The notes beneath the pieces are model-generated. The model had not been told where the DNA came from and did no database searches. It saw only the letters and a program-made list of their open reading frames with translations. Below are positions 1 through 64,000 of a stretch of 64,000 nt of DNA, piece after piece. The position numbers and the translations under genes are program-made. Position 1 is the stretch's first letter. Each line of letters opens with the position of its first letter. Origin of the DNA: Antedon bifida (Eukaryota; Echinodermata; Crinoidea; Comatulida; Antedonidae); the NCBI GenBank assembly GCA_963402885.1, contig OY727093.1:20893409-20957408 (forward strand), read 5' to 3'.

Positions 1-487
1 AGATATGAATTATTATAAAAATTAAGCCTATCGGATGTTGTGACGTTATCATATGGCCAGTTGAAGTTAAAAAGTAGTTTTTTCATCTCTTTCGTCAAAG
101 TTATACAATTTTTAAAGAGCGCGCACCGTCCTTCTATGTGCCAAATTTTCTTCCAATTGTTATATTTTATTGCTCAATTCATTATCTTTCGATATTGTTA
201 TCCACAAGTTTATTTTGATAATGTCATCAGTGCCAAAAAATTAGAACATGATGTGTGTCCGTAATTTCACCAATGCTACACTGTATATAGATATACAGTA
301 TATACTGTACATAATGTATATGGCATATAATAGGCACAGCACTATAGTATAACCGTATAATAGGATGGCATACATCAACATTTTCCGATTGTATTTTAAC
401 ATACGTGCATGTTTAAAAAATATTAATGTCAATAAAATTATAAAAATGATCACCTATAATTCGTCAAAGTGACGAATTAAATTCTAG
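1..487 (+). mobile_element. Helentron-like element, family B, 3' part (cut by window edge)
   Basis: This is the 3' half of a non-autonomous rolling-circle element. It ends in the inverted-repeat stem AATTCGTCA/TGACGAATT, then CTAG at 484-487 followed by TT. ATGATCACCT lies just inside the hairpin and is the inverted match of the family's 5' terminus AGGTGATCAT, which is the asymmetric terminal repeat layout of Helentrons/HINEs. The segment aligns almost base for base with 14210-14693. It has no coding potential: the two short frames here are chance. Confidence 0.85.
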
Positions 488-862
488 TTATTATTATTCT
501 TCTTCTTTCTGTACACTTTTTGTTTAACAATTATCTCAAAAAGTTGAATAACAATGATCACAAAAATTTCACAATGTCTTTCAAATACTTTAACTTAGCC
601 ATAATAAGCTTTTCAGCGTGATCACTCAACCATGCGCACATTAATTGTACAAAAGTGCTAAAAATAGTAAAAAATAAAGCCTTTTTAAAATTAATATAAC
701 TCTTCAGAATGCACGATGACCCCCAATTTTTTTAACTTATTCTGGAAGCCAATGAGTTGTAGATATAAATGTATATACACATTAGACGTACAAAATGGTA
801 TGACGTCATCATTTGGCCACATGAATTTTTAAAATAGGGTTTTTTCCCCTTTTGTCATCATC
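488..862 (+). mobile_element. Helentron family B body fragment
   Basis: The sequence matches the family B body found at 24668-25440 and 29936-31260, starting at the T-rich TTCTTCTTTCTGTACAC stretch normally found about 60 bp from the 5' end. The match to the 25.3-kb copy stops near 862, where OTU-related sequence begins. The segment is therefore truncated on the right. Its left edge is the insertion point of the preceding copy. Confidence 0.7.
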
Positions 863-904
863 CAAATGAAAATATTGGCAACTCATAAGTAACATAATAT
901 TTGA

Positions 905-1506
905 GAGGTTCTGATTGTTCTTGTTCTAAGTGTAAATCTGTTTCAGCAGTTTCCAGTGCTACATAGTGCAACTCTCCAATCAGACCGATAGTTATCGTGC
1001 TCTCACTTCTACATCGCCGAGGATGATAGTGTTTATCACATTGATGTTGATATTGAGCATGTCAGCAACACCTTGGACTGCTAGGTTATCTGCCCATTCA
1101 CCATTTGTTAGGCCTTCGATATAATACTCGAGCTGCTGATGTTGTTGTAGTGTCAGCATTTCAAGAGAAATTTCATCGTCGGGAACACTTGTGGGAATCT
1201 GTAAAAAAACCAATATAGTCCTCGCAGGAGTCTGTTGTATCTAAGAAGTGTATTAGCATCTGCCGCATTTCTGTGGCACTAATAGTCTGTATTCCTGCTG
1301 CATGAAGAGAGATAGATACTGCATAAAAGAAACAATTTCCATCTGCAGGCACGTTTTGAATTTTCATATTGTGCCTCTTTGCTAATTGTGTCAACACTAA
1401 GTAGTCATTTTTAACAGATAAACATTCAAACAAGTTTTCAATTGTGGCTGGACTTGAATTACTACAGGTACTAGAGGTATAAAATACATTGTGGTGATTT
1501 TCTCCA
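905..1506 (-). pseudogene. OTU-family cysteine protease fragment
   Basis: On the minus strand an OTU fold can be followed: D-G-N-C with the nucleophilic Cys codon at 1332-1334, a central W-A-D-N-L segment followed by LNININVI, and L-H-Y-V-A-L with the catalytic His codon at 966-968. The frame is broken twice, at the A-run 1203-1209 and near 990-1000, so it is a decayed copy. OTU proteases are deubiquitinases in cells. They also occur in Helitron/Helentron proteins and other mobile elements. Here the fragment follows a retroelement Gag on the same strand with no obvious junction, so it could be part of that polyprotein or the remnant of an autonomous Helentron. Confidence 0.8.
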
Positions 1507-1569
1507 ACAGCTGACTGTATCCATAACTACTTGGGGTCTATCTGATTTTATTCCTTCACATCTTAAGCC

Positions 1570-2493
1570 ATCTTTCACATTCGGGCCCTTCTTAGCGTCA
1601 CTAGTCTTTCCTTTTGCTACCATCTTAGGACAATCCCCTATTTTATGTCCCTTCTCCTTACAATTAAAGTATTGTATCCTTGCTGCCTAGCTCCCGGGTT
1701 ATTCTGAGTACTATTCTTAGTTTTACTATTTTCTTGGCCCTTAAAATATGTAGACTTATTTTCAGAATTTACAGCATTCCAATAGCCACGACCACCTCTA
1801 TTAGCTATATAATCATCAGCTATCATAGCCATATCATAGCTCTTATTTACTTGTTTATCTCTAAGATAAAGCCTCAGATCTTCAGGCTTTTTGTCAAGTG
1901 CCTGTTCCATTATAATCATTTCAATAATGCCTGCAGCATCATCTTCTTTTACGTTAGCACATTTCATCCAACATTTTATATAATGGGAGAGCTCATTCAG
2001 CCACTCCCTGATTGACATATCTTTAACTCTGTTCAAATTTCTAAATTTAAGTCTGTAGGTCTCTGCGGATACATCATACTTTTCTAAGATTTCCTTCTTT
2101 AAGGTCTCATAATCTACACATTCTTGTATGGTTTATTTATTTACCAGATTTCTATAGCGCCCTTTTCATGAAAACTCATGCTCATGGTTAAGGATGCATA
2201 GGCTGTCCTAGCTTTACCAGACAGTTCAGTTCCTAGCGGCCCACATACTCTTATCCCAACCTGTGGCTTTTGCCAAATGTTCAAATGTTCTAAAATATAT
2301 ATCAATATCATCTGATTCCTTCAAAATAGGAACCTTTACAGCTGTACCTTCATTTCATCTACTACATTCCTAGCATTACTGTAGCTTTTTCTTCTCTATT
2401 TTCTAATTCTAACATTTTCACTCTTTCTTGTGATTAAATTTTTCTTTCCTCTATATCTGCTTCTAATCTTAATTGGTCTTGTTGGTACTGTAA
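1570..2493 (-). pseudogene. Retroelement Gag, C-terminal part (SCAN-like capsid, zinc knuckle)
   Basis: The minus strand encodes a Gag of the SCAN-domain type found in Ty3/gypsy elements: a coiled Glu/Arg-rich region, a D-D-I-D-I-Y-F-x-x-F-E-H segment, L-S-G-K-A-x-x-A-Y, Y-E-T-L-K-K-E-I-L, and the helix with E-Q-A-L-D-K-K-P-E-D-L. A CCHC knuckle follows at about 1630-1675 but its first Cys is Tyr and it lies in another frame. Several stops and frameshifts make the copy inactive. Its N-terminus lies 12.2 kb away at 14694-14912 because a Helentron-like element inserted at 2494. Confidence 0.85.
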
Positions 2494-2529
2494 TTAGGTG
2501 ATCATTTAGAATAAAATGATCACCTATTG

Positions 2530-3915
2530 TTGGTTATCCGCAACGAAGCTGTATGATTTTTGTGTAACGCTTTTCTCAAAAACTTGCAAACATAACATTT
2601 TGTTAACTATCTTAACATATTGACATTTATTTTATATCATGCGCTAACTTTCCGTAGAAAAAAAATTGCGTGTTTTACACAAAGTTACGCGTGCACGCGC
2701 ATTTAAAATTTTTAAATGCGGAAAATTAATTTCTAATCAACTTTCTACGCGTTTCATGTCGTTTTAAGCATGTAAAAAATTCCCACGCGTGCGCAATTTT
2801 TTACGTGTGCGGTGCGAACGTAGCATTAAAAACATTTTTTTTTCGCGTGATTTATGTTTTTCCAGCCTTTTCTAGTAATTTTACCAACTTTTAAACAATT
2901 TCGACTTAAAGTTACGTCAAACGAGCACGTCGAATTGGACAATTTGCACGTGTTTTTGATGAAAAAGTTCAAAAATTCGTCAAAATTATGCCTTTTTTTA
3001 AACAGTCGTAATTTCTAAACTGCACGGTCAACTTTTTGTGGATGACATATTCTGGAAGTTGATGAGTTGTAGATATCGGATCATGTATTAATATGGCCAA
3101 CCGGACATTGTGACGTCATCGTATGGCCACGCGAATATAAAATTTAGGATTTTTGTATCTTTCGTCATAGCTCATCACATTTAATAGAGCGCATCTCCAC
3201 TTATCCGTTTTCCATTTTCACCCCAATTTTGATATTGTCTAGGTCGATCAACTATCTTTCGCATGAGTTAAAAATATTTTAATTTTTATAACGTCATCAT
3301 GCCTAAAAATTTAAATTACGTGTGGCATTAATTACATCTTTACAGTAAATTTTAATCTGTTATAGCTCGTAAGAATAAAATGTGATAATCACGATTAAAA
3401 CGTTTTCTGGAAGCTATTGGATTGTAGATACGAAATCATGTGAAAATTTTGCAAATCGGATGTTGTGACGTCATCATATGACCAGTTAGATAAAAAAGTT
3501 GTATTTTCATCTTTTGCGTCATAATTCATTACATTTAAAAGAGCGCGCATCAATATTTCACGTATTCAAATTTCTTCTACACGTTAATATGTTGTTGCTG
3601 AGATAATTTCCTTCCGAAATTGCTACCTTCGCGTTTCATTTTAAAACCGTCAACATGTTAAAAATTGCAATAAATAGCGGGTCCCGTAATTTCATCTATT
3701 CTACACTGTATGTGATATGGATACAGATTATACTGTGTATACTATATATGAATCAAAATAATAGAATTCAGCAATAACAACATATCATATTCTTCAGTTC
3801 AGGTCATAATGCCAACGTGAACACTTCCTTTTGTCCTCAACCTATCCCCTTAATGTTAATGTTGCACCACTTGCGCGGCGGATAACCAAACTCGTCAAAG
3901 TGACGAGTTACATGC
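2530..3915 (+). mobile_element. Helentron-like element, family P copy
   Basis: It begins with TTGGTTATCC, which is the family P 5' end. It ends near 3915 with GCGGATAA, then the CTCGTCA/TGACGAG hairpin. The final CTAG looks deleted or mutated. The body carries TGACGTCA-type sites at 3111, 3289, 3466 and 3645 (the second and fourth degenerate), about 178 bp apart. It is non-coding. Confidence 0.75.
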
Positions 3916-4746
3916 TTTTCTTTTTTCTGTTGATTGTTCAGCACTTCGAGGCGTCCTGAACTTTGCGCTATAGTAAATTGAACATTATTATTATTGTTAT
4001 TATAAAATTGAAATTAAGAGACATGTATTCACATATTGAACGCGAAAAACCGAACACTTTTTTAGGCTGATTTTAATTATTATAAATGCTTTAATACATA
4101 GTGATGTTTCCTGAATACATATTCACTACACTGCACACTATTTCATGTAGATGTAGTAATGCTATGGCGGATGATTATGCCAAGATTATTCACACAAAAT
4201 AGGTGGTCATAATATTCGAAAATCTGAAACACTTGTATTATAGCCTCACTTGATTCAATTATAATAAATATCATCTGAATGAAATAAAAAAATATATATA
4301 TATAATTGTTATTTGTATCAAACAAAAACGAATGTCGTGTTCAGTGTGTAGAAGTTCACTTTTGATTGTTATCAATGATTTTATACATATTGATGTTTTT
4401 GTAATTCGTATTCACTACAATGCACATTATTTAATGTAGATGTAATGCTATTTTGAATGAGATCCTCCCAAGGTGATTTGCACAAAATACGTGATCATAG
4501 TCTTGGAAAGATCTCACCTGAAACCTTACTAAAAGCTAGCGGAGAAGTCAGAACACCACTCGGCGCAGAGACGTTAATTCCAAAATCTATTACCTGTAAT
4601 AATTTGGATGCGTAGTAATTATTATTACTCCTGCCTGAAATATGGTTAAATAATAATTGTAATAACATTATCTTTAACTTAAATTCTTGTATATGACTTA
4701 TAGGCCTATGTTACTTTTACTATTATTAGATTATAAAAGATGGTAA
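3916..4746. repeat. AT-rich spacer with ~290-bp degenerate direct duplication
   Basis: Segments around 4040-4215 and 4330-4520 are diverged direct copies; both contain TATTCACTACA followed by ATTT(C/A)ATGTAGATGTA. Short TA and ATT microsatellites lie between them. No open frame resembles a known protein. The block lies just 3' (minus strand) of the endonuclease remnant and may be its untranslated tail. Confidence 0.5.
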
Positions 4747-4989
4747 TCAAAATTTTATTTGAATGGCCTCATGATAGCTATAATAAATAGGAGTCACTTC
4801 CACCTGTATTGAATCTAAACCTTTGCTGTATACATGATCAATCAATGTATTACTTTCAGTAGTAGAACTTGTAACATGTTGTTGGTACCCATTCTCTGAC
4901 AATAAATTGTTCACTCTGGAAGGTTTTTTGAAAAGATTTTCATTAAAGTCACCCATTATGATACATTTTGTACTTACTTTATGTAACTG
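4747..4989 (-). pseudogene. Apurinic-type endonuclease C-terminal fragment
   Basis: About 80 codons on the minus strand show the AP-endonuclease signatures G-D-F-N (just after I-I-M), L-I-D-H-V-Y, and Y-S-Y-H-E-A near the C-terminus, then a stop. These are the Asp/Asn and His motifs of the exonuclease-endonuclease-phosphatase fold. Such a domain closes the Rep-helicase protein of autonomous Helentrons, and also starts LINE ORF2. The natural stop directly after the H-E-A motif, with no reverse transcriptase following, favours a Helentron or standalone origin. The upstream coding part is cut off by the Helentron ends at 4996. Confidence 0.65.
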
Positions 4990-4995
4990 TTCTAG

Positions 4996-5260
4996 TTGGT
5001 TATCCGCAACTTAGTTGCAGGATAATTGGTTATCCGCAACTTAGTTGCAGGATAACCCTTGTGATTGTAAATATCTTTTTTTTTTTTCATCTTTATTCTT
5101 CTTTCTTTCCCGGATTTTTGTTGCAGCTATAATATTCATGCTATATAATTCATGTCATAGGATGGCATAATAATTGTCGAAGTTCATATAGTTTAAAGTA
5201 TGTGCATGTTGCGTTTGCGCGGATAACCCGAACTCGTCAAAGTGACGAGTTCAAATCTAG
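4996..5260 (+). mobile_element. Family P Helentron: stray 5' terminus plus 235-bp mini-copy
   Basis: A 30-bp isolated 5' palindrome (4996-5025) is followed at 5026 by a complete but internally deleted copy that ends with the hairpin and CTAG at 5257-5260. The mini-copy keeps both termini (TTGGTTATCC and GCGGATAA-hairpin-CTAG) and little else. The next copy starts directly at 5261, giving a head-to-tail arrangement. Confidence 0.8.
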
Positions 5261-6847
5261 TTGGTTATCCGCAACTTAGTTGCAGGATAACCCATGTGAT
5301 TGTAAATATCTTTTTTTTCATCTTCTTCGTTATTCTTCTTTCTTACCCGGATTTTTGTGTGTCGCATTTCCCCTATTGATTGTGAACGTAACTTTGTATA
5401 ACTTTATCAAATGATTGGCCTGTAGCTGTAGATGTGCAAGAAACTTCGTTATATGACGTTAGAGTCACGCAGCGTAAGTTACGCGCGATTTTATGAATTT
5501 CAATGATTGATCATAGATTATAAACCAAAAGTCATTTTGTATTGACACTTACTGAAAATTTAAGTCATATCAAGCGCAAACTTTCTATGGATTAAAAATG
5601 GCATGTTTCACAAGAAGTTACGCGCGCACGCGCATTTAAAATTTCAAAATGCGCAAAATTAATTTCTAATCAACTTTCTACGCTGATCATGACATTTTGA
5701 GCATGTCAAAAATTCCCACACGCGCGAAAAAAATTACGCGTAAGGTGCGCACGGAGCATGGAAATCATGTGTTTTTCTCTTGAATTATGATTTTACAGCC
5801 TTTCCTAGTCATTTTAAAAAAGATTGACATAATTTCCAATTAAAATGATGTCATACGAACACGTTGATTTAGACCATTTGCGCGCGCTTTAGTTGCAAAA
5901 GTGACACAATTTTGTCAAAATTATGCCTATTTTGAATCTATTATAGCTCCTCAGGATCAACCGTTACCCCCAATTTTTTTAATTTAATATAGAAGCAGAT
6001 ATGTTGTAGATATGAATTCATGCAGAATCTTTACCCCTCGGATGTTATGACGTCATCGTTTGGCCACACGAATGTAAAATATTGGATTTTTTACTGTTTC
6101 GTTATTGCTCATTACATTAAATAGAGCGCATCTCGCTTATACGTATTCCATTTCCTCATATATTTTAATACTGTCTAGGTCAATCAACTATCTTTCGCAT
6201 GAGTTAAAAATATTTTAATTTTTATGACGTCATCATGTCTAAAAATGTAAATAACGTGGGTCACCTATTTTCATCTTTACAGTAAATTTCAATCTGTTAT
6301 AACTCGTCAGAATAAAAAGTGATAATCATGATTAAAACGTTTTCTGGAAGCTATTGGATTGTAGATACAAATTCATGTGAATATTTTGCCAAACAGATGT
6401 TGTGACGTCATCATATGGCCAGTTGAATTCAAAAAGTCATATTTTCATCTCTTGCGTAAAAGTTCATTGCATTTAAACGAGAGCGCATCTCACTTTTACG
6501 TGCTCAAAATTCTTCCAATTTGTATTAATGTAATTATTTAGATAATTATCTTCAAAAATTGTTATCTTTATATGTCAATTTGATGACGTCATCTTGTTAA
6601 TAATAGGATTTAAAAGATGGGTCTCGAAATTTCGTCTATGCTGCACTGTATATAACATACAATGTATTCTGTAAATACTGTAATATGCTGTATGCTACAA
6701 AATAGGTACAATTCAGCACTGTAAAAATATTTATTTCATGTCATAAGATGGTATAATAATTGTCGGCGTTCATATATTTTAAACGTATGTGCATGTTGCG
6801 TTTGCGCGGATAACCCGAACTCGTCAAAGTGACGAGTTCAAATCTAG
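5261..6847 (+). mobile_element. Helentron-like element, family P, near full length
   Basis: The 5' palindrome starting TTGGTTATCC is at 5261. The 3' end is GCGGATAA, hairpin, CTAG at 6844-6847. This 1.6-kb copy has a T-rich tract, a segment rich in ACGCGCGCACGCGC-like runs, then four TGACGTCA sites at 6048, 6225, 6403 and 6584. No protein is encoded. It is a good reference copy for the family. Confidence 0.82.
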
Positions 6848-7010
6848 TTATTGTATGAAATCTTATTCCGCTTTATTTCTTTCTGTACAGATTTTGTGTG
6901 TCAATTATCTCAAAAAGTAAAATGTCAATGTTCACAAAAATTTCACAATATCTTTCAAATACTGTAACTTAATCCTAATAAGCTTTTCAGCGTGATCACT
7001 CAACCGTGAC

Positions 7011-7205
7011 TGTACTGAAGAAAGGCCCATAAATAATATATACACATACGCAAGAACTTTCTTATTTTTATTATCTTTTATTTTTCACACTTCTTACTAA
7101 CCACGCTGTCGGTATTATCATTCTTTTTATCTATGACACGCCAAAACGGCCTTTTGCACACTATACAATAGCGCCCTCATTATTCTTTTGTTGTTCTTCA
7201 GAACA
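7011..7205 (-). repeat. BEL/Pao 3' LTR
   Basis: The 195-bp terminal repeat, read on the plus strand, starts TGTACTGAAG and ends CTTCAGAACA, with an internal CTTCAG/CTGAAG inverted match at its ends. I find no difference from the copy at 13127-13321 on reading. Confidence 0.96.
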
Positions 7206-7219
7206 TTCTCCCCTTCCTC
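7206..7219 (-). promoter_or_regulatory. Polypurine tract of the BEL/Pao element
   Basis: Read on the minus strand, GAGGAAGGGGAGAA directly precedes the 3' LTR. This is the expected plus-strand DNA primer for reverse transcription. Confidence 0.85.
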
Positions 7220-7585
7220 GACATACAGTTGTTTGTCGATCCCTTTATTACAATCTCAACTAACCTTTTTTTTTTTTTAACATAATAATAAATATCATGA
7301 AACATCATTATCAACAAAAACCCTATCACTCATATTCACTATAATTATATAACATCATTTCTAAATTAAAAACTATTTTTACTGATATTAATATTCACAT
7401 TGAACTTGTTGATAACTCATTTAACATCACTGTCCCTATTTGAACATTATCCAACAATGTATAACAATTATATGATCAATTTCTACACTGTTCACTTTAA
7501 CATAATTCAACTTATTAACACTAAAACTTAAACATTTGTGCTTCTTAATATAACACCTTTCTGTATCTTGATATTTAACATTCTT

Positions 7586-8824
7586 TTAATCAAGTATCTC
7601 TAGTGGACAAATGTTTGTAATACCTCCAATTACATCTCCATTGTTAGTTTTCACCTTAACTACCCTTACATGACCGTCTGGTCCTTTATATATTTCTCTT
7701 ATCCTACCCAGTGGCCATTGACCACGTACCGTACCTTTCTGAACTACTAATACCACTTCATCAACCCTAAGATCCCTCTTGGGTTCCCTCCACTTTTTTC
7801 GTTGGTTCAATGCTGGTAACCACTCCCTTAACCACCTATTCCAAAAGTTTCGCATTAATTCTTGGACACGTCTCCATCGTTTCCTAGGATTAACAACTGT
7901 TGTGTCTAATATGCTCTCTGGAGCTAGATTACCTCCCATTTGACCGTGTAAAAAATGGTTTGGAGTTAATGGAATTACATCCTTTACTGAGGCAGATTGA
8001 TATGTTAATGGACGTGAGTTTAATATACCCTCTGCTCCTACAAATGCAGAATGTAACTCTTCATCCGTTATATCTCTTAATACTCCATATATAGCCCTTT
8101 TAGCAGATTTTATAAGACTTTCATGTACTCCACCAAAATGTGGGGTCATAGGTGGAATAAAACTCCACTTTATACCAGTGACCACTGTCACACTTTGAAT
8201 TTTATCTTTATCTAAGGATTTTAACACTCCCTTTAATTCTCTATCAGCTCCTACAAAATTTGTCCCGTTATCAGACATCATTTCCTCGGGTTTACCCCTT
8301 CTACTGACAAATCTATGAAAAGCATTTAGAAATGTATCTGTGTCTAAACCATACGCCATTTCCAAGTGCACGGCTCTAGAGGATAAACATGTGAACAAAC
8401 ACAAATAACGTTTTGTTTGTACCTTTCCTCTACCCTGTTTAGTAAGGAAGGGACCTGCATAGTCTACTGCGACTCTAGTAAACGCCTTTAAACTTTCATT
8501 TCTAGTTCTATTCTTAGGTAATGGAGCCATTATTTGTTCCCCTTGTTTTGCTAATCTACGCCTACATCCCATACAATTTTTTTCACATTCTCTTATTTCT
8601 TCTCTAGCCGCTTGTACCCAGTACTTCTCAGAGAATAATGACAGTGTATGATTTGTACCTATTACATGATTTCCTAACTCATGATACATTTTTACAATTA
8701 ATTTAGTGACATGATGTTTCCTTGGTAATATAATGGGATATCTTACATCATATGATATCGCCTCATTTAGACTTAAACGTCCATTTGCTCTAAGCAAATA
8801 ATCGGCATCCATTCGAGGATTCAA
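7586..8824 (-). CDS. BEL/Pao integrase (C-terminal Pol)
   Basis: A 412-codon frame covers the integrase. It has an HHCC-type zinc region (two His in H-E-L-G-N-H...N-H, then C-x6-C-x2-C), the DDE core with V-D-Y-A-G-P (first Asp), S-D-N-G-T-N (second Asp) and F-G-G-V-H-E (Glu), and a C-terminal part with D-E-V-V-L-V. It inserts element cDNA into chromosomes. It is shifted in frame relative to the preceding Pol segment near 8800-8824, so the first Met is not a natural start. About 380 bp of untranslated sequence separate its stop from the LTR. Confidence 0.93.
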   Translation of the reverse strand: MNPRMDADYLLRANGRLSLNEAISYDVRYPIILPRKHHVTKLIVKMYHELGNHVIGTNHTLSLFSEKYWVQAAREEIRECEKNCMGCRRRLAKQGEQIMAPLPKNRTRNESLKAFTRVAVDYAGPFLTKQGRGKVQTKRYLCLFTCLSSRAVHLEMAYGLDTDTFLNAFHRFVSRRGKPEEMMSDNGTNFVGADRELKGVLKSLDKDKIQSVTVVTGIKWSFIPPMTPHFGGVHESLIKSAKRAIYGVLRDITDEELHSAFVGAEGILNSRPLTYQSASVKDVIPLTPNHFLHGQMGGNLAPESILDTTVVNPRKRWRRVQELMRNFWNRWLREWLPALNQRKKWREPKRDLRVDEVVLVVQKGTVRGQWPLGRIREIYKGPDGHVRVVKVKTNNGDVIGGITNICPLEILD

Positions 8825-9158
8825 TCCACTTATATTTACTCTTTGTACTTAGTATTTCACCCTTACTTAATCTCTTAATTTCGTCTGAGAACTCATCACC
8901 CTGTGCCTTTTGAATTATGGCAATTTCCGAGTCCTTAACCTCATCTACATTTAATGGTCCTCTGACTTTGTCTTTTAACCTACAGTTATTTATAAAACGC
9001 ATCACATACGCAAATACACACACTAACTTATTCCAGCTAGAGTACCTTATTGGGTTTAATCTCCAGTTATCACTTTTCACTCTTGGTACCACTTTACTCA
9101 ATAACGTTTTCATTCTTTTCTTAATCTCTATTTCATCTATCGCTTTCTCAATCTTATT
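8790..9158 (-). pseudogene. BEL/Pao Pol segment between RNase H and integrase
   Basis: This connector continues in the same frame as the reverse transcriptase frame, after a single in-frame TAA at 9159-9161. It runs to 8790, overlapping the integrase frame by 35 bp. It includes K-V-V-P-R-V-K-S-D-N-W-R-L-N-P-I-R-Y-S, the region just upstream of the integrase zinc finger in BEL elements. The stop and the following frame change are point lesions in an otherwise well-kept polyprotein. Confidence 0.85.
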
Positions 9159-10916
9159 TTATGGCCATTGCATCTCACAATCACTCAAGAATTCAGGACC
9201 TCGCCACCAAAGTTCATTCTGCTGCAACTCTATAACAGTACACCCTCGCGAAGCCACATCCGCAGGGTTTAATTTAGTGGGTATATATCTCCATTGACTA
9301 GGATTTGTTTGACCTTGTATTTCACCAATTCGATTCGCAACGAACGGCTTAAAATCTCTACTATGACCTCGAATCCACCACAATACATTCATACTGTCAC
9401 CCCAAAATTTCACTTCCTTTAGTTGACATTGTAACGGATTTACAACAGATTTCGCAAGCTTTAAACCTAACATAGCTGCCATCAACTCAAGTCTCGGGAT
9501 ACTCATGGATTTAAGAGGAGCTACTTTCGTTTTGGATGCAACTAATCTTACATTTCTTTTTTTAACATCGTTATCATTCTGTGACACTGAATACACAACC
9601 ACCGCATAAGCATCATTTGACGCGTCAACAAATGTATGCAACTCTTGATTCTCGCGCTCACCTGGGTTTATACACCTTTCTATTTCTATATCTTTTAATT
9701 CGCCCAAATTTGCTTTCCATCGTTCTAATTTCTGACCTACATCAGGGGGTAACTCTTCATCCCAGTCTAATCCATTTGCCCAAATCTCCTGCATAATTAT
9801 CTTGCCTGCAACTACTACAGGAGCCAAAATCCCTAGTGGATCAAATATAGAAGCGATTCTACTCAAAGCTAATCTCTTGGTTAACTTACAGACATTAGAA
9901 GGACCAGAACCTCCTTGAAACTTAAATGTATCTTCCTCGGCTTTCCATATTAAACCTAAGGTTTTTGCAGAAGGTAACTCGTTCCCACTTAATTTGATTT
10001 CTTTAGCTCTATCTACTTCTGGTATTTTTTCCAGTACCGCTTTTGAATTTGAAACCCATTTTCTAGCACTCATACCCGCGCTTCCCCATAATTCTTTAAG
10101 CTCTCTATATAACTCTACTGCCTCTTGCTCATTTTTAACCGAGGTCATGGTATCATCCATGTAGGTAGAGTCTAAAACAGCCTGTGCTGCTAGAGGATAC
10201 TCTTTAGAATTTTTTCGTGCATGTTCCTGAGTTACAAATTGAGCTAAGAATGGTGCAACATTAAGACCAAACACTAGTCGATTGAACTCATAAATTTCTG
10301 GCATCCGCTCTGTGTCTAAATCTCGCCACAAAAACCTAAGCATTTTCCTATCTTCTGGTTGCACTCCAATCTGGAGATACATTTCTGCAATATCGCAAAT
10401 AATCGCTACCTTTTCCTTTCTAAATCTTAATAACACATCGAATAAATCGTTCTGCAATTTAGGCCCTGGATAGATCATATCATTCAAACATCTTCCCCCA
10501 TAACGCGCCGCGGCGTCAAACACTAACCTAACTTTCGTTGTTTCCCTATCGGGTTTAACTACTGGGAAATGTGGTAGAAACCATTGATTTAGTTCTGTTA
10601 GGGATTGGTCTATTTTTCTGACATAGCCTTTGGATCTGTAATTATCTAAAACGTTCTGATAATTATCGCCTAACATCTTGTCTCTAGTTAATTTTCTTTC
10701 TAGACACTCTAATCTCTTAAAGGCCATCTCATAATTGTTATCCATATTTAATCCTTCTTCCCGCCACGGAATATTCACACTGTATCGCCCATCAACAGCT
10801 GTCAATGACTCTGACACTTTTTGAATCACTCTTTCATCTTCAGCTTTATATATTTTCAAATCACTTACTCCATAACTATCTACTTCCCAAAACTTCCTCA
10901 TCATTACTTCGTTCAC
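9159..10916 (-). CDS. BEL/Pao reverse transcriptase and RNase H
   Basis: The 585-codon frame holds the RT (fingers with V-R-L-V-F-D-A-A-A-R, catalytic Y-M-D-D near residue 250) and RNase H (T-F-V-D-A-S-N-D-A-Y near residue 430, later W-G-D-S-M-N-V-L). It copies the element RNA into DNA in cytoplasmic particles. The first 41 bp overlap the Gag-protease frame in a different register. BEL elements usually encode one Gag-Pol frame, so this may be a one-base lesion or, less likely, programmed +1 frameshifting. The Met at 10916 is only the first in-frame one. Confidence 0.94.
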   Translation of the reverse strand: MNEVMMRKFWEVDSYGVSDLKIYKAEDERVIQKVSESLTAVDGRYSVNIPWREEGLNMDNNYEMAFKRLECLERKLTRDKMLGDNYQNVLDNYRSKGYVRKIDQSLTELNQWFLPHFPVVKPDRETTKVRLVFDAAARYGGRCLNDMIYPGPKLQNDLFDVLLRFRKEKVAIICDIAEMYLQIGVQPEDRKMLRFLWRDLDTERMPEIYEFNRLVFGLNVAPFLAQFVTQEHARKNSKEYPLAAQAVLDSTYMDDTMTSVKNEQEAVELYRELKELWGSAGMSARKWVSNSKAVLEKIPEVDRAKEIKLSGNELPSAKTLGLIWKAEEDTFKFQGGSGPSNVCKLTKRLALSRIASIFDPLGILAPVVVAGKIIMQEIWANGLDWDEELPPDVGQKLERWKANLGELKDIEIERCINPGERENQELHTFVDASNDAYAVVVYSVSQNDNDVKKRNVRLVASKTKVAPLKSMSIPRLELMAAMLGLKLAKSVVNPLQCQLKEVKFWGDSMNVLWWIRGHSRDFKPFVANRIGEIQGQTNPSQWRYIPTKLNPADVASRGCTVIELQQNELWWRGPEFLSDCEMQWP

Positions 10917-12951
10917 TACTGGTTTTGTAAGTATTCACATGTAGTGATGTTGTTCGCCAACTTCTACTCAAAGGACCAACACACGTCCAACCTAACGGTG
11001 TTCTTCTCGCAACAGGTTCTCCGGGACCCCCACATTTCTCTTCTAATGCTGTATGCAACTCTGGACAATCCACTCCAATCAGTAAATCTATCTCTTTTCT
11101 CTGACTACTTATCACAGGAAATTCTATGTCTCTCAAATGATCCCAATCCTTACTAACACTACTCCAATCTGACGCTTCTAGTCTACCAGTAACATCACTT
11201 ATAGTCACTGCATTCACTTTAAATTTCTTAGATCCATCCAACGGTAATACAAATATCTCAACTGGCTTAGTCACAAATCTTTCCTCCTTACCACTTAACA
11301 AGCTCACAACCATCTCTTCTGTTACTCCACTGAGACCCAACTCTCCACATAACTCTTCATTAACATATGTCTGAGTACTACCATCATCTAATAATGCATT
11401 CACCTCTATTCTTTTCTTTCCATTACTAACTATGATTGGTATGGTTCGCAAAGCAATAGATTGGTTTTTACTTAACAATGTAGTGTTTGTCCCTGTTTCT
11501 GTTTTAGTTACTTTACGCTCCCCTTCCCTGGCAACTCCTACCTCTACAGTTTCAAAATTACTTTCCTTTTTTACTTTTTCTCTATGTAACAACCTATTAT
11601 GGTCACTCTTACATCCATTTATACCACAGGACATAACCCGTTTACAATCAACTGCCCTATGTTTACATAGACACTTAAAGCACAATTTTTCTTGGCTAGC
11701 AATATTCCATCTCTCATTGATGGATAGTTGTCTGAATTTTACACATTCCCATAACCTATGGTTTTTCTTACAACATACACATGTGAACAAAGGTGATTCA
11801 CTAGGCTTTTCCCCTGTGGGTGTACAACTATGACTGTAAGCCTTTTTTCCTCTAAAATCTGTGTTTACTACTCGAAATTTACTACTCTTATTTTCATTAG
11901 CTGTAGTGCTAATATTTCTTCCAAATATATTGCTGTTTACTGCAGCTTGACTCTCTACAAATTTTAACATATCCAAGAAACTTGGTTCCCTTTCACTAAG
12001 TATTGATTGTGCAGCATTAGCCCATTTAGCTTGCATAAATCTAGGTAATAGCCCTTGAATTTTTAATAGGTTGGAGGTACTGTTTAAATCATTTGTGTAC
12101 CCCATTTTTGTTAGTGTTAGTTGACATTTTTTCATGTCACTGACTAGTCCCCATAACTCTTCATGGTTTCCTGCATTAATCTCTTTTCTGTTGGTTAACT
12201 TAAGCATCAATGAGTTTAAAACTAGATGGGGCTGCCCAAACTGCCTTTTAAGAATCTCTAAAGCCTGCTTATAACCTTCTTCTCCTAATAGAGGACAACT
12301 TACTATACTTTCCTTTGCCTTATTTTTACATAACTGTAGAAGGTATTGTAATTTTGCATTATCTGATGTTAACTTACTTGCTACATTTATCTCAAAATTT
12401 TGTACAAAAGCCCAATAGTTTCCCGGATCCCCATGGAATTCTATCACTTCCGCTTTTGGAAGTTCTAGGGCTAATTTGAATGCGGCCATAGCATCCATAT
12501 CATTACTGTTAACCTTATTATTACCATCTTTCTCTCCCTGATCAACGTTTTCACTGTCCTCTTCTACCATAACTCTGTCAGTCTCTTCTGTCACTGTTCC
12601 CCTGACTGGCGGCTCCAGCACCCTCTTAGTCTCATGTATCACCTCTAGAAAATCCCTTTGGCAATCTTGCATCCACTTCTCCGCTTCCTCAAATTGTTCT
12701 TCATCTTCCAAATTTATCATTTCCACAATCTGCTCGTGAGCCCTCTCTACTGCTTCAAATACCTCGTTTGCTTTCTTTAATAAGTTCTGTATTAACTCAA
12801 AGTCCCTCTCTAGTTCCTCCTTCTGACACAAAACATTTATTGTGTTTGTAATCCTTGTTAACTGTCCTTTTCTATTTCTTCGTAGTATTTTTATATCTTT
12901 TTTTCGTTTCTCCATGTCTTCCATTTTGTTTGACTTTTCGCTTAGAAGCAT
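10876..12951 (-). CDS. BEL/Pao Gag and aspartic protease
   Basis: The 691-codon frame starts 175 bp inside the 5' LTR. An N-terminal charged coiled region is followed by the Pao-type Gag domain (F-H-G-D-P-G-N-Y-W near residue 170, then the K-L-Q-Y-L-L-x-L segment). Cys-rich zinc-binding clusters lie at about 395-460, and the protease has active-site L-L-D-D-G-S near 520-525. The DDGS variant is common in BEL proteases. The N-terminal part of the polyprotein forms particles and the protease matures it. There are no stops across the whole length. Confidence 0.93.
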   Translation of the reverse strand: MLLSEKSNKMEDMEKRKKDIKILRRNRKGQLTRITNTINVLCQKEELERDFELIQNLLKKANEVFEAVERAHEQIVEMINLEDEEQFEEAEKWMQDCQRDFLEVIHETKRVLEPPVRGTVTEETDRVMVEEDSENVDQGEKDGNNKVNSNDMDAMAAFKLALELPKAEVIEFHGDPGNYWAFVQNFEINVASKLTSDNAKLQYLLQLCKNKAKESIVSCPLLGEEGYKQALEILKRQFGQPHLVLNSLMLKLTNRKEINAGNHEELWGLVSDMKKCQLTLTKMGYTNDLNSTSNLLKIQGLLPRFMQAKWANAAQSILSEREPSFLDMLKFVESQAAVNSNIFGRNISTTANENKSSKFRVVNTDFRGKKAYSHSCTPTGEKPSESPLFTCVCCKKNHRLWECVKFRQLSINERWNIASQEKLCFKCLCKHRAVDCKRVMSCGINGCKSDHNRLLHREKVKKESNFETVEVGVAREGERKVTKTETGTNTTLLSKNQSIALRTIPIIVSNGKKRIEVNALLDDGSTQTYVNEELCGELGLSGVTEEMVVSLLSGKEERFVTKPVEIFVLPLDGSKKFKVNAVTISDVTGRLEASDWSSVSKDWDHLRDIEFPVISSQRKEIDLLIGVDCPELHTALEEKCGGPGEPVARRTPLGWTCVGPLSRSWRTTSLHVNTYKTSSERSNDEEVLGSR

Positions 12952-13016
12952 GCACTGTACTCACGTGTATGTGTGACGTTCGCTCTCTAGCTAGAAGCAT
13001 GCACTTTACTCACGTG
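12943..13016 (-). repeat. 50-bp tandem duplication in the BEL 5' untranslated region
   Basis: AGAAGCATGCACT followed by (G/T)TACTCACGTG occurs at about 12943-12966 and again 50 bp later, just upstream of the Gag start. It overlaps the first codons of the Gag frame on its lower side. Whether it affects translation cannot be told. Confidence 0.7.
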
Positions 13017-13104
13017 CTCCGTTGCAACTAACTATAGGCTCACAACTTTCAGCCTAAAAATGTTGGTTCTTTAAAGTTTAATCTGTTTAAATTGGTCTAT
13101 CTAA

Positions 13105-13120
13105 CCTCGCTCTGCTACCA
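13105..13120 (-). promoter_or_regulatory. Primer binding site of the BEL/Pao element
   Basis: Six bases inside the 5' LTR the minus strand reads TGGTAGCAGAGCGAGG. It begins with the TGG that pairs with a tRNA 3' CCA. I do not identify the priming tRNA. Confidence 0.7.
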
Positions 13121-13126
13121 TTTTCT

Positions 13127-13321
13127 TGTACTGAAGAAAGGCCCATAAATAATATATACACATACGCAAGAACTTTCTTATTTTTATTATCTTTTATTTT
13201 TCACACTTCTTACTAACCACGCTGTCGGTATTATCATTCTTTTTATCTATGACACGCCAAAACGGCCTTTTGCACACTATACAATAGCGCCCTCATTATT
13301 CTTTTGTTGTTCTTCAGAACA
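13127..13321 (-). repeat. BEL/Pao 5' LTR
   Basis: This copy has the same length and apparently the same sequence as the LTR at 7011-7205. LTRs are identical at insertion, so the element is recent. The promoter must lie in here, but I cannot place a TATA box with confidence. Confidence 0.96.
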
Positions 13322-14693
13322 GTGACGTCATTTATACGCCATTTTGTGAAATCACATTATCAATCATATCTCCATAATTCATTATCACATATTAATGAAA
13401 TTCACTACACGTAAACTTCAGGTCAAGGGTAAAAATATTAGCAAATAAGAACTTGCGCGTTTCAAGGACATAAGCGTGAAATCACGTGTTAAAAATTTAA
13501 AAAGCTCAAAATTAAGTTTTGATCAATTTAGGGCATGAATTAGGCCATTTGTGTGTTTCAAAAAATTACTGCGCAAAAACACGTTTTTGCACACGCGAAT
13601 CTTAGAAAGCGTAAAAAATAAAATGTGATGTATAAATCATATTCTACTCACAATTCTTAGTACATTCACCGAGTCCATTCTGACTTAAAATAGTGCTATA
13701 CGAGCACGTTAAAAATGACAAAATGCGCACATTAATTGTACAAAAGTGCTAAAAATGGTAAAAAATAAGACCTTTTTAAAATGAATATAACTCTTCAGAA
13801 TGGAAGGTGACCCCCAATTTTTTTAACTTATTATGGAAGCTACTGAGTTGTAGAGATGAATTCATGTACACATTTGACGTACAAAATTGTGTGACGTCAT
13901 CAAATGGCCACTTGAATTTAAAAATTAGGATTTTTTATCTTTTTTTGTGGATTATCACATTCAATAGAGCGTATCTCCGTTATTTGAGCCCGATTTTCAC
14001 TCAGATTTCAGTATGTGCTTGCTATATTAATTATCTTTATCATGAGTTGCCATCATTTTATTTTGATGGCGTCATCACGCGTAAAAACTTGAATAACGTA
14101 GGTTGTGTAATTTGACCTTCACCGTAAATTTGAATATCTCACAGCTTTTAAGAATTAAAGGTGACCTTGATGATTATAATTGGTTATGAAAGCTGATGAA
14201 ATGTAGATATGAATTCATATAAAAGTTAAGTCTATCGGATGTTGTGACATTATGATATGGCCAGTTGAAGTTAAAAAGTAGTTTTTTTATCTCTTTCATA
14301 AAAGTTATACAAATTTCAAAGAGCGTTCACCGCGCTTCTACGTGCCAAATTTTCTTCCAATTGTTATATTTTATTGCTTAATTCATTGTCTTTCGATCTT
14401 GTTATCCACAAGTTTATTTTGATAATGTCATCATACCAAAAAAATTAGAACATGATGTGTGTCTGTAATTTCACCAATGCTACACTGTATATAGATATAC
14501 AGTATATACTGTACATAATGTATATGGCATATAATAGGCACAACTCAGCACTATAAGCGTATATAATAGGATGGCATACATCAACATTTTCCGATCGTAT
14601 GTTAACATACGTGCATGTTTAAAAATATTAATGTCAATAAAAATGATAAAAATGATCACCTATAATTCGTCAAAGTGACGAATTAAATTCTAG
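13322..14693 (+). mobile_element. Family B Helentron body, right part
   Basis: This continues the copy interrupted at 7010. It starts within a TGACGTCA site that the BEL insertion duplicated. It contains the long-T AT-rich body, TGACGTCA-type sites at about 13891, 14068, 14245 and 14425 (the last three degenerate), and the terminal block ATGATCACCT, hairpin, CTAG ending at 14693. It is non-coding, and the short frame at 13807-14115 is chance. Confidence 0.82.
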
Positions 14694-14912
14694 TTCTAAC
14701 TTTTTGTTTTCGGCTTCAGCCTCAAACTTCATTCGGAAATATTCAAGCATCATATCTTTAGGCATACCGCCTAGTAATTCGGGCAAATCAATATCCCTAG
14801 CCATTTTATCATACATTTTATTAACTTGGTCAACCTCTTCTTGGTTAACCATATCTCTTCTAGTATCTTTTTCTGACATGGTCTTATTTTTACCAGATCT
14901 TAAAGTTGTCAT
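14694..14912 (-). pseudogene. Retroelement Gag, N-terminal part
   Basis: The minus-strand frame starts at an ATG at 14910-14912 and encodes a charged N-terminus with an M-P-K-D-M-M-L-E-Y-F helix running into a Glu/Lys-rich coiled coil. At 14694 it meets the 3' end of the 12.2-kb Helentron-like element. The coiled coil resumes in register at 2493. This is the 5' half of the Gag gene described at 1570-2493. Confidence 0.8.
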
Positions 14913-15177
14913 ATCATTTGTTAACTTATGTATACAAAATATGTTATAAAAGTATTTTTATTACCTTGATTCCATTCGGATCTGTAAAAATATGAAATCC
15001 ACATAAAATTTTAAATGCAATACAATAAAAGAAATTAATTTACTTCAGAGTCACAAACAACGTTCCTTTCAAAATACAAACTCCAAAATGCAATATCCAA
15101 AAGCAAAGTACAAATCACAAAATAATCATTCCAAGTTCGCTCCGTACAAAAAATTAATTTCGGAAAAAATAGTTTAC
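14913..15177 (-). other. Presumed 5' leader/LTR of the Gag element (inner part)
   Basis: This AT-rich sequence lies directly upstream of the Gag start on the minus strand. By position it should be the leader and part of the LTR. It continues at 21498 on the other side of the LINE. I could not find the partner LTR in the window, so the boundaries are guesses. Confidence 0.4.
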
Positions 15178-15189
15178 AAAGTCAACTTT
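15178..15189. repeat. Target-site duplication of the Tx1-type LINE (left copy)
   Basis: AAAGTCAACTTT occurs here and again at 21486-21497. Its last bases merge with the T-run at 15187-15198 that is the LINE's poly(A) tail read on the plus strand. Confidence 0.85.
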
Positions 15190-16068
15190 TTTTTTTTTGT
15201 CTTGTGTGGGGTCTTCCCACTTTTATTATAATTCTCAGATTTATATGTATATATATTATATATAAAATAAAGGTACATTGTAACAATTAATTATTTGTAT
15301 GAATATTTCTCTTTCTATTGTATATTACTAAGATTGTTACAAGTTAAAAAGTAGTTAAAAAGTAGGCATATTTACATAAAAAGATGATTTCAATATAATA
15401 ACCATGCTTTCATTTACAATTTTAAAAAGATGTTAATTAAAATGTAAAGATAAAACATGGTAATAAAAGTCTATGAACTGTCATTAAAAACGTACTTATA
15501 AAATCTTGTTCATGTTCGGGTAGAGAGGCTATAAACTCAGAGGAGGAATATAAAATATCCTCCCTTTTCACCAAGACAAAAAGGATGAGATGAAAAAAGA
15601 GGAATGCAAAAGTTTGAAAACTAGATAAGGATGATAGAATGGAATGATATATTTTAATGAAAACCGTAAGGTTAGAGTCCATACACCGTGCAAGTCCAAG
15701 ATGTCATTTTGGCTCTGTGCGTATGTGAGACGCTTTATACCCGATGTCATCTTATTATAATACTACTTCTACTTCTGTATACAATTTGTAATTGGAAAAT
15801 AAACAAAAAATATTGCATTTTAGAAAATATGAAAAACCACTTTATACAAATTATATTCATGCTATCAATTGTAGCAGAGTTTCCTTTTTTGCAGCCCATT
15901 TACGTTGTGCCTTAATGAAGTTACACATATGTTCATTTTCTATTAGATTTTTAACTTCAGCAGTGAAAAGAATCCAGATCTTTTTTTTATCATCTTTATC
16001 TTTTCTTCCAGCATTGGATATTATGTGTACCTTGTATATACAAAATAAAAACATAGAAATCAATTCAT

Positions 16069-16925
16069 TTACAATATTGTTTTTTGTTCCTGTAACAATT
16101 TTAAACCATGTAATATTATCTTCAGCAATGGAAAGCAATTAGCCAGCACACCTTTAAATTTGTGCCATGTCCATTGAATGGCATTGCATTCAAACAGCAT
16201 GTGCTGTTCACTTTCTATCTGATTTATACAATTGTCACATAAATTATTTTCTGCCAAATTCCATAATTTTAATCTTTTTTTACACGGTAATATTCGATGT
16301 AAGAGTTTAAAGTTGAATTGAGCAACTTTAACTATATGTTTCATCTTGTATACCTTATAATACCATACTTTATTCCAATCTATTTCTACGTTATTTAGCT
16401 CACATTCCCATTTTCTTTGAGAACCTGGTTCAGTGGAACTTTTGTTTATAAAATATTTATAGTAGATAGATCCTTTAATGTTCTTATGCAACAATGAATC
16501 ATTATTACCTACATCTTGATTATTTGTATTGTCTTTTCTAATAATTTCTTTCCACCCATTTGGTATGGCATTCATAAGCTGTAAGTGTTCAATTAAACCG
16601 TTATGTTTTTTATACAAATTTGAGATTATTTCACCTGCAGTACATACTCTATCATTTATAAATATGTCACCAATTATTTTATAATCAGAATATAACCATG
16701 ATTTGAAGTACAATGATTTATTGTTAGATAGTATAAACTTATTTTCCCATAATTGTTGATTTTTTATTTCTATTAAAGTTGTTGGTTCTGAATACACAAT
16801 ATTATTAAATTTTACAACAGCATTACTCATGTTCTTGTAGAATGTAGGCATATCTCTCAAGTTAGCATGATCATGTACATTAGGTTTAGTACTTTTTATT
16901 GTATATTCATTTGGGTGAAGGAAAT
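16069..16925 (-). pseudogene. LINE ORF2, C-terminal part (out of frame)
   Basis: The ORF2 protein resumes here in another register after a one-base shift near 16925 and runs to the natural stop at 16069. It contains the C-terminal Cys/His cluster C-D-N-C ... H-M-L-F-E-C typical of L1-type ORF2 proteins, followed by W-x-W-H-K-F. Upstream of the first Met at 16860 the same register stays open back to the shift. Confidence 0.85.
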
Positions 16926-19658
16926 ATTTTGGTATGCATTTCCATTACCTGGATCTGGACTTAACAGTCGCTTGACCCAATTCAGTTTAAGTGATTCAAC
17001 CACAGAGCTAATATCTGGCATGTTTAAACCACCTTCCTTAATATTTTTAATTAAGGTTATTCTCTTTATCTTTTCTCTTCTAGTTCCCCATAGGAACGTA
17101 TATAGTAGTTTTTCTATTTGTTTAACTATATCTTTGGGAACATCAATTATACTTGCGTTATATATAAACTTAGACAATGCAAGTGTTTTAATAATAGTTA
17201 TTTTACCAAAAAATGTAAGATTCCTTCTTTTCCATAAATTTAATACGTTTTCTAGATTGGTAATTTTTTTGTCCCAGTTTCTCTTTTCACATAAATGCTT
17301 ATTGTAACCTACATGGATTCCTAAAAATTTAACAGGTTCACTAGTCCATGTAATATCTAATGGTCTTGAAACACTATTTTCGTTTACACCAATCCACATA
17401 CCATTTGTCTTTTTTCTATTTAATGTTAACCCTGAAACACTACAAAAAGACTCAATCTCATTAAAGAAATATTTTAAACTACCTTCGTCATGTGAAAAAA
17501 TTACGGTGTCATCCGCTAATTGAGCAATTTTAACGATATTATCATCATCGTCATTGCTATTAGGTAACGTAATTCCTATACATTTAGAATTATTTCTGAT
17601 ATTTACTGCCATTATTTCTGATACCAGAATAAATAGCAAAGCAGATAATTGGCAGCCTTGCCTCACACCACACTCCATTTTAAACTTTTCTGACAACCAT
17701 CCGTTGTTTACTATGACACATTCTGTTTCTTTATACATAACCTTTATCCATTTTATAAATGAATTTCCAAAACCAAAGAGTTTTAAAACCTTAAACAGTA
17801 GTATTCTGTCTATTGAGTCGAAAGCTTTCGCATAATCAAGAAAAACAATAGCACCTGTCATACATTTTGCTTTTGTGTAGTCTAGTATGTCATTTACCAG
17901 TCTTACATTTTCTCCTCCAAACCTTTTCTTAATATAACCTTTTTGATCTTGATTTATAATGGAACCTATAACATTGTGTAACCTATTAGCTAGAATGTGA
18001 GCAAATATTTTATAATCCACATTAAGTAGTGTTATTGGTCTCCAATTGTTTAGGTTTTCCCTCTGTCCATTTTTGTATAAAAGATTAATAATACCTCTTC
18101 TTTGTGTTGTTGATAACATGCCTTTAACAAAGCTATAATTCAATGAATCACACAATAAATATTTTACATTCTCCCAAAATGTACGATAAAATTCTACACT
18201 TAATCCATCAATACCAGGACTCTTATTTGTTTTCATTTTAAAAATCGTTTTTGTGCATTCGTCGACTGTTACAAGACCTTCACATTTTATTACATCTTCT
18301 TCTAACAACGTTTTTAATTTTGTGTGCTTTAGATATTTGTTCATATCGTTTAGAGGTATTTCTTTATTAGAGTATATGTTTTTATAAAATAGAACTTCTT
18401 CTTTAAGAATTTCATCATTGTTAGATGTATATTTTCCATTACTTTTTAAAACAGATTTAATGTGTTTTCTTTTAGCATTATTCTTTTCTAACCCTAAGAA
18501 GAATTTATTATTTTCTTCTCCTTTTTCAAACCAATCAATTCTGGATCTGACAATTGCACCTTTTGCTTCAACTAAATATATGCTCTCTAAGTCATTCCTT
18601 TTTGTAATTAATTGTTTTTCGATTCTTTCATCGTATACTTGATTAAGCTTTTGTGTAAGCTCGTTGACTTCTTTTATTAAGCTTACTTTATCCAAATTTC
18701 TTTCCATTTTCTTTTTTTTACAAAATTTTACAGAACATTCTTTTATTTTTACTTTAAGTAATTCCCAGAGCACGTCTGGTCTCAGATTGTTTTCATTTTT
18801 TTTTGTATTTTCAATTATTCCTTTTATTTTTCGGACGTATTCTTTATCATTTAGAACACTATTGTTGATTTTCCATACTCCTGGACCTCTTTTTTCTTGA
18901 TGTTGATCATTGGATATTTTTAGTGATATGGCCTGATGATCTGAGCATATCGAAGGTCTAATGTCTGTAGACAAAACATCGCCATTTTTATTGAGGGAAC
19001 TCGATATGCACCAAAAATTGAGTCTTCTATATGTATTTGTCCTTCTCCATGTAAACTGGGTTTTATTTTTATTGTTATGTCTCCATATATCGATTAAGTT
19101 ATGTTTAGTCATACATTTTTTTAAAGCAGATGGTGAACTGTCATATAGATTTACACTATTTTTTTGATCCAACTTTCTATCTAAGATACAATTCATATCT
19201 CCTCCAATAATTATGAATTCGTCATTGGTAATACTTAAGTTATCAATCTTTCTTTCTAATTTATTAAAAAAGAGATACCTTTCTTTGTAATTGTTGGGTG
19301 CATATATGTTAAAGAAGTAAAACATTTTATCATTGTATTTTACTCTAAGGATGGTCAGTCTACCCTCATCATCACTATATTTGCACTCAATATCGTTGGG
19401 GTCAAACCCTGATTTAAAAAATATTGAGACACCTCTACTTTTCGTCGTTCCAAAACTATGATACGATGCGCCTTTCCACAACGTCTTATTATAATTTACA
19501 ACATTTTTATCAAGATGCGTTTCTTGTAGAAAAACAATGTCGAACTTTTGGTCATCTAACCAATTGAATATCTTCTTCCTTTTATACTTTTCTCTAATAC
19601 CTCTAACATTTAGAGATATTAAATGTAGAGAATTATTTATATTTTTTTGTTTTTTCAT
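16896..19658 (-). CDS. LINE ORF2: AP endonuclease and reverse transcriptase
   Basis: The 920-codon frame begins with the endonuclease (L-N-V-R-G, Q-E-T-H, G-G-D-M-N, S-D-H-Q-A). It continues with the RT fingers and palm, including G-I-D-G-L-S-V-E-F-Y, F-L-D-Y-A-K-A-F-D-S and the catalytic L-A-D-D near residue 712. The protein nicks target DNA and copies the LINE RNA there. It ends early by the frameshift near 16925 and the remainder is at 16069-16925. The start lies 190 bp after the ORF1 stop. Confidence 0.93.
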   Translation of the reverse strand: MKKQKNINNSLHLISLNVRGIREKYKRKKIFNWLDDQKFDIVFLQETHLDKNVVNYNKTLWKGASYHSFGTTKSRGVSIFFKSGFDPNDIECKYSDDEGRLTILRVKYNDKMFYFFNIYAPNNYKERYLFFNKLERKIDNLSITNDEFIIIGGDMNCILDRKLDQKNSVNLYDSSPSALKKCMTKHNLIDIWRHNNKNKTQFTWRRTNTYRRLNFWCISSSLNKNGDVLSTDIRPSICSDHQAISLKISNDQHQEKRGPGVWKINNSVLNDKEYVRKIKGIIENTKKNENNLRPDVLWELLKVKIKECSVKFCKKKKMERNLDKVSLIKEVNELTQKLNQVYDERIEKQLITKRNDLESIYLVEAKGAIVRSRIDWFEKGEENNKFFLGLEKNNAKRKHIKSVLKSNGKYTSNNDEILKEEVLFYKNIYSNKEIPLNDMNKYLKHTKLKTLLEEDVIKCEGLVTVDECTKTIFKMKTNKSPGIDGLSVEFYRTFWENVKYLLCDSLNYSFVKGMLSTTQRRGIINLLYKNGQRENLNNWRPITLLNVDYKIFAHILANRLHNVIGSIINQDQKGYIKKRFGGENVRLVNDILDYTKAKCMTGAIVFLDYAKAFDSIDRILLFKVLKLFGFGNSFIKWIKVMYKETECVIVNNGWLSEKFKMECGVRQGCQLSALLFILVSEIMAVNIRNNSKCIGITLPNSNDDDDNIVKIAQLADDTVIFSHDEGSLKYFFNEIESFCSVSGLTLNRKKTNGMWIGVNENSVSRPLDITWTSEPVKFLGIHVGYNKHLCEKRNWDKKITNLENVLNLWKRRNLTFFGKITIIKTLALSKFIYNASIIDVPKDIVKQIEKLLYTFLWGTRREKIKRITLIKNIKEGGLNMPDISSVVESLKLNWVKRLLSPDPGNGNAYQNISFTQMNIQ

Positions 19659-19848
19659 TCAATATATATGTATATATACAGAATACCTCCTTATATACCC
19701 ATTGGATGACCAAACACATATAATACAAAAAAATTAACAAACATGCGTGTGTTTCTTTTGGGGTTTTTTAAAATTATTTAATAAAATAAAAATGTTAAAG
19801 TTGAAACGATGTCAACTATATAGTATCAGTAGAACCAGACAAGCAATT

Positions 19849-21117
19849 TCAACTTACAGAGTCAGATTTCTTGTCCTTTCTTTCTGCGTTTTTTTCTCCA
19901 CTTTCAGTGAGTTTCTTTCTTTTTCCTGCTGCAAAGTTCTCTCTTGCTGTGGTAGCTTGATCTTTAGTACCGATACTTGCCGGCTCAGCGTTACTAGCAA
20001 TTGCGAAGTCAGTGATCGGCCTCAAACCCTTCTTGTTACTACTAATCTTGTCGGTGATTTTATTCAATTGTTCAACGTTGTTTGCTTTTTTTTTCTTTTG
20101 TTTCTTTTTTTCGTTCTTGGTTGCTTGATGCTCTTTCGTTTCTGTTGATTCGTTACCTTCCTGGCTTATAGTTTTTACTCTGTCAATAGCGTCTTGCATA
20201 ATTAGTTGGACTCTTTCATCTAATTCGATAGAATCTGAGATGTTTTTTGGTTTGTCTGGTTTGCTTAAAAGTTCTTCTAGGACTTCAATGACATTACATG
20301 TTGATTCATTCTGCTCCCTTGCTTCTTGAACATTTTCAATACCCACTTCTTCATCTTGTTCCGTGTCTTGTTTCTTTTCATTTATTTCTTGCGTATTACT
20401 TTCTTCATAATCAACATTGCCATTAATTTGATAAGAGTCTGTTGTATTAGCAACATTATTACAATGCTTTGCCATGTGACCAGGTTTACGGCATATGTGG
20501 CAGATTGTATTTTCCATCTTTTTAGGGCACTCATATATTTTGTGGCCTACAAGACCACACTGAAAGCATGTTACTTCAATCTGTTGGTTGCTGTGGAAAA
20601 GCCTAGCATTGAAGCTGTTGATCTTAAGAAATCTCGGCAAGCTTCCTTTAAATCGTTCTACGATTACTGCTCGGTCTCCATTCAAGAAGCGGGATAATTT
20701 GCCATTTATTCTGAATTTTACTAGTTGTATCTCTCCAATGATTTTGCATCCTATTTTTTTTAACGAGTCGGTTATTTCTTCGTTTCTAACAGACAGTGGT
20801 ATGTCTTTGACCAGTACTCTTACAGAATTTTCATCTCTATTTATGTATGGGTTCAAGTCGTAGACAGGTACTTGCTTTCCTTTAATGTTAAGGCCTGCAG
20901 TTATTACTTTAACTCTTTCATTATGGTCGTTTATATATATTCGCCATAGGTTTTTCACTTTTTGTGCTCCGATAAGGTTATCACAGTTCATCACTTTTAA
21001 TAAGGCAAAGTAGATATCTTCTTCTTTCAGATATTCATCTTCCTTTTTCCGAATGTCATCATCTTTTACAAATACTGGTTTAACCCGTTGTATGTTAGGT
21101 TGAGTTGATGTCTCCAT
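19849..21117 (-). CDS. LINE ORF1: RNA-binding Gag-like protein
   Basis: The 422-codon frame has an RRM-like N-terminal domain (V-R-V-L-V-K-D-I-P-L-S-V near residue 90), then two CCHC knuckles, C-F-Q-C-G-L-V-G-H ... C and C-H-I-C-R-K-P-G-H ... C. A long acidic and then Lys-rich low-complexity tail follows. This layout is typical of Tx1-type LINE ORF1 proteins, which package the element RNA. There are no internal stops. The start ATG lies about 370 bp from the element's 5' end. Confidence 0.9.
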   Translation of the reverse strand: METSTQPNIQRVKPVFVKDDDIRKKEDEYLKEEDIYFALLKVMNCDNLIGAQKVKNLWRIYINDHNERVKVITAGLNIKGKQVPVYDLNPYINRDENSVRVLVKDIPLSVRNEEITDSLKKIGCKIIGEIQLVKFRINGKLSRFLNGDRAVIVERFKGSLPRFLKINSFNARLFHSNQQIEVTCFQCGLVGHKIYECPKKMENTICHICRKPGHMAKHCNNVANTTDSYQINGNVDYEESNTQEINEKKQDTEQDEEVGIENVQEAREQNESTCNVIEVLEELLSKPDKPKNISDSIELDERVQLIMQDAIDRVKTISQEGNESTETKEHQATKNEKKKQKKKKANNVEQLNKITDKISSNKKGLRPITDFAIASNAEPASIGTKDQATTARENFAAGKRKKLTESGEKNAERKDKKSDSVS

Positions 21118-21485
21118 AGCTACAGACGTTTTTCTTGAACAATGGATGCTTACTAGAGCGTGAAGCGTGCGTACAAAGGATAGCTAGGCCTTGTTGCTAT
21201 AGTGGTTGTCAAGATAAACAATAGCCTTACCCTTGTTTTCTTCGCTGTAGTATTGGCGGTACAATCAAAACGTAGTCGTGTTCGGGCCTGTACAAATTTA
21301 CTCCTCAAATAACGTTAAAGAATATCCAAATGTAAAATCACAAGCTGATATTAGATCTCCTTCAAATGAGTGATTAGATGTTAGATATACCGTATTTTGA
21401 TTTCAATCTTACGTTTAGTATTTTTAGATTTTTGAACGTTGGTTTTCTTTAAGTACTTGTACTTTAAAACGCCACCAACATCAAA

Positions 21486-21497
21486 AAAGTCAACTTT
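21486..21497. repeat. Target-site duplication of the Tx1-type LINE (right copy)
   Basis: AAAGTCAACTTT matches 15178-15189 and marks the 5' end of the minus-strand LINE. Confidence 0.85.
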
Positions 21498-22140
21498 GCA
21501 AATCTTCCCAAACTTTAATGGGCTTCCTTCTGTTTTTTCAGTCTTCTTCTTTCAGATCTCGGTGAATATATATCTCCGATGAATATCCAGCAGTCTTGAG
21601 CTCAAAAGTACTTCTTCGTCGTAATATCCAAACAACGGTATAAAAACTGTCAGGAATCGTAACCATTTAAATTTTGATAAAAAGTTACTTCTATATGATC
21701 CAATATAATGTCAAGCTTGTAAGATGATATCGGTACTTACATTTCCAGAGAACTTGACATTTCGCATACTAACAGCAAGGCATAATAATCATAAGTGAAT
21801 ACGTTCTGGTGACGTAGCGGTGACGTGACGATGACATGGTTGAAAGGAGCCATTGTGAAGTTTACCGCTTGGTGTTATCCAAGCGGGATGTGCGGGGGTC
21901 GGTCTCTTTACGTTTTAGAATGTTATCATAAATGTGTGATAGTTCATATGCTCCTTCATCTCTATTCATATTATTATAATAACTCAGTATTAATACAATA
22001 CAACTTTCTATCAGTCTAGACCTTTCTTCTCTATACTCTATACTTCTTTCTACTATGATCTTATTTTCTCTTCTCCCTAATATCTATAACATTTTACTAC
22101 TTATACTGAATATGCAAATTAGGGGCTTCAGAGGAGGAAC
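21498..22140 (-). other. Presumed LTR/leader of the Gag element (outer part)
   Basis: This is the continuation of 14913-15177 on the far side of the LINE. A possible TG start on the minus strand lies near 22133. I see no second LTR copy to confirm it, and the ORF at 21825-22019 has no recognisable content. Confidence 0.3.
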
Positions 22141-22970
22141 ATTTTCCCTCCAAAGTTTCCCACCAAAATTATACCATTTTGATTGGCTAATAAATTTAGC
22201 TAGCTAGACCTAGTCTACGACATTCTTTTAACCACAGGAACTGAGAAACATAATATTATGACACTTGCCATAAGTCTGCATCGTTTTTTTGCCACTGGTG
22301 TTCCCAGTCTTGACAACAAAGTGCTTCCATCACCTTTTTTGGTCGAATTTACTAGTACATGTAATGCCCTTTATATTCCAATTTTCTCTTGAGTTTTAAA
22401 GGAATAACTTCTGCAGTTTGTGGAAGCCTAGGTAGTAAAGATATGATTGACTGTAACTTGGATGGTACGTTGACAGCATTACCATGTATAGCTTTTCATA
22501 TATTTTGCCCTTATTTTTCGCTTTTCTTTTGCACTTGTTGACCTTATTTTCCTTATTTTTGGCATGTTTGCATTGATTGTGTGACTAATAGATAATGTAC
22601 AGCCAACAGATACAGCTTATAGGTACAGCTAATATGTACGGCCAAACGGGTACACCTACCCTACAGATACAGCCAACAGGTGTTTGTGACTCTGCGCGGT
22701 CACTACGGGTTTTCAATGAAATGCCTAATTAAAATATCCATGCAGGACCATAACACTTTACTAAGATGTAAGTTTTACAGAATCGTATAAACAATGACAC
22801 ATATGCTGGTACTAAAACTAAAGATATGCTGAACAGAGTTACGTTAATTGTATCAACGCTTTGCTCGCGTACCATCTAGGTCGTGTCCACAGATGGTTCT
22901 CGAATACACAGAAATTTCAGCGTCAAAAACCTGACGATTTCAAATGTACGTACCGCAGGACTATAAATAC
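22141..22970. other. No gene seen; short ACAGCCAACAG tandem
   Basis: Unique-looking AT-rich DNA. At about 22595-22690 a degenerate 16-20-bp unit built on (T)ACAGC(C/T)AA(C/T)A is repeated five or so times. No coding stretch or RNA gene was recognised. Confidence 0.5.
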
Positions 22971-23097
22971 ATTGTCGTTTCAGTAAAATGATAAAAATGA
23001 TCACCTATAATTCGTCAAAGTGACGAATTAAATTCTAGTTAGGTGATCATTTAGAATCGAATGATCACCTATTGTTATTGTACTTGCATTAAAATAT

Positions 23098-24667
23098 TTA
23101 GTTATCCGCATTCAGCGGATAACTCCTTGTAATCGTCCTGTTTCAATTTTATTAGTTATCCGCTAGTAGCGGATAACTCCTTGTGATTGTAGTGGATCAA
23201 TATTTTTTTTTTTCTGTATTATTCTTATTTCTTTCCCATTTTTTTGTGATTCACGTTTCTCTAAAATGTGTAAACATAACATTTCATAACTTTGACAACA
23301 TGTGGGCATTTACGTGAAGTTGTGCACCTCCTATTTTGAATGACGTCAGAGTTGCGCAACGTGACTTACGCGCGATTTTATGATTTTTAATGATTGATCA
23401 TAGCTTAAAAACCAAGCGTAATTTTTTTTTTACCCTTTATGAAAATTTAAGTAATATCAAGGGCAAACTTTTAGTGTACTTACGCGCGTTTTTACGAATT
23501 TCGCGTATTTAACATAGATCGAAAACCATATAACAATTTAATATGAAACTTGACAAAAGTTATATCTTGCGCTAACTGACCATGGGGAAAAAATGGCATG
23601 TTTCACACGAAGTTATGCTCGCACGCGCGCTTAAAATTTAAAATTGCGAAAAAACAATTTCTGGTCATAATGACATAATCTTTTTCGGTGTGCAATATTC
23701 CAACGTATGACATGCATGTGGCGTTTGTCGTGCGGATAACTAACTCATCAAAGTGACGAGTTTCATGTCTAGTTCTTTTTTCTTTCCCGGATTTTTGTGA
23801 CCAGCATATCTCAATTGCTTGTGAACATAACTTTGTACGCGCGCGTTTTTGATGAAAAAGTTCCAAAATTCGTGAAAATTATGCATTTTTTTAAGCAGTC
23901 ATAGATTCTAAACTACGAGGTGAACTTTTTTTTATTCTGCAAGTTGATGAGTTGTAGATATCGGATCATGGATCAATATGGCTAACCGGACATTGTGACG
24001 TCATCGTATGGCCACACGAATGTAAAATATAGGAATTTTATTTCTTTCGTTATTAATCATCACATTCAATGGAGCGCATCACGCTTATCCATATTCCATT
24101 TTCTCCAAGATTTTAATATTGTCTAGGTCAATCAACTATCTTTCGCATGAGTTAAAAATATTTTAATTTTTATGACGTCATCATGTCTAAAAATGTAAAT
24201 AACGTGGGTCACTTATTTTCATCTTTACAGTAAATTTCAATCTGTTATAGCTCGTAAGAATAAAAAGTGATAATCATGATTAAAACGTTTTCTGGAAACT
24301 ATTGGATTTTAGATACGAATTCATGTGACATTTAAAAGAGCGCGCATCTATATTTTACGTATTCAAATTCCTTCTACACGTTAATATGTTGTTGCTGAGA
24401 TAATTTCCTTCCAAAATTGCTATCTTAGAGTTTAATTTTGATACCGTCGCCATGTTAAAAATATGAATAAATGGCAGGTCCCATAATTTCACCTATTCTG
24501 CACTGTATGTAATATGTATACATATTATACTGTTTATACTGTATAATACTATATGACACAAAATTGACAGAATTCAGCACTAACAACATTCTGTGTGCAA
24601 TATTAGTATGACGTGGCGTTTGTCGTGCGGATAACTAACTCGTCAAAGTGACGAGTTTCATGTCTAG
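23098..24667 (+). mobile_element. Two nested family A Helentron copies
   Basis: Two 5' palindromes of type TTAGTTATCCGC...GCGGATAAC (23098, 23151) and two 3' ends (CTAG at 23769-23772 and 24664-24667) show one copy inside another, with the inner insertion in the T-rich tract near the outer 5' end. The inner inverted match GCGGATAACTAA precedes each hairpin. The body carries TGACGTCA sites near 23997 and 24173. Confidence 0.78.
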
Positions 24668-26134
24668 TTTTCTTCTTTCTGTACACTTTTTGTGTAACAA
24701 ATATCTCAAAAAGTTAAATGTCAATGATTACCAAAATTTCACAATGTCTTTCAAATACTGTAACTTAGTCCTAATAAGCTTTTCAGTGTGATCACTCATC
24801 CGTGACATCATTTATACGCCATTTTGTGAAATCATTTTATCAATCATATCTCCATAATTCATAATCACATATTAATAAAATTCACTACACGTAAGCTTCA
24901 GGTCAAGGGTAAAAATATTAGCAAATAAAAACGAACGTGCACGTAGGGTCATGCACGTGAAATCGCACGTTAAAAATTTAAAAAGCTCAAAATTACGTTT
25001 TGATCAAATTAGAGCATGAATTAGGCCATTTGCGTGTTTTAAAAAATTACTGCACGCGCAAAAACGTGTTTTTGCGCGTGTGTACGTAGAAAGCGTAAAA
25101 AATAACAATTTTTTGTACAAATTGCATTCTACTCATCTTCCTTAGTACATTCACCAAATTTGAGTCCATTTCGACTTAAAATAATGCTATACGAGCACGT
25201 TAAAAATGACAAAATGCGCACATTAATTGTACAAAAGTGCTAAAAATGGTAAAAAATAAGGCCTTTTTAAAATGAATATAACTCTTCAGAATGGAAGGTG
25301 ACCCCCAATTTTTTTAACTTATTATGGAAGCCAATGAGTTGTAGATATAAATGTATATACACATTAGACGTACAAAATGGTATGATGTCATCATTTGGCC
25401 ACATGGATTTTTAAAATATGGTTTTTTCCCCTTTAGTCATAGACCACCATATTCAACAGAGCGTAACTCGCTTATCTGTGATCGATTTTCTTTTAATTTT
25501 TATTTGATTCTACCTCAACCAATTATGTTACTCATGAGTTGCCAATATTTTCATTTTTATGACGTCATCACGTCTTAAAATTTGAATAACGGTGGTTACG
25601 TAATTTCACCTACAACGTATATTTGAATACCTTACAGCTCTTCTGAATTAAAGTTGACCTTGATGATTATAACTTATTATGAGAGCTGGTTAAATGTAGA
25701 TATGAATTTATATAAAAATTATGCCTATCGAATCTTGTGACGTTATCATATGGCCAGTTGAAGTTAAAAAGCAATTTTTTCATCTCTTTCGTCAAAGTTA
25801 TACAAATTTTAAAGAGCGCGCACCGCGCTTCTACGTGCCAAATTTTCTTCCAATTGTTATATTTTATTGCTCAATTCATTATCTTTCGATATTGTTATCC
25901 ACAAGTTTATTTGGATAATGTCATCAGTGCCAAAAAATTAGAACATGATGTGTGTCCGTAATTTCACTAATGCTACACTGTATATAGATAGATAGATACA
26001 GTATATACTGTACATTATGTATATGGCATATAATAGGCACAACTCAGCACTATAGCGTATAATAGGGTGGCATACATCAACATTTTCCGATTGTATGTTA
26101 ACATACGTGCATGTTTAAAATATATTAATGTCAA

Positions 26135-28241
26135 CTAGACATGAAACTCGTCACTTTGACGAGTTAGTTTTCCGCACCACGACAAACGCCACATGCACGT
26201 CATACGTTGGAATATTGCACACAGATAAAGATTATGGCATTATGACTAGAACTGAAGAATATGATATGCTGTTAGTGCTGAATTCTATCAATTTTGTGTC
26301 ATATAGTATATACATGCAAACAGTATAATCTGTATACATATTACATACAGTGTAGAATAGGTGAAATTACGAGACCCGCCATTTATTCCAATTTTTAACA
26401 TGGCAACGGTATCAAAATGAAACACTTAGATAGCAATTTCAGAAGGAAATTATCTCAGGAACAACATATTAACGTGTAGAAGAAATTTGAATACGTAAAA
26501 TATAGATGCGCACCCTTTTAAATGTGATGAACTATTACGCAAAATATGAAAATACGACTTTTTTAATTCAACTGGCCATATGATGACGTCACAACATCCG
26601 ATTGGCAAAATGTTTACATGAATTCGTATCTACAATCCAATAGCTTCCAGAAAACGTTTTAATCGTGATTATCATATTTTATTCTTACGAGCTATTACAG
26701 ATTAAAATTTACTGTAAAGATGAAATTAATGACCCACGTAATTAAAATTTTTAGGCATGATGACGTCATAAAAATTAAAATATTTTTATCTCATGCTAAA
26801 GAAAGTTGATTGACATAGATAATATAAAAATCGGGGTGAAAATGGAAAACAGATAATTGGAGATGCGCTTTATTAAATGTGATGAGCTATGACGAAAGAT
26901 ACAAAAATCCTATATTTTATATTCGCGTGGCCATACGATGACGTCACAATGATCGATTCGCCATATCAATGCATGATTCCATATCTACAACTTATCATAT
27001 TCCAGAATATGTAATAAAAATAACTTTCTCCATTTAGTTTAGAAATTACGACTGTTTAAAAAAAGGCATAATTTTGAAGAATTTTTGAAATTTTTCATCA
27101 AAAACGTGGGCAAATTATCCAATTCTACTTGCTCGTATGACGTGATTTTAAGTCGAAATTGTTTAAAAATTGGTAAAATTACTAGAAAATGCTGGAAAAA
27201 CATAAATCATGTCGAAAAAGTATGTTTTTAACGTTACGTGAGCACCGAGCGCGTAAAAAAATGCGTGCACGTGGGAATTTTTGACCTAGATAATATAAAA
27301 ATCGGGGTGAAAATGGATAACGGATAAGTGGAGATGCGCTCTATTAAATGTGATGAGCTATGACGAAAGATACAAAAATCCTATATTTTATATTCGCGTG
27401 GCCATACGATGACGTCACAATGTCCGGTTAGCCATATTAATGCATGATCCGATATCTACAACTCATCAACTTCCAGAATATGCAATAAAAATAACTTTAA
27501 CCGTTTAGTTTAGGAACTACGACTGTTTAAAAAAAGGCATAATTTTGACAAATTTTGACGATTTTTTGAACTTTTTCATCAAAAACACACATAAATTATC
27601 CAATTTGAAGTGCCCGTAGACGTAATTTTAAATCGAAATTGTTCAAAAGTTGGTAAAATTAATAGAAAAGGCTGGAAAAACATAAATCACGCGAAAAAAA
27701 ATTTGTCAACGCTACGTGCGCGTAAAAAAATGCGCGCACCTGGGAATTTTTTACATGCTCAAAATGACATGAAACGCGTAGAAAAATGATTAGAAATTGA
27801 ATTTTCGCATTTTGAAAATTTAAACGCGCGTGCGCGCGTAACTTCGTGTGAAACATGCCATTTTTTTTTCACATTCAGTTAGCCCAAAACATAAATTAAA
27901 CTTTTGTTAAGTTTCAATTTAAATTGTTATATGTTTTTCAATCTATGTTAAATAGGCAACATTCGTAAAAAAGTGCGTAAGTCATGTTGCGCAACTCTGA
28001 CGTCATTAAAAAATAGGAGGTGCACAACTTCACGTGAATGCCCTCATGCTGACAAAGTTATAACATGTTATGTTTACACGTTTTTTAGATACGTGAGACA
28101 CAAAAATGAGGGAGAAGGAAAGAAAAAAAAAAAGTAACAGGACAGTTACAAGGAGTTATCCGCTCAATGCGGATAACTAATAACATAGAAAAAGAATCTG
28201 GACAATAACAAGGAGTTATCCGCGTCTAAGCGGATAACTAA
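26135..28241 (-). mobile_element. Family A Helentron copy or copies, minus strand
   Basis: The 3' end (CTAG, hairpin, inverted repeat) is at 26135-26180. Two 5' palindromes close it, at 28180 and 28241. The segment at about 26810-26960 is repeated at 27285-27430, so two copies have been fused or the body duplicated. TGACGTCA sites are near 26586, 26762 and 26938. The insertion interrupts family B body exactly between 26134 and 29881. Confidence 0.75.
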
Positions 28242-28253
28242 TAATACAGAAAA

Positions 28254-29880
28254 CTAGACATGTAACTCGTCACTTTGACGAGTTAGTTATCCGCATGACA
28301 AACGCCACGTGCACGTCATACGTTGGAATAGTGCACACAGAAAAACATTATGGCATTATGACCTGAACTGAAGAATATGATATGTTGTTAGTGCTGAATT
28401 CTGTCAATTTTGTGTCATAGTATATATAGTATAATATGTATACATATTACATACAGTGTAGAATAAGTGAAATTATGGGACCTGTCATTTATTGCAATTT
28501 TTAACATGTTGACGGTTTTAAAATGAAACGCGAAGATACCAATTTTGGAAGGAAATTTTCTTAGCAACAACATTAACGTGTAGAAAAAATTTGAATACGT
28601 AAAATATTGATGCATGCTCTTTTAAATGTAATGAATTATGACACAAAAGATGAAAATATGACATTTTTTATTTAACTGGCCATATGATGACGTCACAACA
28701 TCCGATTGGCAACATTTTCACATGATTTCGTATCTACAATCCAATAGCTTCCAGAAAACGTTTGAATCGTAATTATCACATTTTATTCTTACGAGCTATA
28801 ACAGATTATAATTTACTGTAAAGATGAAATTAATGCCACACGTAATAAAAATTTTTAGGCATGGTGACGTCATAAAAAATAAAATGTTTTTAACTCGTGC
28901 GAAAGATTGTTGATTGACCTAGACAATATCAAAATCGGGGTGAAAATGGAAAACGGATAAGTGGAGATGCGCTCTATTAAATGTGATGAGCTATGACGAA
29001 AGATACAAAAATCCTAAATTTTATTGTCGCGTGGCCATACGATGACGTCACAATGTCCGGTTAGCCATATTAATACATGATCCGATATCTACAACTCATC
29101 AACTTCCAGAATATGTCATCCACAAAAAGTTGATCGTGTAGTTTAGAAATTACGACTGTTTAAAAAAAGGCATAATTTTGATGAAATTTTGAACTTTTTC
29201 ATCAAAAACGCGCGCAAATTGTCCAATTCGACGTGCTCGTATGACGTAACTTTAGGTCAAAATTGTTTAAAAGTTGGTAAAATTACTAGAAAACGGCTGG
29301 AAAAACATAAATCAAGCGCAAAAAATATGTTTTTAATGCTACGTGCAAATTTGCGCACGCGTGGGAATTTTTGACATACTTAAAATGACATGAAACACGT
29401 AGAAAGTTGATTAGAAATAAATTTTGCGCATTTTAAATTTTTAAATGCACGTACGCGCGTAACTTTGTGTAAAACATGCAATTTTTTTTTCAACAGAAAG
29501 TTAGCGCATGATATAAATTAAACTTTTGAAAAAAGTTTCAATTTAAAACGTTATTCTGTTTTTTACCTATGTTTAAAACGCTAAATTCATAAAATCGCGC
29601 ATAAGTCACGTTGCGCAATTGTAAACATGCTGAAAAGCTTCACTGCACAACTTCATATGAGTGACGATATGTAGAGAAAGTTACGAAATGTTATGTTTGG
29701 AAGTTTTACAGATACGCGTGACACAAAAAATTACAGAAAGAAAGAAGATAAAGAAAAAAAAGAGGATGATGATTTCGTACAATCACTAGGAGTTATCCTG
29801 CAACTTTGTTGCGAATAACTAAAAAATATTGATCCCATACAATAACAAGGAGTTATCCGCTCTACCAAGCGGATAACTAA
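28254..29880 (-). mobile_element. Family A Helentron copy, minus strand, near full length
   Basis: CTAG is at 28254-28257, followed by the hairpin and inverted terminal block. The 5' ends are at about 29822 and 29880, the second showing an outer copy. The body has TGACGTCA sites near 28686, 28864 and 29040. It is non-coding. Confidence 0.78.
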
Positions 29881-30192
29881 TAAAATTATAAAAATGATCA
29901 CCTATAATTCGTCAAAGTGACGAATTAAATTCTAGTTATTCTTCTTTCTGTACACTTTTGTGTAACAATTATCTCAAAAAGTTGAATGGCAATGATCAGA
30001 AAAATTTCACAATGTCTTTCAAATACTTTAACTTAGTCATAATAAGCTTTCCAGTGTGATCACTCATCTGTGACGTCATTTATACGCCATTTTGTGAAAT
30101 CACATTATCAATCTTATCTTCATTATTCATTATCACATATTAATGAAATTCACTACAAGTAAACTTCAGGTCAAGGTAAAAATATTAGCAAA

Positions 30193-30819
30193 CTAGAGGG
30201 TACTCCGAGAGTACAAACCTCCGCCTACTGTAAAATTCCCCTACATAAAATTTTCCCGGAAAATATATATATATTTTTACAATTTTTTTTTTATTAGTTC
30301 TAAGTGTAAATAGGCTAACTGCACACTACAAAGTTGTGAATGAGAGTTTGGTGTAATAGTTATGTATCCAGCCTCTCACAGTTGAGATTGCTGGTTCAAG
30401 TCCCACTGAGGTTATTTTTTTTTTTTATTATTATTTTTTTATTTCTTTTTTGTTTTTGTTTTTTGTGGACCTTGATCTTTGACCCTGACCCTTCAAAATT
30501 TAAACACAATTATATGATGAGTCATTGATCATTGTGGCTAAGTTTGGTGAGAATCGGATAAAAACTGTGGTCTCTAGGCAGTAAAATAGTTTTTTGTTAG
30601 TTGTGACCTTGAACTATTACCTTTTCCCCTCACAATCGAACTCGTCCAAGCTTTTGGGGCATAGATCATTGTAGCCAAATTTGGTGAGAATCGGCTAAAA
30701 ACTGGCCTCCAGGCTGTTCAGACACACACACACACAAAAACACACGATTGCAGGTGAAAACACACGCACAAACACACAAACATACAGGGGTAAAAATATA
30801 ACCTCCTTGGCGGAGGTAA
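30193..30819 (+). mobile_element. tRNA-related 627-bp insertion (SINE-like)
   Basis: Comparison with uninterrupted family B body at 13438-13490 and 24900-24960 fixes the edges at 30193 and about 30819. A pol III-like unit lies inside: a box A-like TGGTGTAATAGTT, a box B GGTTCAAGTCC at 30393-30403, then a long T-run. The ends carry CCTCCGCC and GGCGGAGG in inverted order, and a CA-rich microsatellite lies near the right end. It may be a SINE or a composite non-autonomous element. Confidence 0.6.
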
Positions 30820-31664
30820 TAAAAACTTGCGCGTTTCAAGGTAATGCGCGTGAAATCGCACATTAAAAATTTAAAAGCTCAAAATTAAGTTTGATCAATT
30901 TAGAGCATGAATTAGGCTATTTGCCTGATTAAAAAAAATAATGCGCAAAAACACGTTTTTGCGCACACGATTCTTAAAAAGCGTAAAAAAAATTAAATTT
31001 GATGTATAAATCACATTCTACTCACAATCTTTAGTACATTCACCGATTTTGAGTCCATTCCGACGTAAAATAACGCTATACAAGCACGTTAAAAATGACA
31101 AAATGCGCACATTAATGTCACAAAAGTTCTAACAATGGTGAAAAATAGGTCTTTTTTAAAATGAAAATAACTCTTCAGAATGCAAGATGACCCCCAATTT
31201 TTTTAACTTATTCGGGAAGCCATTGAGTTGTAGATATAAAAGTGTTGTGACGTCATCAAATGGCCACTTGAATTTAAAAATTAGGATTTTTTAACTTTTT
31301 GTGTAGTTTATCACATTCAACAGAGCGCTTCTTATATTTATTTGCTCAATTCATTATCTTTCAAAATTGTCATCTTGGAGTTTATTTTGATAATTCCATC
31401 ATACCAAAAAATTAGAACATGATGTGTGTCCCGTAATTTCACCTATGCTACATATAGATATATACAGTATATACTGTACATATTGTATATGGCATATAAT
31501 AGGCACAACTCAGCACTATAAGCGTATAATAGGATGGAATACATCAACATTTTCCGATCGTATGTTAACGTATGTGTATGTTTAAAAAAAATATTAATTT
31601 CAGTAAAACTAAAATGATAAAAATGATCACCTATAATTCGTCAAAGTGACGAATTAAATTCTAG

Positions 31665-31792
31665 TTTCATTTGGCTTCATATGATTAATTTTTGATGAAG
31701 TTTCTTTTTTTTGTAAGCCAAAAATGTATGTAACAATACTTTTTTTGGCTTAGAATAATAATCAAAAAATAATCATACGAAGCCAAATGAAA
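31665..31792. mobile_element. 128-bp foldback element (MITE-like)
   Basis: The arms are TTTCATTTGGCTT at 31665-31677 and its complement AAGCCAAATGAAA at 31780-31792. The matching extends about 30 bp, and a second inner pair AAGCCAAAAA/TTTTTTGGCTT lies inside. Nearly the whole element could fold into one hairpin. It lies directly against the preceding Helentron end. Confidence 0.7.
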
Positions 31793-32011
31793 TTATTTGA
31801 ATATTTTAGAGTATATAATATTTGTTATACCTTTTAAAACATTTTTCTGTTTTTAAATGTTTAGTTTTATAAAAATTTGTTTTGCTTGTTAACTCTTTTT
31901 GTATTTGCTTTGTAATTTTTAATTAATGGATCAATGAATGAATAAAAAGCAATTCACAAATTCAATTCTTTCAATTTTTTTATGAAATGTCTCATTTTTT
32001 AATTTTATAAG

Positions 32012-32406
32012 ATGGGGACATTCCTGATGAATATCACTGCCCAATCACGAGAGAGATAATGAAAGATCCAGTCATATGTGCAGGTAATTTTTTTAATCTA
32101 TATTGAAAGGTTGTTCTGCAAAATAACATATGGCCAGTTCACGTTTATATGTTTTTGCTCAGATAATTTCCTTCCAAAATTGCTATATACCTGTATTTTT
32201 CTATCTACATTTAAATATACATATATTTGTTTATTACCGTTACTTTATTAGATGGATATACTTATGAACGCAACTCAATAGAAACATGGTTGCAGAGGAA
32301 CAATACCAGTCCAATGACTAACACACAACTGATAAACTGTCAACTAACTCCTAATAGAAGTCTAAAGGCTATAATTCAGAGGATTATAAAAAGTGACACT
32401 TTTTAA
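32012..32406 (+). CDS. Last two exons of a U-box domain gene
   Basis: Exon 32012-32083 follows an AG acceptor and ends at a GT donor; exon 32252-32406 follows an AG acceptor and ends in TAA. Joined, they give a complete U-box: C-P-I-T-R-E-I-M-K-D-P-V, then D-G-Y-T-Y-E-R, W-L, T-S-P-M-T-N and L-T-P-N. U-box proteins are E3 ubiquitin ligases. The frame ends four codons after the domain's last helix, as in WDSUB1-like proteins with a C-terminal U-box. Upstream exons are not found to the left, where a transposon nest begins. The gene could be intact with a long intron or a broken remnant. Confidence 0.8.
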
Positions 32407-32451
32407 ATTAACTTTAAAGGCAATTATGCTTTTAATTATTTTAATATTATG

Positions 32452-32655
32452 TGTGGGCGTGTGGCGCAGTGTGTTGGACGTTGGACTACTGATCGTGAGA
32501 CCGAGGTTCGAATCCAACTCTCGCCGCATTGCTTGTATTCGTAGGCAAGATACTTTACTTACATTTGCCTCTCTGCACCCAGGTGTATAAATGAGTACCC
32601 GGTTAGATCAAGACACAACTTTGCGCTGATTATTTATATTGATAACTTTATAATA
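32452..32655 (+). mobile_element. tRNA-derived SINE
   Basis: The head is tRNA-like with box A GTGGCGCAGTGTG near 32461 and a perfect box B GGTTCGAATCC at 32505-32515. A conserved-looking core follows (GGCAAGATACTTTACTTACATTTGCC region and CCAGGTGTATAAATG) that I associate with a widespread invertebrate SINE core. It lies in the 3' flank of the U-box exons. An ordinary tRNA is excluded because the acceptor ends do not pair. Confidence 0.75.
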
Positions 32656-32972
32656 AGAGGTCTACTACCATTACTTTCATTGATTTATTATTTTATAACT
32701 TCTTGATATTTCTATACTTTTATGTAAATCCAAAGGCAAATTACTGAAAAAAAATGACAATGCTGTGGGTATCAGTGGCTGGATCTCAATGGAGATACAA
32801 AAAAAAAAGCGAAAAGCTAAATCAAAACGATAAAGTTACAAACAAGTTCAGACTGCTTTCTTATTATGTAAGCAAGAATTTAAAAACTGTTCCTCATAAC
32901 TGCCCATTGTGATAGATATATGCAAACATACTATTTAATAATTTTCACAGCATTAATATATTGATTCCAAAT

Positions 32973-33176
32973 TTAATTTGTCAGCAATTTGAACAATCCT
33001 CTGAGAATTGTGAGCACATTGTCAATTTCTGTAGGGCTGGCATCTGTAATTGGTAAATATCCAATCACTGACTTGAGTGGAACATTAACTACTGAAAGAA
33101 GCTGGTTGAATTCAGTCCATGCTGGGAGTGCTTGATCGCTCTTCTTGAAAAATTTTGTTGTTGTATGCCAGATCTA
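32973..33176 (-). CDS. Isolated terminal exon, unknown protein
   Basis: The minus strand opens after an AG at 33177-33178 and runs 66 codons to a TAA at 32973-32975. It includes W-T-E-F-N-Q-L-L and G-Y-L-P-I-T-D-A-S-P-T-E, well-formed protein-like sequence. I do not recognise the family. The P-x-x-D-A-S-P-T style recalls uncharacterised multicopy proteins of marine invertebrates, so it may be transposon-derived. No upstream exon was found. Confidence 0.4.
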
Positions 33177-33794
33177 ATTTCAAGGGACACTTTAATAATA
33201 GAGGGCACAAGTCGGCCAGACTGATTTTTCTCTGTTTATTGCCAGTTAATTTTCAGTAATTTGTATATTGCAGACTATGTATACATTAGTATTTTTAAGT
33301 GATTGTCTAATTTAGAGTTAGGGATCAGGTGCCGTTTTCGACCACCTCGACTTATATGGACTATACCATTATTATGATAGGGGTGTTGTGTATTATGTCT
33401 ATTAAATGGGAAGACAATACAATTGTTCTGTTAGTACAACCTACAAGGAACAATACAGAACAAAAACTAGCAAGCATGTACTTTTTATAAGGCATGCTAT
33501 TATTAGGTACTTTGTTACGGAATGCCAAGATTTGTAACAATACTACTATCTAATATACTTACAATATAAGTAGGTATACTTACTATATATAAACTAAACT
33601 AAATACTACAGTATAATCAGAATTAAAACATATTAAATACTATGTTACATTCTAATCGGCCCAATCTCTATCATCGGTAGATAAATCATATTTTTTATTT
33701 GTAAGGGATAAATCCCAACAACATAGAAACATGGATTTGAACTCAAGAACCTGGCATCTGTAGATGAGCATAAATGAAGATTCATAAATGAAGA
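33177..33794. other. No gene or repeat recognised
   Basis: AT-rich sequence without coding content on either strand that I can support. Confidence 0.5.
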
Positions 33795-34150
33795 TTTTTT
33801 TTGTTTTACTGATCACCTGATACATTTACATTTAATGCTAAATGTAAATAAACGAACCGATATTGTAGATACAGAAACAAAATGGTGACAGACTCATTGA
33901 CATTATTATATGTTTATTTGTTTTACTGATTTATTACCTGATACATTTATATTTAATTGTTAAATGTAACTAAATGAAACTATTGTAGATACAGAAAAAA
34001 AAACAGAATCATTGATGTAATTATATGTATGTTTGTTTTACTGATCACCTGATACATTTAATGTTAAATGTAAATAAATGAAACGATTGTAGATACGGAA
34101 ACAAAATGGTGACAGATTCATTGACGACATAATTATATGTATTTTTGTTT
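33795..34150. repeat. ~107-bp tandem repeat, three copies
   Basis: Units contain CTGAT(C/T)ACCTGATACATTTA, then TTAAATGTAA(A/C)TAAA and TTGTAGATAC(A/G)GAAA. Copies start near 33800, 33920 and 34040. It is non-coding. Confidence 0.75.
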
Positions 34151-34164
34151 TTTACGATGACTCG

Positions 34165-35384
34165 GCTATTGTTCACACAACAACATTAAAGTGTACAGAA
34201 TAGCTTAAAATCGCATTTGGAAACGTTTTAGACAATTTTTGAGCATTTTGAAAAAACTTGCTAACATTAAAACACCAAAGTCCTTAAAATAGCTTCAATT
34301 CACATTTGGAGACATTTTAAACCTTTTTGTGCATTTCGATGAAACTTGGTCACACAAAAACATCAAAGTGCTTTTAAAAAATCACATTTGAAACCGTTTT
34401 AGACCATTTTGAGCATTTTAACAAATTTTGTTCAAATATAAACTCCAAAGTGCCCAGAATAGCTTCAAATCGCATTTAGAGACGTTTTAGACCATTTTGT
34501 GCATTTCGATGAAACTTGGTCACACAAAAACAACAAAGTGCTTTAAATCACATTTGAATCCGTTTTAGACCATTTTGAGCATTTCGACAAAAATTGTTTG
34601 TTCACACAAAAACATTAAAGTGTACAGAATAGCTTAAAATCGCATTTGGAAACTTTTTAGACCATTTTGAACATTTCGACAAAAATTTTTTACACAAAAA
34701 CATCACAGTGCCTAGAATAGCTTAAAATTGCATTTGATAATGTTGTAGACAATTTTTAGTATTTCGACAAAACTTTTTCATACAAAAACATCAAAATGCA
34801 CAGAATCGCTTAAAATCGTATTTGGACAATTTTTCACATAGAAACTCCAAAGTTCTTTGAATAGCCTCAAATCGCAATTAGAGACGTTTTAGACCATTTT
34901 GAGCATTTCGAAAAAACTTTTTCACACAAAAACATCAAAGTGCACAAAATCGCTTAAAATCGCATTTGGAAACGTTTTAGACCATTTCGAGCATTTCGAT
35001 TTAACCTTTTAAACACAAAAACATCAAAACACATTTGGAGACGTTTTTAACCATTTTGATCATTTCGACAAAACTTTTTAACACATAAACACCAAGCTTC
35101 TTTGAAAAATCTTTCACACAAAAACATTAAAGTGTACAGATTAGCTTAGAATCGCATTTGTAAACGTTTTAGACCATTTTGAGCATTTCGACAAAACTTT
35201 TTCATACAAAACATCAAAGTGTATAGAATAGCTTAATATCGCATTTGGAGACGTTTTTAACCATTTTGATCATTTCGAAAAAATCTTTCACACAAAAACA
35301 TTAAAGTGCTTATAGTAGCCTCAAATCGCATTTGGAAACGTTTTAGACCATTTTGAGCATTTCGACAAATAGTGTAGGCTGATA
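34165..35384 (-). repeat. 78/88-bp satellite, block 1
   Basis: Diverged tandem units are built on ACATCAAAGTGC, AGAATAGCTTAAAATCGCATTTGGAG-like and CGTTTTAGACCATTTTGAGCATTTCGA-like segments. The orientation is opposite to blocks 3-5. It ends abruptly at the 2.1-kb inverted-repeat element. Confidence 0.88.
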
Positions 35385-37477
35385 TGTCGTTTATATGAAT
35401 GTCGTGTGTATTTTTTGTTAAAAGCAAACTTTGACATTATTTCATATCTTGATAATATAAGGAATGAAAAAAAATATGTTGCTATTTTTTTCTAAAGACA
35501 TTTAAAGGACCAAATTCAAGATGGCCCCCAACATTCAAATAACCCTATTCAAAATCAGAATATCACCTATAACACAAATTATGAATGTGGAACAAGTCCG
35601 TTTTGATGGTATTACCCATTATACAATCTTAACTATGTCGGCCATCTTGGTTTCAAAATGGTCATCGCTAAAAATTAAATTCTTTAAATAATTGTTTTAA
35701 ATATCATAAATTGTTGTTTGTACATAATGTTCTAAAAGGGTCACTTCTCATAGGATTGTCTAAATATAAGGCTGTCTAAAGTTGTCAGTGTTGTCTATAT
35801 AATAGATATATAATACCCCACTATGACTCTTAAGTATGGAACTTACCAATTCTAATTCTAAATTACAGATCTCATTTCTTTTCATAAAACTGAAACTTGA
35901 ATTTCAATGTTTGTATCTCAGACAGGACCACAATATAAAACAAATGTATTTATACCTTATTGTGAAATCCTGTATAAATATGATGTTAAATAATAAATGC
36001 ATTATTGCCATGTAATTCAATGTCTAAACCTTCAGGGGCATAGTCACCAGTATGGTTGGTAATTTTTTAACTTGTCAACTTTTGGCAGAAGCTTGAAAAA
36101 ATAAAGATACAGCTCATTCACAAGATTCATAGGAAGCATTAACTCTCACTTCTCATCTTCTACAATCTCAACCGAGTGCACATGGTTGTGGTATAAAAAC
36201 TCATGTACTAGGGAAAGACAAGATAATACCTGGTGATGATGACTCTTGCCCGAGATGAGTAGAGGTGGACAGAGATGACATCAAGAAGCAATTCTTATTT
36301 CGAAACATTACTGAAACAAACTACAGATATTGGAGTTTATGAGAGGACATGTATGTGTGGGACTTGCTGTATTTACATCAATTGATCAAGGTCATTGAGC
36401 TTGGTATCATTGGAATAACACAAATTAATGATTTCATCAGAGCTGGCAAATCTAGTTGATGAGTTTTAAAGCCAACATTTAAAGATATATGATATCCCGA
36501 TTAGTGAAGAATGCTGCAATTCGCACAAAGGTGCATAGCATGATGACATTGGACAGAAAATGTTTGAGGCATTGGTAAAAGTCTTGTAGAAGGCAAACTG
36601 TCTATATGGGAAAAAGGACGAATATTGGCAAAAAATATATATGACGGTGAATACAGGTGACAAAGTAAAAGAGGACTCCTATAGATTTTCTTTGTCGTAC
36701 CACAGTCAGCCGGTACAGTACCTTAGGCGGTATGAGGTATTGCAGTGCTTTTGCCGATTTGTTTCTGAACAAGCTTGTTGAGATCGCAAATCAGTCTGTG
36801 GAAGTTTGATGGATACAATAGTAGAGAACGAAGGAAGGTCAACTTACTGTATCGCATTCAAGATTAGAAATATTTCATTGAAGGACTTTGGCAGAGTTAG
36901 TTGTCAATTAACTGAGAAGTTTATGAGATGTTTCAATATGAAGAAGTGTACTGTCAGTACACATTTTGTGTTAATAACCATGCTGTTGTCATAAGCATAT
37001 CATTTTGTGTAATTCAATCTAATTTTATTTAATGAGAAATTTAACCCATTTAAAAAAAATTCGAAATGGCCGCCATTTTGTGTTAATCACCAATGTTGTT
37101 GCCATAGCCCTATCATTTTATGTGATTTCAGTCAACGTCATAACTTGCACATATTTTAATGAAAAGTTTCCATTTTCTTTAAATGGCGGCCATTTTAAAA
37201 TTCAAAATGTCAGAATACTAATGAATATAGGTTTATAATCATTCTTATATAGCAGAGAACCCATATGAACTTAAAATATTATTTATAATGGGTGTTAATT
37301 TGTCCAATATGGTACATTTATTGGATATTTTACGTATTGGCGGCTATCTTGGATTTGACACTCTTAAGTTTTTTTTTGAAAATGGCAACATATTGTTTTC
37401 ATTACTTTACATCCTCAAGACACTAAATCAGCTGGAATTTTGCTTTTAACAAGAAAATGACACAAAATTACATAAAA
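35385..37477. mobile_element. 2.1-kb element with ~125-bp imperfect terminal inverted repeats
   Basis: The left end (about 35410-35540) aligns with the reverse complement of the right end (about 37345-37460), sharing GTTAAAAGCAAA, a CTTGA...TAA...AATGAAAA stretch and AATATGTTGC. It splits the satellite. The interior has no intact gene, though 36100-36950 is less AT-rich and may be an eroded coding region. A ~118-bp duplication with CATTTTGTGTTAAT occurs at 36960 and 37075. It is probably a DNA transposon remnant of unknown superfamily. Confidence 0.6.
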
Positions 37478-38180
37478 ACACAAAAGCCTCAAATCGCATT
37501 TGGAGACGTTTTATAGCATTTTATGTATTTCGGTTGAACTTGGTAACACAAAAACATCAAATTGCTTAAAATCACAGACGATAGACGATTTTGAGCATTT
37601 CGAAAAAATCTTTCACACAAAAACATTAAAGTGCACAGATTAGCTTAAAATCCCATTTGGAAACGTTTTAGACCATTTTGATTAATTCGACGAAACTTTT
37701 TCAAATATAAAACACAACATTCCTTAGAATAGCCTCAAATCGCACTTGGAGACGTTTTAGACCATTTTGTGAATTTCGATGAAACTGGGTCACACAAAAG
37801 CATTAGAGTGCACAGAATAGCTTAAAATCGCATTTGGAAACGTTTTAGACCATTTTGAGCATTTCGACAAAACTTGTTAACATAAAAACATCAAAGTGCC
37901 TTAAATCGCAATTGCAGACATTTTAGACCATTTTGTGCATTTCGATGAAACTTGGTTACACAAAAACATCAAAGTGCTTAAAATCACATTTGAAACCGTT
38001 TTAGACCATTTTGAGCATTTCGATAAAACTTTTCACACAAAAATACCAAAGTGCACAAAATAGCTTAATATCGTATTTGGAAAAGTTTTAGACCATTTTG
38101 ATCATTTCGACGAAACTTTTTCAAATATAAAACACAACATTCCTTAGAATAGCCTCAAATCGCATTTGGAGATGTTTTAG
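37478..38180 (-). repeat. 78/88-bp satellite, block 2
   Basis: Same family and orientation as block 1, on the other side of the inverted-repeat element. The two were probably one array. It ends near 38180 in unrelated sequence. Confidence 0.88.
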
Positions 38181-38960
38181 TATGGAAAGCCAAACCCGCC
38201 AAAAATACATAATACATACCATCCACCAATAATTAATTCGTACAACATTCAAACCATCCAATATTATTTCATGCAGTTCATTGAAAACTTAAACCATTCA
38301 CCTAGTATCTACACCATCCAATACAATGTGTGACTATCTACCACTAGCCCAAACGACAATACGCCGAACAAACTACCCATAACACAAACCATCTAAAGAA
38401 TGTTGAGCCCAGGCAGCAATAATTGAATTATTCTAACGTTAATACAAGTATATATTAGCCAACTCATTTATTAACATTTCATGTAGTTCATGAACATTTC
38501 AAACAAAGCATCTTAATTATAGTTCATCGAATTCTAATTCTAAGATTGCCTGTTTTATACACCGTTCGCCTGTTCAACAGTTGAAACAACTGTTTTGCAC
38601 ACGATACGCCCGTTCGTGAGTTCAAACAATGATATTTGAAGCATCGACTTTCCAAACGGTGATTTTTTGCACCGAACGTATTTTCTTGAGTTAAAGTGGT
38701 TGCATTTCAATCAACTACTTTTGATTGGCCAGTATTACACACCGTTTGCTTGTTCGTGATATCATGTGATAACATTTCATTCGACAACTTTTCAAGCGTT
38801 AGTTTTTGGCTCCGTTTATATCAGTTGATGTACTATTTTTTCATTTTCATACTTTCCATAGTCAGTTTTGTACATCATTCGCATTTACGCATGTAAAGTG
38901 TAGATATTCCACTCGACAAGTTTTAAAACGGTAGTTTTTCGCACATTTATTGTTTTATTG
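38181..38960. repeat. Unique AT-rich stretch then degenerate ~71-bp tandem repeat
   Basis: 38181-38540 holds nothing I recognise apart from repeated ACCATCCA motifs. From about 38550 to 38960 five or six diverged units recur, each with TTTTGCACCG(T/A)..CG, a GTTCGTGAGTTCAA-like part, and TCGACAACTTTTCAAACG. Confidence 0.55.
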
Positions 38961-40455
38961 TTTAATTGTAACTGTTGGCGCCGATTTTATATTGGGGGGC
39001 GGGGGGTGAATGTCAACTTTACGACTGTAGTACAAAAGGTTTTCACATCGCTTACCTGTTCAAAGTTAATGTATCGATTTTTCTTTCAGCTGGTTTTCTA
39101 TTTCCAAACTTTAAAAATGACGTTAAAATAATAATATAGTTATATATTATATTCATAGTAATAATAAGAAGGCATTGAGAAATGTGGAAGTGATTTAATA
39201 AAGGTATAGATTAGACAGTCTACCGTAAAACATTGCCCATTGACATCGGGTTTTTTTAAAGACTGGGTCTGCTTCATGATGGGCTTCTTTTCGAAATGAA
39301 TGCTGTAGATTTTGTGAATTGCGGCCACAAAATATAGAACATTTGAGACATTTTTTGTTCAAATCGAAATTATGTTGATAAACACACGAATGATCATCAT
39401 CATCATAAAATCACCCAAATCCTTATATTTTTTACTTTTGTTCCTTTGATATTCCCATATTATTATTATCTCGAAAAGAAGCCTATATTATATTTAAAAG
39501 AAGCCTAAAGGGCTTCATTTTGATATGGGCTTCTTTTCGAGATTTCTTTTAGAAACAAGGGAGGGGGTTCTTTTCGATTATTCTCGTTCCATTAAATCAT
39601 ACAAACGTCGTACAAAGATACCTACGCCGCGCTCTGTCTCTGCGAAATGTTTGTGCACGAAGTCAACTACCAATCAATCTTAGGTCTATAACTATAGGTA
39701 TTAAAATAGAAACCAACTTAAGGTTGATACAATATATTTCCTCGTTTATAAAGTTATTTTATAGATAGTAGGCCCTATGTTTACTGTAGGATAGTCATAG
39801 CAAGGCCCGGTTGTCGACGTCATTAATGTTAAGAACGGGATTGATAATATTAAATAATAATGATTATTATTAGTCTAATAATATTTATTTCAGCGGTCGT
39901 ACAGTACAGACGTATGCACACAGTGCTCTCTAAGCTGATGCTTTAAAGCTGTAAACGAACAATACACTACACGCTACTTGGGCTGGATTTGAATACCGCG
40001 CGCTGAACCAGAACTTAGAAGGACACTCCCTAAGCCTAGCGAACAGCGTACCGAGATCGAACTGTTCTATACACAGTTATCAACACTTATTACACCGCTT
40101 ACTAAACTGCATTAGTTGGATATTAAACTGAATTTCTACAGTACATAGATTTGTCGTCTTAATGCAATATTCGCAACGAAATTAACTGTCAACCAATATA
40201 GTAAACCAGTAAGTTTTCATTGCCTTAAACTAGAGTAAAGTGGTTAGCCATGATAGCACTTGAACTATACCGTATAAGAATAGGAACTTACACTCATGGA
40301 GTAAGACACCGTAAGCAGTCTGGCTCAGTGTTCAGAATACCCTTATCAACATTAAGACCAGTCCTTAGACTCTCATTAGCATTTCACCCCCCCCCCCCAA
40401 AAAAAAACATGACAGACAGGAGTACAGAAAAAGACCCGAATCCCAGGATTATGCA
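38961..40455. other. No gene seen; GAAAAGAAGCC hairpin
   Basis: A hairpin at about 39474-39545 has arms TCTCGAAAAGAAGCCTA and its near complement. The same GGGCTTCTTTTCGA motif occurs singly at 39278. A C-run followed by an A-run at 40385-40408 precedes the LINE fragment. The sequence at 39900-40440 could be that LINE's 5' region. Confidence 0.45.
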
Positions 40456-41345
40456 ATGGACAACTCACTAACGTGCATTTTACAACTTAAGGAGATGAGA
40501 ACTGAAATGAATACACAAATAGATAAAATGAATGATAAATTTGACACATTCAAAGACAAACTGGACTCAGTGAAAACACGTTTAGACACTTTAGAGGAAG
40601 AAAATAAAAGACTAAGGAATCAATTAGATAAGATCGAAGCACAAAGTAGGAGAAATCACTTAATATTTTACAATATTCCAGAAGACGAGAGAAAACTGGA
40701 AACTTGGACAGACTGTGAAACGAAAGTAAAGAACTATATAAGTAACAAACTAAGTATAAATTCTAAAGAATTGAACATAGATGACCACACAGACTGCACA
40801 CAAAATCTACCCCCAGACCAATTATAGTGAAGTTCCTAAGTTTTAAGGATAAAGGACATGTATTTGATAAAAGCAAAACGTTAAAGAGAAACAAAAAAGA
40901 CAATAATGTTGGAATCGGGGAGGACTTCACACCGAGGATTAGGAAAATAGAAAGAAGCAATTGCAAAGGGAGACAGATTCAAATTGACCTACGATAAACT
41001 AATAATAGGAAGCGATGTTTTTATGACATTGACAATGACACAATCACCAAACTGAACAACAGATAGGGAATTGGCCAAAGCCCGAATATAATCGAATCAA
41101 TACAAATTCTGTCATGGAACATAAACGGTCTCGCAAAACTCAAAGATCCCGAGTTCATAAAATTCATAAATCAATATGCCGTCATCACATTTAATGAAAC
41201 ATGGATGCATGAAAACGATTTACCTAACGTGGAAGGTTACCGAAATATACACCTAACAAGAAAATACAACAAAAACTTCCTACGAAACTCAGGCGGAGTA
41301 TCTGTGCTAGTAAAATATCACTTGGATATTACTGAGATACCCAAA
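40456..41345 (+). pseudogene. LINE 5' fragment: ORF1 and start of endonuclease
   Basis: ORF1 begins with a long coiled coil (K-D-K-L-D-S-V-K-T-R-L-D-T-L-E-E-E-N-K) followed by an L1-type RNA-binding part (S-R-R-N-H-L-I-F-Y-N-I-P). A frameshift near 40790 moves the continuation P-R-P-I-I-V-K-F to another register. From about 41100 the ORF2 endonuclease starts: L-S-W-N-I-N-G-L and N-E-T-W. It stops at about 41345 against the integrase-core pseudogene. Losing the 3' end rather than the 5' end points to rearrangement, not ordinary truncation. Confidence 0.78.
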
Positions 41346-41349
41346 ATAA

Positions 41350-43326
41350 AAAATATGCGCCTCGTTATCTGGGTCCAAACAACCCATGGTTTCCAAACTG
41401 CTAAAGAATGTGCGCCACAATCTTTCAATCCTGCTGTTATGAACAGTTTTTCCAGTAATAAAACTACCTCTGCCTGGTCCTCTAGAAGGGTGGTTCAACA
41501 TTTTCGATCCCCTTGTCCGCTCTCACCCTCGACGGCAATCCCCATTTTCTGACAGCTTCCTGGAAACAAGTTAGAACCGTGCATGCCCTGTTATTTGTAC
41601 TGAGTTTTAGGTACACTATCGCTCTACTATAACCATCAATACCTCCATGAATCACACACCTCCATCTGTAGAATCAAACATACGACAATTATAAAGGAAA
41701 ATTAAAATACTTTTATGTTATTGTATCATAAAAATGTAAATTTCTTACATTTACATCTCATATCATTTTTCATATCTGCGTCGGGTTGCTTACGAATCTG
41801 TTTTGATCATAACATATCGTAAACGTGTAGACCTACTTTATTAGTTTATGATTCCAGTCTGTGTGCCACAGAGCCAACGGAGATGGCACTGAATAAACTC
41901 GTCTGCGTATGCAACGCAGAGACCGCAAATGACGTCCAACGGAATCAACCCTTTTGACAGAATCTCGCAATGCTTCTCTTCGTACTCGTATGCCGTCTTT
42001 CATCAAATGAGCCTCAATTGAGTTAAGTCCTGGTGTTAAGATGAAATGATGAATAAAGAAAAACAAATAAGCAATCTAGCTACCGCTACAAACAGTGGTA
42101 CTACTCTCTATCATTTAGAAAGAATCCCATTCCATCAATAAATGATGCGATCATCGTATCTAACCCAACCTTTCAAAAAATATAAATCCTTATTTTGTAT
42201 GCTTATCATGTCGGAGGAGTACTTCTTCTATTCTAAAATCCTTTGCGTAACAAGCCATTCTGTATATTTTAAATACCTACCTGATCTTGGAAAATTCATG
42301 GTTATCATGCCAATACGCGCGTCTAGAAAAAAACTTGGAAGAAATATCTGTGTAGTTCCTTGTTGTCATATTGTATTCTTGTAGCCTCCTTTCTATCGTT
42401 CTTTTACTTACAGAAAACATTTTACTCATGTCCTGAACAGTAAAGTTGTTGTCTACGAAGTAAATGAAAATAACTGACTATGAGAGAAGACGGAAAGTAA
42501 AATGTTAGGATTACAAAAAAAACCCAAATGTTTTCATTATTAATACTAAATTGTTTATATGGGAATTGTATAATATATTGGCTAGAAAATTCAAAGAAAT
42601 TAATTCAAAGTAATGTAATATTATTTTCGATAGAAAAAAGACTCTACATGCCAATTGCGAGAGCCTCATTAATAAAAAAAAATAATACGGTAGGCCTACC
42701 TATCATGCAACCTACCTACCTTTTGTCATGCAATATATTAATATTTAAATTACAAAATTTGTTTCACATAAAAGTAAAGGTCGTTAGGCCTACTTTAAAT
42801 TTGTATTAAACACACTATGTTCATCAGCCGAGCGTAAAAAAACAAAAAAAATAATTGTTTTTAAGGCTCGGCTGGTTACGACTGTTTGCCACTCTCTTCA
42901 AGAATAAGATGGCTTCCGTAACACGAATTTAATTTAATAAATGAATTACTTACTTCGATGGTAGCCACTTTACCAAAGACAAGAAATAATTAAAGTAGAT
43001 AAGTAGACCCAAAACCTAGGAGGCCTAAAAATAATACGCACCCACACAAAACTGCAGCTGACTACGCCTGATCACAAATCTTGCCCGTCCTGGTCTGCCA
43101 GTGTGAGTCATGGCAGAGTCCGTTTTGGGTGTATGTTCGTGTCCTACCTGGGCTGGCCCAATGACTTCTTATATCGCTCTTTTACTCGCTACAAGATTAT
43201 CAATTACCTCTAACCGGATATTTTCATGCCCGATTATCGTTTCGATAATAACCTCCAGTCGCATTGGGAGTTGCATTAATAGATGTCTATCAATGTTACC
43301 ATTCACATACTGTTCAAGTGTTTGAT
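41350..43326 (-). pseudogene. Four-exon integrase-core (DDE) gene, degenerate
   Basis: Minus-strand exons 43326-43048, 42452-42281, 42029-41837 and 41665-41350 have GT/AG borders that keep phase. They give G-R-P-G-R near the end of exon 1, a helix-turn-helix (F-T-V-Q-D-M-S-K-M-F-S-V-S-K-R-T-I-E-R-R) in exon 2, G-I-R-V and L-W-H-T-D in exon 3, and a DDE core in exon 4: G-G-I-D-G-Y-S-R (Asp), R-A-D-K-G (Asp), R-I-E-R-L-W-R (Glu). Lesions are a stop in exon 1, a T-run shift in exon 2 and a small deletion in exon 4. This matches uncharacterised integrase-core proteins that are multicopy in fishes and marine invertebrates. Satellite and a LINE cut its two ends. Confidence 0.82.
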
Positions 43327-44826
43327 GCTCAATATGGTCTAAAGCGTCTCCAAATAGGATAAGCTATTCTGTACACTTTGATGTTTTGTGTAAAAAAGTT
43401 TTTTTGAAATGCTCAAAATGGTCAAAAACGTCTCCAAATACGATATTAAGCTATTTTGTGCACTTTGATATTTTTATGTGAAAAGTTTTATCGAAATGCT
43501 CAAAATGGTCTAAAACGGTTTCAAATGTGATTTTAAGCACTTTGATGTTTTTGTGTAACCAAGTTTCATCGAAATGCACAAAATGGTCTAAAACGTCTCG
43601 AAATGCGAATTGAAGCTATTCTAACCACTTTGCTGTTTTTGTGTAACCAAGTTTCATCGAAATGCACAAAATGGTGTAAAACGTCTCCAAATGGGATAAT
43701 AAGCTATTTTGTACAATTTGATGTTTTGTGTGAAAAAGTTTTGTCGAAACGCTCAAAATGGTATAAAACGTTTCCAAATACGATATTAAGCTATTTTGTG
43801 CACTTTGATATATTTGTGTGAAAAGTTTTACCGAAATGCACAAAATGGTCTAAAACGTCTCAAAATGGGATAATAAGCTATTTTGTACAATTTGATGTTT
43901 TGTATGAAAAAGTTTTGTCGAAACGCTCAAAATGTTATAAAACGTTTCCAAATACGATATTAAGCTATTTTGTGCATTTTTATATTTTTGTGTGAAAAGT
44001 TTTTTTCGAAATGGTATAAAACGTTTCCAAATACGATATTAAGCTATTATGTGCACTTTGATATTTTTGTGTGAAAAGTTTTATCGAAATGCTCAAAATG
44101 ATCTAAAACGGTTTCAAATGTGAATTAAAGCACTTTGAAATTTGTTTGTGAAAAGTTTTATCGAAATGCTCAAAATGGTCTAAAACGGTTTCAAATGTGA
44201 TATTAAGCACTTTGATGTTTTTGTGTAACCAAGTATCATCGAAATGCACAAAATGGTCTAAAACGTCTCCAAATGCGATTTGAAGCTATTCTAAGCACTT
44301 TGCTGTTTTTTTGTCAACAAGTTTTTTCGAAATGCTCAATATGGTCTAAAACGTCTCCAAATGTGATTTTAAGCACTTTAATGTTTTTGTGTAACCAAGT
44401 TTCATCGAAATGCACAAAATGGTTTAAAACGTCTCCAAATGCGATTTGAAGCTATTCTAAGCACTTTGGTGTTTTTATGTTAACAAGTTTTTTCGAAATG
44501 CTCAATATGGTCTAAAACGTCTCCAAATGGGATAATAAACTATTCTGTACACTTTGATGTTTTGTGTAAAAAAGTTTTGTCGAAATGCTCAAAATGGTCT
44601 AAAACGTTTCCAAATACGATATTAAGCTATTTTGTACACTTTGATATTTTTGTGTGAAAAGTTTTATCGAAATGCTGAAAATAGTCTAAAACTATTTCAA
44701 ATGTGATTTTAAGCACTTTGATGTTTTTGTGTAACCAAGTCATCGGAATGCACAAAATGGTCTAAAACGTCTCCAAATGGGAAAATAAGCTATTCTGTAC
44801 AATTTGATATTTTGTGTGAAAAAGTT
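43327..44826 (+). repeat. 78/88-bp satellite, block 3
   Basis: About 17-18 units contain GTCTAAAACG, a subtype-specific stretch, CACTTTGATGTTTTTGTG and TCGAAATGC(A/T)CAAAATG. The orientation is opposite to blocks 1 and 2. It begins within exon 1 of the integrase-core pseudogene and ends at the terminal direct repeat of the minus-strand tyrosine-recombinase element. Open frames inside are chance. Confidence 0.9.
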
Positions 44827-45329
44827 TTTGATACACAGAGACTTAAGAATAAGCATACAACATCATTTTCTGACATATAAAAATTTTATTGGAAAAATGA
44901 ACATTCTAAACGTGTAACCTGCATGTGATTGTGGATATGTATAATTAAAGTTAGATGCAGACTTTATTTTTCTAATATCACATGGATGCTCAGGAAAAAG
45001 GTTCATGTGATATTACATGTGGGTGGGCGGGAAAAAGGTGAAGATTAAAAATATCTTACTGAATAATTGTTGGAGACGTGAAGCAGCGTGGTTCAAGAGG
45101 ATTGTACCACGCCCTCTCAGTTCTCAAAATAGAATCGTGTTAAACTTTGTTTTCACACAATTCCTGCTTTTTGATACACAGAGATTTAAGAATAAGCATA
45201 CAACATCATTTTCTGGCATATAAAAATGAACATTCTAAACGTGTAACCTGCATGTGATTGTGGATATGTATAATTAAAGTTAGACGCAGACTTTATTTTT
45301 CTAATATCACATGGATGCTCAGGAAAAAG
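44827..45329 (-). repeat. Repeat-spacer-repeat end of tyrosine-recombinase element 2
   Basis: Direct repeats at 44827-45000 and 45168-45329 (both start at TTTTGATACACAGAGA and end at CTCAGGAAAAAG) flank a 167-bp spacer. The inner copy lacks 13 bp. This is the B1-A2-B2 part of the split direct repeats of Ngaro/PAT elements, read on the minus strand. The outer repeat abuts satellite block 3. Confidence 0.75.
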
Positions 45330-45544
45330 CCCATGGCAGGTGTGAAACACCGCCGAGAGCAGCTCATGTAAATGCAGGGTGGACGCAAGAATGTTCACTC
45401 TTCCAAAAAGAGAAACACGAACAGATGTATTTGAACTAAAACAGTAGGCCCCGCTCGGCGAACTGGTATGATGCAGGATAGAATGCACTGCCAGGGCAAA
45501 TGCCGTACTATTTTCTTATTAAGAAATTGTTATAATACAGTAAT

Positions 45545-46010
45545 GCAGAAAACACTGCCTGAGCAGATGCCTTAATACTGAACGGAAGGCACTGCCTGAG
45601 CAGATGCCTGTAACCTTAATACTAAACAGAAAACTGCCTGAGCAGATGCCTGTAACCTTAATACTAAACAGAAAACACTGCCTGAGCAGATGCCTGCAAC
45701 CTTAATACTGAACAGAAGGCACTACCTGAGCAGATGCCTGTAACCTTAATACTAAACAGAAGGCACTGCCTGAGCAGATGCCTGTAACATTAATACTAAA
45801 CAGAAGGCACTGCCTGAGAAGGTGCCTGTAACCTTAATACTAAACAGAAGGCACTGCCTGAGCAGATGCCTGTAACCTTAATACTAAACAGAAAGGCACT
45901 GCATGAGCAGATGCCTGGAACCATAATACTAAACAGAAAGGCACTGCATGAGCAGATGCCTGGAACCATAATACTGAACAGAAGGCACTGCCTGATCAGA
46001 TGCCTGAAAA
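45545..46010 (-). repeat. ~44-bp minisatellite, 11 copies, 3' of the recombinase gene
   Basis: The unit contains AGGCACTGCCTGAGCAGATGCCTG then TAACCTTAATACTAAACAG, given here in two parts. AGGCA-C-TGCCT is a small perfect hairpin in each unit. The array lies within 30 bp of the recombinase stop. Confidence 0.85.
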
Positions 46011-46028
46011 CTTGTACAATTTATAATG

Positions 46029-47418
46029 TTACTTGTTACTTAAAGTTATGCAATGAGGTCGTATATATTGTTTGTACGCATCGCTTTTCCATCTACCCGT
46101 GGTCATGATCTCCTTCTCATTTGCTCCCATGTTATGTAGTTGTGTAGCCCTACCAATTCTGAATGAGTGCGTATTGAAACGTGTGTGATCTAAAGTGGTG
46201 TGCGATGCAGTTTTTTTAAGAATGCAGCTCAGGTGTTGCCGTTGTAATGGCAAACCTGTTTGGAACACAAAAAACTATCCAGTAGCTGCTGGTCTAATAG
46301 ACCTGTAACGTTTCAGCGCCTCAACGGGGCAGAGCAGGCTGCCACGTTTTTCTTTGATGTTAACTTTTTTGGGTTTGCCATTGTGGTGCTTATATGAACG
46401 GAAGCATATAGTAATGCATGTGTCATTGATTTCAATATCCTTGACATGTTGTGGGTTTGTGGATAACACAACCTCACTTGCTCTCCGTAGTAGCAAATGA
46501 GAAACAGTGCTTTGTACATGAGCATGTCATACTTATTTCTTGTAGCGAGGTGGAGGTGCGCTAGTAGCTGCTGCATTACATTGGTGGTAATAGGTAGCAA
46601 TGGTTTACGAGTCTGTGAATTGGAATTGGTGTACTGCTTGCTAACACCTCTGAGAATAATTGCAATGTTAGGGGCATTTGTTGGGTCAGGCATGTTGTAG
46701 ATTTTATGTGTAAATGATATAGAACTTGAATATGTTCTGATTGTACTTGGCGACATGCCCAACTCATACAGATGGCAAATGAACAGGGATACATTTTCCA
46801 AGGAGACAGGTAGATTGGGGGATAATGTATGTTTCGTCAACAATTTGGAAAACTGCTGCCAGCATCTACGGTACGTTGTTGGTGTACCTTGTGTTACTGA
46901 TGCATGTATAAACTTCCATTTAGCTTGTTGAAGTTTTCTGGTTTTAGGTGATGTGGAATCTTTAATGGCGTCTCGTGCATCTGGAATTTTGTCTTTGTTT
47001 ACCTGCCAACGAGAAATCGCGTCACTTAGAATGTTCTTATGACCAGGAATGTGATGTGCAGTCAGATGGATGTCGTTTGTAAGAAGAATTAACATAAGTG
47101 GTCTGATTATGTGCATGACATTAGCATTCCTGCTGGTCTTACTGTTTAAATGATAGACATTAGCCATGTTGTCGGTGTGAAATACCACAGGGTGTTGGTC
47201 AATTTTTTAGCAAACAATGACACCATTAGGTAAACTGGATATAGTTCCAACACCATAATGTCATATTTTTTTCCAACTTTCTGGCCAGGCACCTTGGACC
47301 CAGGAGGATTCAAACGTGGCACCAAAAGCTTGCTTAGACGCATCGGAATAGAAATGTAAACATTTTGAGTCCTTTTTCTGTGACTTACTGATAAGTCATT
47401 GTGTTGATTAAGGAACAT
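46029..47418 (-). pseudogene. Tyrosine-recombinase retroelement 2: RNase H end and recombinase
   Basis: From high to low coordinates the minus strand gives an RNase H tail (Y-D-I-M-V-L-E-L-Y-P, H-I-P-G-H-K-N-I-L-S-D-A-I-S-R) and then a tyrosine recombinase: S-P-S-T-I-R-T-Y-S-S-S-I-S-F near the N-terminus, an R-A-S-E-V segment, H-S-F-R-I-G-R, G-R-W and the tyrosine in Y-K-Q-Y-I-R-P. Frames break near 47180, 46500 and 46270. DIRS/Ngaro-type elements integrate circular DNA with this enzyme. The reverse transcriptase part is missing and the copy stops near 47420. Confidence 0.88.
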
Positions 47419-47429
47419 ATCCCATATCT

Positions 47430-48725
47430 TTAAATCTTCAATGACTCAAATATTTGTTTTCTCTTTGTTAAGTTGTGTTTTACCATAGAAAGTTAGTGTA
47501 CTTATTTGTCAAAGCAAGCAATTTCACTAGCCCACATTTCGCACTAAATGTGCATGATCTAGGCCTATTTCTAAATACCAAATTCCAGGTTTTCGTACTT
47601 TGCCGAAATTAAAAACTTTAGATTTTGTGAAATATTTAACTTATTTATACATCATTATTTAAAAAATTTATTTAAAGACGTTGAGCTGATGAAGACTGGA
47701 ACAGAGGTCACATTCGTACTTCATAAAGACAACTGATGATAGACTCTGTATTGGAATATGATTGGATATTGCAAGAAAAATATTTGTGATGCTGCATTCG
47801 GTCAATATGTTCCTGTTCAGCTTGTAAAATGTTGTTGTATAATTTTTTTTATAAAGCAATAATATTTGTACAGTATATTATTTTGTAAACAAAACATTCA
47901 ATAAATAAAAAATACTACTACAACAGTACACAGAATAAATTCTTCAATTTTACTTACACTTCATAATGTTACTGTAAATATTACAGTGCAAAAGGAGTTA
48001 ATAAAAAATATATATATACATATACAGTTAGAGTATATCTTATTGAATTCCTGTATTGTTTTTTGTGTCAATTTGTCTACTAATATCAATGTGTTGATTG
48101 TGGCAGTAATTACGGCAGCTATAGTCTTCTAAGATCGCTCATATCCATTACAAAGTGTCATTTTAATAGTAAGAAATGTTTCAATAAATTGTGAATGTTG
48201 CCACTGTACGATACATTTTGTGTTTCTCACTACTTCACTTGCTCTTATTGTTCAATCAATGTTAATACCTGAAAAAAAAGACATTTGTGTCAAAATATCT
48301 GCATAAAATTAATGGTTAATTGTGCAAATGTTGACTTGAACCTATTGCATTTGATGCAGAAAATATTTTTAAAATACTGTACAGTAAACATCCAAAACAA
48401 TATTTAGATTTATTTGGTAATTTTCTCTGCAGAATAGATAGTTGAAATCCTAACAAATTAAACCAATTCATCATTCATCAAAATTATAAAACAAAAATAC
48501 ATCCCTCCTGGTGGTGGTCTAGCCCTAGCTAGCAGTGTGCTGCTTAGCCTAGGCCTACTACCTCTACTTCTAGAAACAGGAGGCAGCAGTAAGGCTACTC
48601 GAGACTGCCTGCCATGTGGTTGTGCTAGTTAGTACTAGGCCTAGTAGTATGTAGTAGACTAGTAACAGTAGCAGAAAATTCGGACCTAGGCCTAGCTAGG
48701 CCTCTCCTGCTAGCGAAACAAAAAC
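47430..48725. other. AT-rich region, possible terminal exon
   Basis: On the minus strand 47713-47838 opens after an AG and reads an L-Q-A-E-Q-E-H-I-D-R-M-Q-H-H segment to a TGA, with AATAAA motifs shortly after. Its phase does not join directly to the exon at 48730-48911, so a link is unproven. CCTAGG/AGGCCTA-rich DNA fills 48530-48710. Nothing else was recognised. Confidence 0.35.
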
Positions 48726-48729
48726 TCAC

Positions 48730-48911
48730 CTAAATGAATAAGATTCAAAATCAAAGTTACCAACTGCAGTTCTACTTAGTATTCTGCTAGCTATAGTTTT
48801 CGTGTTTTCTTCAAGATCGTCTCGCGTCACTACTCGACTCTCTCTATGCATTGCTATCGTCGCGTTGTTGGCTGTTTGTTGAGAGAACCATAATCCACAC
48901 GATGTATCCAT
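48730..48911 (-). CDS. Putative first coding exon, unknown protein
   Basis: On the minus strand an ATG at 48909-48911 opens 60 codons with no stop, up to a strong donor (TTTAG/GTGAGT) at 48730. The composition is less AT-rich than its surroundings and the protein is hydrophilic (V-T-R-D-D-L-E-E-N-T-K). I do not recognise it. It may be the start of a genuine host gene running leftwards. Confidence 0.4.
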
Positions 48912-49544
48912 ACAATATGAATATTTATGAGCTAACTCAGGTCAAGGGTTAAATTAAACCGGAACACGTTTGTCTTCCAGACAAATAGCTTCCGGTTGGT
49001 TAATTTTTGCTTTAAATTACGATTTTCTCAAGGAAATAATTTTTTTTTTCGATCCAATTTGAGTTCAAAGTGAATAACTTTTATGTGCAATTAAAATGGC
49101 CTATGAAAAAATGTTTTCAGGGGGACAATACATCTTTAAGATGATATGTTTTAAGTTTTAGTTTTAGTTTTGGTATGAAGGTGAACAGACACAGGTCAGC
49201 AAGAGGGCCTGTTTATTAAAGAAATATGCTTTTACTTTAACTTTACTACATTTTGATGTTCATCTTTGTCTGATAACTTTATATAAACCGCTCGGACGTT
49301 TCTCCTATCTCACTAAATAAGAACAACCGCTTGGACTGATGCGAAGCCCGTAACACCTGTGATCAAATATTCTCTGCCTGCATACCCTTTTAAAAGGCAG
49401 GAGAGTTTATTTGTCTTTATTGGTGTTGGGAGTTGATTGTCTGTGTTGTGTGTATGTTTGTTTTTGGCATGCTTGATGCAATAGTGTGCTTTGCTGTAGG
49501 CATTTGTTGTTGTTGTTGGATCCCTTTCCTACATCTAAAATAGG
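48912..49544. other. No gene; probable retrotransposon tail
   Basis: The part near 49170-49260 (GTTTATTAAAGAAATATGC and CTTTAACTTTACTAC) resembles a LINE 3' region. The rest is unassigned. Confidence 0.35.
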
Positions 49545-51067
49545 GGTGTGGTCGATCATCGTTGCTCTTCTCCCTTATCTTTACCCATTGCCAATATTTT
49601 TAAACATTCAATTTCATCCGGCACTTTCCCTGACCAGTGGAAGACCGCAAACGTTGTCCCAATACACAAAAATGGTTCAAAATCTAAAGTCCAAAATTAT
49701 AGACCCATCTCCCTCCTCCCCACTATCTCCAAAATTCTTGAGAGGCTTATCATCAACTATTATGTCATGTATCGCCCATTATTTCCCAAGATCAACATGG
49801 CTTCATGCCCGGTAGATCTTGTGAAACAAACCTTGCTACTCTTCTGTCTACCGTGTATGAAGCCATCGAAACTAAAAAGCAATGTGACATAATCTACACC
49901 GACTTTAGTAAAGCTTTTGATAAATTGTCCCACAACCTATTATTATTAAAACTTCATCAGTTTGGCATTAAAGGTACTTTATTTTCATGGTTTAAAAGTT
50001 ATCTTGGCGGTAGGATGCAGAGAGTAGTAATTGATGGTGCCACATCCAATTCTCTCCCAGTCATCTCAGGCGTGCCTCAAGGTTCCATTCTTGCCCCCCT
50101 GCTGTTCAATATATTTGTTAATGAAATACCAAATCTCTTTCAAAATTCCAACTGTCTTATGTTCGCTGACGACCTCAAGATTTACAAAATTATTACCACC
50201 ACTGAGGACTCCGTTGCACTTCAGGCAGATCTGGAAAGACTCGGTACGTGGGTTTCCGACTGGAAAATGTCCCTGAAGTCCGAGAAATGCAAAGTCCTGT
50301 CTTGCTCTCTTAAGAAAAAACCTATTATTTTCGCTTACTCTGTTCAAGAAGAAGTCCTTGAAAGTGTAAACTCTTACCGGGACCTCGGCATTTCCATCGA
50401 CCGTAAACTGACATTTATTTCACACGTTGATCATGTTGTCAGAAAAGCCAATAGGCTGCTTGGGCTGATGTGGCGCAATTGCAAACATTTTTCTCCACAC
50501 ACCAAACGTGCGCTTTATCTTTCCCTCGTCCAACCATCTTTCAATTTCTGTTCAATTATTTACAACTCACTCTCTGCTTCTCAAGCCTCCAGAATTGATC
50601 GGACCCATAACAAGTTCTTGCGCTTTGTCAGCCCAGCAGCCAACCTGCCTCCTATTGTTTCCCCGACATCTAGGAGAGCAAGACAGGACTTGCACTTCCT
50701 GTATAAATGTCTTGCTTCTAAGTTTGATTGTAATATTGTTTCGTTGTTTTATTTTAATGTTCCTGTTCGTAATCTTCGTAGTAAACCCTTTCTTCATTTT
50801 CTCGTGTCAATGTTTGTAAAAATGGTATTTTCTGTTGACTCTCGTCTTTGTACAATTCATGTCTTTTAAAAAATAATTCTTTAGATATTTTTAACTGTAA
50901 TTTTTCTCAATTTAAATGTATTATTAATGAAATTATTTAAATAATCTTTTTTTCATTTTGTATATATTTATATTGGCTCATATTTTATAGTTTAGTTATT
51001 TTATTTTCAACCTGTTATTGGTGTTTTACACTGTTGGTTTGAAATAAAGAATAAAGAAATAAAGAAA
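49545..51067 (+). pseudogene. 5'-truncated LINE, CR1/Jockey-type reverse transcriptase
   Basis: The RT fingers (W-K-T-A-N-V-V-P-I-H-K and N-Y-R-P-I-S-L-L-P) lie in one frame at 49548-49800. The rest (G-R-S-C-E-T-N, F-S-K-A-F-D, S-G-V-P-Q-G-S-I-L-A-P, catalytic F-A-D-D-L-K) continues in another at 49805-50869. The endonuclease is missing, as expected from 5' truncation. The 3' end is a simple AATAAAG repeat tail, typical of CR1/Jockey-group elements. It inserted into the Gag gene of tyrosine-recombinase element 2. Confidence 0.88.
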
Positions 51068-51775
51068 CTAATTAACTGTGTGTATTAGGTCACCTCTGAC
51101 CGTAGCCCAGGAGCACAGCGTATGTTCCCTAGCTCGTCTAAACCCTTCATCATAAGACCTCCATGTGCCTTGGTTATTTTGCATCAATGTTTTGATGTGT
51201 TTCCCGTATGTGAACAGATCTTGCATGTCACCTGGGTGAAGGGTTAGATGTATGGTTGAAAAGTCGAAAAAAGCCAGAGTCCATTCATGTTCTGATAATT
51301 GGCGTTTCCGTGTTTTTGGAACAAGTTGGAAAGTCCCATTATACTGCAAGGTATGTGTCATTTGTATCAGGGTTTGTTAGATCCAAGAAGTCTATACAGA
51401 TTTGATTTTTATTTTTATTTTTTCAGAGACCAAAACACCCGCCTTAATGCCTCCTGAATAACGGAGGGGGTTTTCTGTGGCATCCCCATCAACAATTGTG
51501 AAAGGGAGGGGTGCTGTATTAAGGGGGTTGTCATTATGGTCATAAGGGCCTGTTGTTTCGCCTAATTGCAAGCTAGTGTTCAGTGAACCATCAGAGGATA
51601 ATAGGTTTTCAATTGAGTCCTGTGAAGGTTCGTCAGACTTACTAATCTTGTTTACCGATTCAGTCAGTTGAGTAATCATTTTCTGTTTTTTGGCTGATTC
51701 TGTAGTTTTCTTGGCGGCCCTCTTAACCAATAGGGTTGGTGAGATCTGTCCATAATAGGTTACTTTACTGTCCAT
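51068..51775 (-). pseudogene. Gag of a DIRS/Ngaro-like element
   Basis: Two frames, 51775-51392 and 51361-51068, form one protein with a shift near 51390. The N-terminus is polar, then come G-V-L-V-S-E-K-I-K-I-K-I, a W-T-L-A-F-F-D-F-S-T-I-H-L helix and W-R-S-Y-D-E-G-F-R-R-A, the pattern of DIRS/Ngaro ORF1. It lies on the same strand as the recombinase at 46029-47418 and may be the same element's first gene. The LINE at 49545-51067 cut its end. Confidence 0.7.
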
Positions 51776-52020
51776 AATAGGTTACTTTCTGTCCATAATA
51801 ATAATTTGCTTTCACTTCAGACTTCGATTCGAGGCTACCTAGTCCTAGGCTAGGCCTAGGCCTAGTAGGAGGCCTAATTTGTATAATTATTTAAGTATCT
51901 CTAGCCTAGGGCCTAGGCTAGTCCTGTTAATTAGTTAGGCTACCTCTATTAGGCCTACCTACTACTAGCCTAGGCCTAGAGTCCATTTGTTATTGTCCAC
52001 TAATGAAATGTGAGCTTTTT
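51720..52020 (-). repeat. Leader repeat with CTGTCCATAATAGG units
   Basis: Three copies of CTGTCCATAATA(G)G overlap the Gag start. They are followed by a CCTAGG/AGGCCTA-rich block. The whole matches 56462-56945 in reverse complement, though the copies differ in length, so the two are inverted repeats 4.4 kb apart. Confidence 0.75.
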
Positions 52021-53474
52021 TTTCTAGGCCTAGCTTTCAGCAGGTTACCTCCTACAGTAGGAATACAAATGACATGGGCTCCATTAGAGGTAAATACTGA
52101 TAGGTTTCAAACAACAACAAACAACTAGGCTTGGGCCTATCCTCAGTTATCTTTTTTGGTTGTTTTTTTTTATTATTTTAATATGAATATTTTACAGACT
52201 AACATACTATTTTACTCGTAACTAAGCTGCCTAACTGCAGGTTAGGTCCGGCGGACTAGTCGCTATACAGTCTTTTACTAAATTAATACTACTACTGCCA
52301 CCGCTACTATACTAGGCCTATACTTTGAACACCGAAATCAGCTACAGTACCTAGTCTACTAGGCCTATTTGTAGTTTGTCTTCAAATCACAGACATCTAG
52401 AATGCTAGATTGACCTATTAACATTTTTGTTTTTTTTTAATTATTTTGTGAATGAATAATTCTTATCCAGACAGTTAGTATGTTGGCAGTATAGTAGAAC
52501 CAGAGCTATTGTTACTGTATGTTATTATGTCATCTATTTAAATCTCAATTGTTTTCCCATATTTTCTGCATGTATTACAGATTGTGTACAGTGTATCTTC
52601 TGATCAATGTTATAGTACAGTAGCATGGAAATTTCTATTAACTAGGGTAAGTAACAGATAGGCCTACAATTGAAGAAAAATACTTTACATATAACCCACT
52701 AGGCCTACATCTTTTAGGAGATTTGTCAATATGACCAATATACTGTAAAATCCCAAGAAGAAGCCTATTTAAAAAAAGTATTTGTTTCCAAAAGTAATCT
52801 CAAAAAGAAGGATACAATTTAGTCAAACATTTTCAGAGAGACAAACTGAATATTATCAGTACCGTAATAGAAAAACTTACTGACAATACATGGAAATTCA
52901 TTTTTAACATTCTGATTTGAAATGTTCTATTCATTTGAATTGCTAAGAAATTAAAAGTAGATATTTCTTTTGTATTTCCATTCATTATAAACATTACAAT
53001 CACCGTACAAAGAATAGACAAATCCACTAACAAATTCATGCAGAAAATATTTAATTAAATGTTATATTATTAAAGCATTCATGCAACAAAGCCTTTGTCT
53101 TTAAAACATTTAATATCAATTTTTATATAGTGAGTATGGTAATAATTGACTCTGACAACTGGTATAATCATAAATTTAGTAAAACAATCCTACATATCTT
53201 TTTTTTAAATGCAATAAAATAAGTAAACATAACTGTGTCCCACCATACGTCATGAAAATTTGTCTCAGCATTACTGAGATTGAAGTTACTTGCATTATAC
53301 AATACTTAAACATTATTATAGTATTTAACTATTTCCTTTTTTTATTATAGGCATACAGATGTTTGATATTCTGCTCATATACAGTATGCTGCTGAAATGA
53401 AAAAGTACATCACTTCAACATAATAACTTTGATCATATCATCGATCAATAATTATACAGTAGTAATAAACATAA
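52021..53474. other. No gene or repeat recognised
   Basis: AT-rich unique-looking DNA with scattered AGGCCTA motifs (for example near 52310 and 52360). No coding frame stands out. Confidence 0.5.
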
Positions 53475-55908
53475 CTAGATTTGAACTCGTCACTACGGAC
53501 GAGTTAGGTTATCCGCAGCCCAAAAGCCACGTGCACGTCATACGTTAGAATATTACGCACAGAAAAACGATTATGCTATTGGAAAAAATGTTAGTGCGCT
53601 CTCTATTTTGCGTCACGTCAAAGTATATACACTATATACTGTATACGTACTACATACAGTTCAGAATAGGTGAAAATTTAGTGACCAAAGTTAATGACGC
53701 TTTTGACCATGATGACGTCATCACAATTTAAAAAATGGTAAATTATGTGAAAGATAATTGATTGACCTAGACAATATAAAAAAAATGGAGGGCAATAGAA
53801 TACGGATAATTGGAGATGCGCTCTATTAAATGTGATGAGCTATGACGAAAGAGACAAAAATCCTATATTTTATATTCGAGTGGCCATACGATGACGTCAC
53901 AATGTCCGGTTAGCCAAATGGATGCATGATTCTATATCTACAACTCATCTACTTTCAGAATAAATAAAAAAAAATAAAATTGACCATGTAGTTTAGAATC
54001 TATGACTGTTTAAAAAAAGGTATAATTTTGACAAATTTTTGAAATTGTTTATCAAAAACGCGCGCAAATTGTTCAATTATACGTGCTCGTATGACGTGAT
54101 TTTAAGTCGAAATTGTTTGAAAGTTGGTAAAATTACTAGAAAAGGCTAAAAAAACAAAAATTAAGCAAAAAAAAGGTGTTTTTGCGCTAAGTGCGCACGC
54201 ACGCGTAAAAAAATTGCGCGCGTGTGGGAATTTTTGACATGCTTAAAATGCCATGAAACGCGTAGAAAGTTGATTAGAAATTGATTTTTCGCATTTTGAA
54301 ATTTTAAACGCGCGTGCGCGCGTAACTTTCTGCGCAACCTGCCATTTTTAATCCATAGAAAGTTTGCGCTTGATATGACTTAAATTTTCACTAAGTTTCA
54401 AAACAAAATGACTTCTAGTTTTTAATCTATTATCAATCATTGAAATTCATAAAATGGCGCGTAAGTCACATTGCGCGACTCTAAAGTAAAAAAACTAAAC
54501 GTCCTGCACATCTACCGCTACAGGTCAATATTATGACAAAGTTACACAATCTTATGTTGGCCATAATTAGAGATATGCGTGCAACAAAATTCGTGGAAAG
54601 AAAGAAGAAAATAGAAAAAAAAAGAGAAAAAAAATAAAAAAAAACTAGATTTGAACTCGTCACTACGGACGAGTTAGGTTATCCGCAGCGCAAACGCCAC
54701 GTGCACGTCATACGTTAGAATATTACGCGCAGAAAAACGATCATGCCATTGGAAAAATGTTAGTGCGCTCTCTATTTTGTGTCACGTCTAAGTATATACA
54801 GTACACTATATACTGTATACGTACTACATACAGTGCAGTATAGGTGAAAATAAGTGACCAAAGTTTTTGACGCTTTTGCACATGATGACGTCATAACAAT
54901 TTTAAAAATTGTAAATCATGCGAAAAATAATTGATTGACCTAGACAATATAAAAAAATGGAGGGAAATGGAATATGGATAAGTGGAGATGCGCTCTATTT
55001 AATGTGATGAGCTATGACGAAAGATACAAAAATCCTATATTTTATATTCGAGTGGCCATACGATGACGTCATAATGTCCGTTTAGCCATATTGATTCATG
55101 ATTCGATATTTACAACTCATCTACTTCCAGAATATGTAATTTTAAAAAAAGTTCACCAAGTAGTTTAAAATCTATGACTGTTTAAAAAAAGGCATAATTT
55201 TGACGAATTTTTGAATATTTTCATCAAAAACGCGCGCAAATTGTCCAATTCGACGTGCTCGTATGACGTTAAATTATGTCGGAATTGTTTAAAAGTTGGT
55301 AAAATTACTAGAAAAGGCTGAAAAAACTAAAATCAAGCAAAAAAATCTGTTTTTAACGCTACGTGCGCACCGCGCGCGTAATTTTTTGCGCGCACGTGGG
55401 AATTTTTGACATGCTTAAAATGACATGAAACGCGTAGAAAGTTGATTAGAAATTGATTTTTCGCATTTTGAAATTTTAAACGCGCGTGCGCACGTAACTT
55501 TCTATAAAACATGCCATTTTTAATCCATAGAAAGTTTGCCCTTGACATGACTTAAATTTTCACCTAGTGTCAATACAAAATGACTTTTGGTTTTTAATCT
55601 ATGATCAATCATTGAAATTCATAAAATCGCGCGTAAGTCACGTTGCGCAACTCTAAAATCATAAAACAAAGTGTCTTGCACATCTACAGTTAGAGGTCAA
55701 TCTTCTGACAAAGTTATATAATCTTATGTTAGCAAGAATTAGAGATATGCTGCCAACAAAATTCTGGGAAAGAAAGAAGAATATAGAAAAAAAAAAAAAA
55801 AAAGAAAAAAAAAGATCCTGACAATAACAAGGGGTTATCCGCCAAGTGCGGATAACCAAAAAGATCCTGACAATAACAAGGGGTTATCCGCCAAGTGCGG
55901 ATAACCAA
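53475..55908 (-). mobile_element. Family P Helentron copy with a second copy nested inside
   Basis: The outer copy has its 3' CTAG at 53475-53478 and 5' terminus at 55908. The inner one runs 54645-55859. The inner copy lies in the outer's poly-A/T tract, so the outer 5' block (GATCCTGACAATAACAAGG plus palindrome) appears directly after the inner one. The hairpin here is CTCGTCACTACGGACGAG, with a larger loop than in other copies. TGACGTCA sites are near 53714, 53892, 54882 and 55064. Confidence 0.85.
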
Positions 55909-56461
55909 TAATTATGGTGTATTTTATTTATCTTTGCTATTTTTTAAATTGTAGTTTAACCATGTTTTTACACTTTTAAAATTAATATAATTCAGTATTT
56001 TTTAATGTGATTTAGATTTTGAATAAACTGTTCTGAATACAGAACAAAGGTGTTGATTGTACACTGCGTGTATGTAAACTTGATTTATTGTCGTATTTCT
56101 TATTATTAAACATTAACAATATAATAAACGGATGAGAAGTGCTGCTGTTGATCGACTTCAGACTGGGATGATTTGTCATTGAGCTTTGTGGATCCAGGAT
56201 TTTGAAATAGGGAAGGATCTAAAATGACGAAATGAAGTGCTGAACTGTGATGTCTTTTGCAATATTAAATTGATAAAGTTGATTTTTATTATTACTGTTA
56301 ACAAAACAAAATAAAGTCCAAAAAAAAAAAAGAACTTAATAACTCGGGTATAACTTGGGTGATTTATTTAAACTTGCAATAGTATGGTAAGTTGCTTAAT
56401 GTCTGTCTGTACTAACATTCAAAACCTAAAATGAAGTTTAAATTATTTGTTGGTGAATAAA
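55909..56461. other. No gene; poly(A)-tailed retrosequence end
   Basis: AATAAAGTCC is followed by 12 A's at about 56311-56332, the look of a reverse-transcribed 3' end. The upstream 250 bp show no protein I recognise. Confidence 0.4.
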
Positions 56462-56945
56462 TCTCGCATTTCATTATTAGTGGACAATAACAAATGGAGT
56501 CTAGGCTAGTAGTAGTAGGCCTATATAGAGGTAGCCTAACTAACAAGACTAGGCCCTAATTATTTAAGTCTCTCTAGCCTAGGCCTAGGCTAGAGAGACT
56601 TAAATAATTATATTAATTATTAGGCCTCCTAGGTAGCCTCGAATCTGAAGAGAAAGCAAATTAGTATTACTTCTACTCGCGAAATAAACTACGTACGTAC
56701 GAGTACGCCAAAAAAAATCACCTATTATGGACAACACAATGGATGGCGCACTAACGCCAATAAAATCCCTTATTGTGGACAAAAAGTCACCTATTTTAGA
56801 CAGCCATTATGAAAGTCACCTATTATGGACAAACAACAGCGCCCTGGTTATTACGGACAGAAAGTAACCTATTATGGACAGAAAAGTAACCTATTATGGA
56901 CAGATTTCACCAACCCCGCTCCTCTTAACCATCTTTCCAACCTGT
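56462..56945 (+). repeat. Leader repeat with seven TA-ACCTATTATGGACA-type units
   Basis: Seven degenerate units with CCTATTATGGACA lie between 56720 and 56905, ending in the same start region as the Gag at 51775. The left part is CCTAGG-rich and contains the 54-bp palindrome at 56557-56610. It is the inverted partner of 51720-52020. Confidence 0.75.
56557..56610. repeat. Perfect 54-bp palindrome
   Basis: Each 27-bp arm reads TAATTATTTAAGTC, then TCTCTAGCCTAGG, and the second arm is its exact reverse complement with no spacer. Confidence 0.9.
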
Positions 56946-57034
56946 AAACTAAATGCTGTGTTAATGAAACGTAGTAAACATAAAGTAAATACATTTATAC
57001 AAAAAGATCATGACACATAGTGGGCCTATGTGAA

Positions 57035-57439
57035 CTGTGACATTCTGTGTTTTAAAATATACGATACAGGTCGTGGCGCAAAGTGGCCCGATGTGACCTG
57101 TAACAATCTGTGGTTTGAGAATTATACAATGCAGGTCGTGGCGCAAAGTGGCTCGATGTGACCTGTGACAATCTGTGGTTTGAGAATTATACAATACAGG
57201 TCGTGGCGCAAAGTGGCCCGATGTGACCTGTGACAATCTGTGGTTTGAGAATTATACAATGCAGGTCGTGGCGCAAAGTGGCCCGATATGACCTGCGACA
57301 ATCTGTGGTTTGAGAATTATACAATACAGGTCGTGGCGCAAAGTTTATTTATTTTTTTATTTATTCGTTCGTTCGTTCGTTCGTTCATTCATTCATTCAA
57401 TTATTTAATTATTTAATTATTTAATTATTTAATTAATTA
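57035..57439. repeat. 64-bp minisatellite (5 copies) and TTCG/AATT microsatellites
   Basis: Units contain GTCGTGGCGCAAAGTGGCCC, GATGTGACCTGTGACAATC and TGTGGTTTGAGAATTATAC. Full copies start near 57070, 57135, 57199, 57264 and 57328, with a degenerate one before. GTTC, ATTC and AATT tetranucleotide runs follow up to the Helentron start. The minus-strand ORF across it is an artefact of the repeat. Confidence 0.88.
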
Positions 57440-58248
57440 TTGGTTATCCGCACTTGGCGGATAACCCCTTGTTATTGTCACGATCTTTTTTTTTTCTTCT
57501 ATGTTATTCTTCTTTCTTTCCCGGAATTTTGTTGGCAGCGTATCTCTAATTCTGGTCAACATATGATTGTATAACTTTGTCATAAGATTGACCTTTAGCT
57601 GTAGATGTGCAAGAAACTTCGTTATATGACGTTAGAGTCGCGTAGCGTAAGTTACGCGCGATTTTATGAATTTCAATGATTGGTCATAGATTATAAACCA
57701 AAAGTCATTTTGTATTGACACTAGGTGAAAATTTAAGTCATATCAAGGGCAAACTTTCTATGGATTAAAAATGTCATGTTTCACAAGAAGTTACGCGCGC
57801 ACGCGCATTTAAAGTTTCAAAATGCGCAAAATTAATTTCTAATCAACTTTCTACGCTGATCATGACATTTTAAGCATGTCAAAAATTCCCGCACGCGCGA
57901 ACAAATTTACGCGTAGGGTGCGCACGGAGCATGAAAATCATGTTTTTTTCTCTTGAATTATGATTTTCCAGCCTTTCCTAGTCATTTTAAAAAAGATTGA
58001 CATCATTTCAAATTAAAATGACGTCATACGAACACGTTGATTTATACCATTTGCGCGCGTTTTAGTTGAAAAAGTTAGAAATATTGTCAAAATAATGCCA
58101 ATTTTGAATCTATTATAGCTCCTCAGTTTTCTGGAAGCATGTCATAGGATGGCATAATAATTGTCGACGTTCATAATAGTTTAACGTATGTGCATGTTGC
58201 ATTTCCGCGGATAACCCGAACTCGTCAAAGTGACGAGTTCAAATCTAG
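57440..58248 (+). mobile_element. Family P Helentron, 809 bp, complete termini
   Basis: The 5' palindrome starts TTGGTTATCC at 57440. The 3' end is GCGGATAA, hairpin, CTAG at 58245-58248. The copy keeps the CG-alternating segment but has lost the four TGACGTCA modules of longer copies, keeping a single site near 58019. It inserted in the AATT microsatellite. Confidence 0.85.
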
Positions 58249-58398
58249 TTTATTTTATTTTTGTATTTGTTTACTTTAAACGGGCAGCTGCTTGAAGCAG
58301 TGCAGTTCGTAGGGAAGCTTTGTATTTTTTCCTTCCCTCTAGTGAATTTGGGTGTATGCCATCAGTGGACCAAGAAGACACAGGTACCTGCCAAAAAC
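58249..58398. other. Short unassigned stretch
   Basis: About 150 bp of non-repetitive sequence without coding content lie between the Helentron and satellite block 4. Confidence 0.5.
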
Positions 58399-59248
58399 CT
58401 GGGTGTTGATGTTTTTGTGTGAAAAGTTTTATCGAAATGCTCAAAATGGTCTAAAACGGTTTCTTATGTGATTTTAAGCACTTTGATGTTTTTGTGTTAA
58501 CAAATTTTTTCGAAAATCACAAAATGGTCTAAAACGTCTCCAAATGCGATTTGAAGCTATTCTGTACACTTTGATGTTTTGTGTGAAAAAGTTTTGTCGA
58601 AATGCTCAAAATGGTCTAAAACGTTTTCAAATACCATATTAAGCTATTTTGTGCACTTTGATGTTTTTGTGAGAAAAATTTTATCGAAATCCTTAAAATG
58701 GTCAAAAACGTTTTCTAATGTGATTTTAAGCAATTTGATGTTTCTATGTTAATAAGTTTTTTCGAAAATCACAAAATGGTCTAAAACGTCTCAAAATGCG
58801 ATTTGAAGCTATTCTGTACACTTTGATGTTTTGTGTGAAAAAGTTTTGTCGAAATGCTCAAAATGGTCTAAAACGTTTTCAAATACCATATTAAGCTATT
58901 TTGAGCACTTTGATGTTTTTGTGTGAAAAGTTTTATCGAAATGCTCAAAATGGTCTAAAACGGTTTCTGATGTGATTTTAAGCACTTTGATGTTTTTGTG
59001 TAACCAAGTTTCGTCGAAATGCACAAAATGGTCTAAAACGTCTCCAAATGCGATTTGAAGCTATTCTGTACACTTTGATGTTTTGTGTGAAAAAGTTTTG
59101 TCGAAATGCTCAAAATGGTGTAAAAAGGTTTTTCAAATACCATATTAAGCTATTTTGTGCACTTTGATGTTTTTGTGTGAAAAGTTTTATCGAAAATCAC
59201 AAAATGGTCTAAAACGTCTCAAAATGCGATTTGAAGCTATTCTAAGCA
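58399..59248 (+). repeat. 78/88-bp satellite, block 4 (higher-order pattern)
   Basis: Three subtypes follow in fixed order: CGTCTC(C/A)AAATGCGATTTG, then CGTTTTCAAATACCATATT, then CGGTTTCT(T/G)ATGTGATTTT. Together they make about 252 bp. The array ends inside a unit where the reverse transcriptase fragment begins. Confidence 0.9.
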
Positions 59249-59254
59249 ACTAAC

Positions 59255-60681
59255 ATGCCAGAATTAGTCGATGCGTATATTGAAAAAGAACTATTATTGG
59301 GCCGTATTAAGGGACCTTTCAAACGCCCACCATTTGATAATTTTAAAGCTTCCCCACTAGCAGTAAGAGAAAAGGCAACTCCTGGAAAATACCGACTTCT
59401 TCATAATCTCTCATTCCCATATGACCATACATCTGTCAACTTTAACATTCCCCAACTTTTTAAGCAAGTAAGCTATGACTCCATTTGGACCGCAGTGCAG
59501 CTAATTCAAAAATGCAACAACCGAGCATATCTGTCAAAACAGACATAGCGGATGCGTACAGACTCATCCCACTGCATCCATCTCAATACCACCTTACAGG
59601 TTTCACCTGGCGTGGAAACTTCTTCTACGACCGAGTCCTACCCCAAGGGGGTGCTTCATCCTGTCAGGTTTTTGACGGTTTTTCTGATGGCCTTAAGTAT
59701 ATCCTGCAGTACAAATTGGGGATAAAAAACATTGCGAAACTTCTTGACGATTTCCTATTTGTGGAAGATACAAAAGAGCTATGCCAACACTCCCTCAACA
59801 CCTTTTTAACACTTTCCGACCGTATTAACCTCCCGTTGGCACCCCAAAAAACCATATCGCCGACCACTACTTTGACATTCTTGGGGATTGAACTTGACAC
59901 AAACAGCATGGAAGCTCGGCTCCCTCGTGAAAAGCTACATGCTTATGCTGCATACATCAAAACACTCTCAGATAGATACTCAGTCACACTTAAAGAACTC
60001 CAGACCACACTGGGAAAACTCAATTTTGCTACATGTGTCATCCCTTCGGGTAAAGCATTTTTATCGAGACTATATAGGCTCACTGCCGGGAAAGTTTCCC
60101 AATCTTCTAAGATAATACTCACTGATGAGGCGAAGGAAGACCTCCTGATGTGGTCATCTTTCCTTGAAACACATAATGGTATCACACTGATACACCGACA
60201 CATAACATACGATAACCGAGCCTTACACTTTCACTCAGATGCATGCCTGAAATCTTTCGGTGCTACGTTTAGGGCCTCATGGATACAAGGGCGCTACCCC
60301 GAAGAGTGGGAAAACTATGATATCATGGTAAAAGAGATGTACCCAATTTATATAATGTTATCAATGTTTTGTAATGAACTTGTTAATACTCAAATTATTT
60401 TCCATTGTGATAACCTAAACGATGTCTGTATCCTTAAAAGTAAGACTTGTAAAAATGGGGATGTCATGACAATTGTAAGATCAATAGTTCTTCTTCTTCT
60501 CCACTACAATATTCAGCTCACTGCAAAACACATTCCAGGGCAAAAGAATGTATTGTGCGACGCCCTATCGCGATACGAGGCAACACCGCATCTGCTAAAG
60601 AAACACGGAATGCACCCTACGCCAACCAAAATCCCAGAATACATCTTGCCCATCAACTACGCTCCACTGAAAAAGAACTAG
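59255..60681 (+). pseudogene. Tyrosine-recombinase retroelement 1: reverse transcriptase and RNase H
   Basis: The first frame (59255-59548) carries the fingers with Y-R-L-L-H-N-L-S. A one-base shift near 59535 moves the rest to 59485-60681: T-D-I-A-D-A-Y-R-L, catalytic L-L-D-D near residue 86 of that frame, F-L-G-I-E, RNase H with F-H-S-D-A near residue 238, and H-I-P-G-Q-K-N-V-L-C-D-A-L-S-R. The L-D-D catalytic box and RT-RH-recombinase order are typical of DIRS/Ngaro elements. The part 5' of the RT, including Gag, is missing, and satellite abuts at 59249. Confidence 0.9.
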
Positions 60682-61568
60682 TTACTGCATCGTTGTCAAC
60701 ATCAACATCGAAACAATATACAGCTAACTGGAAATTCTTTACGCAGTTTACAAACCAAATCACGGCCTGTCAGCTACCAGCAGATGCGCATACCATCAGG
60801 CAGTACGTCTCATATCTTCACACACACGGGTTTGCGCCAAGTACAATACGAACGCACCTCAGTGCTGTGTCTTTTATGCACAAAATCAATTTATTTGAAG
60901 ATCCGACAACAAACCCAATTGTTACCATTCTGTGCAGAGGAGTGAAAAACTTATACCGACAGCGAGATAAACGATCACCAATCACACTGCCAATATTAAT
61001 CAGGCTAATCGAACGCTTACAGATAACTACAATAAACGTAACAGATTATATCCTGTACAAGGCTATGTTTCTGTTATGTTACTATGCTTGCCTACGAATC
61101 AGCGAACTAGTATCTACCCCGTCAGGGCATGCCCTGAACGCGGCAGATGTATCTTACAGTAAATCCAGCATCTCCCTGAACTTTCACTCCTACAAACACA
61201 GCAAGCAACAACAGCGCCCGTTCATTCTACAAAAGAACAATGAAAGACTCTGTCCTGTAAAGGCTGTTCAAAAGTACATATCACTGCGACCTCCAAAACC
61301 TGGACAGTTCTTTATTGACACTACCGGTAAACCGATCACCAGAACAACGTTCTGTGAAGTTCTTGATAGAACACTGAAATCAGCAAACTTGGAAGTAGGA
61401 AAGTATACCACACACTCTTTCCGCATCGGCAGAACAACCGACCTACATAAACTCGGCTTGTCAACAGACAGCATCAAGGCTATTGGGAGATGGTCTAGCA
61501 ACGCATACATGACATATATCCGACCAGATTGTCATGACGTCCCCACTACAAATCTGAAATTAAGGTAG
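60555..61568 (+). CDS. Tyrosine recombinase of retroelement 1
   Basis: An intact 337-codon frame overlaps the RNase H frame by 127 bp, as is usual in this class. It has an N-terminal SAM-like region (S-T-S-K-Q-Y-T-A-N-W, A-P-S-T-I-R-T-H-L-S-A-V), the first catalytic Arg in C-L-R-I-S-E-L, H-S-F-R-I-G-R near residue 287, G-R-W, and the nucleophilic Tyr near 321 in M-T-Y-I-R-P. The enzyme would join circular element DNA to the chromosome without duplicating the target. All catalytic positions are present, so this protein could be functional even though the RT is broken. Confidence 0.92.
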   Translation: MRRPIAIRGNTASAKETRNAPYANQNPRIHLAHQLRSTEKELVTASLSTSTSKQYTANWKFFTQFTNQITACQLPADAHTIRQYVSYLHTHGFAPSTIRTHLSAVSFMHKINLFEDPTTNPIVTILCRGVKNLYRQRDKRSPITLPILIRLIERLQITTINVTDYILYKAMFLLCYYACLRISELVSTPSGHALNAADVSYSKSSISLNFHSYKHSKQQQRPFILQKNNERLCPVKAVQKYISLRPPKPGQFFIDTTGKPITRTTFCEVLDRTLKSANLEVGKYTTHSFRIGRTTDLHKLGLSTDSIKAIGRWSSNAYMTYIRPDCHDVPTTNLKLR

Positions 61569-61639
61569 TACCGTATAACGCTACCAGAAACCGTAATTTT
61601 GTGTTACCCTATACTAATTAAATTGCCTAATAACATGTA

Positions 61640-62335
61640 AGAACACCAGTGCCTTTACGCGTTCTACACTTGTAGGCGCATCATAATTGTTATTGTCTAA
61701 TTTATTTTATAATAACAATAGACCACCAGTGTCATTACGCGCTCTACACTTGTAGGCGCATCGTAGTTGCTATTGTCTATATTAGTTTATATTCAAATAG
61801 ACCACCAGTGTCATTACGCGCTCTACACTTGTAGGCGCATCGTAGTTGTTATTGCCTAAATTAGTTTATATTCAAACAGACCACCAGTGTCATTACACGC
61901 TCTACACTAGTAGGCGCATCGTAGTTGTTATTGTCTAAATTAGTTTATATTCAAACAGACCACAAGTGTCATTACGCGCTCTACACTTGTAGGCGCATCG
62001 TAGTTGCTATTGTCTATATTAGTTTATATTCAAATAGACCACCAGTGTCATTACGCGCTCTACACTTGTAGGCGCATCGTAGTTGTTATTGTCTAAATTA
62101 GTTTATATTCAAATAGACCACCAGTGTCATTACACGCTCTACACTAGTAGGCGCATTATACAGTAGTGTTATTGCCTGAATTCTTTTATAACTAATAGAC
62201 CACCAGTGTCATTGCGCGCTCTACACTTGTAGGTGCATCGTAGTTTTTATTGTCTAAAGTATTTCGTACCAAATAGACCACCAATGTCATAACGCGCTCT
62301 ACACTTGTAGGCGCATTATAATAGTTATTGTGCGC
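61640..62335 (+). repeat. ~80-bp minisatellite, 9 copies, 3' of the recombinase gene
   Basis: The unit contains ACCACCAGTGTCATTAC, then GCGCTCTACACTTGTAGGCGC, then TATTGTCTAAATTAG. The middle part can fold into a hairpin (CTACA/TGTAG arms flanked by GCGC). The array begins about 70 bp after the recombinase stop. The same position in element 2 is occupied by a different hairpin array. Confidence 0.9.
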
Positions 62336-62423
62336 ATTATAGCTCAACACATTTATTGCTCTGAAAAGTCCCGATACCACGCCTCACTTGCTGGGCTGCT
62401 GGATGCCATTTCAGTGGCATCCA

Positions 62424-62993
62424 TTGGCTTTTGTAGCATCCCAGTATTTCCTACTTAATCACTTATCCCTCGCCCCGTGGGCGAGGGCAGGTATACTTTC
62501 TATTTTGCCGTGATCCGTGCTCACGGGACTTTTCAGAATAAATATTTATCCAAATCATTATATCATCTATATGTGCGTTTCATTCTCAGTATCACACACA
62601 CACATAGAGCAAGCCTGACTGCAAAATCGCCCGATTGGTGGTGTCACACACCAATCGCATTTTGCACGGCTGGCGGCTCAAACTTTTCACCCTTTTCTAA
62701 ATCATCGCCAGTCGCAACGCACGCTTGTGCTCAGGTTCTTAAAGTTTAATTCTTTTCCCACCCACCCTCCCACTTTATTTTATTTTAATTTGGCTTTTGT
62801 AGCATCCCAGTATTTCCTACTTAATCACTTATCCCTCGCCCCGTGGGCGAGGGCAGGTATACTTTCTATTTTGCCGTGATCCGTGCTCACGGGACTTTTC
62901 AGAATAAATATTTATCCAAATCATTATATCATCTATATGTGCGTTTCATTCTCAGTATCACACACACACATAGAGCAAGCCTGACTGCAAAAT
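62424..62993 (+). repeat. Repeat-spacer-repeat end of retroelement 1 (split direct repeats)
   Basis: Two 204-bp direct repeats, 62424-62627 and 62790-62993, appear identical and flank a 162-bp spacer. In Ngaro/PAT elements the right end is B1-A2-B2, with A1 at the left end. A1 is absent here because the left end is truncated. Each repeat contains CTCGCCCCGTGGGCGAGG, a perfect 18-bp inverted repeat. Confidence 0.85.
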
Positions 62994-64000
62994 GCGATTT
63001 GAAGCTATTCTGTACACTTTGATGTTTTGTGTGAAAAAGTTTTGTCGAAATTCTCAAAATGGTCTAAAACGTTTTCAAATACCATATTAAGCTATTTTGT
63101 GCACTTTGATGTTTTTGTGTGAAAAGTTTTATCGGAATGCTTAAAATGGTCTAAAACGGTTTCTAATGTGATTTTAAGCACTTTGATGTTTTTATGTTAA
63201 CAAGTTTTTTCGAAAATCACAAAATGGTCTAAAACGTCTCCAAATGCGATTTGAAGCTATTCTGTACACTTTGATTTTTTCAGTGAAAAAGTTTTGTCGA
63301 AATGCTCAAAATGGTCTAAAACGTTTTCAAATACCATATTAAGCTATTTTGTGCACTTTGATGTTTTTGTGAGAAAAATTTTTATCGAAATCCTTAAAAT
63401 GGTCAAAAACGTTTTCTAATGTGATTTTAAGCACTTTGATGTTTCTATGTTAATAAGTTTTTTCGAAAATCACAAAATTGTCTAAAACGTCTCAAAATGC
63501 GATTTGAAGCTATTTTAACCACTTTGGTGATTTTATGTTAACAAGTTTTTTCGAAATGCACAAAATGTCTAAAACGTCTCCAAATGCGATTTGAAGCTAT
63601 TCTGTACACTTCTGTAAACGTTTTCAAATACCATATTAAGCTATTTTGTGCACTTTGATGTTTTTGTGTGAAAAGTTTTATCGAAATGCTCAAAATGGTC
63701 TAAAACGGTTTCTTTTGTGATTTTAAGCACTTTGATGTTTTTGTGTAACCAAGTTTCGTCGAAATGCACAAAATGGTCTAAAACGTCTCAAAATGCGATT
63801 TGAAGCTATTCTAACCACTTTGGTGATTTTATGTTAACATGTTTTTTCGAAATGCACAAAATGTCTAAAACGTCTCCAAATGCGATTTGAAGCTATTCTG
63901 TACACTTTGATGTTTTGTGTGAAAAAGTTTTGTCGAACTGCTCAAAATGGTCTAAAACGTTTTCAAATACGATATTAAGCTATTTTGTGCACTTTGATGT
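62994..64000 (+). repeat. 78/88-bp satellite, block 5 (runs off window)
   Basis: Same family, orientation and three-subtype order as block 4. It starts immediately after the outer direct repeat of retroelement 1 and continues past the window end. Confidence 0.9.

Follow-up and report, generated by a model that had tools for sequence, protein, structure and literature searches.

Nested non-autonomous Helentrons in Antedon bifida often insert into a narrow zone near the 5' end of resident copies

A stretch of 64,000 bases from Antedon bifida, referred to here as the window, carries short repeated elements which end in a hairpin followed by CTAG and which in several places lie one inside another. 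This raises the question of what kind of element is involved and of how its copies come to be stacked. An initial annotation had assigned them to Helentron-type elements of at least two families, an interpretation which, taken as a whole, is partly supported. Helentrons are endonuclease-bearing relatives of Helitrons and are taken to move by rolling-circle replication, and the window elements are HINEs, their non-autonomous form.

A hairpin score for the sequence preceding each of the 330 CTAG readings (165 sites, either strand) confirmed the 14 3' ends previously noted, 10 plus and 4 minus. The positions of the first base of CTAG, on the element's own strand, were:

484, 5257, 6844, 14690, 23035, 23769, 24664, 29932, 31661, 58245, plus strand: 3' ends
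28257, 26138, 54648, 53478, minus strand: 3' ends

All 14 are followed by TT, while CTAGTT makes up 33 of the 330 readings and hence 19 of the 316 outside these ends. The annotated TT was thus constant in the window; beyond it, in a genomic sample of 82 ends, only the first T was constant (82/82), with TT in 68/82. Further hairpins scoring at least 8 before a CTAG were 5' palindromes read on the wrong strand, plus four at 56582-56629, and were rejected as element 3' ends, being without the shared core. In a fifteenth 3' end (3880-3914) the inverted repeat and the hairpin persist but CTAG is absent. Genome-wide, the exact family-A 3' pattern gave 1264 + 1112 = 2376 matches; with the pattern reversed as a control there were 0 + 0. 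When viral contigs were scanned with the 3' core, a single match resulted, which was discarded as a chance hit in a phage gene.

The annotated 5' palindromes, TT(A/G)GTTATCC in family A and TTAGGTGATC in family B, were found as well, and in both families the complement sits 29-32 nt from the 3' end. In a table of inverted repeats from 14 elements (12 in the window, 2 elsewhere), arms and 3' repeats match within families and differ between them, a matching pair being also present as the variant TTGGTTTTCCGC/GCGGAAAACC; a one-base mismatch separates the 3' repeat at 26138 (GCGGAAAAC) from the 5' arm at 29880. The right palindrome arm has been lost in 2530-3914 and is weak in 29822-28254, and the other tabulated elements have subterminal inverted repeats. 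Covariation in the 3' hairpin stem is weak, with one two-sided change, matched by 164 of 500 shuffles, and two alignment rows out of register. No direct repeats of at least 30 bp were found within the two HINE bodies tested; central tandem repeats occur in only some Helentron/HINE members.

The elements are distributed in the window as follows:

1..487, plus strand: 3' part of a family-B HINE entering from outside the window, hairpin and CTAG at 484-487 (from the hairpin and similarity to 25698-26134 and 14205-14695)
488..860, plus strand: outer family-B HINE, T-rich zone and early body, right limit approximate (the sequence after CTAG aligns with the B leader of the copies at 23039 and 2494)
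2494..14693, plus strand: family-B HINE B3 (palindrome 2494-2529, body 6848-7010 and 13322-14693, 3' end 14690-14693)
2530..4995, plus strand: family-A element, 3' end 3880-3914 without CTAG
4996..5260, plus strand: short family-A (G1) HINE with a doubled 30-bp 5' palindrome (4996, 5026), its 3' end abutting the next element
5261..6847, plus strand: full family-A (G1) HINE A1, 1587 bp
22979..23038, plus strand: solitary family-B 3' end, 60 bp, directly against the B1 5' end
23039..29935, plus strand: family-B HINE B1, split by A elements at 23098-24667 (5' zone) and by a minus-strand A block at 26135-29880
23098..24667, plus strand: family-A (subfamily A) HINE, 59 nt inside B1, split by 23152-23772
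23152..23772, plus strand: family-A (subfamily A) HINE, 54 nt inside the 23098..24667 element
26135..29880, minus strand: family-A block in the B1 body near the B1 3' end, with an exact empty site
29936..31664, plus strand: remainder of an outer family-B HINE (zone and body), 3' end 31661-31664, 5' end missing
53475..55908, minus strand: family-A (G2) HINE A6, 5' end 55908, 3' end 53475, split by A5
54645..55859, minus strand: family-A (G2) HINE A5, 49 nt inside A6 and 88.9% identical to it
57440..58248, plus strand: family-A (G1) HINE A4, 809 bp, in unrelated DNA

By our intervals HINE DNA amounts to 16,962 of the 64,000 bases, or 26.5%, so the statement that such elements dominate the window was too strong. 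The first element is inserted in the outer B HINE at 488..860, whose 5' end lies outside the window. B3 is split both by A elements (2530-6847) and by a BEL/Pao retroelement with its LTR pair (7011-13321); once the A elements are removed, its rejoined flanks agree with B1. The end at 3880-3914 is followed by other DNA, about 1.08 kb long and terminating in CTAG against the next element, a possible read-through capture, and a minus-strand fragment of a retrotransposon AP-endonuclease occupies 4750-4995. The extent of B1 was established from its joined flanks, which align with 370-498, 14576-14703 and other B copies. In the minus-strand block, 5' ends lie at 29880, 29822, 28241 and 28180 and 3' ends (last bases) at 28254 and 26135, a fusion near 27283 having removed some 3' ends. 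Another repeat (about 30193-30817) lies within the B remainder at 29936..31664. The region 22971-31664 is, in sum, not a single element; it consists of A and B elements nested in one another, together with other DNA. That copies nest in one zone of older copies, the main feature, had gone unmentioned in the initial annotation.

Comparison with empty sites shows insertion in front of T(T) with no further duplication. Such sites were available for the minus-strand block in B1 (against paralogues), for A5 in A6, for A elements in B1 and in B3, and for a B element in C7a, a Helentron that was compared with C15a, a relative 99.3% identical to it; B3 itself is located in an open frame which becomes continuous once the flanks are joined, again without duplication beyond TT. 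The 5' ends start TT(A/G)G and the last base of the left flank is A, G or T. Since these elements are short, non-coding and of high copy number, and since related bivalve elements (pearl) were, according to the portion consulted of PMC7492417, formerly called MITEs, cut-and-paste MITEs moved by a DDE transposase might be considered. This reading is next to impossible, given that the ends are asymmetric instead of forming terminal inverted repeats, that the sites examined show no target duplication longer than TT, and that Helentrons with the same 3' end exist. Nor were the 5' TC and the insertion exclusively between A and T of canonical Helitrons (Helitron1) found. What the elements do show, namely asymmetric inverted repeats, a palindromic 5' end, a 3' hairpin and a T-rich TT target without longer duplication, is characteristic of Helentrons and HINEs.

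The Helentron identity is further sustained by Rep-bearing elements of the same genome, where 39 Rep-family matches were obtained. The window itself showed no Helitron Rep domain in 16 different frames of at least 110 aa scanned with Pfam, in which retroelement domains were found instead. Ten loci were read around Helitron-Rep frames, and five run from frame-side sequence into a window-type 3' end. The Rep-helicase copy with the same ends, for which a search had been proposed, was thus found as regards 3' ends. The identity with window copies extends over 42-45 nt for A0/A1 (G1), 43 nt for A4, and 42 nt for A5/A6 (G2), the latter being shared by the Helentrons C11a, C11b and C10a. The Rep frame is antisense in these elements. 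A domain scan of one related frame (C8a, L014/L015) detected Helitron_like_N, PIF1 and Exo_endo_phos, the endonuclease being fused C-terminal to the Rep-helicase, with OTU further N-terminal; C8a is not among the five loci with a resolved 3' end and is 94% identical to C11a over long stretches. The 5' ends of the Rep elements are crowded by nested copies, the most promising of them (C10a 15599) may itself belong to a HINE that has been truncated, and the left ends of C13a, C8b and C16a, when extended, yielded no end assignable to a Rep element. The proposal that both families share one transposition machinery was not borne out, in that the 3' ends of G1 correspond to one Helentron group and those of G2 to another, subfamily A having no assigned partner, and that none of the ten Rep loci showed B ends as its own.

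The placement of copies was studied in the first 82 listed family-A 3' ends, all from one end of one chromosome, ends within one stack not being independent. Unrelated DNA is abutted by 34 of them, and another 34 abut a further element 42-74 nt inside its 5' end. The remaining 14 comprise nine tandem ends (six exactly against a 5' end, three with 7-10 nt between) and five others, none of which was moved into the zone count: L111 begins with a decayed 5' end, L115 is zone-like by eye, L081 lies at position 129, L113 at 798, and L093 matches only further on. The zone limits (25-115) were fixed after the window junctions had been seen and before the genomic sample.

It could be argued that the zone works as a passive trap, drawing insertions solely through a T content higher than elsewhere in the element. 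Targets do contain much T (on average 7.1 T in 12, background TT sites having 5.6), the zone has many T-runs and, in the window copies, holds 63% of the TT sites with T of at least 0.60 in 24 nt, and a poly-T preference of Helentrons has been proposed in the part consulted of Thomas et al. (PMC4067079). A T-preference was fitted on the 34 unrelated targets and applied to all TT sites of six reference elements, the model covering only the 12 nt right of the junction. It placed 11% of within-element insertions in the zone, where 34 of 39 were observed (P 8e-28), or 26 of 31 when similar junctions were counted once (P 1e-20). Even with targets limited to at least 9 T in 12, the expectation was 34% (P 1e-8 for distinct junctions); the size of the excess depends on the steepness of the T-preference, since very T-rich TT sites are mostly in the zone. 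Moreover, several junctions lie outside T-runs, such as CTGTATTA joined to TTCTTC and CACCTATTG joined to TTATTG. A passive preference for T sequence alone does not fit these data; the trap is already disfavoured, and we consider it unlikely.

The ten Rep loci provided a second sample of 28 ends, of which 12 were in the zone, 11 abutted a 5' end and 5 were other, as against 253 (zone) and 15 (abutting) of 20,000 random TT sites; two of the other ends (C7a 17775 and 19311) are B-zone-like by eye, their class being left unchanged. Copies enter the 42-74 nt zone of a resident, in the same orientation and far above the expectation from T content, or land against resident ends. Repetition of these insertions builds nested stacks. 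In one of them the 5' ends run G-A-A-A-A and the 3' ends A-A-A-A-G, and in the window stack they run B-A-A and A-A-B, the mirror order which nesting predicts. This order was verified end by end in one of seven genomic stacks, the other six being followed by their stacked 5' ends only. Across the seven, 15 of the 17 gaps between stacked 5' ends measure 47-83 nt and two 128-132 nt. Stacking also agrees with the spacing of neighbouring ends, 36 of 99 being separated by 1450-1750 bp on the same strand (0.11 expected).

The arrays might instead be rolling-circle concatemers which have lost their inner 5' hairpins. Tandem Helitron arrays are known (PMC4067079 and PMC5876387, both consulted in part), exact 3'-to-5' junctions occur at 5260/5261, at 23038/23039 and at 6 of the 82 sampled ends, and the three head-to-tail units of L035, 96-98.5% alike, may have such an origin. 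Nevertheless, the stacking of 5' ends whose 3' counterparts come from different subfamilies and follow in mirror order, acceptor halves that rejoin into a complete leader, and a mixed join that cannot be a concatemer (C11b 157, where a G2 3' end meets the 5' end of a subfamily-A copy) make this account of the arrays very improbable. That a few zone insertions were multiplied by composites moving as a unit, or by regional duplication, is suggested by recurrent junctions (CTGTATTA joined to TTCTTC twice in one stack, position 72 five times). It is nonetheless an improbable source of the pattern, as a 90% rule leaves 26 of the 34 zone junctions distinct and the acceptors belong to several families, and multiplication alone gives no reason for the zone over other places.

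Oriented insertion of HINEs into the zone, building nested stacks by a Rep-based mechanism, is thus the explanation which we regard, as a whole, as highly probable. Rep would nick and join the element ends, and HINEs would borrow the protein of the matching Helentron. Protein may be bound, or the strands opened, at the 5' palindrome of the resident, where replication is presumed to begin, and this could offer a nearby T-rich single strand to the incoming copy. In its strongest form, to which we give even chances, Helentrons would home to their own kind, the resident palindrome acting as a beacon and the incoming copy being joined 42-74 nt inside in the same orientation. New copies would then be concentrated in old ones and host genes spared, and the multiple 5' termini of Helitron2 in fungi would be a by-product of the same reaction.

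Target choice of Helitron-like elements is little understood, and a narrow, oriented zone at a fixed distance from the presumed replication start ties it to the transposition reaction. The arms which change jointly at both ends (A-G, A-A, B, C and the TTTTCC variant) represent natural end swaps for the study of HINE-helper matching. A literature search found no published description of a landing zone near the 5' end, and the matches listed by a text search with terminal strings carried GTTATCCGC only and were unrelated by title. What is new here is self-targeting to a measured zone, self-insertion and multiple 5' termini being known in Helitron2 of Fusarium.

With canonical Helitrons (e.g. Helraiser) these elements share the 3' hairpin, an end fitting CTRR, an often A-to-T junction and the lack of duplication, but they have no 5' TC, show a palindromic 5' end with an inverted repeat near the 3' end, and insert before T(T) also after G and T. 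The sections consulted of Thomas et al. 2014 (PMC4067079) describe for HINE/DINE-1 and Helentrons the same palindromic subterminal inverted repeats, hairpin near the 3' end and T-rich TT target without duplication, and for Helentrons a partner with Rep, helicase, fused endonuclease and OTU, the frame of Helentron-Da-40 being in minus orientation as in the Rep elements here. The inverted repeat lies 38-60 bp from the 3' end in the mite families of those sections, compared with 29-32 nt here, and strong nesting in one zone of resident copies was not seen described in them. Cg_HINE of the Pacific oyster, according to the portion consulted of PMC7492417, has the same subterminal repeat with an inner complement, a left module containing a short stretch of simple sequence, a 3' palindrome and a T-rich target without duplication; it carries central satellite-like repeats, absent from the two bodies tested here, and the main text nowhere uses the word 'nested'. 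For FoHeli, a Helitron2 of Fusarium oxysporum, the parts consulted of PMC5148889 report asymmetric inverted repeats, hairpins, varying frame orientation and multiple 5' termini, which repeat 31-85 nt and are ascribed to self-insertion. In that fungus a double 5' end mostly stands ahead of a single 3' end, and nesting was proposed with one nested case; the A. bifida stacks retain the 5' as well as the 3' series in mirror order, the intermediate suggested in the Fusarium study to account for double 5' ends, and their landing zone has been measured.

The HINEs (non-autonomous Helentrons) of this genome have a defined end structure and a T-rich target, share, in family A, their 3' ends with Rep-bearing partner elements, and are nested in one another with a strong bias toward a zone just inside the 5' end of the resident copy. 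Within the window, all CTAG sites were scored for an upstream hairpin, recovering the 14 3' ends (10 plus, 4 minus), each followed by TT, of the initial annotation; TT follows CTAG at 14/14 hairpin ends, against 19 of the 316 remaining CTAG readings. The earlier description also holds for the 5' palindromes and for their left arm, repeated in inverse close to the 3' end. By our own intervals, HINEs occupy 16,962 bases (26.5%) of the window, and the 3' ends, by reading, adjoin the following DNA.

What lies beyond the 14 window 3' ends (plus strand unless stated)
484, 6844, 23769, 24664, 29932, 28257 (minus), 54648 (minus): T-rich zone of another HINE (7/14)
5257, 23035: directly against a 5' end (2/14)
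26138 (minus): B body (1/14)
14690, 31661, 58245, 53478 (minus): other DNA (4/14)

In the alignment of window copies, joining the flanks across insertions gave complete acceptor leaders and bodies. Once the minus-strand block 26135-29880 is removed, what remains is identical to B copies without an interruption (370-498 and 14576-14703). The joined flanks place element A5 (54645-55859, minus) 49 nt inside A6 (53475-55908, minus), and A elements 36 nt inside B3 (2494-14693, plus) and 59 nt inside B1 (23039-29935, plus). The open frame hosting B3 likewise becomes continuous. In addition, a B element present in Rep locus C7a is absent from C15a (empty site GTAA-TT-CCAA, filled site GTAA[TTAGG...CTAG]TTCCAA).

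Nested insertion predicts that stacked 5' ends be followed by 3' ends in mirror order. In the array 23039-29935 the 5' ends run B-A-A and the matching 3' ends A-A-B. At C1:14027828-14035824, 5' ends TTGG, TTAG, TTAG, TTAG and TTAG (spacing 77, 65, 62 and 65) precede 3' ends of subfamily A (four) and, last, of type G (one), and the outer bodies start at reference positions 73, 63, 73 and 58; since both series mirror each other, this five-level stack is closed on both sides. Six other stacks, read on the 5' side only, have gaps of 47-83 nt, with two exceptions of 128-132. Three head-to-tail units in stretch L035, 96-98.5% alike and within a B element, may have arisen as a concatemer or by duplication.

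Some ends are incomplete. A solitary 60-bp family-B 3' end lacking a 5' part (22979-23038) stands immediately before B1, and the outer B element 29936-31664 is without a 5' end. At 3880-4995, a family-A 3' end without CTAG gives way to 1.08 kb of other sequence, which holds a retrotransposon AP-endonuclease fragment and has a CTAG at its far end, abutting the 5' end of the next element; read-through capture is a possible origin, the alternative being insertion of unrelated DNA into the family-A 3' end. Moreover, 5' palindromes doubled with a break GGATAA|TTGG occur at 4996-5055, near 43-68 in L027 (locus C10a) and in L100/L076. The acceptor has no TT at that place, and this doubling is a second kind of 5' duplication, unaccounted for by zone insertion.

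Genome-wide, the family-A 3' pattern had 2376 matches and the reversed control pattern none. The main sample comprised the first 82 listed ends, all on C1; T follows CTAG in 82/82 (TT 68, TC 8, TG 5, TA 1). The DNA beyond, classified against ten reference copies, was unrelated to them in 34 cases, and in another 34 was the zone of another element, on the same strand, at reference positions 42-74; nine ends adjoined a 5' end (6 exactly, 3 after 7-10 nt), three a body, and two were unclear. A model built on the TT sites in six reference copies, with weights taken from the T-content of the 34 unrelated targets, predicts that 11% of insertions within elements should lie in the zone, where 34/39 were observed (P 8e-28). 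Counting 90%-alike junctions once left 26/31 (P 1e-20); restricting targets to at least 9 T in 12 raised the expectation to 34%, with P 1e-8 for distinct junctions. In a second sample, drawn from the Rep loci and not independent of how these were chosen, 12 of 28 ends lay in the zone, 11 against 5' ends and 5 elsewhere; of 20,000 random TT sites, 253 and 15 fell in the first two classes.

The 315.6-Mb assembly (27 contigs; the window is C1:20893409-20957408) contains 39 matches to the Helitron Rep family, many within open frames of 2000-3180 aa. For ten of these loci, a stretch of some 20 kb was read. In five (C15a, C7a, C11a, C11b, C10a), sequence on the frame's N-terminal side, alike among the copies, leads into an opposite-strand family-A 3' end, and the Rep frame is therefore antisense to its element, for which Helentron-Da-40 is a precedent (PMC4067079). 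Five different sequences, each starting TT, lie beyond these ends. Those of C15a and C7a have 45 nt in common with window copies A0 and A1 (5261-6847, plus) and 43 with A4 (57440-58248, plus); those of C11a, C11b and C10a coincide with A5 and A6 over 42 nt. With 33 kb between them and 99.6% likeness, C11a and C11b may represent a single duplicated copy. The related frame C8a carries OTU, DUF6570, Helitron_like_N, PIF1 and Exo_endo_phos domains. Of the copy with Rep-helicase between the same ends envisaged by the initial annotation, the 3' side was found with Rep frames at five loci; the 5' ends are obscured by nested HINEs, C10a 15599 being a candidate.

Arms and 3' repeats are concordant within each terminal family among the tabulated elements, except for one single-base discordance (26138 against 29880).

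Arms and 3' repeats
TTGG...CC: arm/3' repeat pair
TTAG...CTAA: arm/3' repeat pair
TTAGGTGATC: family B
Locus C8c (L028/L029), about 16411-18016, minus: third family C, ends TTAGGTTATATGCAT ... ATGCATATAACCTATAATTCGTCATAGTGACGAATT
TTGGTTTTCCGC paired with GCGGAAAACC: further variant

Among A, B and C, the arms of one family score poorly on the 3' ends of the other two (3-6 against 10-14), and the number of independent arm/repeat changes is small.

The remaining window content includes a BEL/Pao element, which is a recent insertion, LINE-like frames, DIRS-like frames and satellite arrays.

Other repeats and frames
7011-13321: BEL/Pao retroelement inside the B3 body; mutually identical 195-bp LTRs, apparent 5-bp duplication
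1173-2132 and 14694-15000, minus: interrupted frame carrying a SCAN domain; a short frame 3' of it matches OTU/otubain weakly (E 0.018 and 0.058, not reaching the cut-off)
30193-30817: other repeat in the outer B body, ends GAGGGTACTCCGAG... and ...CTTGGCGGAGGTAATA
34168-35369, 37582-38180, 43325-44828, 58406-59243, 62990-64000, both orientations: related satellite-like arrays, 78-88-bp (165-253-bp)
59479-61568: DIRS-like, reverse-transcriptase frame adjoining tyrosine-recombinase frame
46313-47206, minus: fragment similar to 59479-61568

In canonical Helitrons, circles arise from the plus strand and a fork is set up at the nicked 5' end, as described for Helraiser (PMC5876387). Helentrons would probably follow the same process. 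Rep and helicase might bind or open the resident 5' end, exposing the T-rich strand immediately inside its hairpin, to which the incoming copy would become joined. Such joining, whose chances we judge about even, would explain how far inside the resident and in which orientation copies insert, and why its ends are used by other families that have this hairpin core in common. In our search of open-licence papers, no report of a landing zone for self-insertion was recognised among those listed; tandem arrays and close neighbours of Helitrons are already known (PMC4067079, PMC5876387). Furthermore, Chellapan et al. described Fusarium Helitron2 elements with multiple 5' termini, 31-85 nt being repeated, and proposed self-insertion (PMC5148889); the 31-nt duplications among the Fusarium elements may be compared with the palindromes doubled at GGATAA|TTGG.
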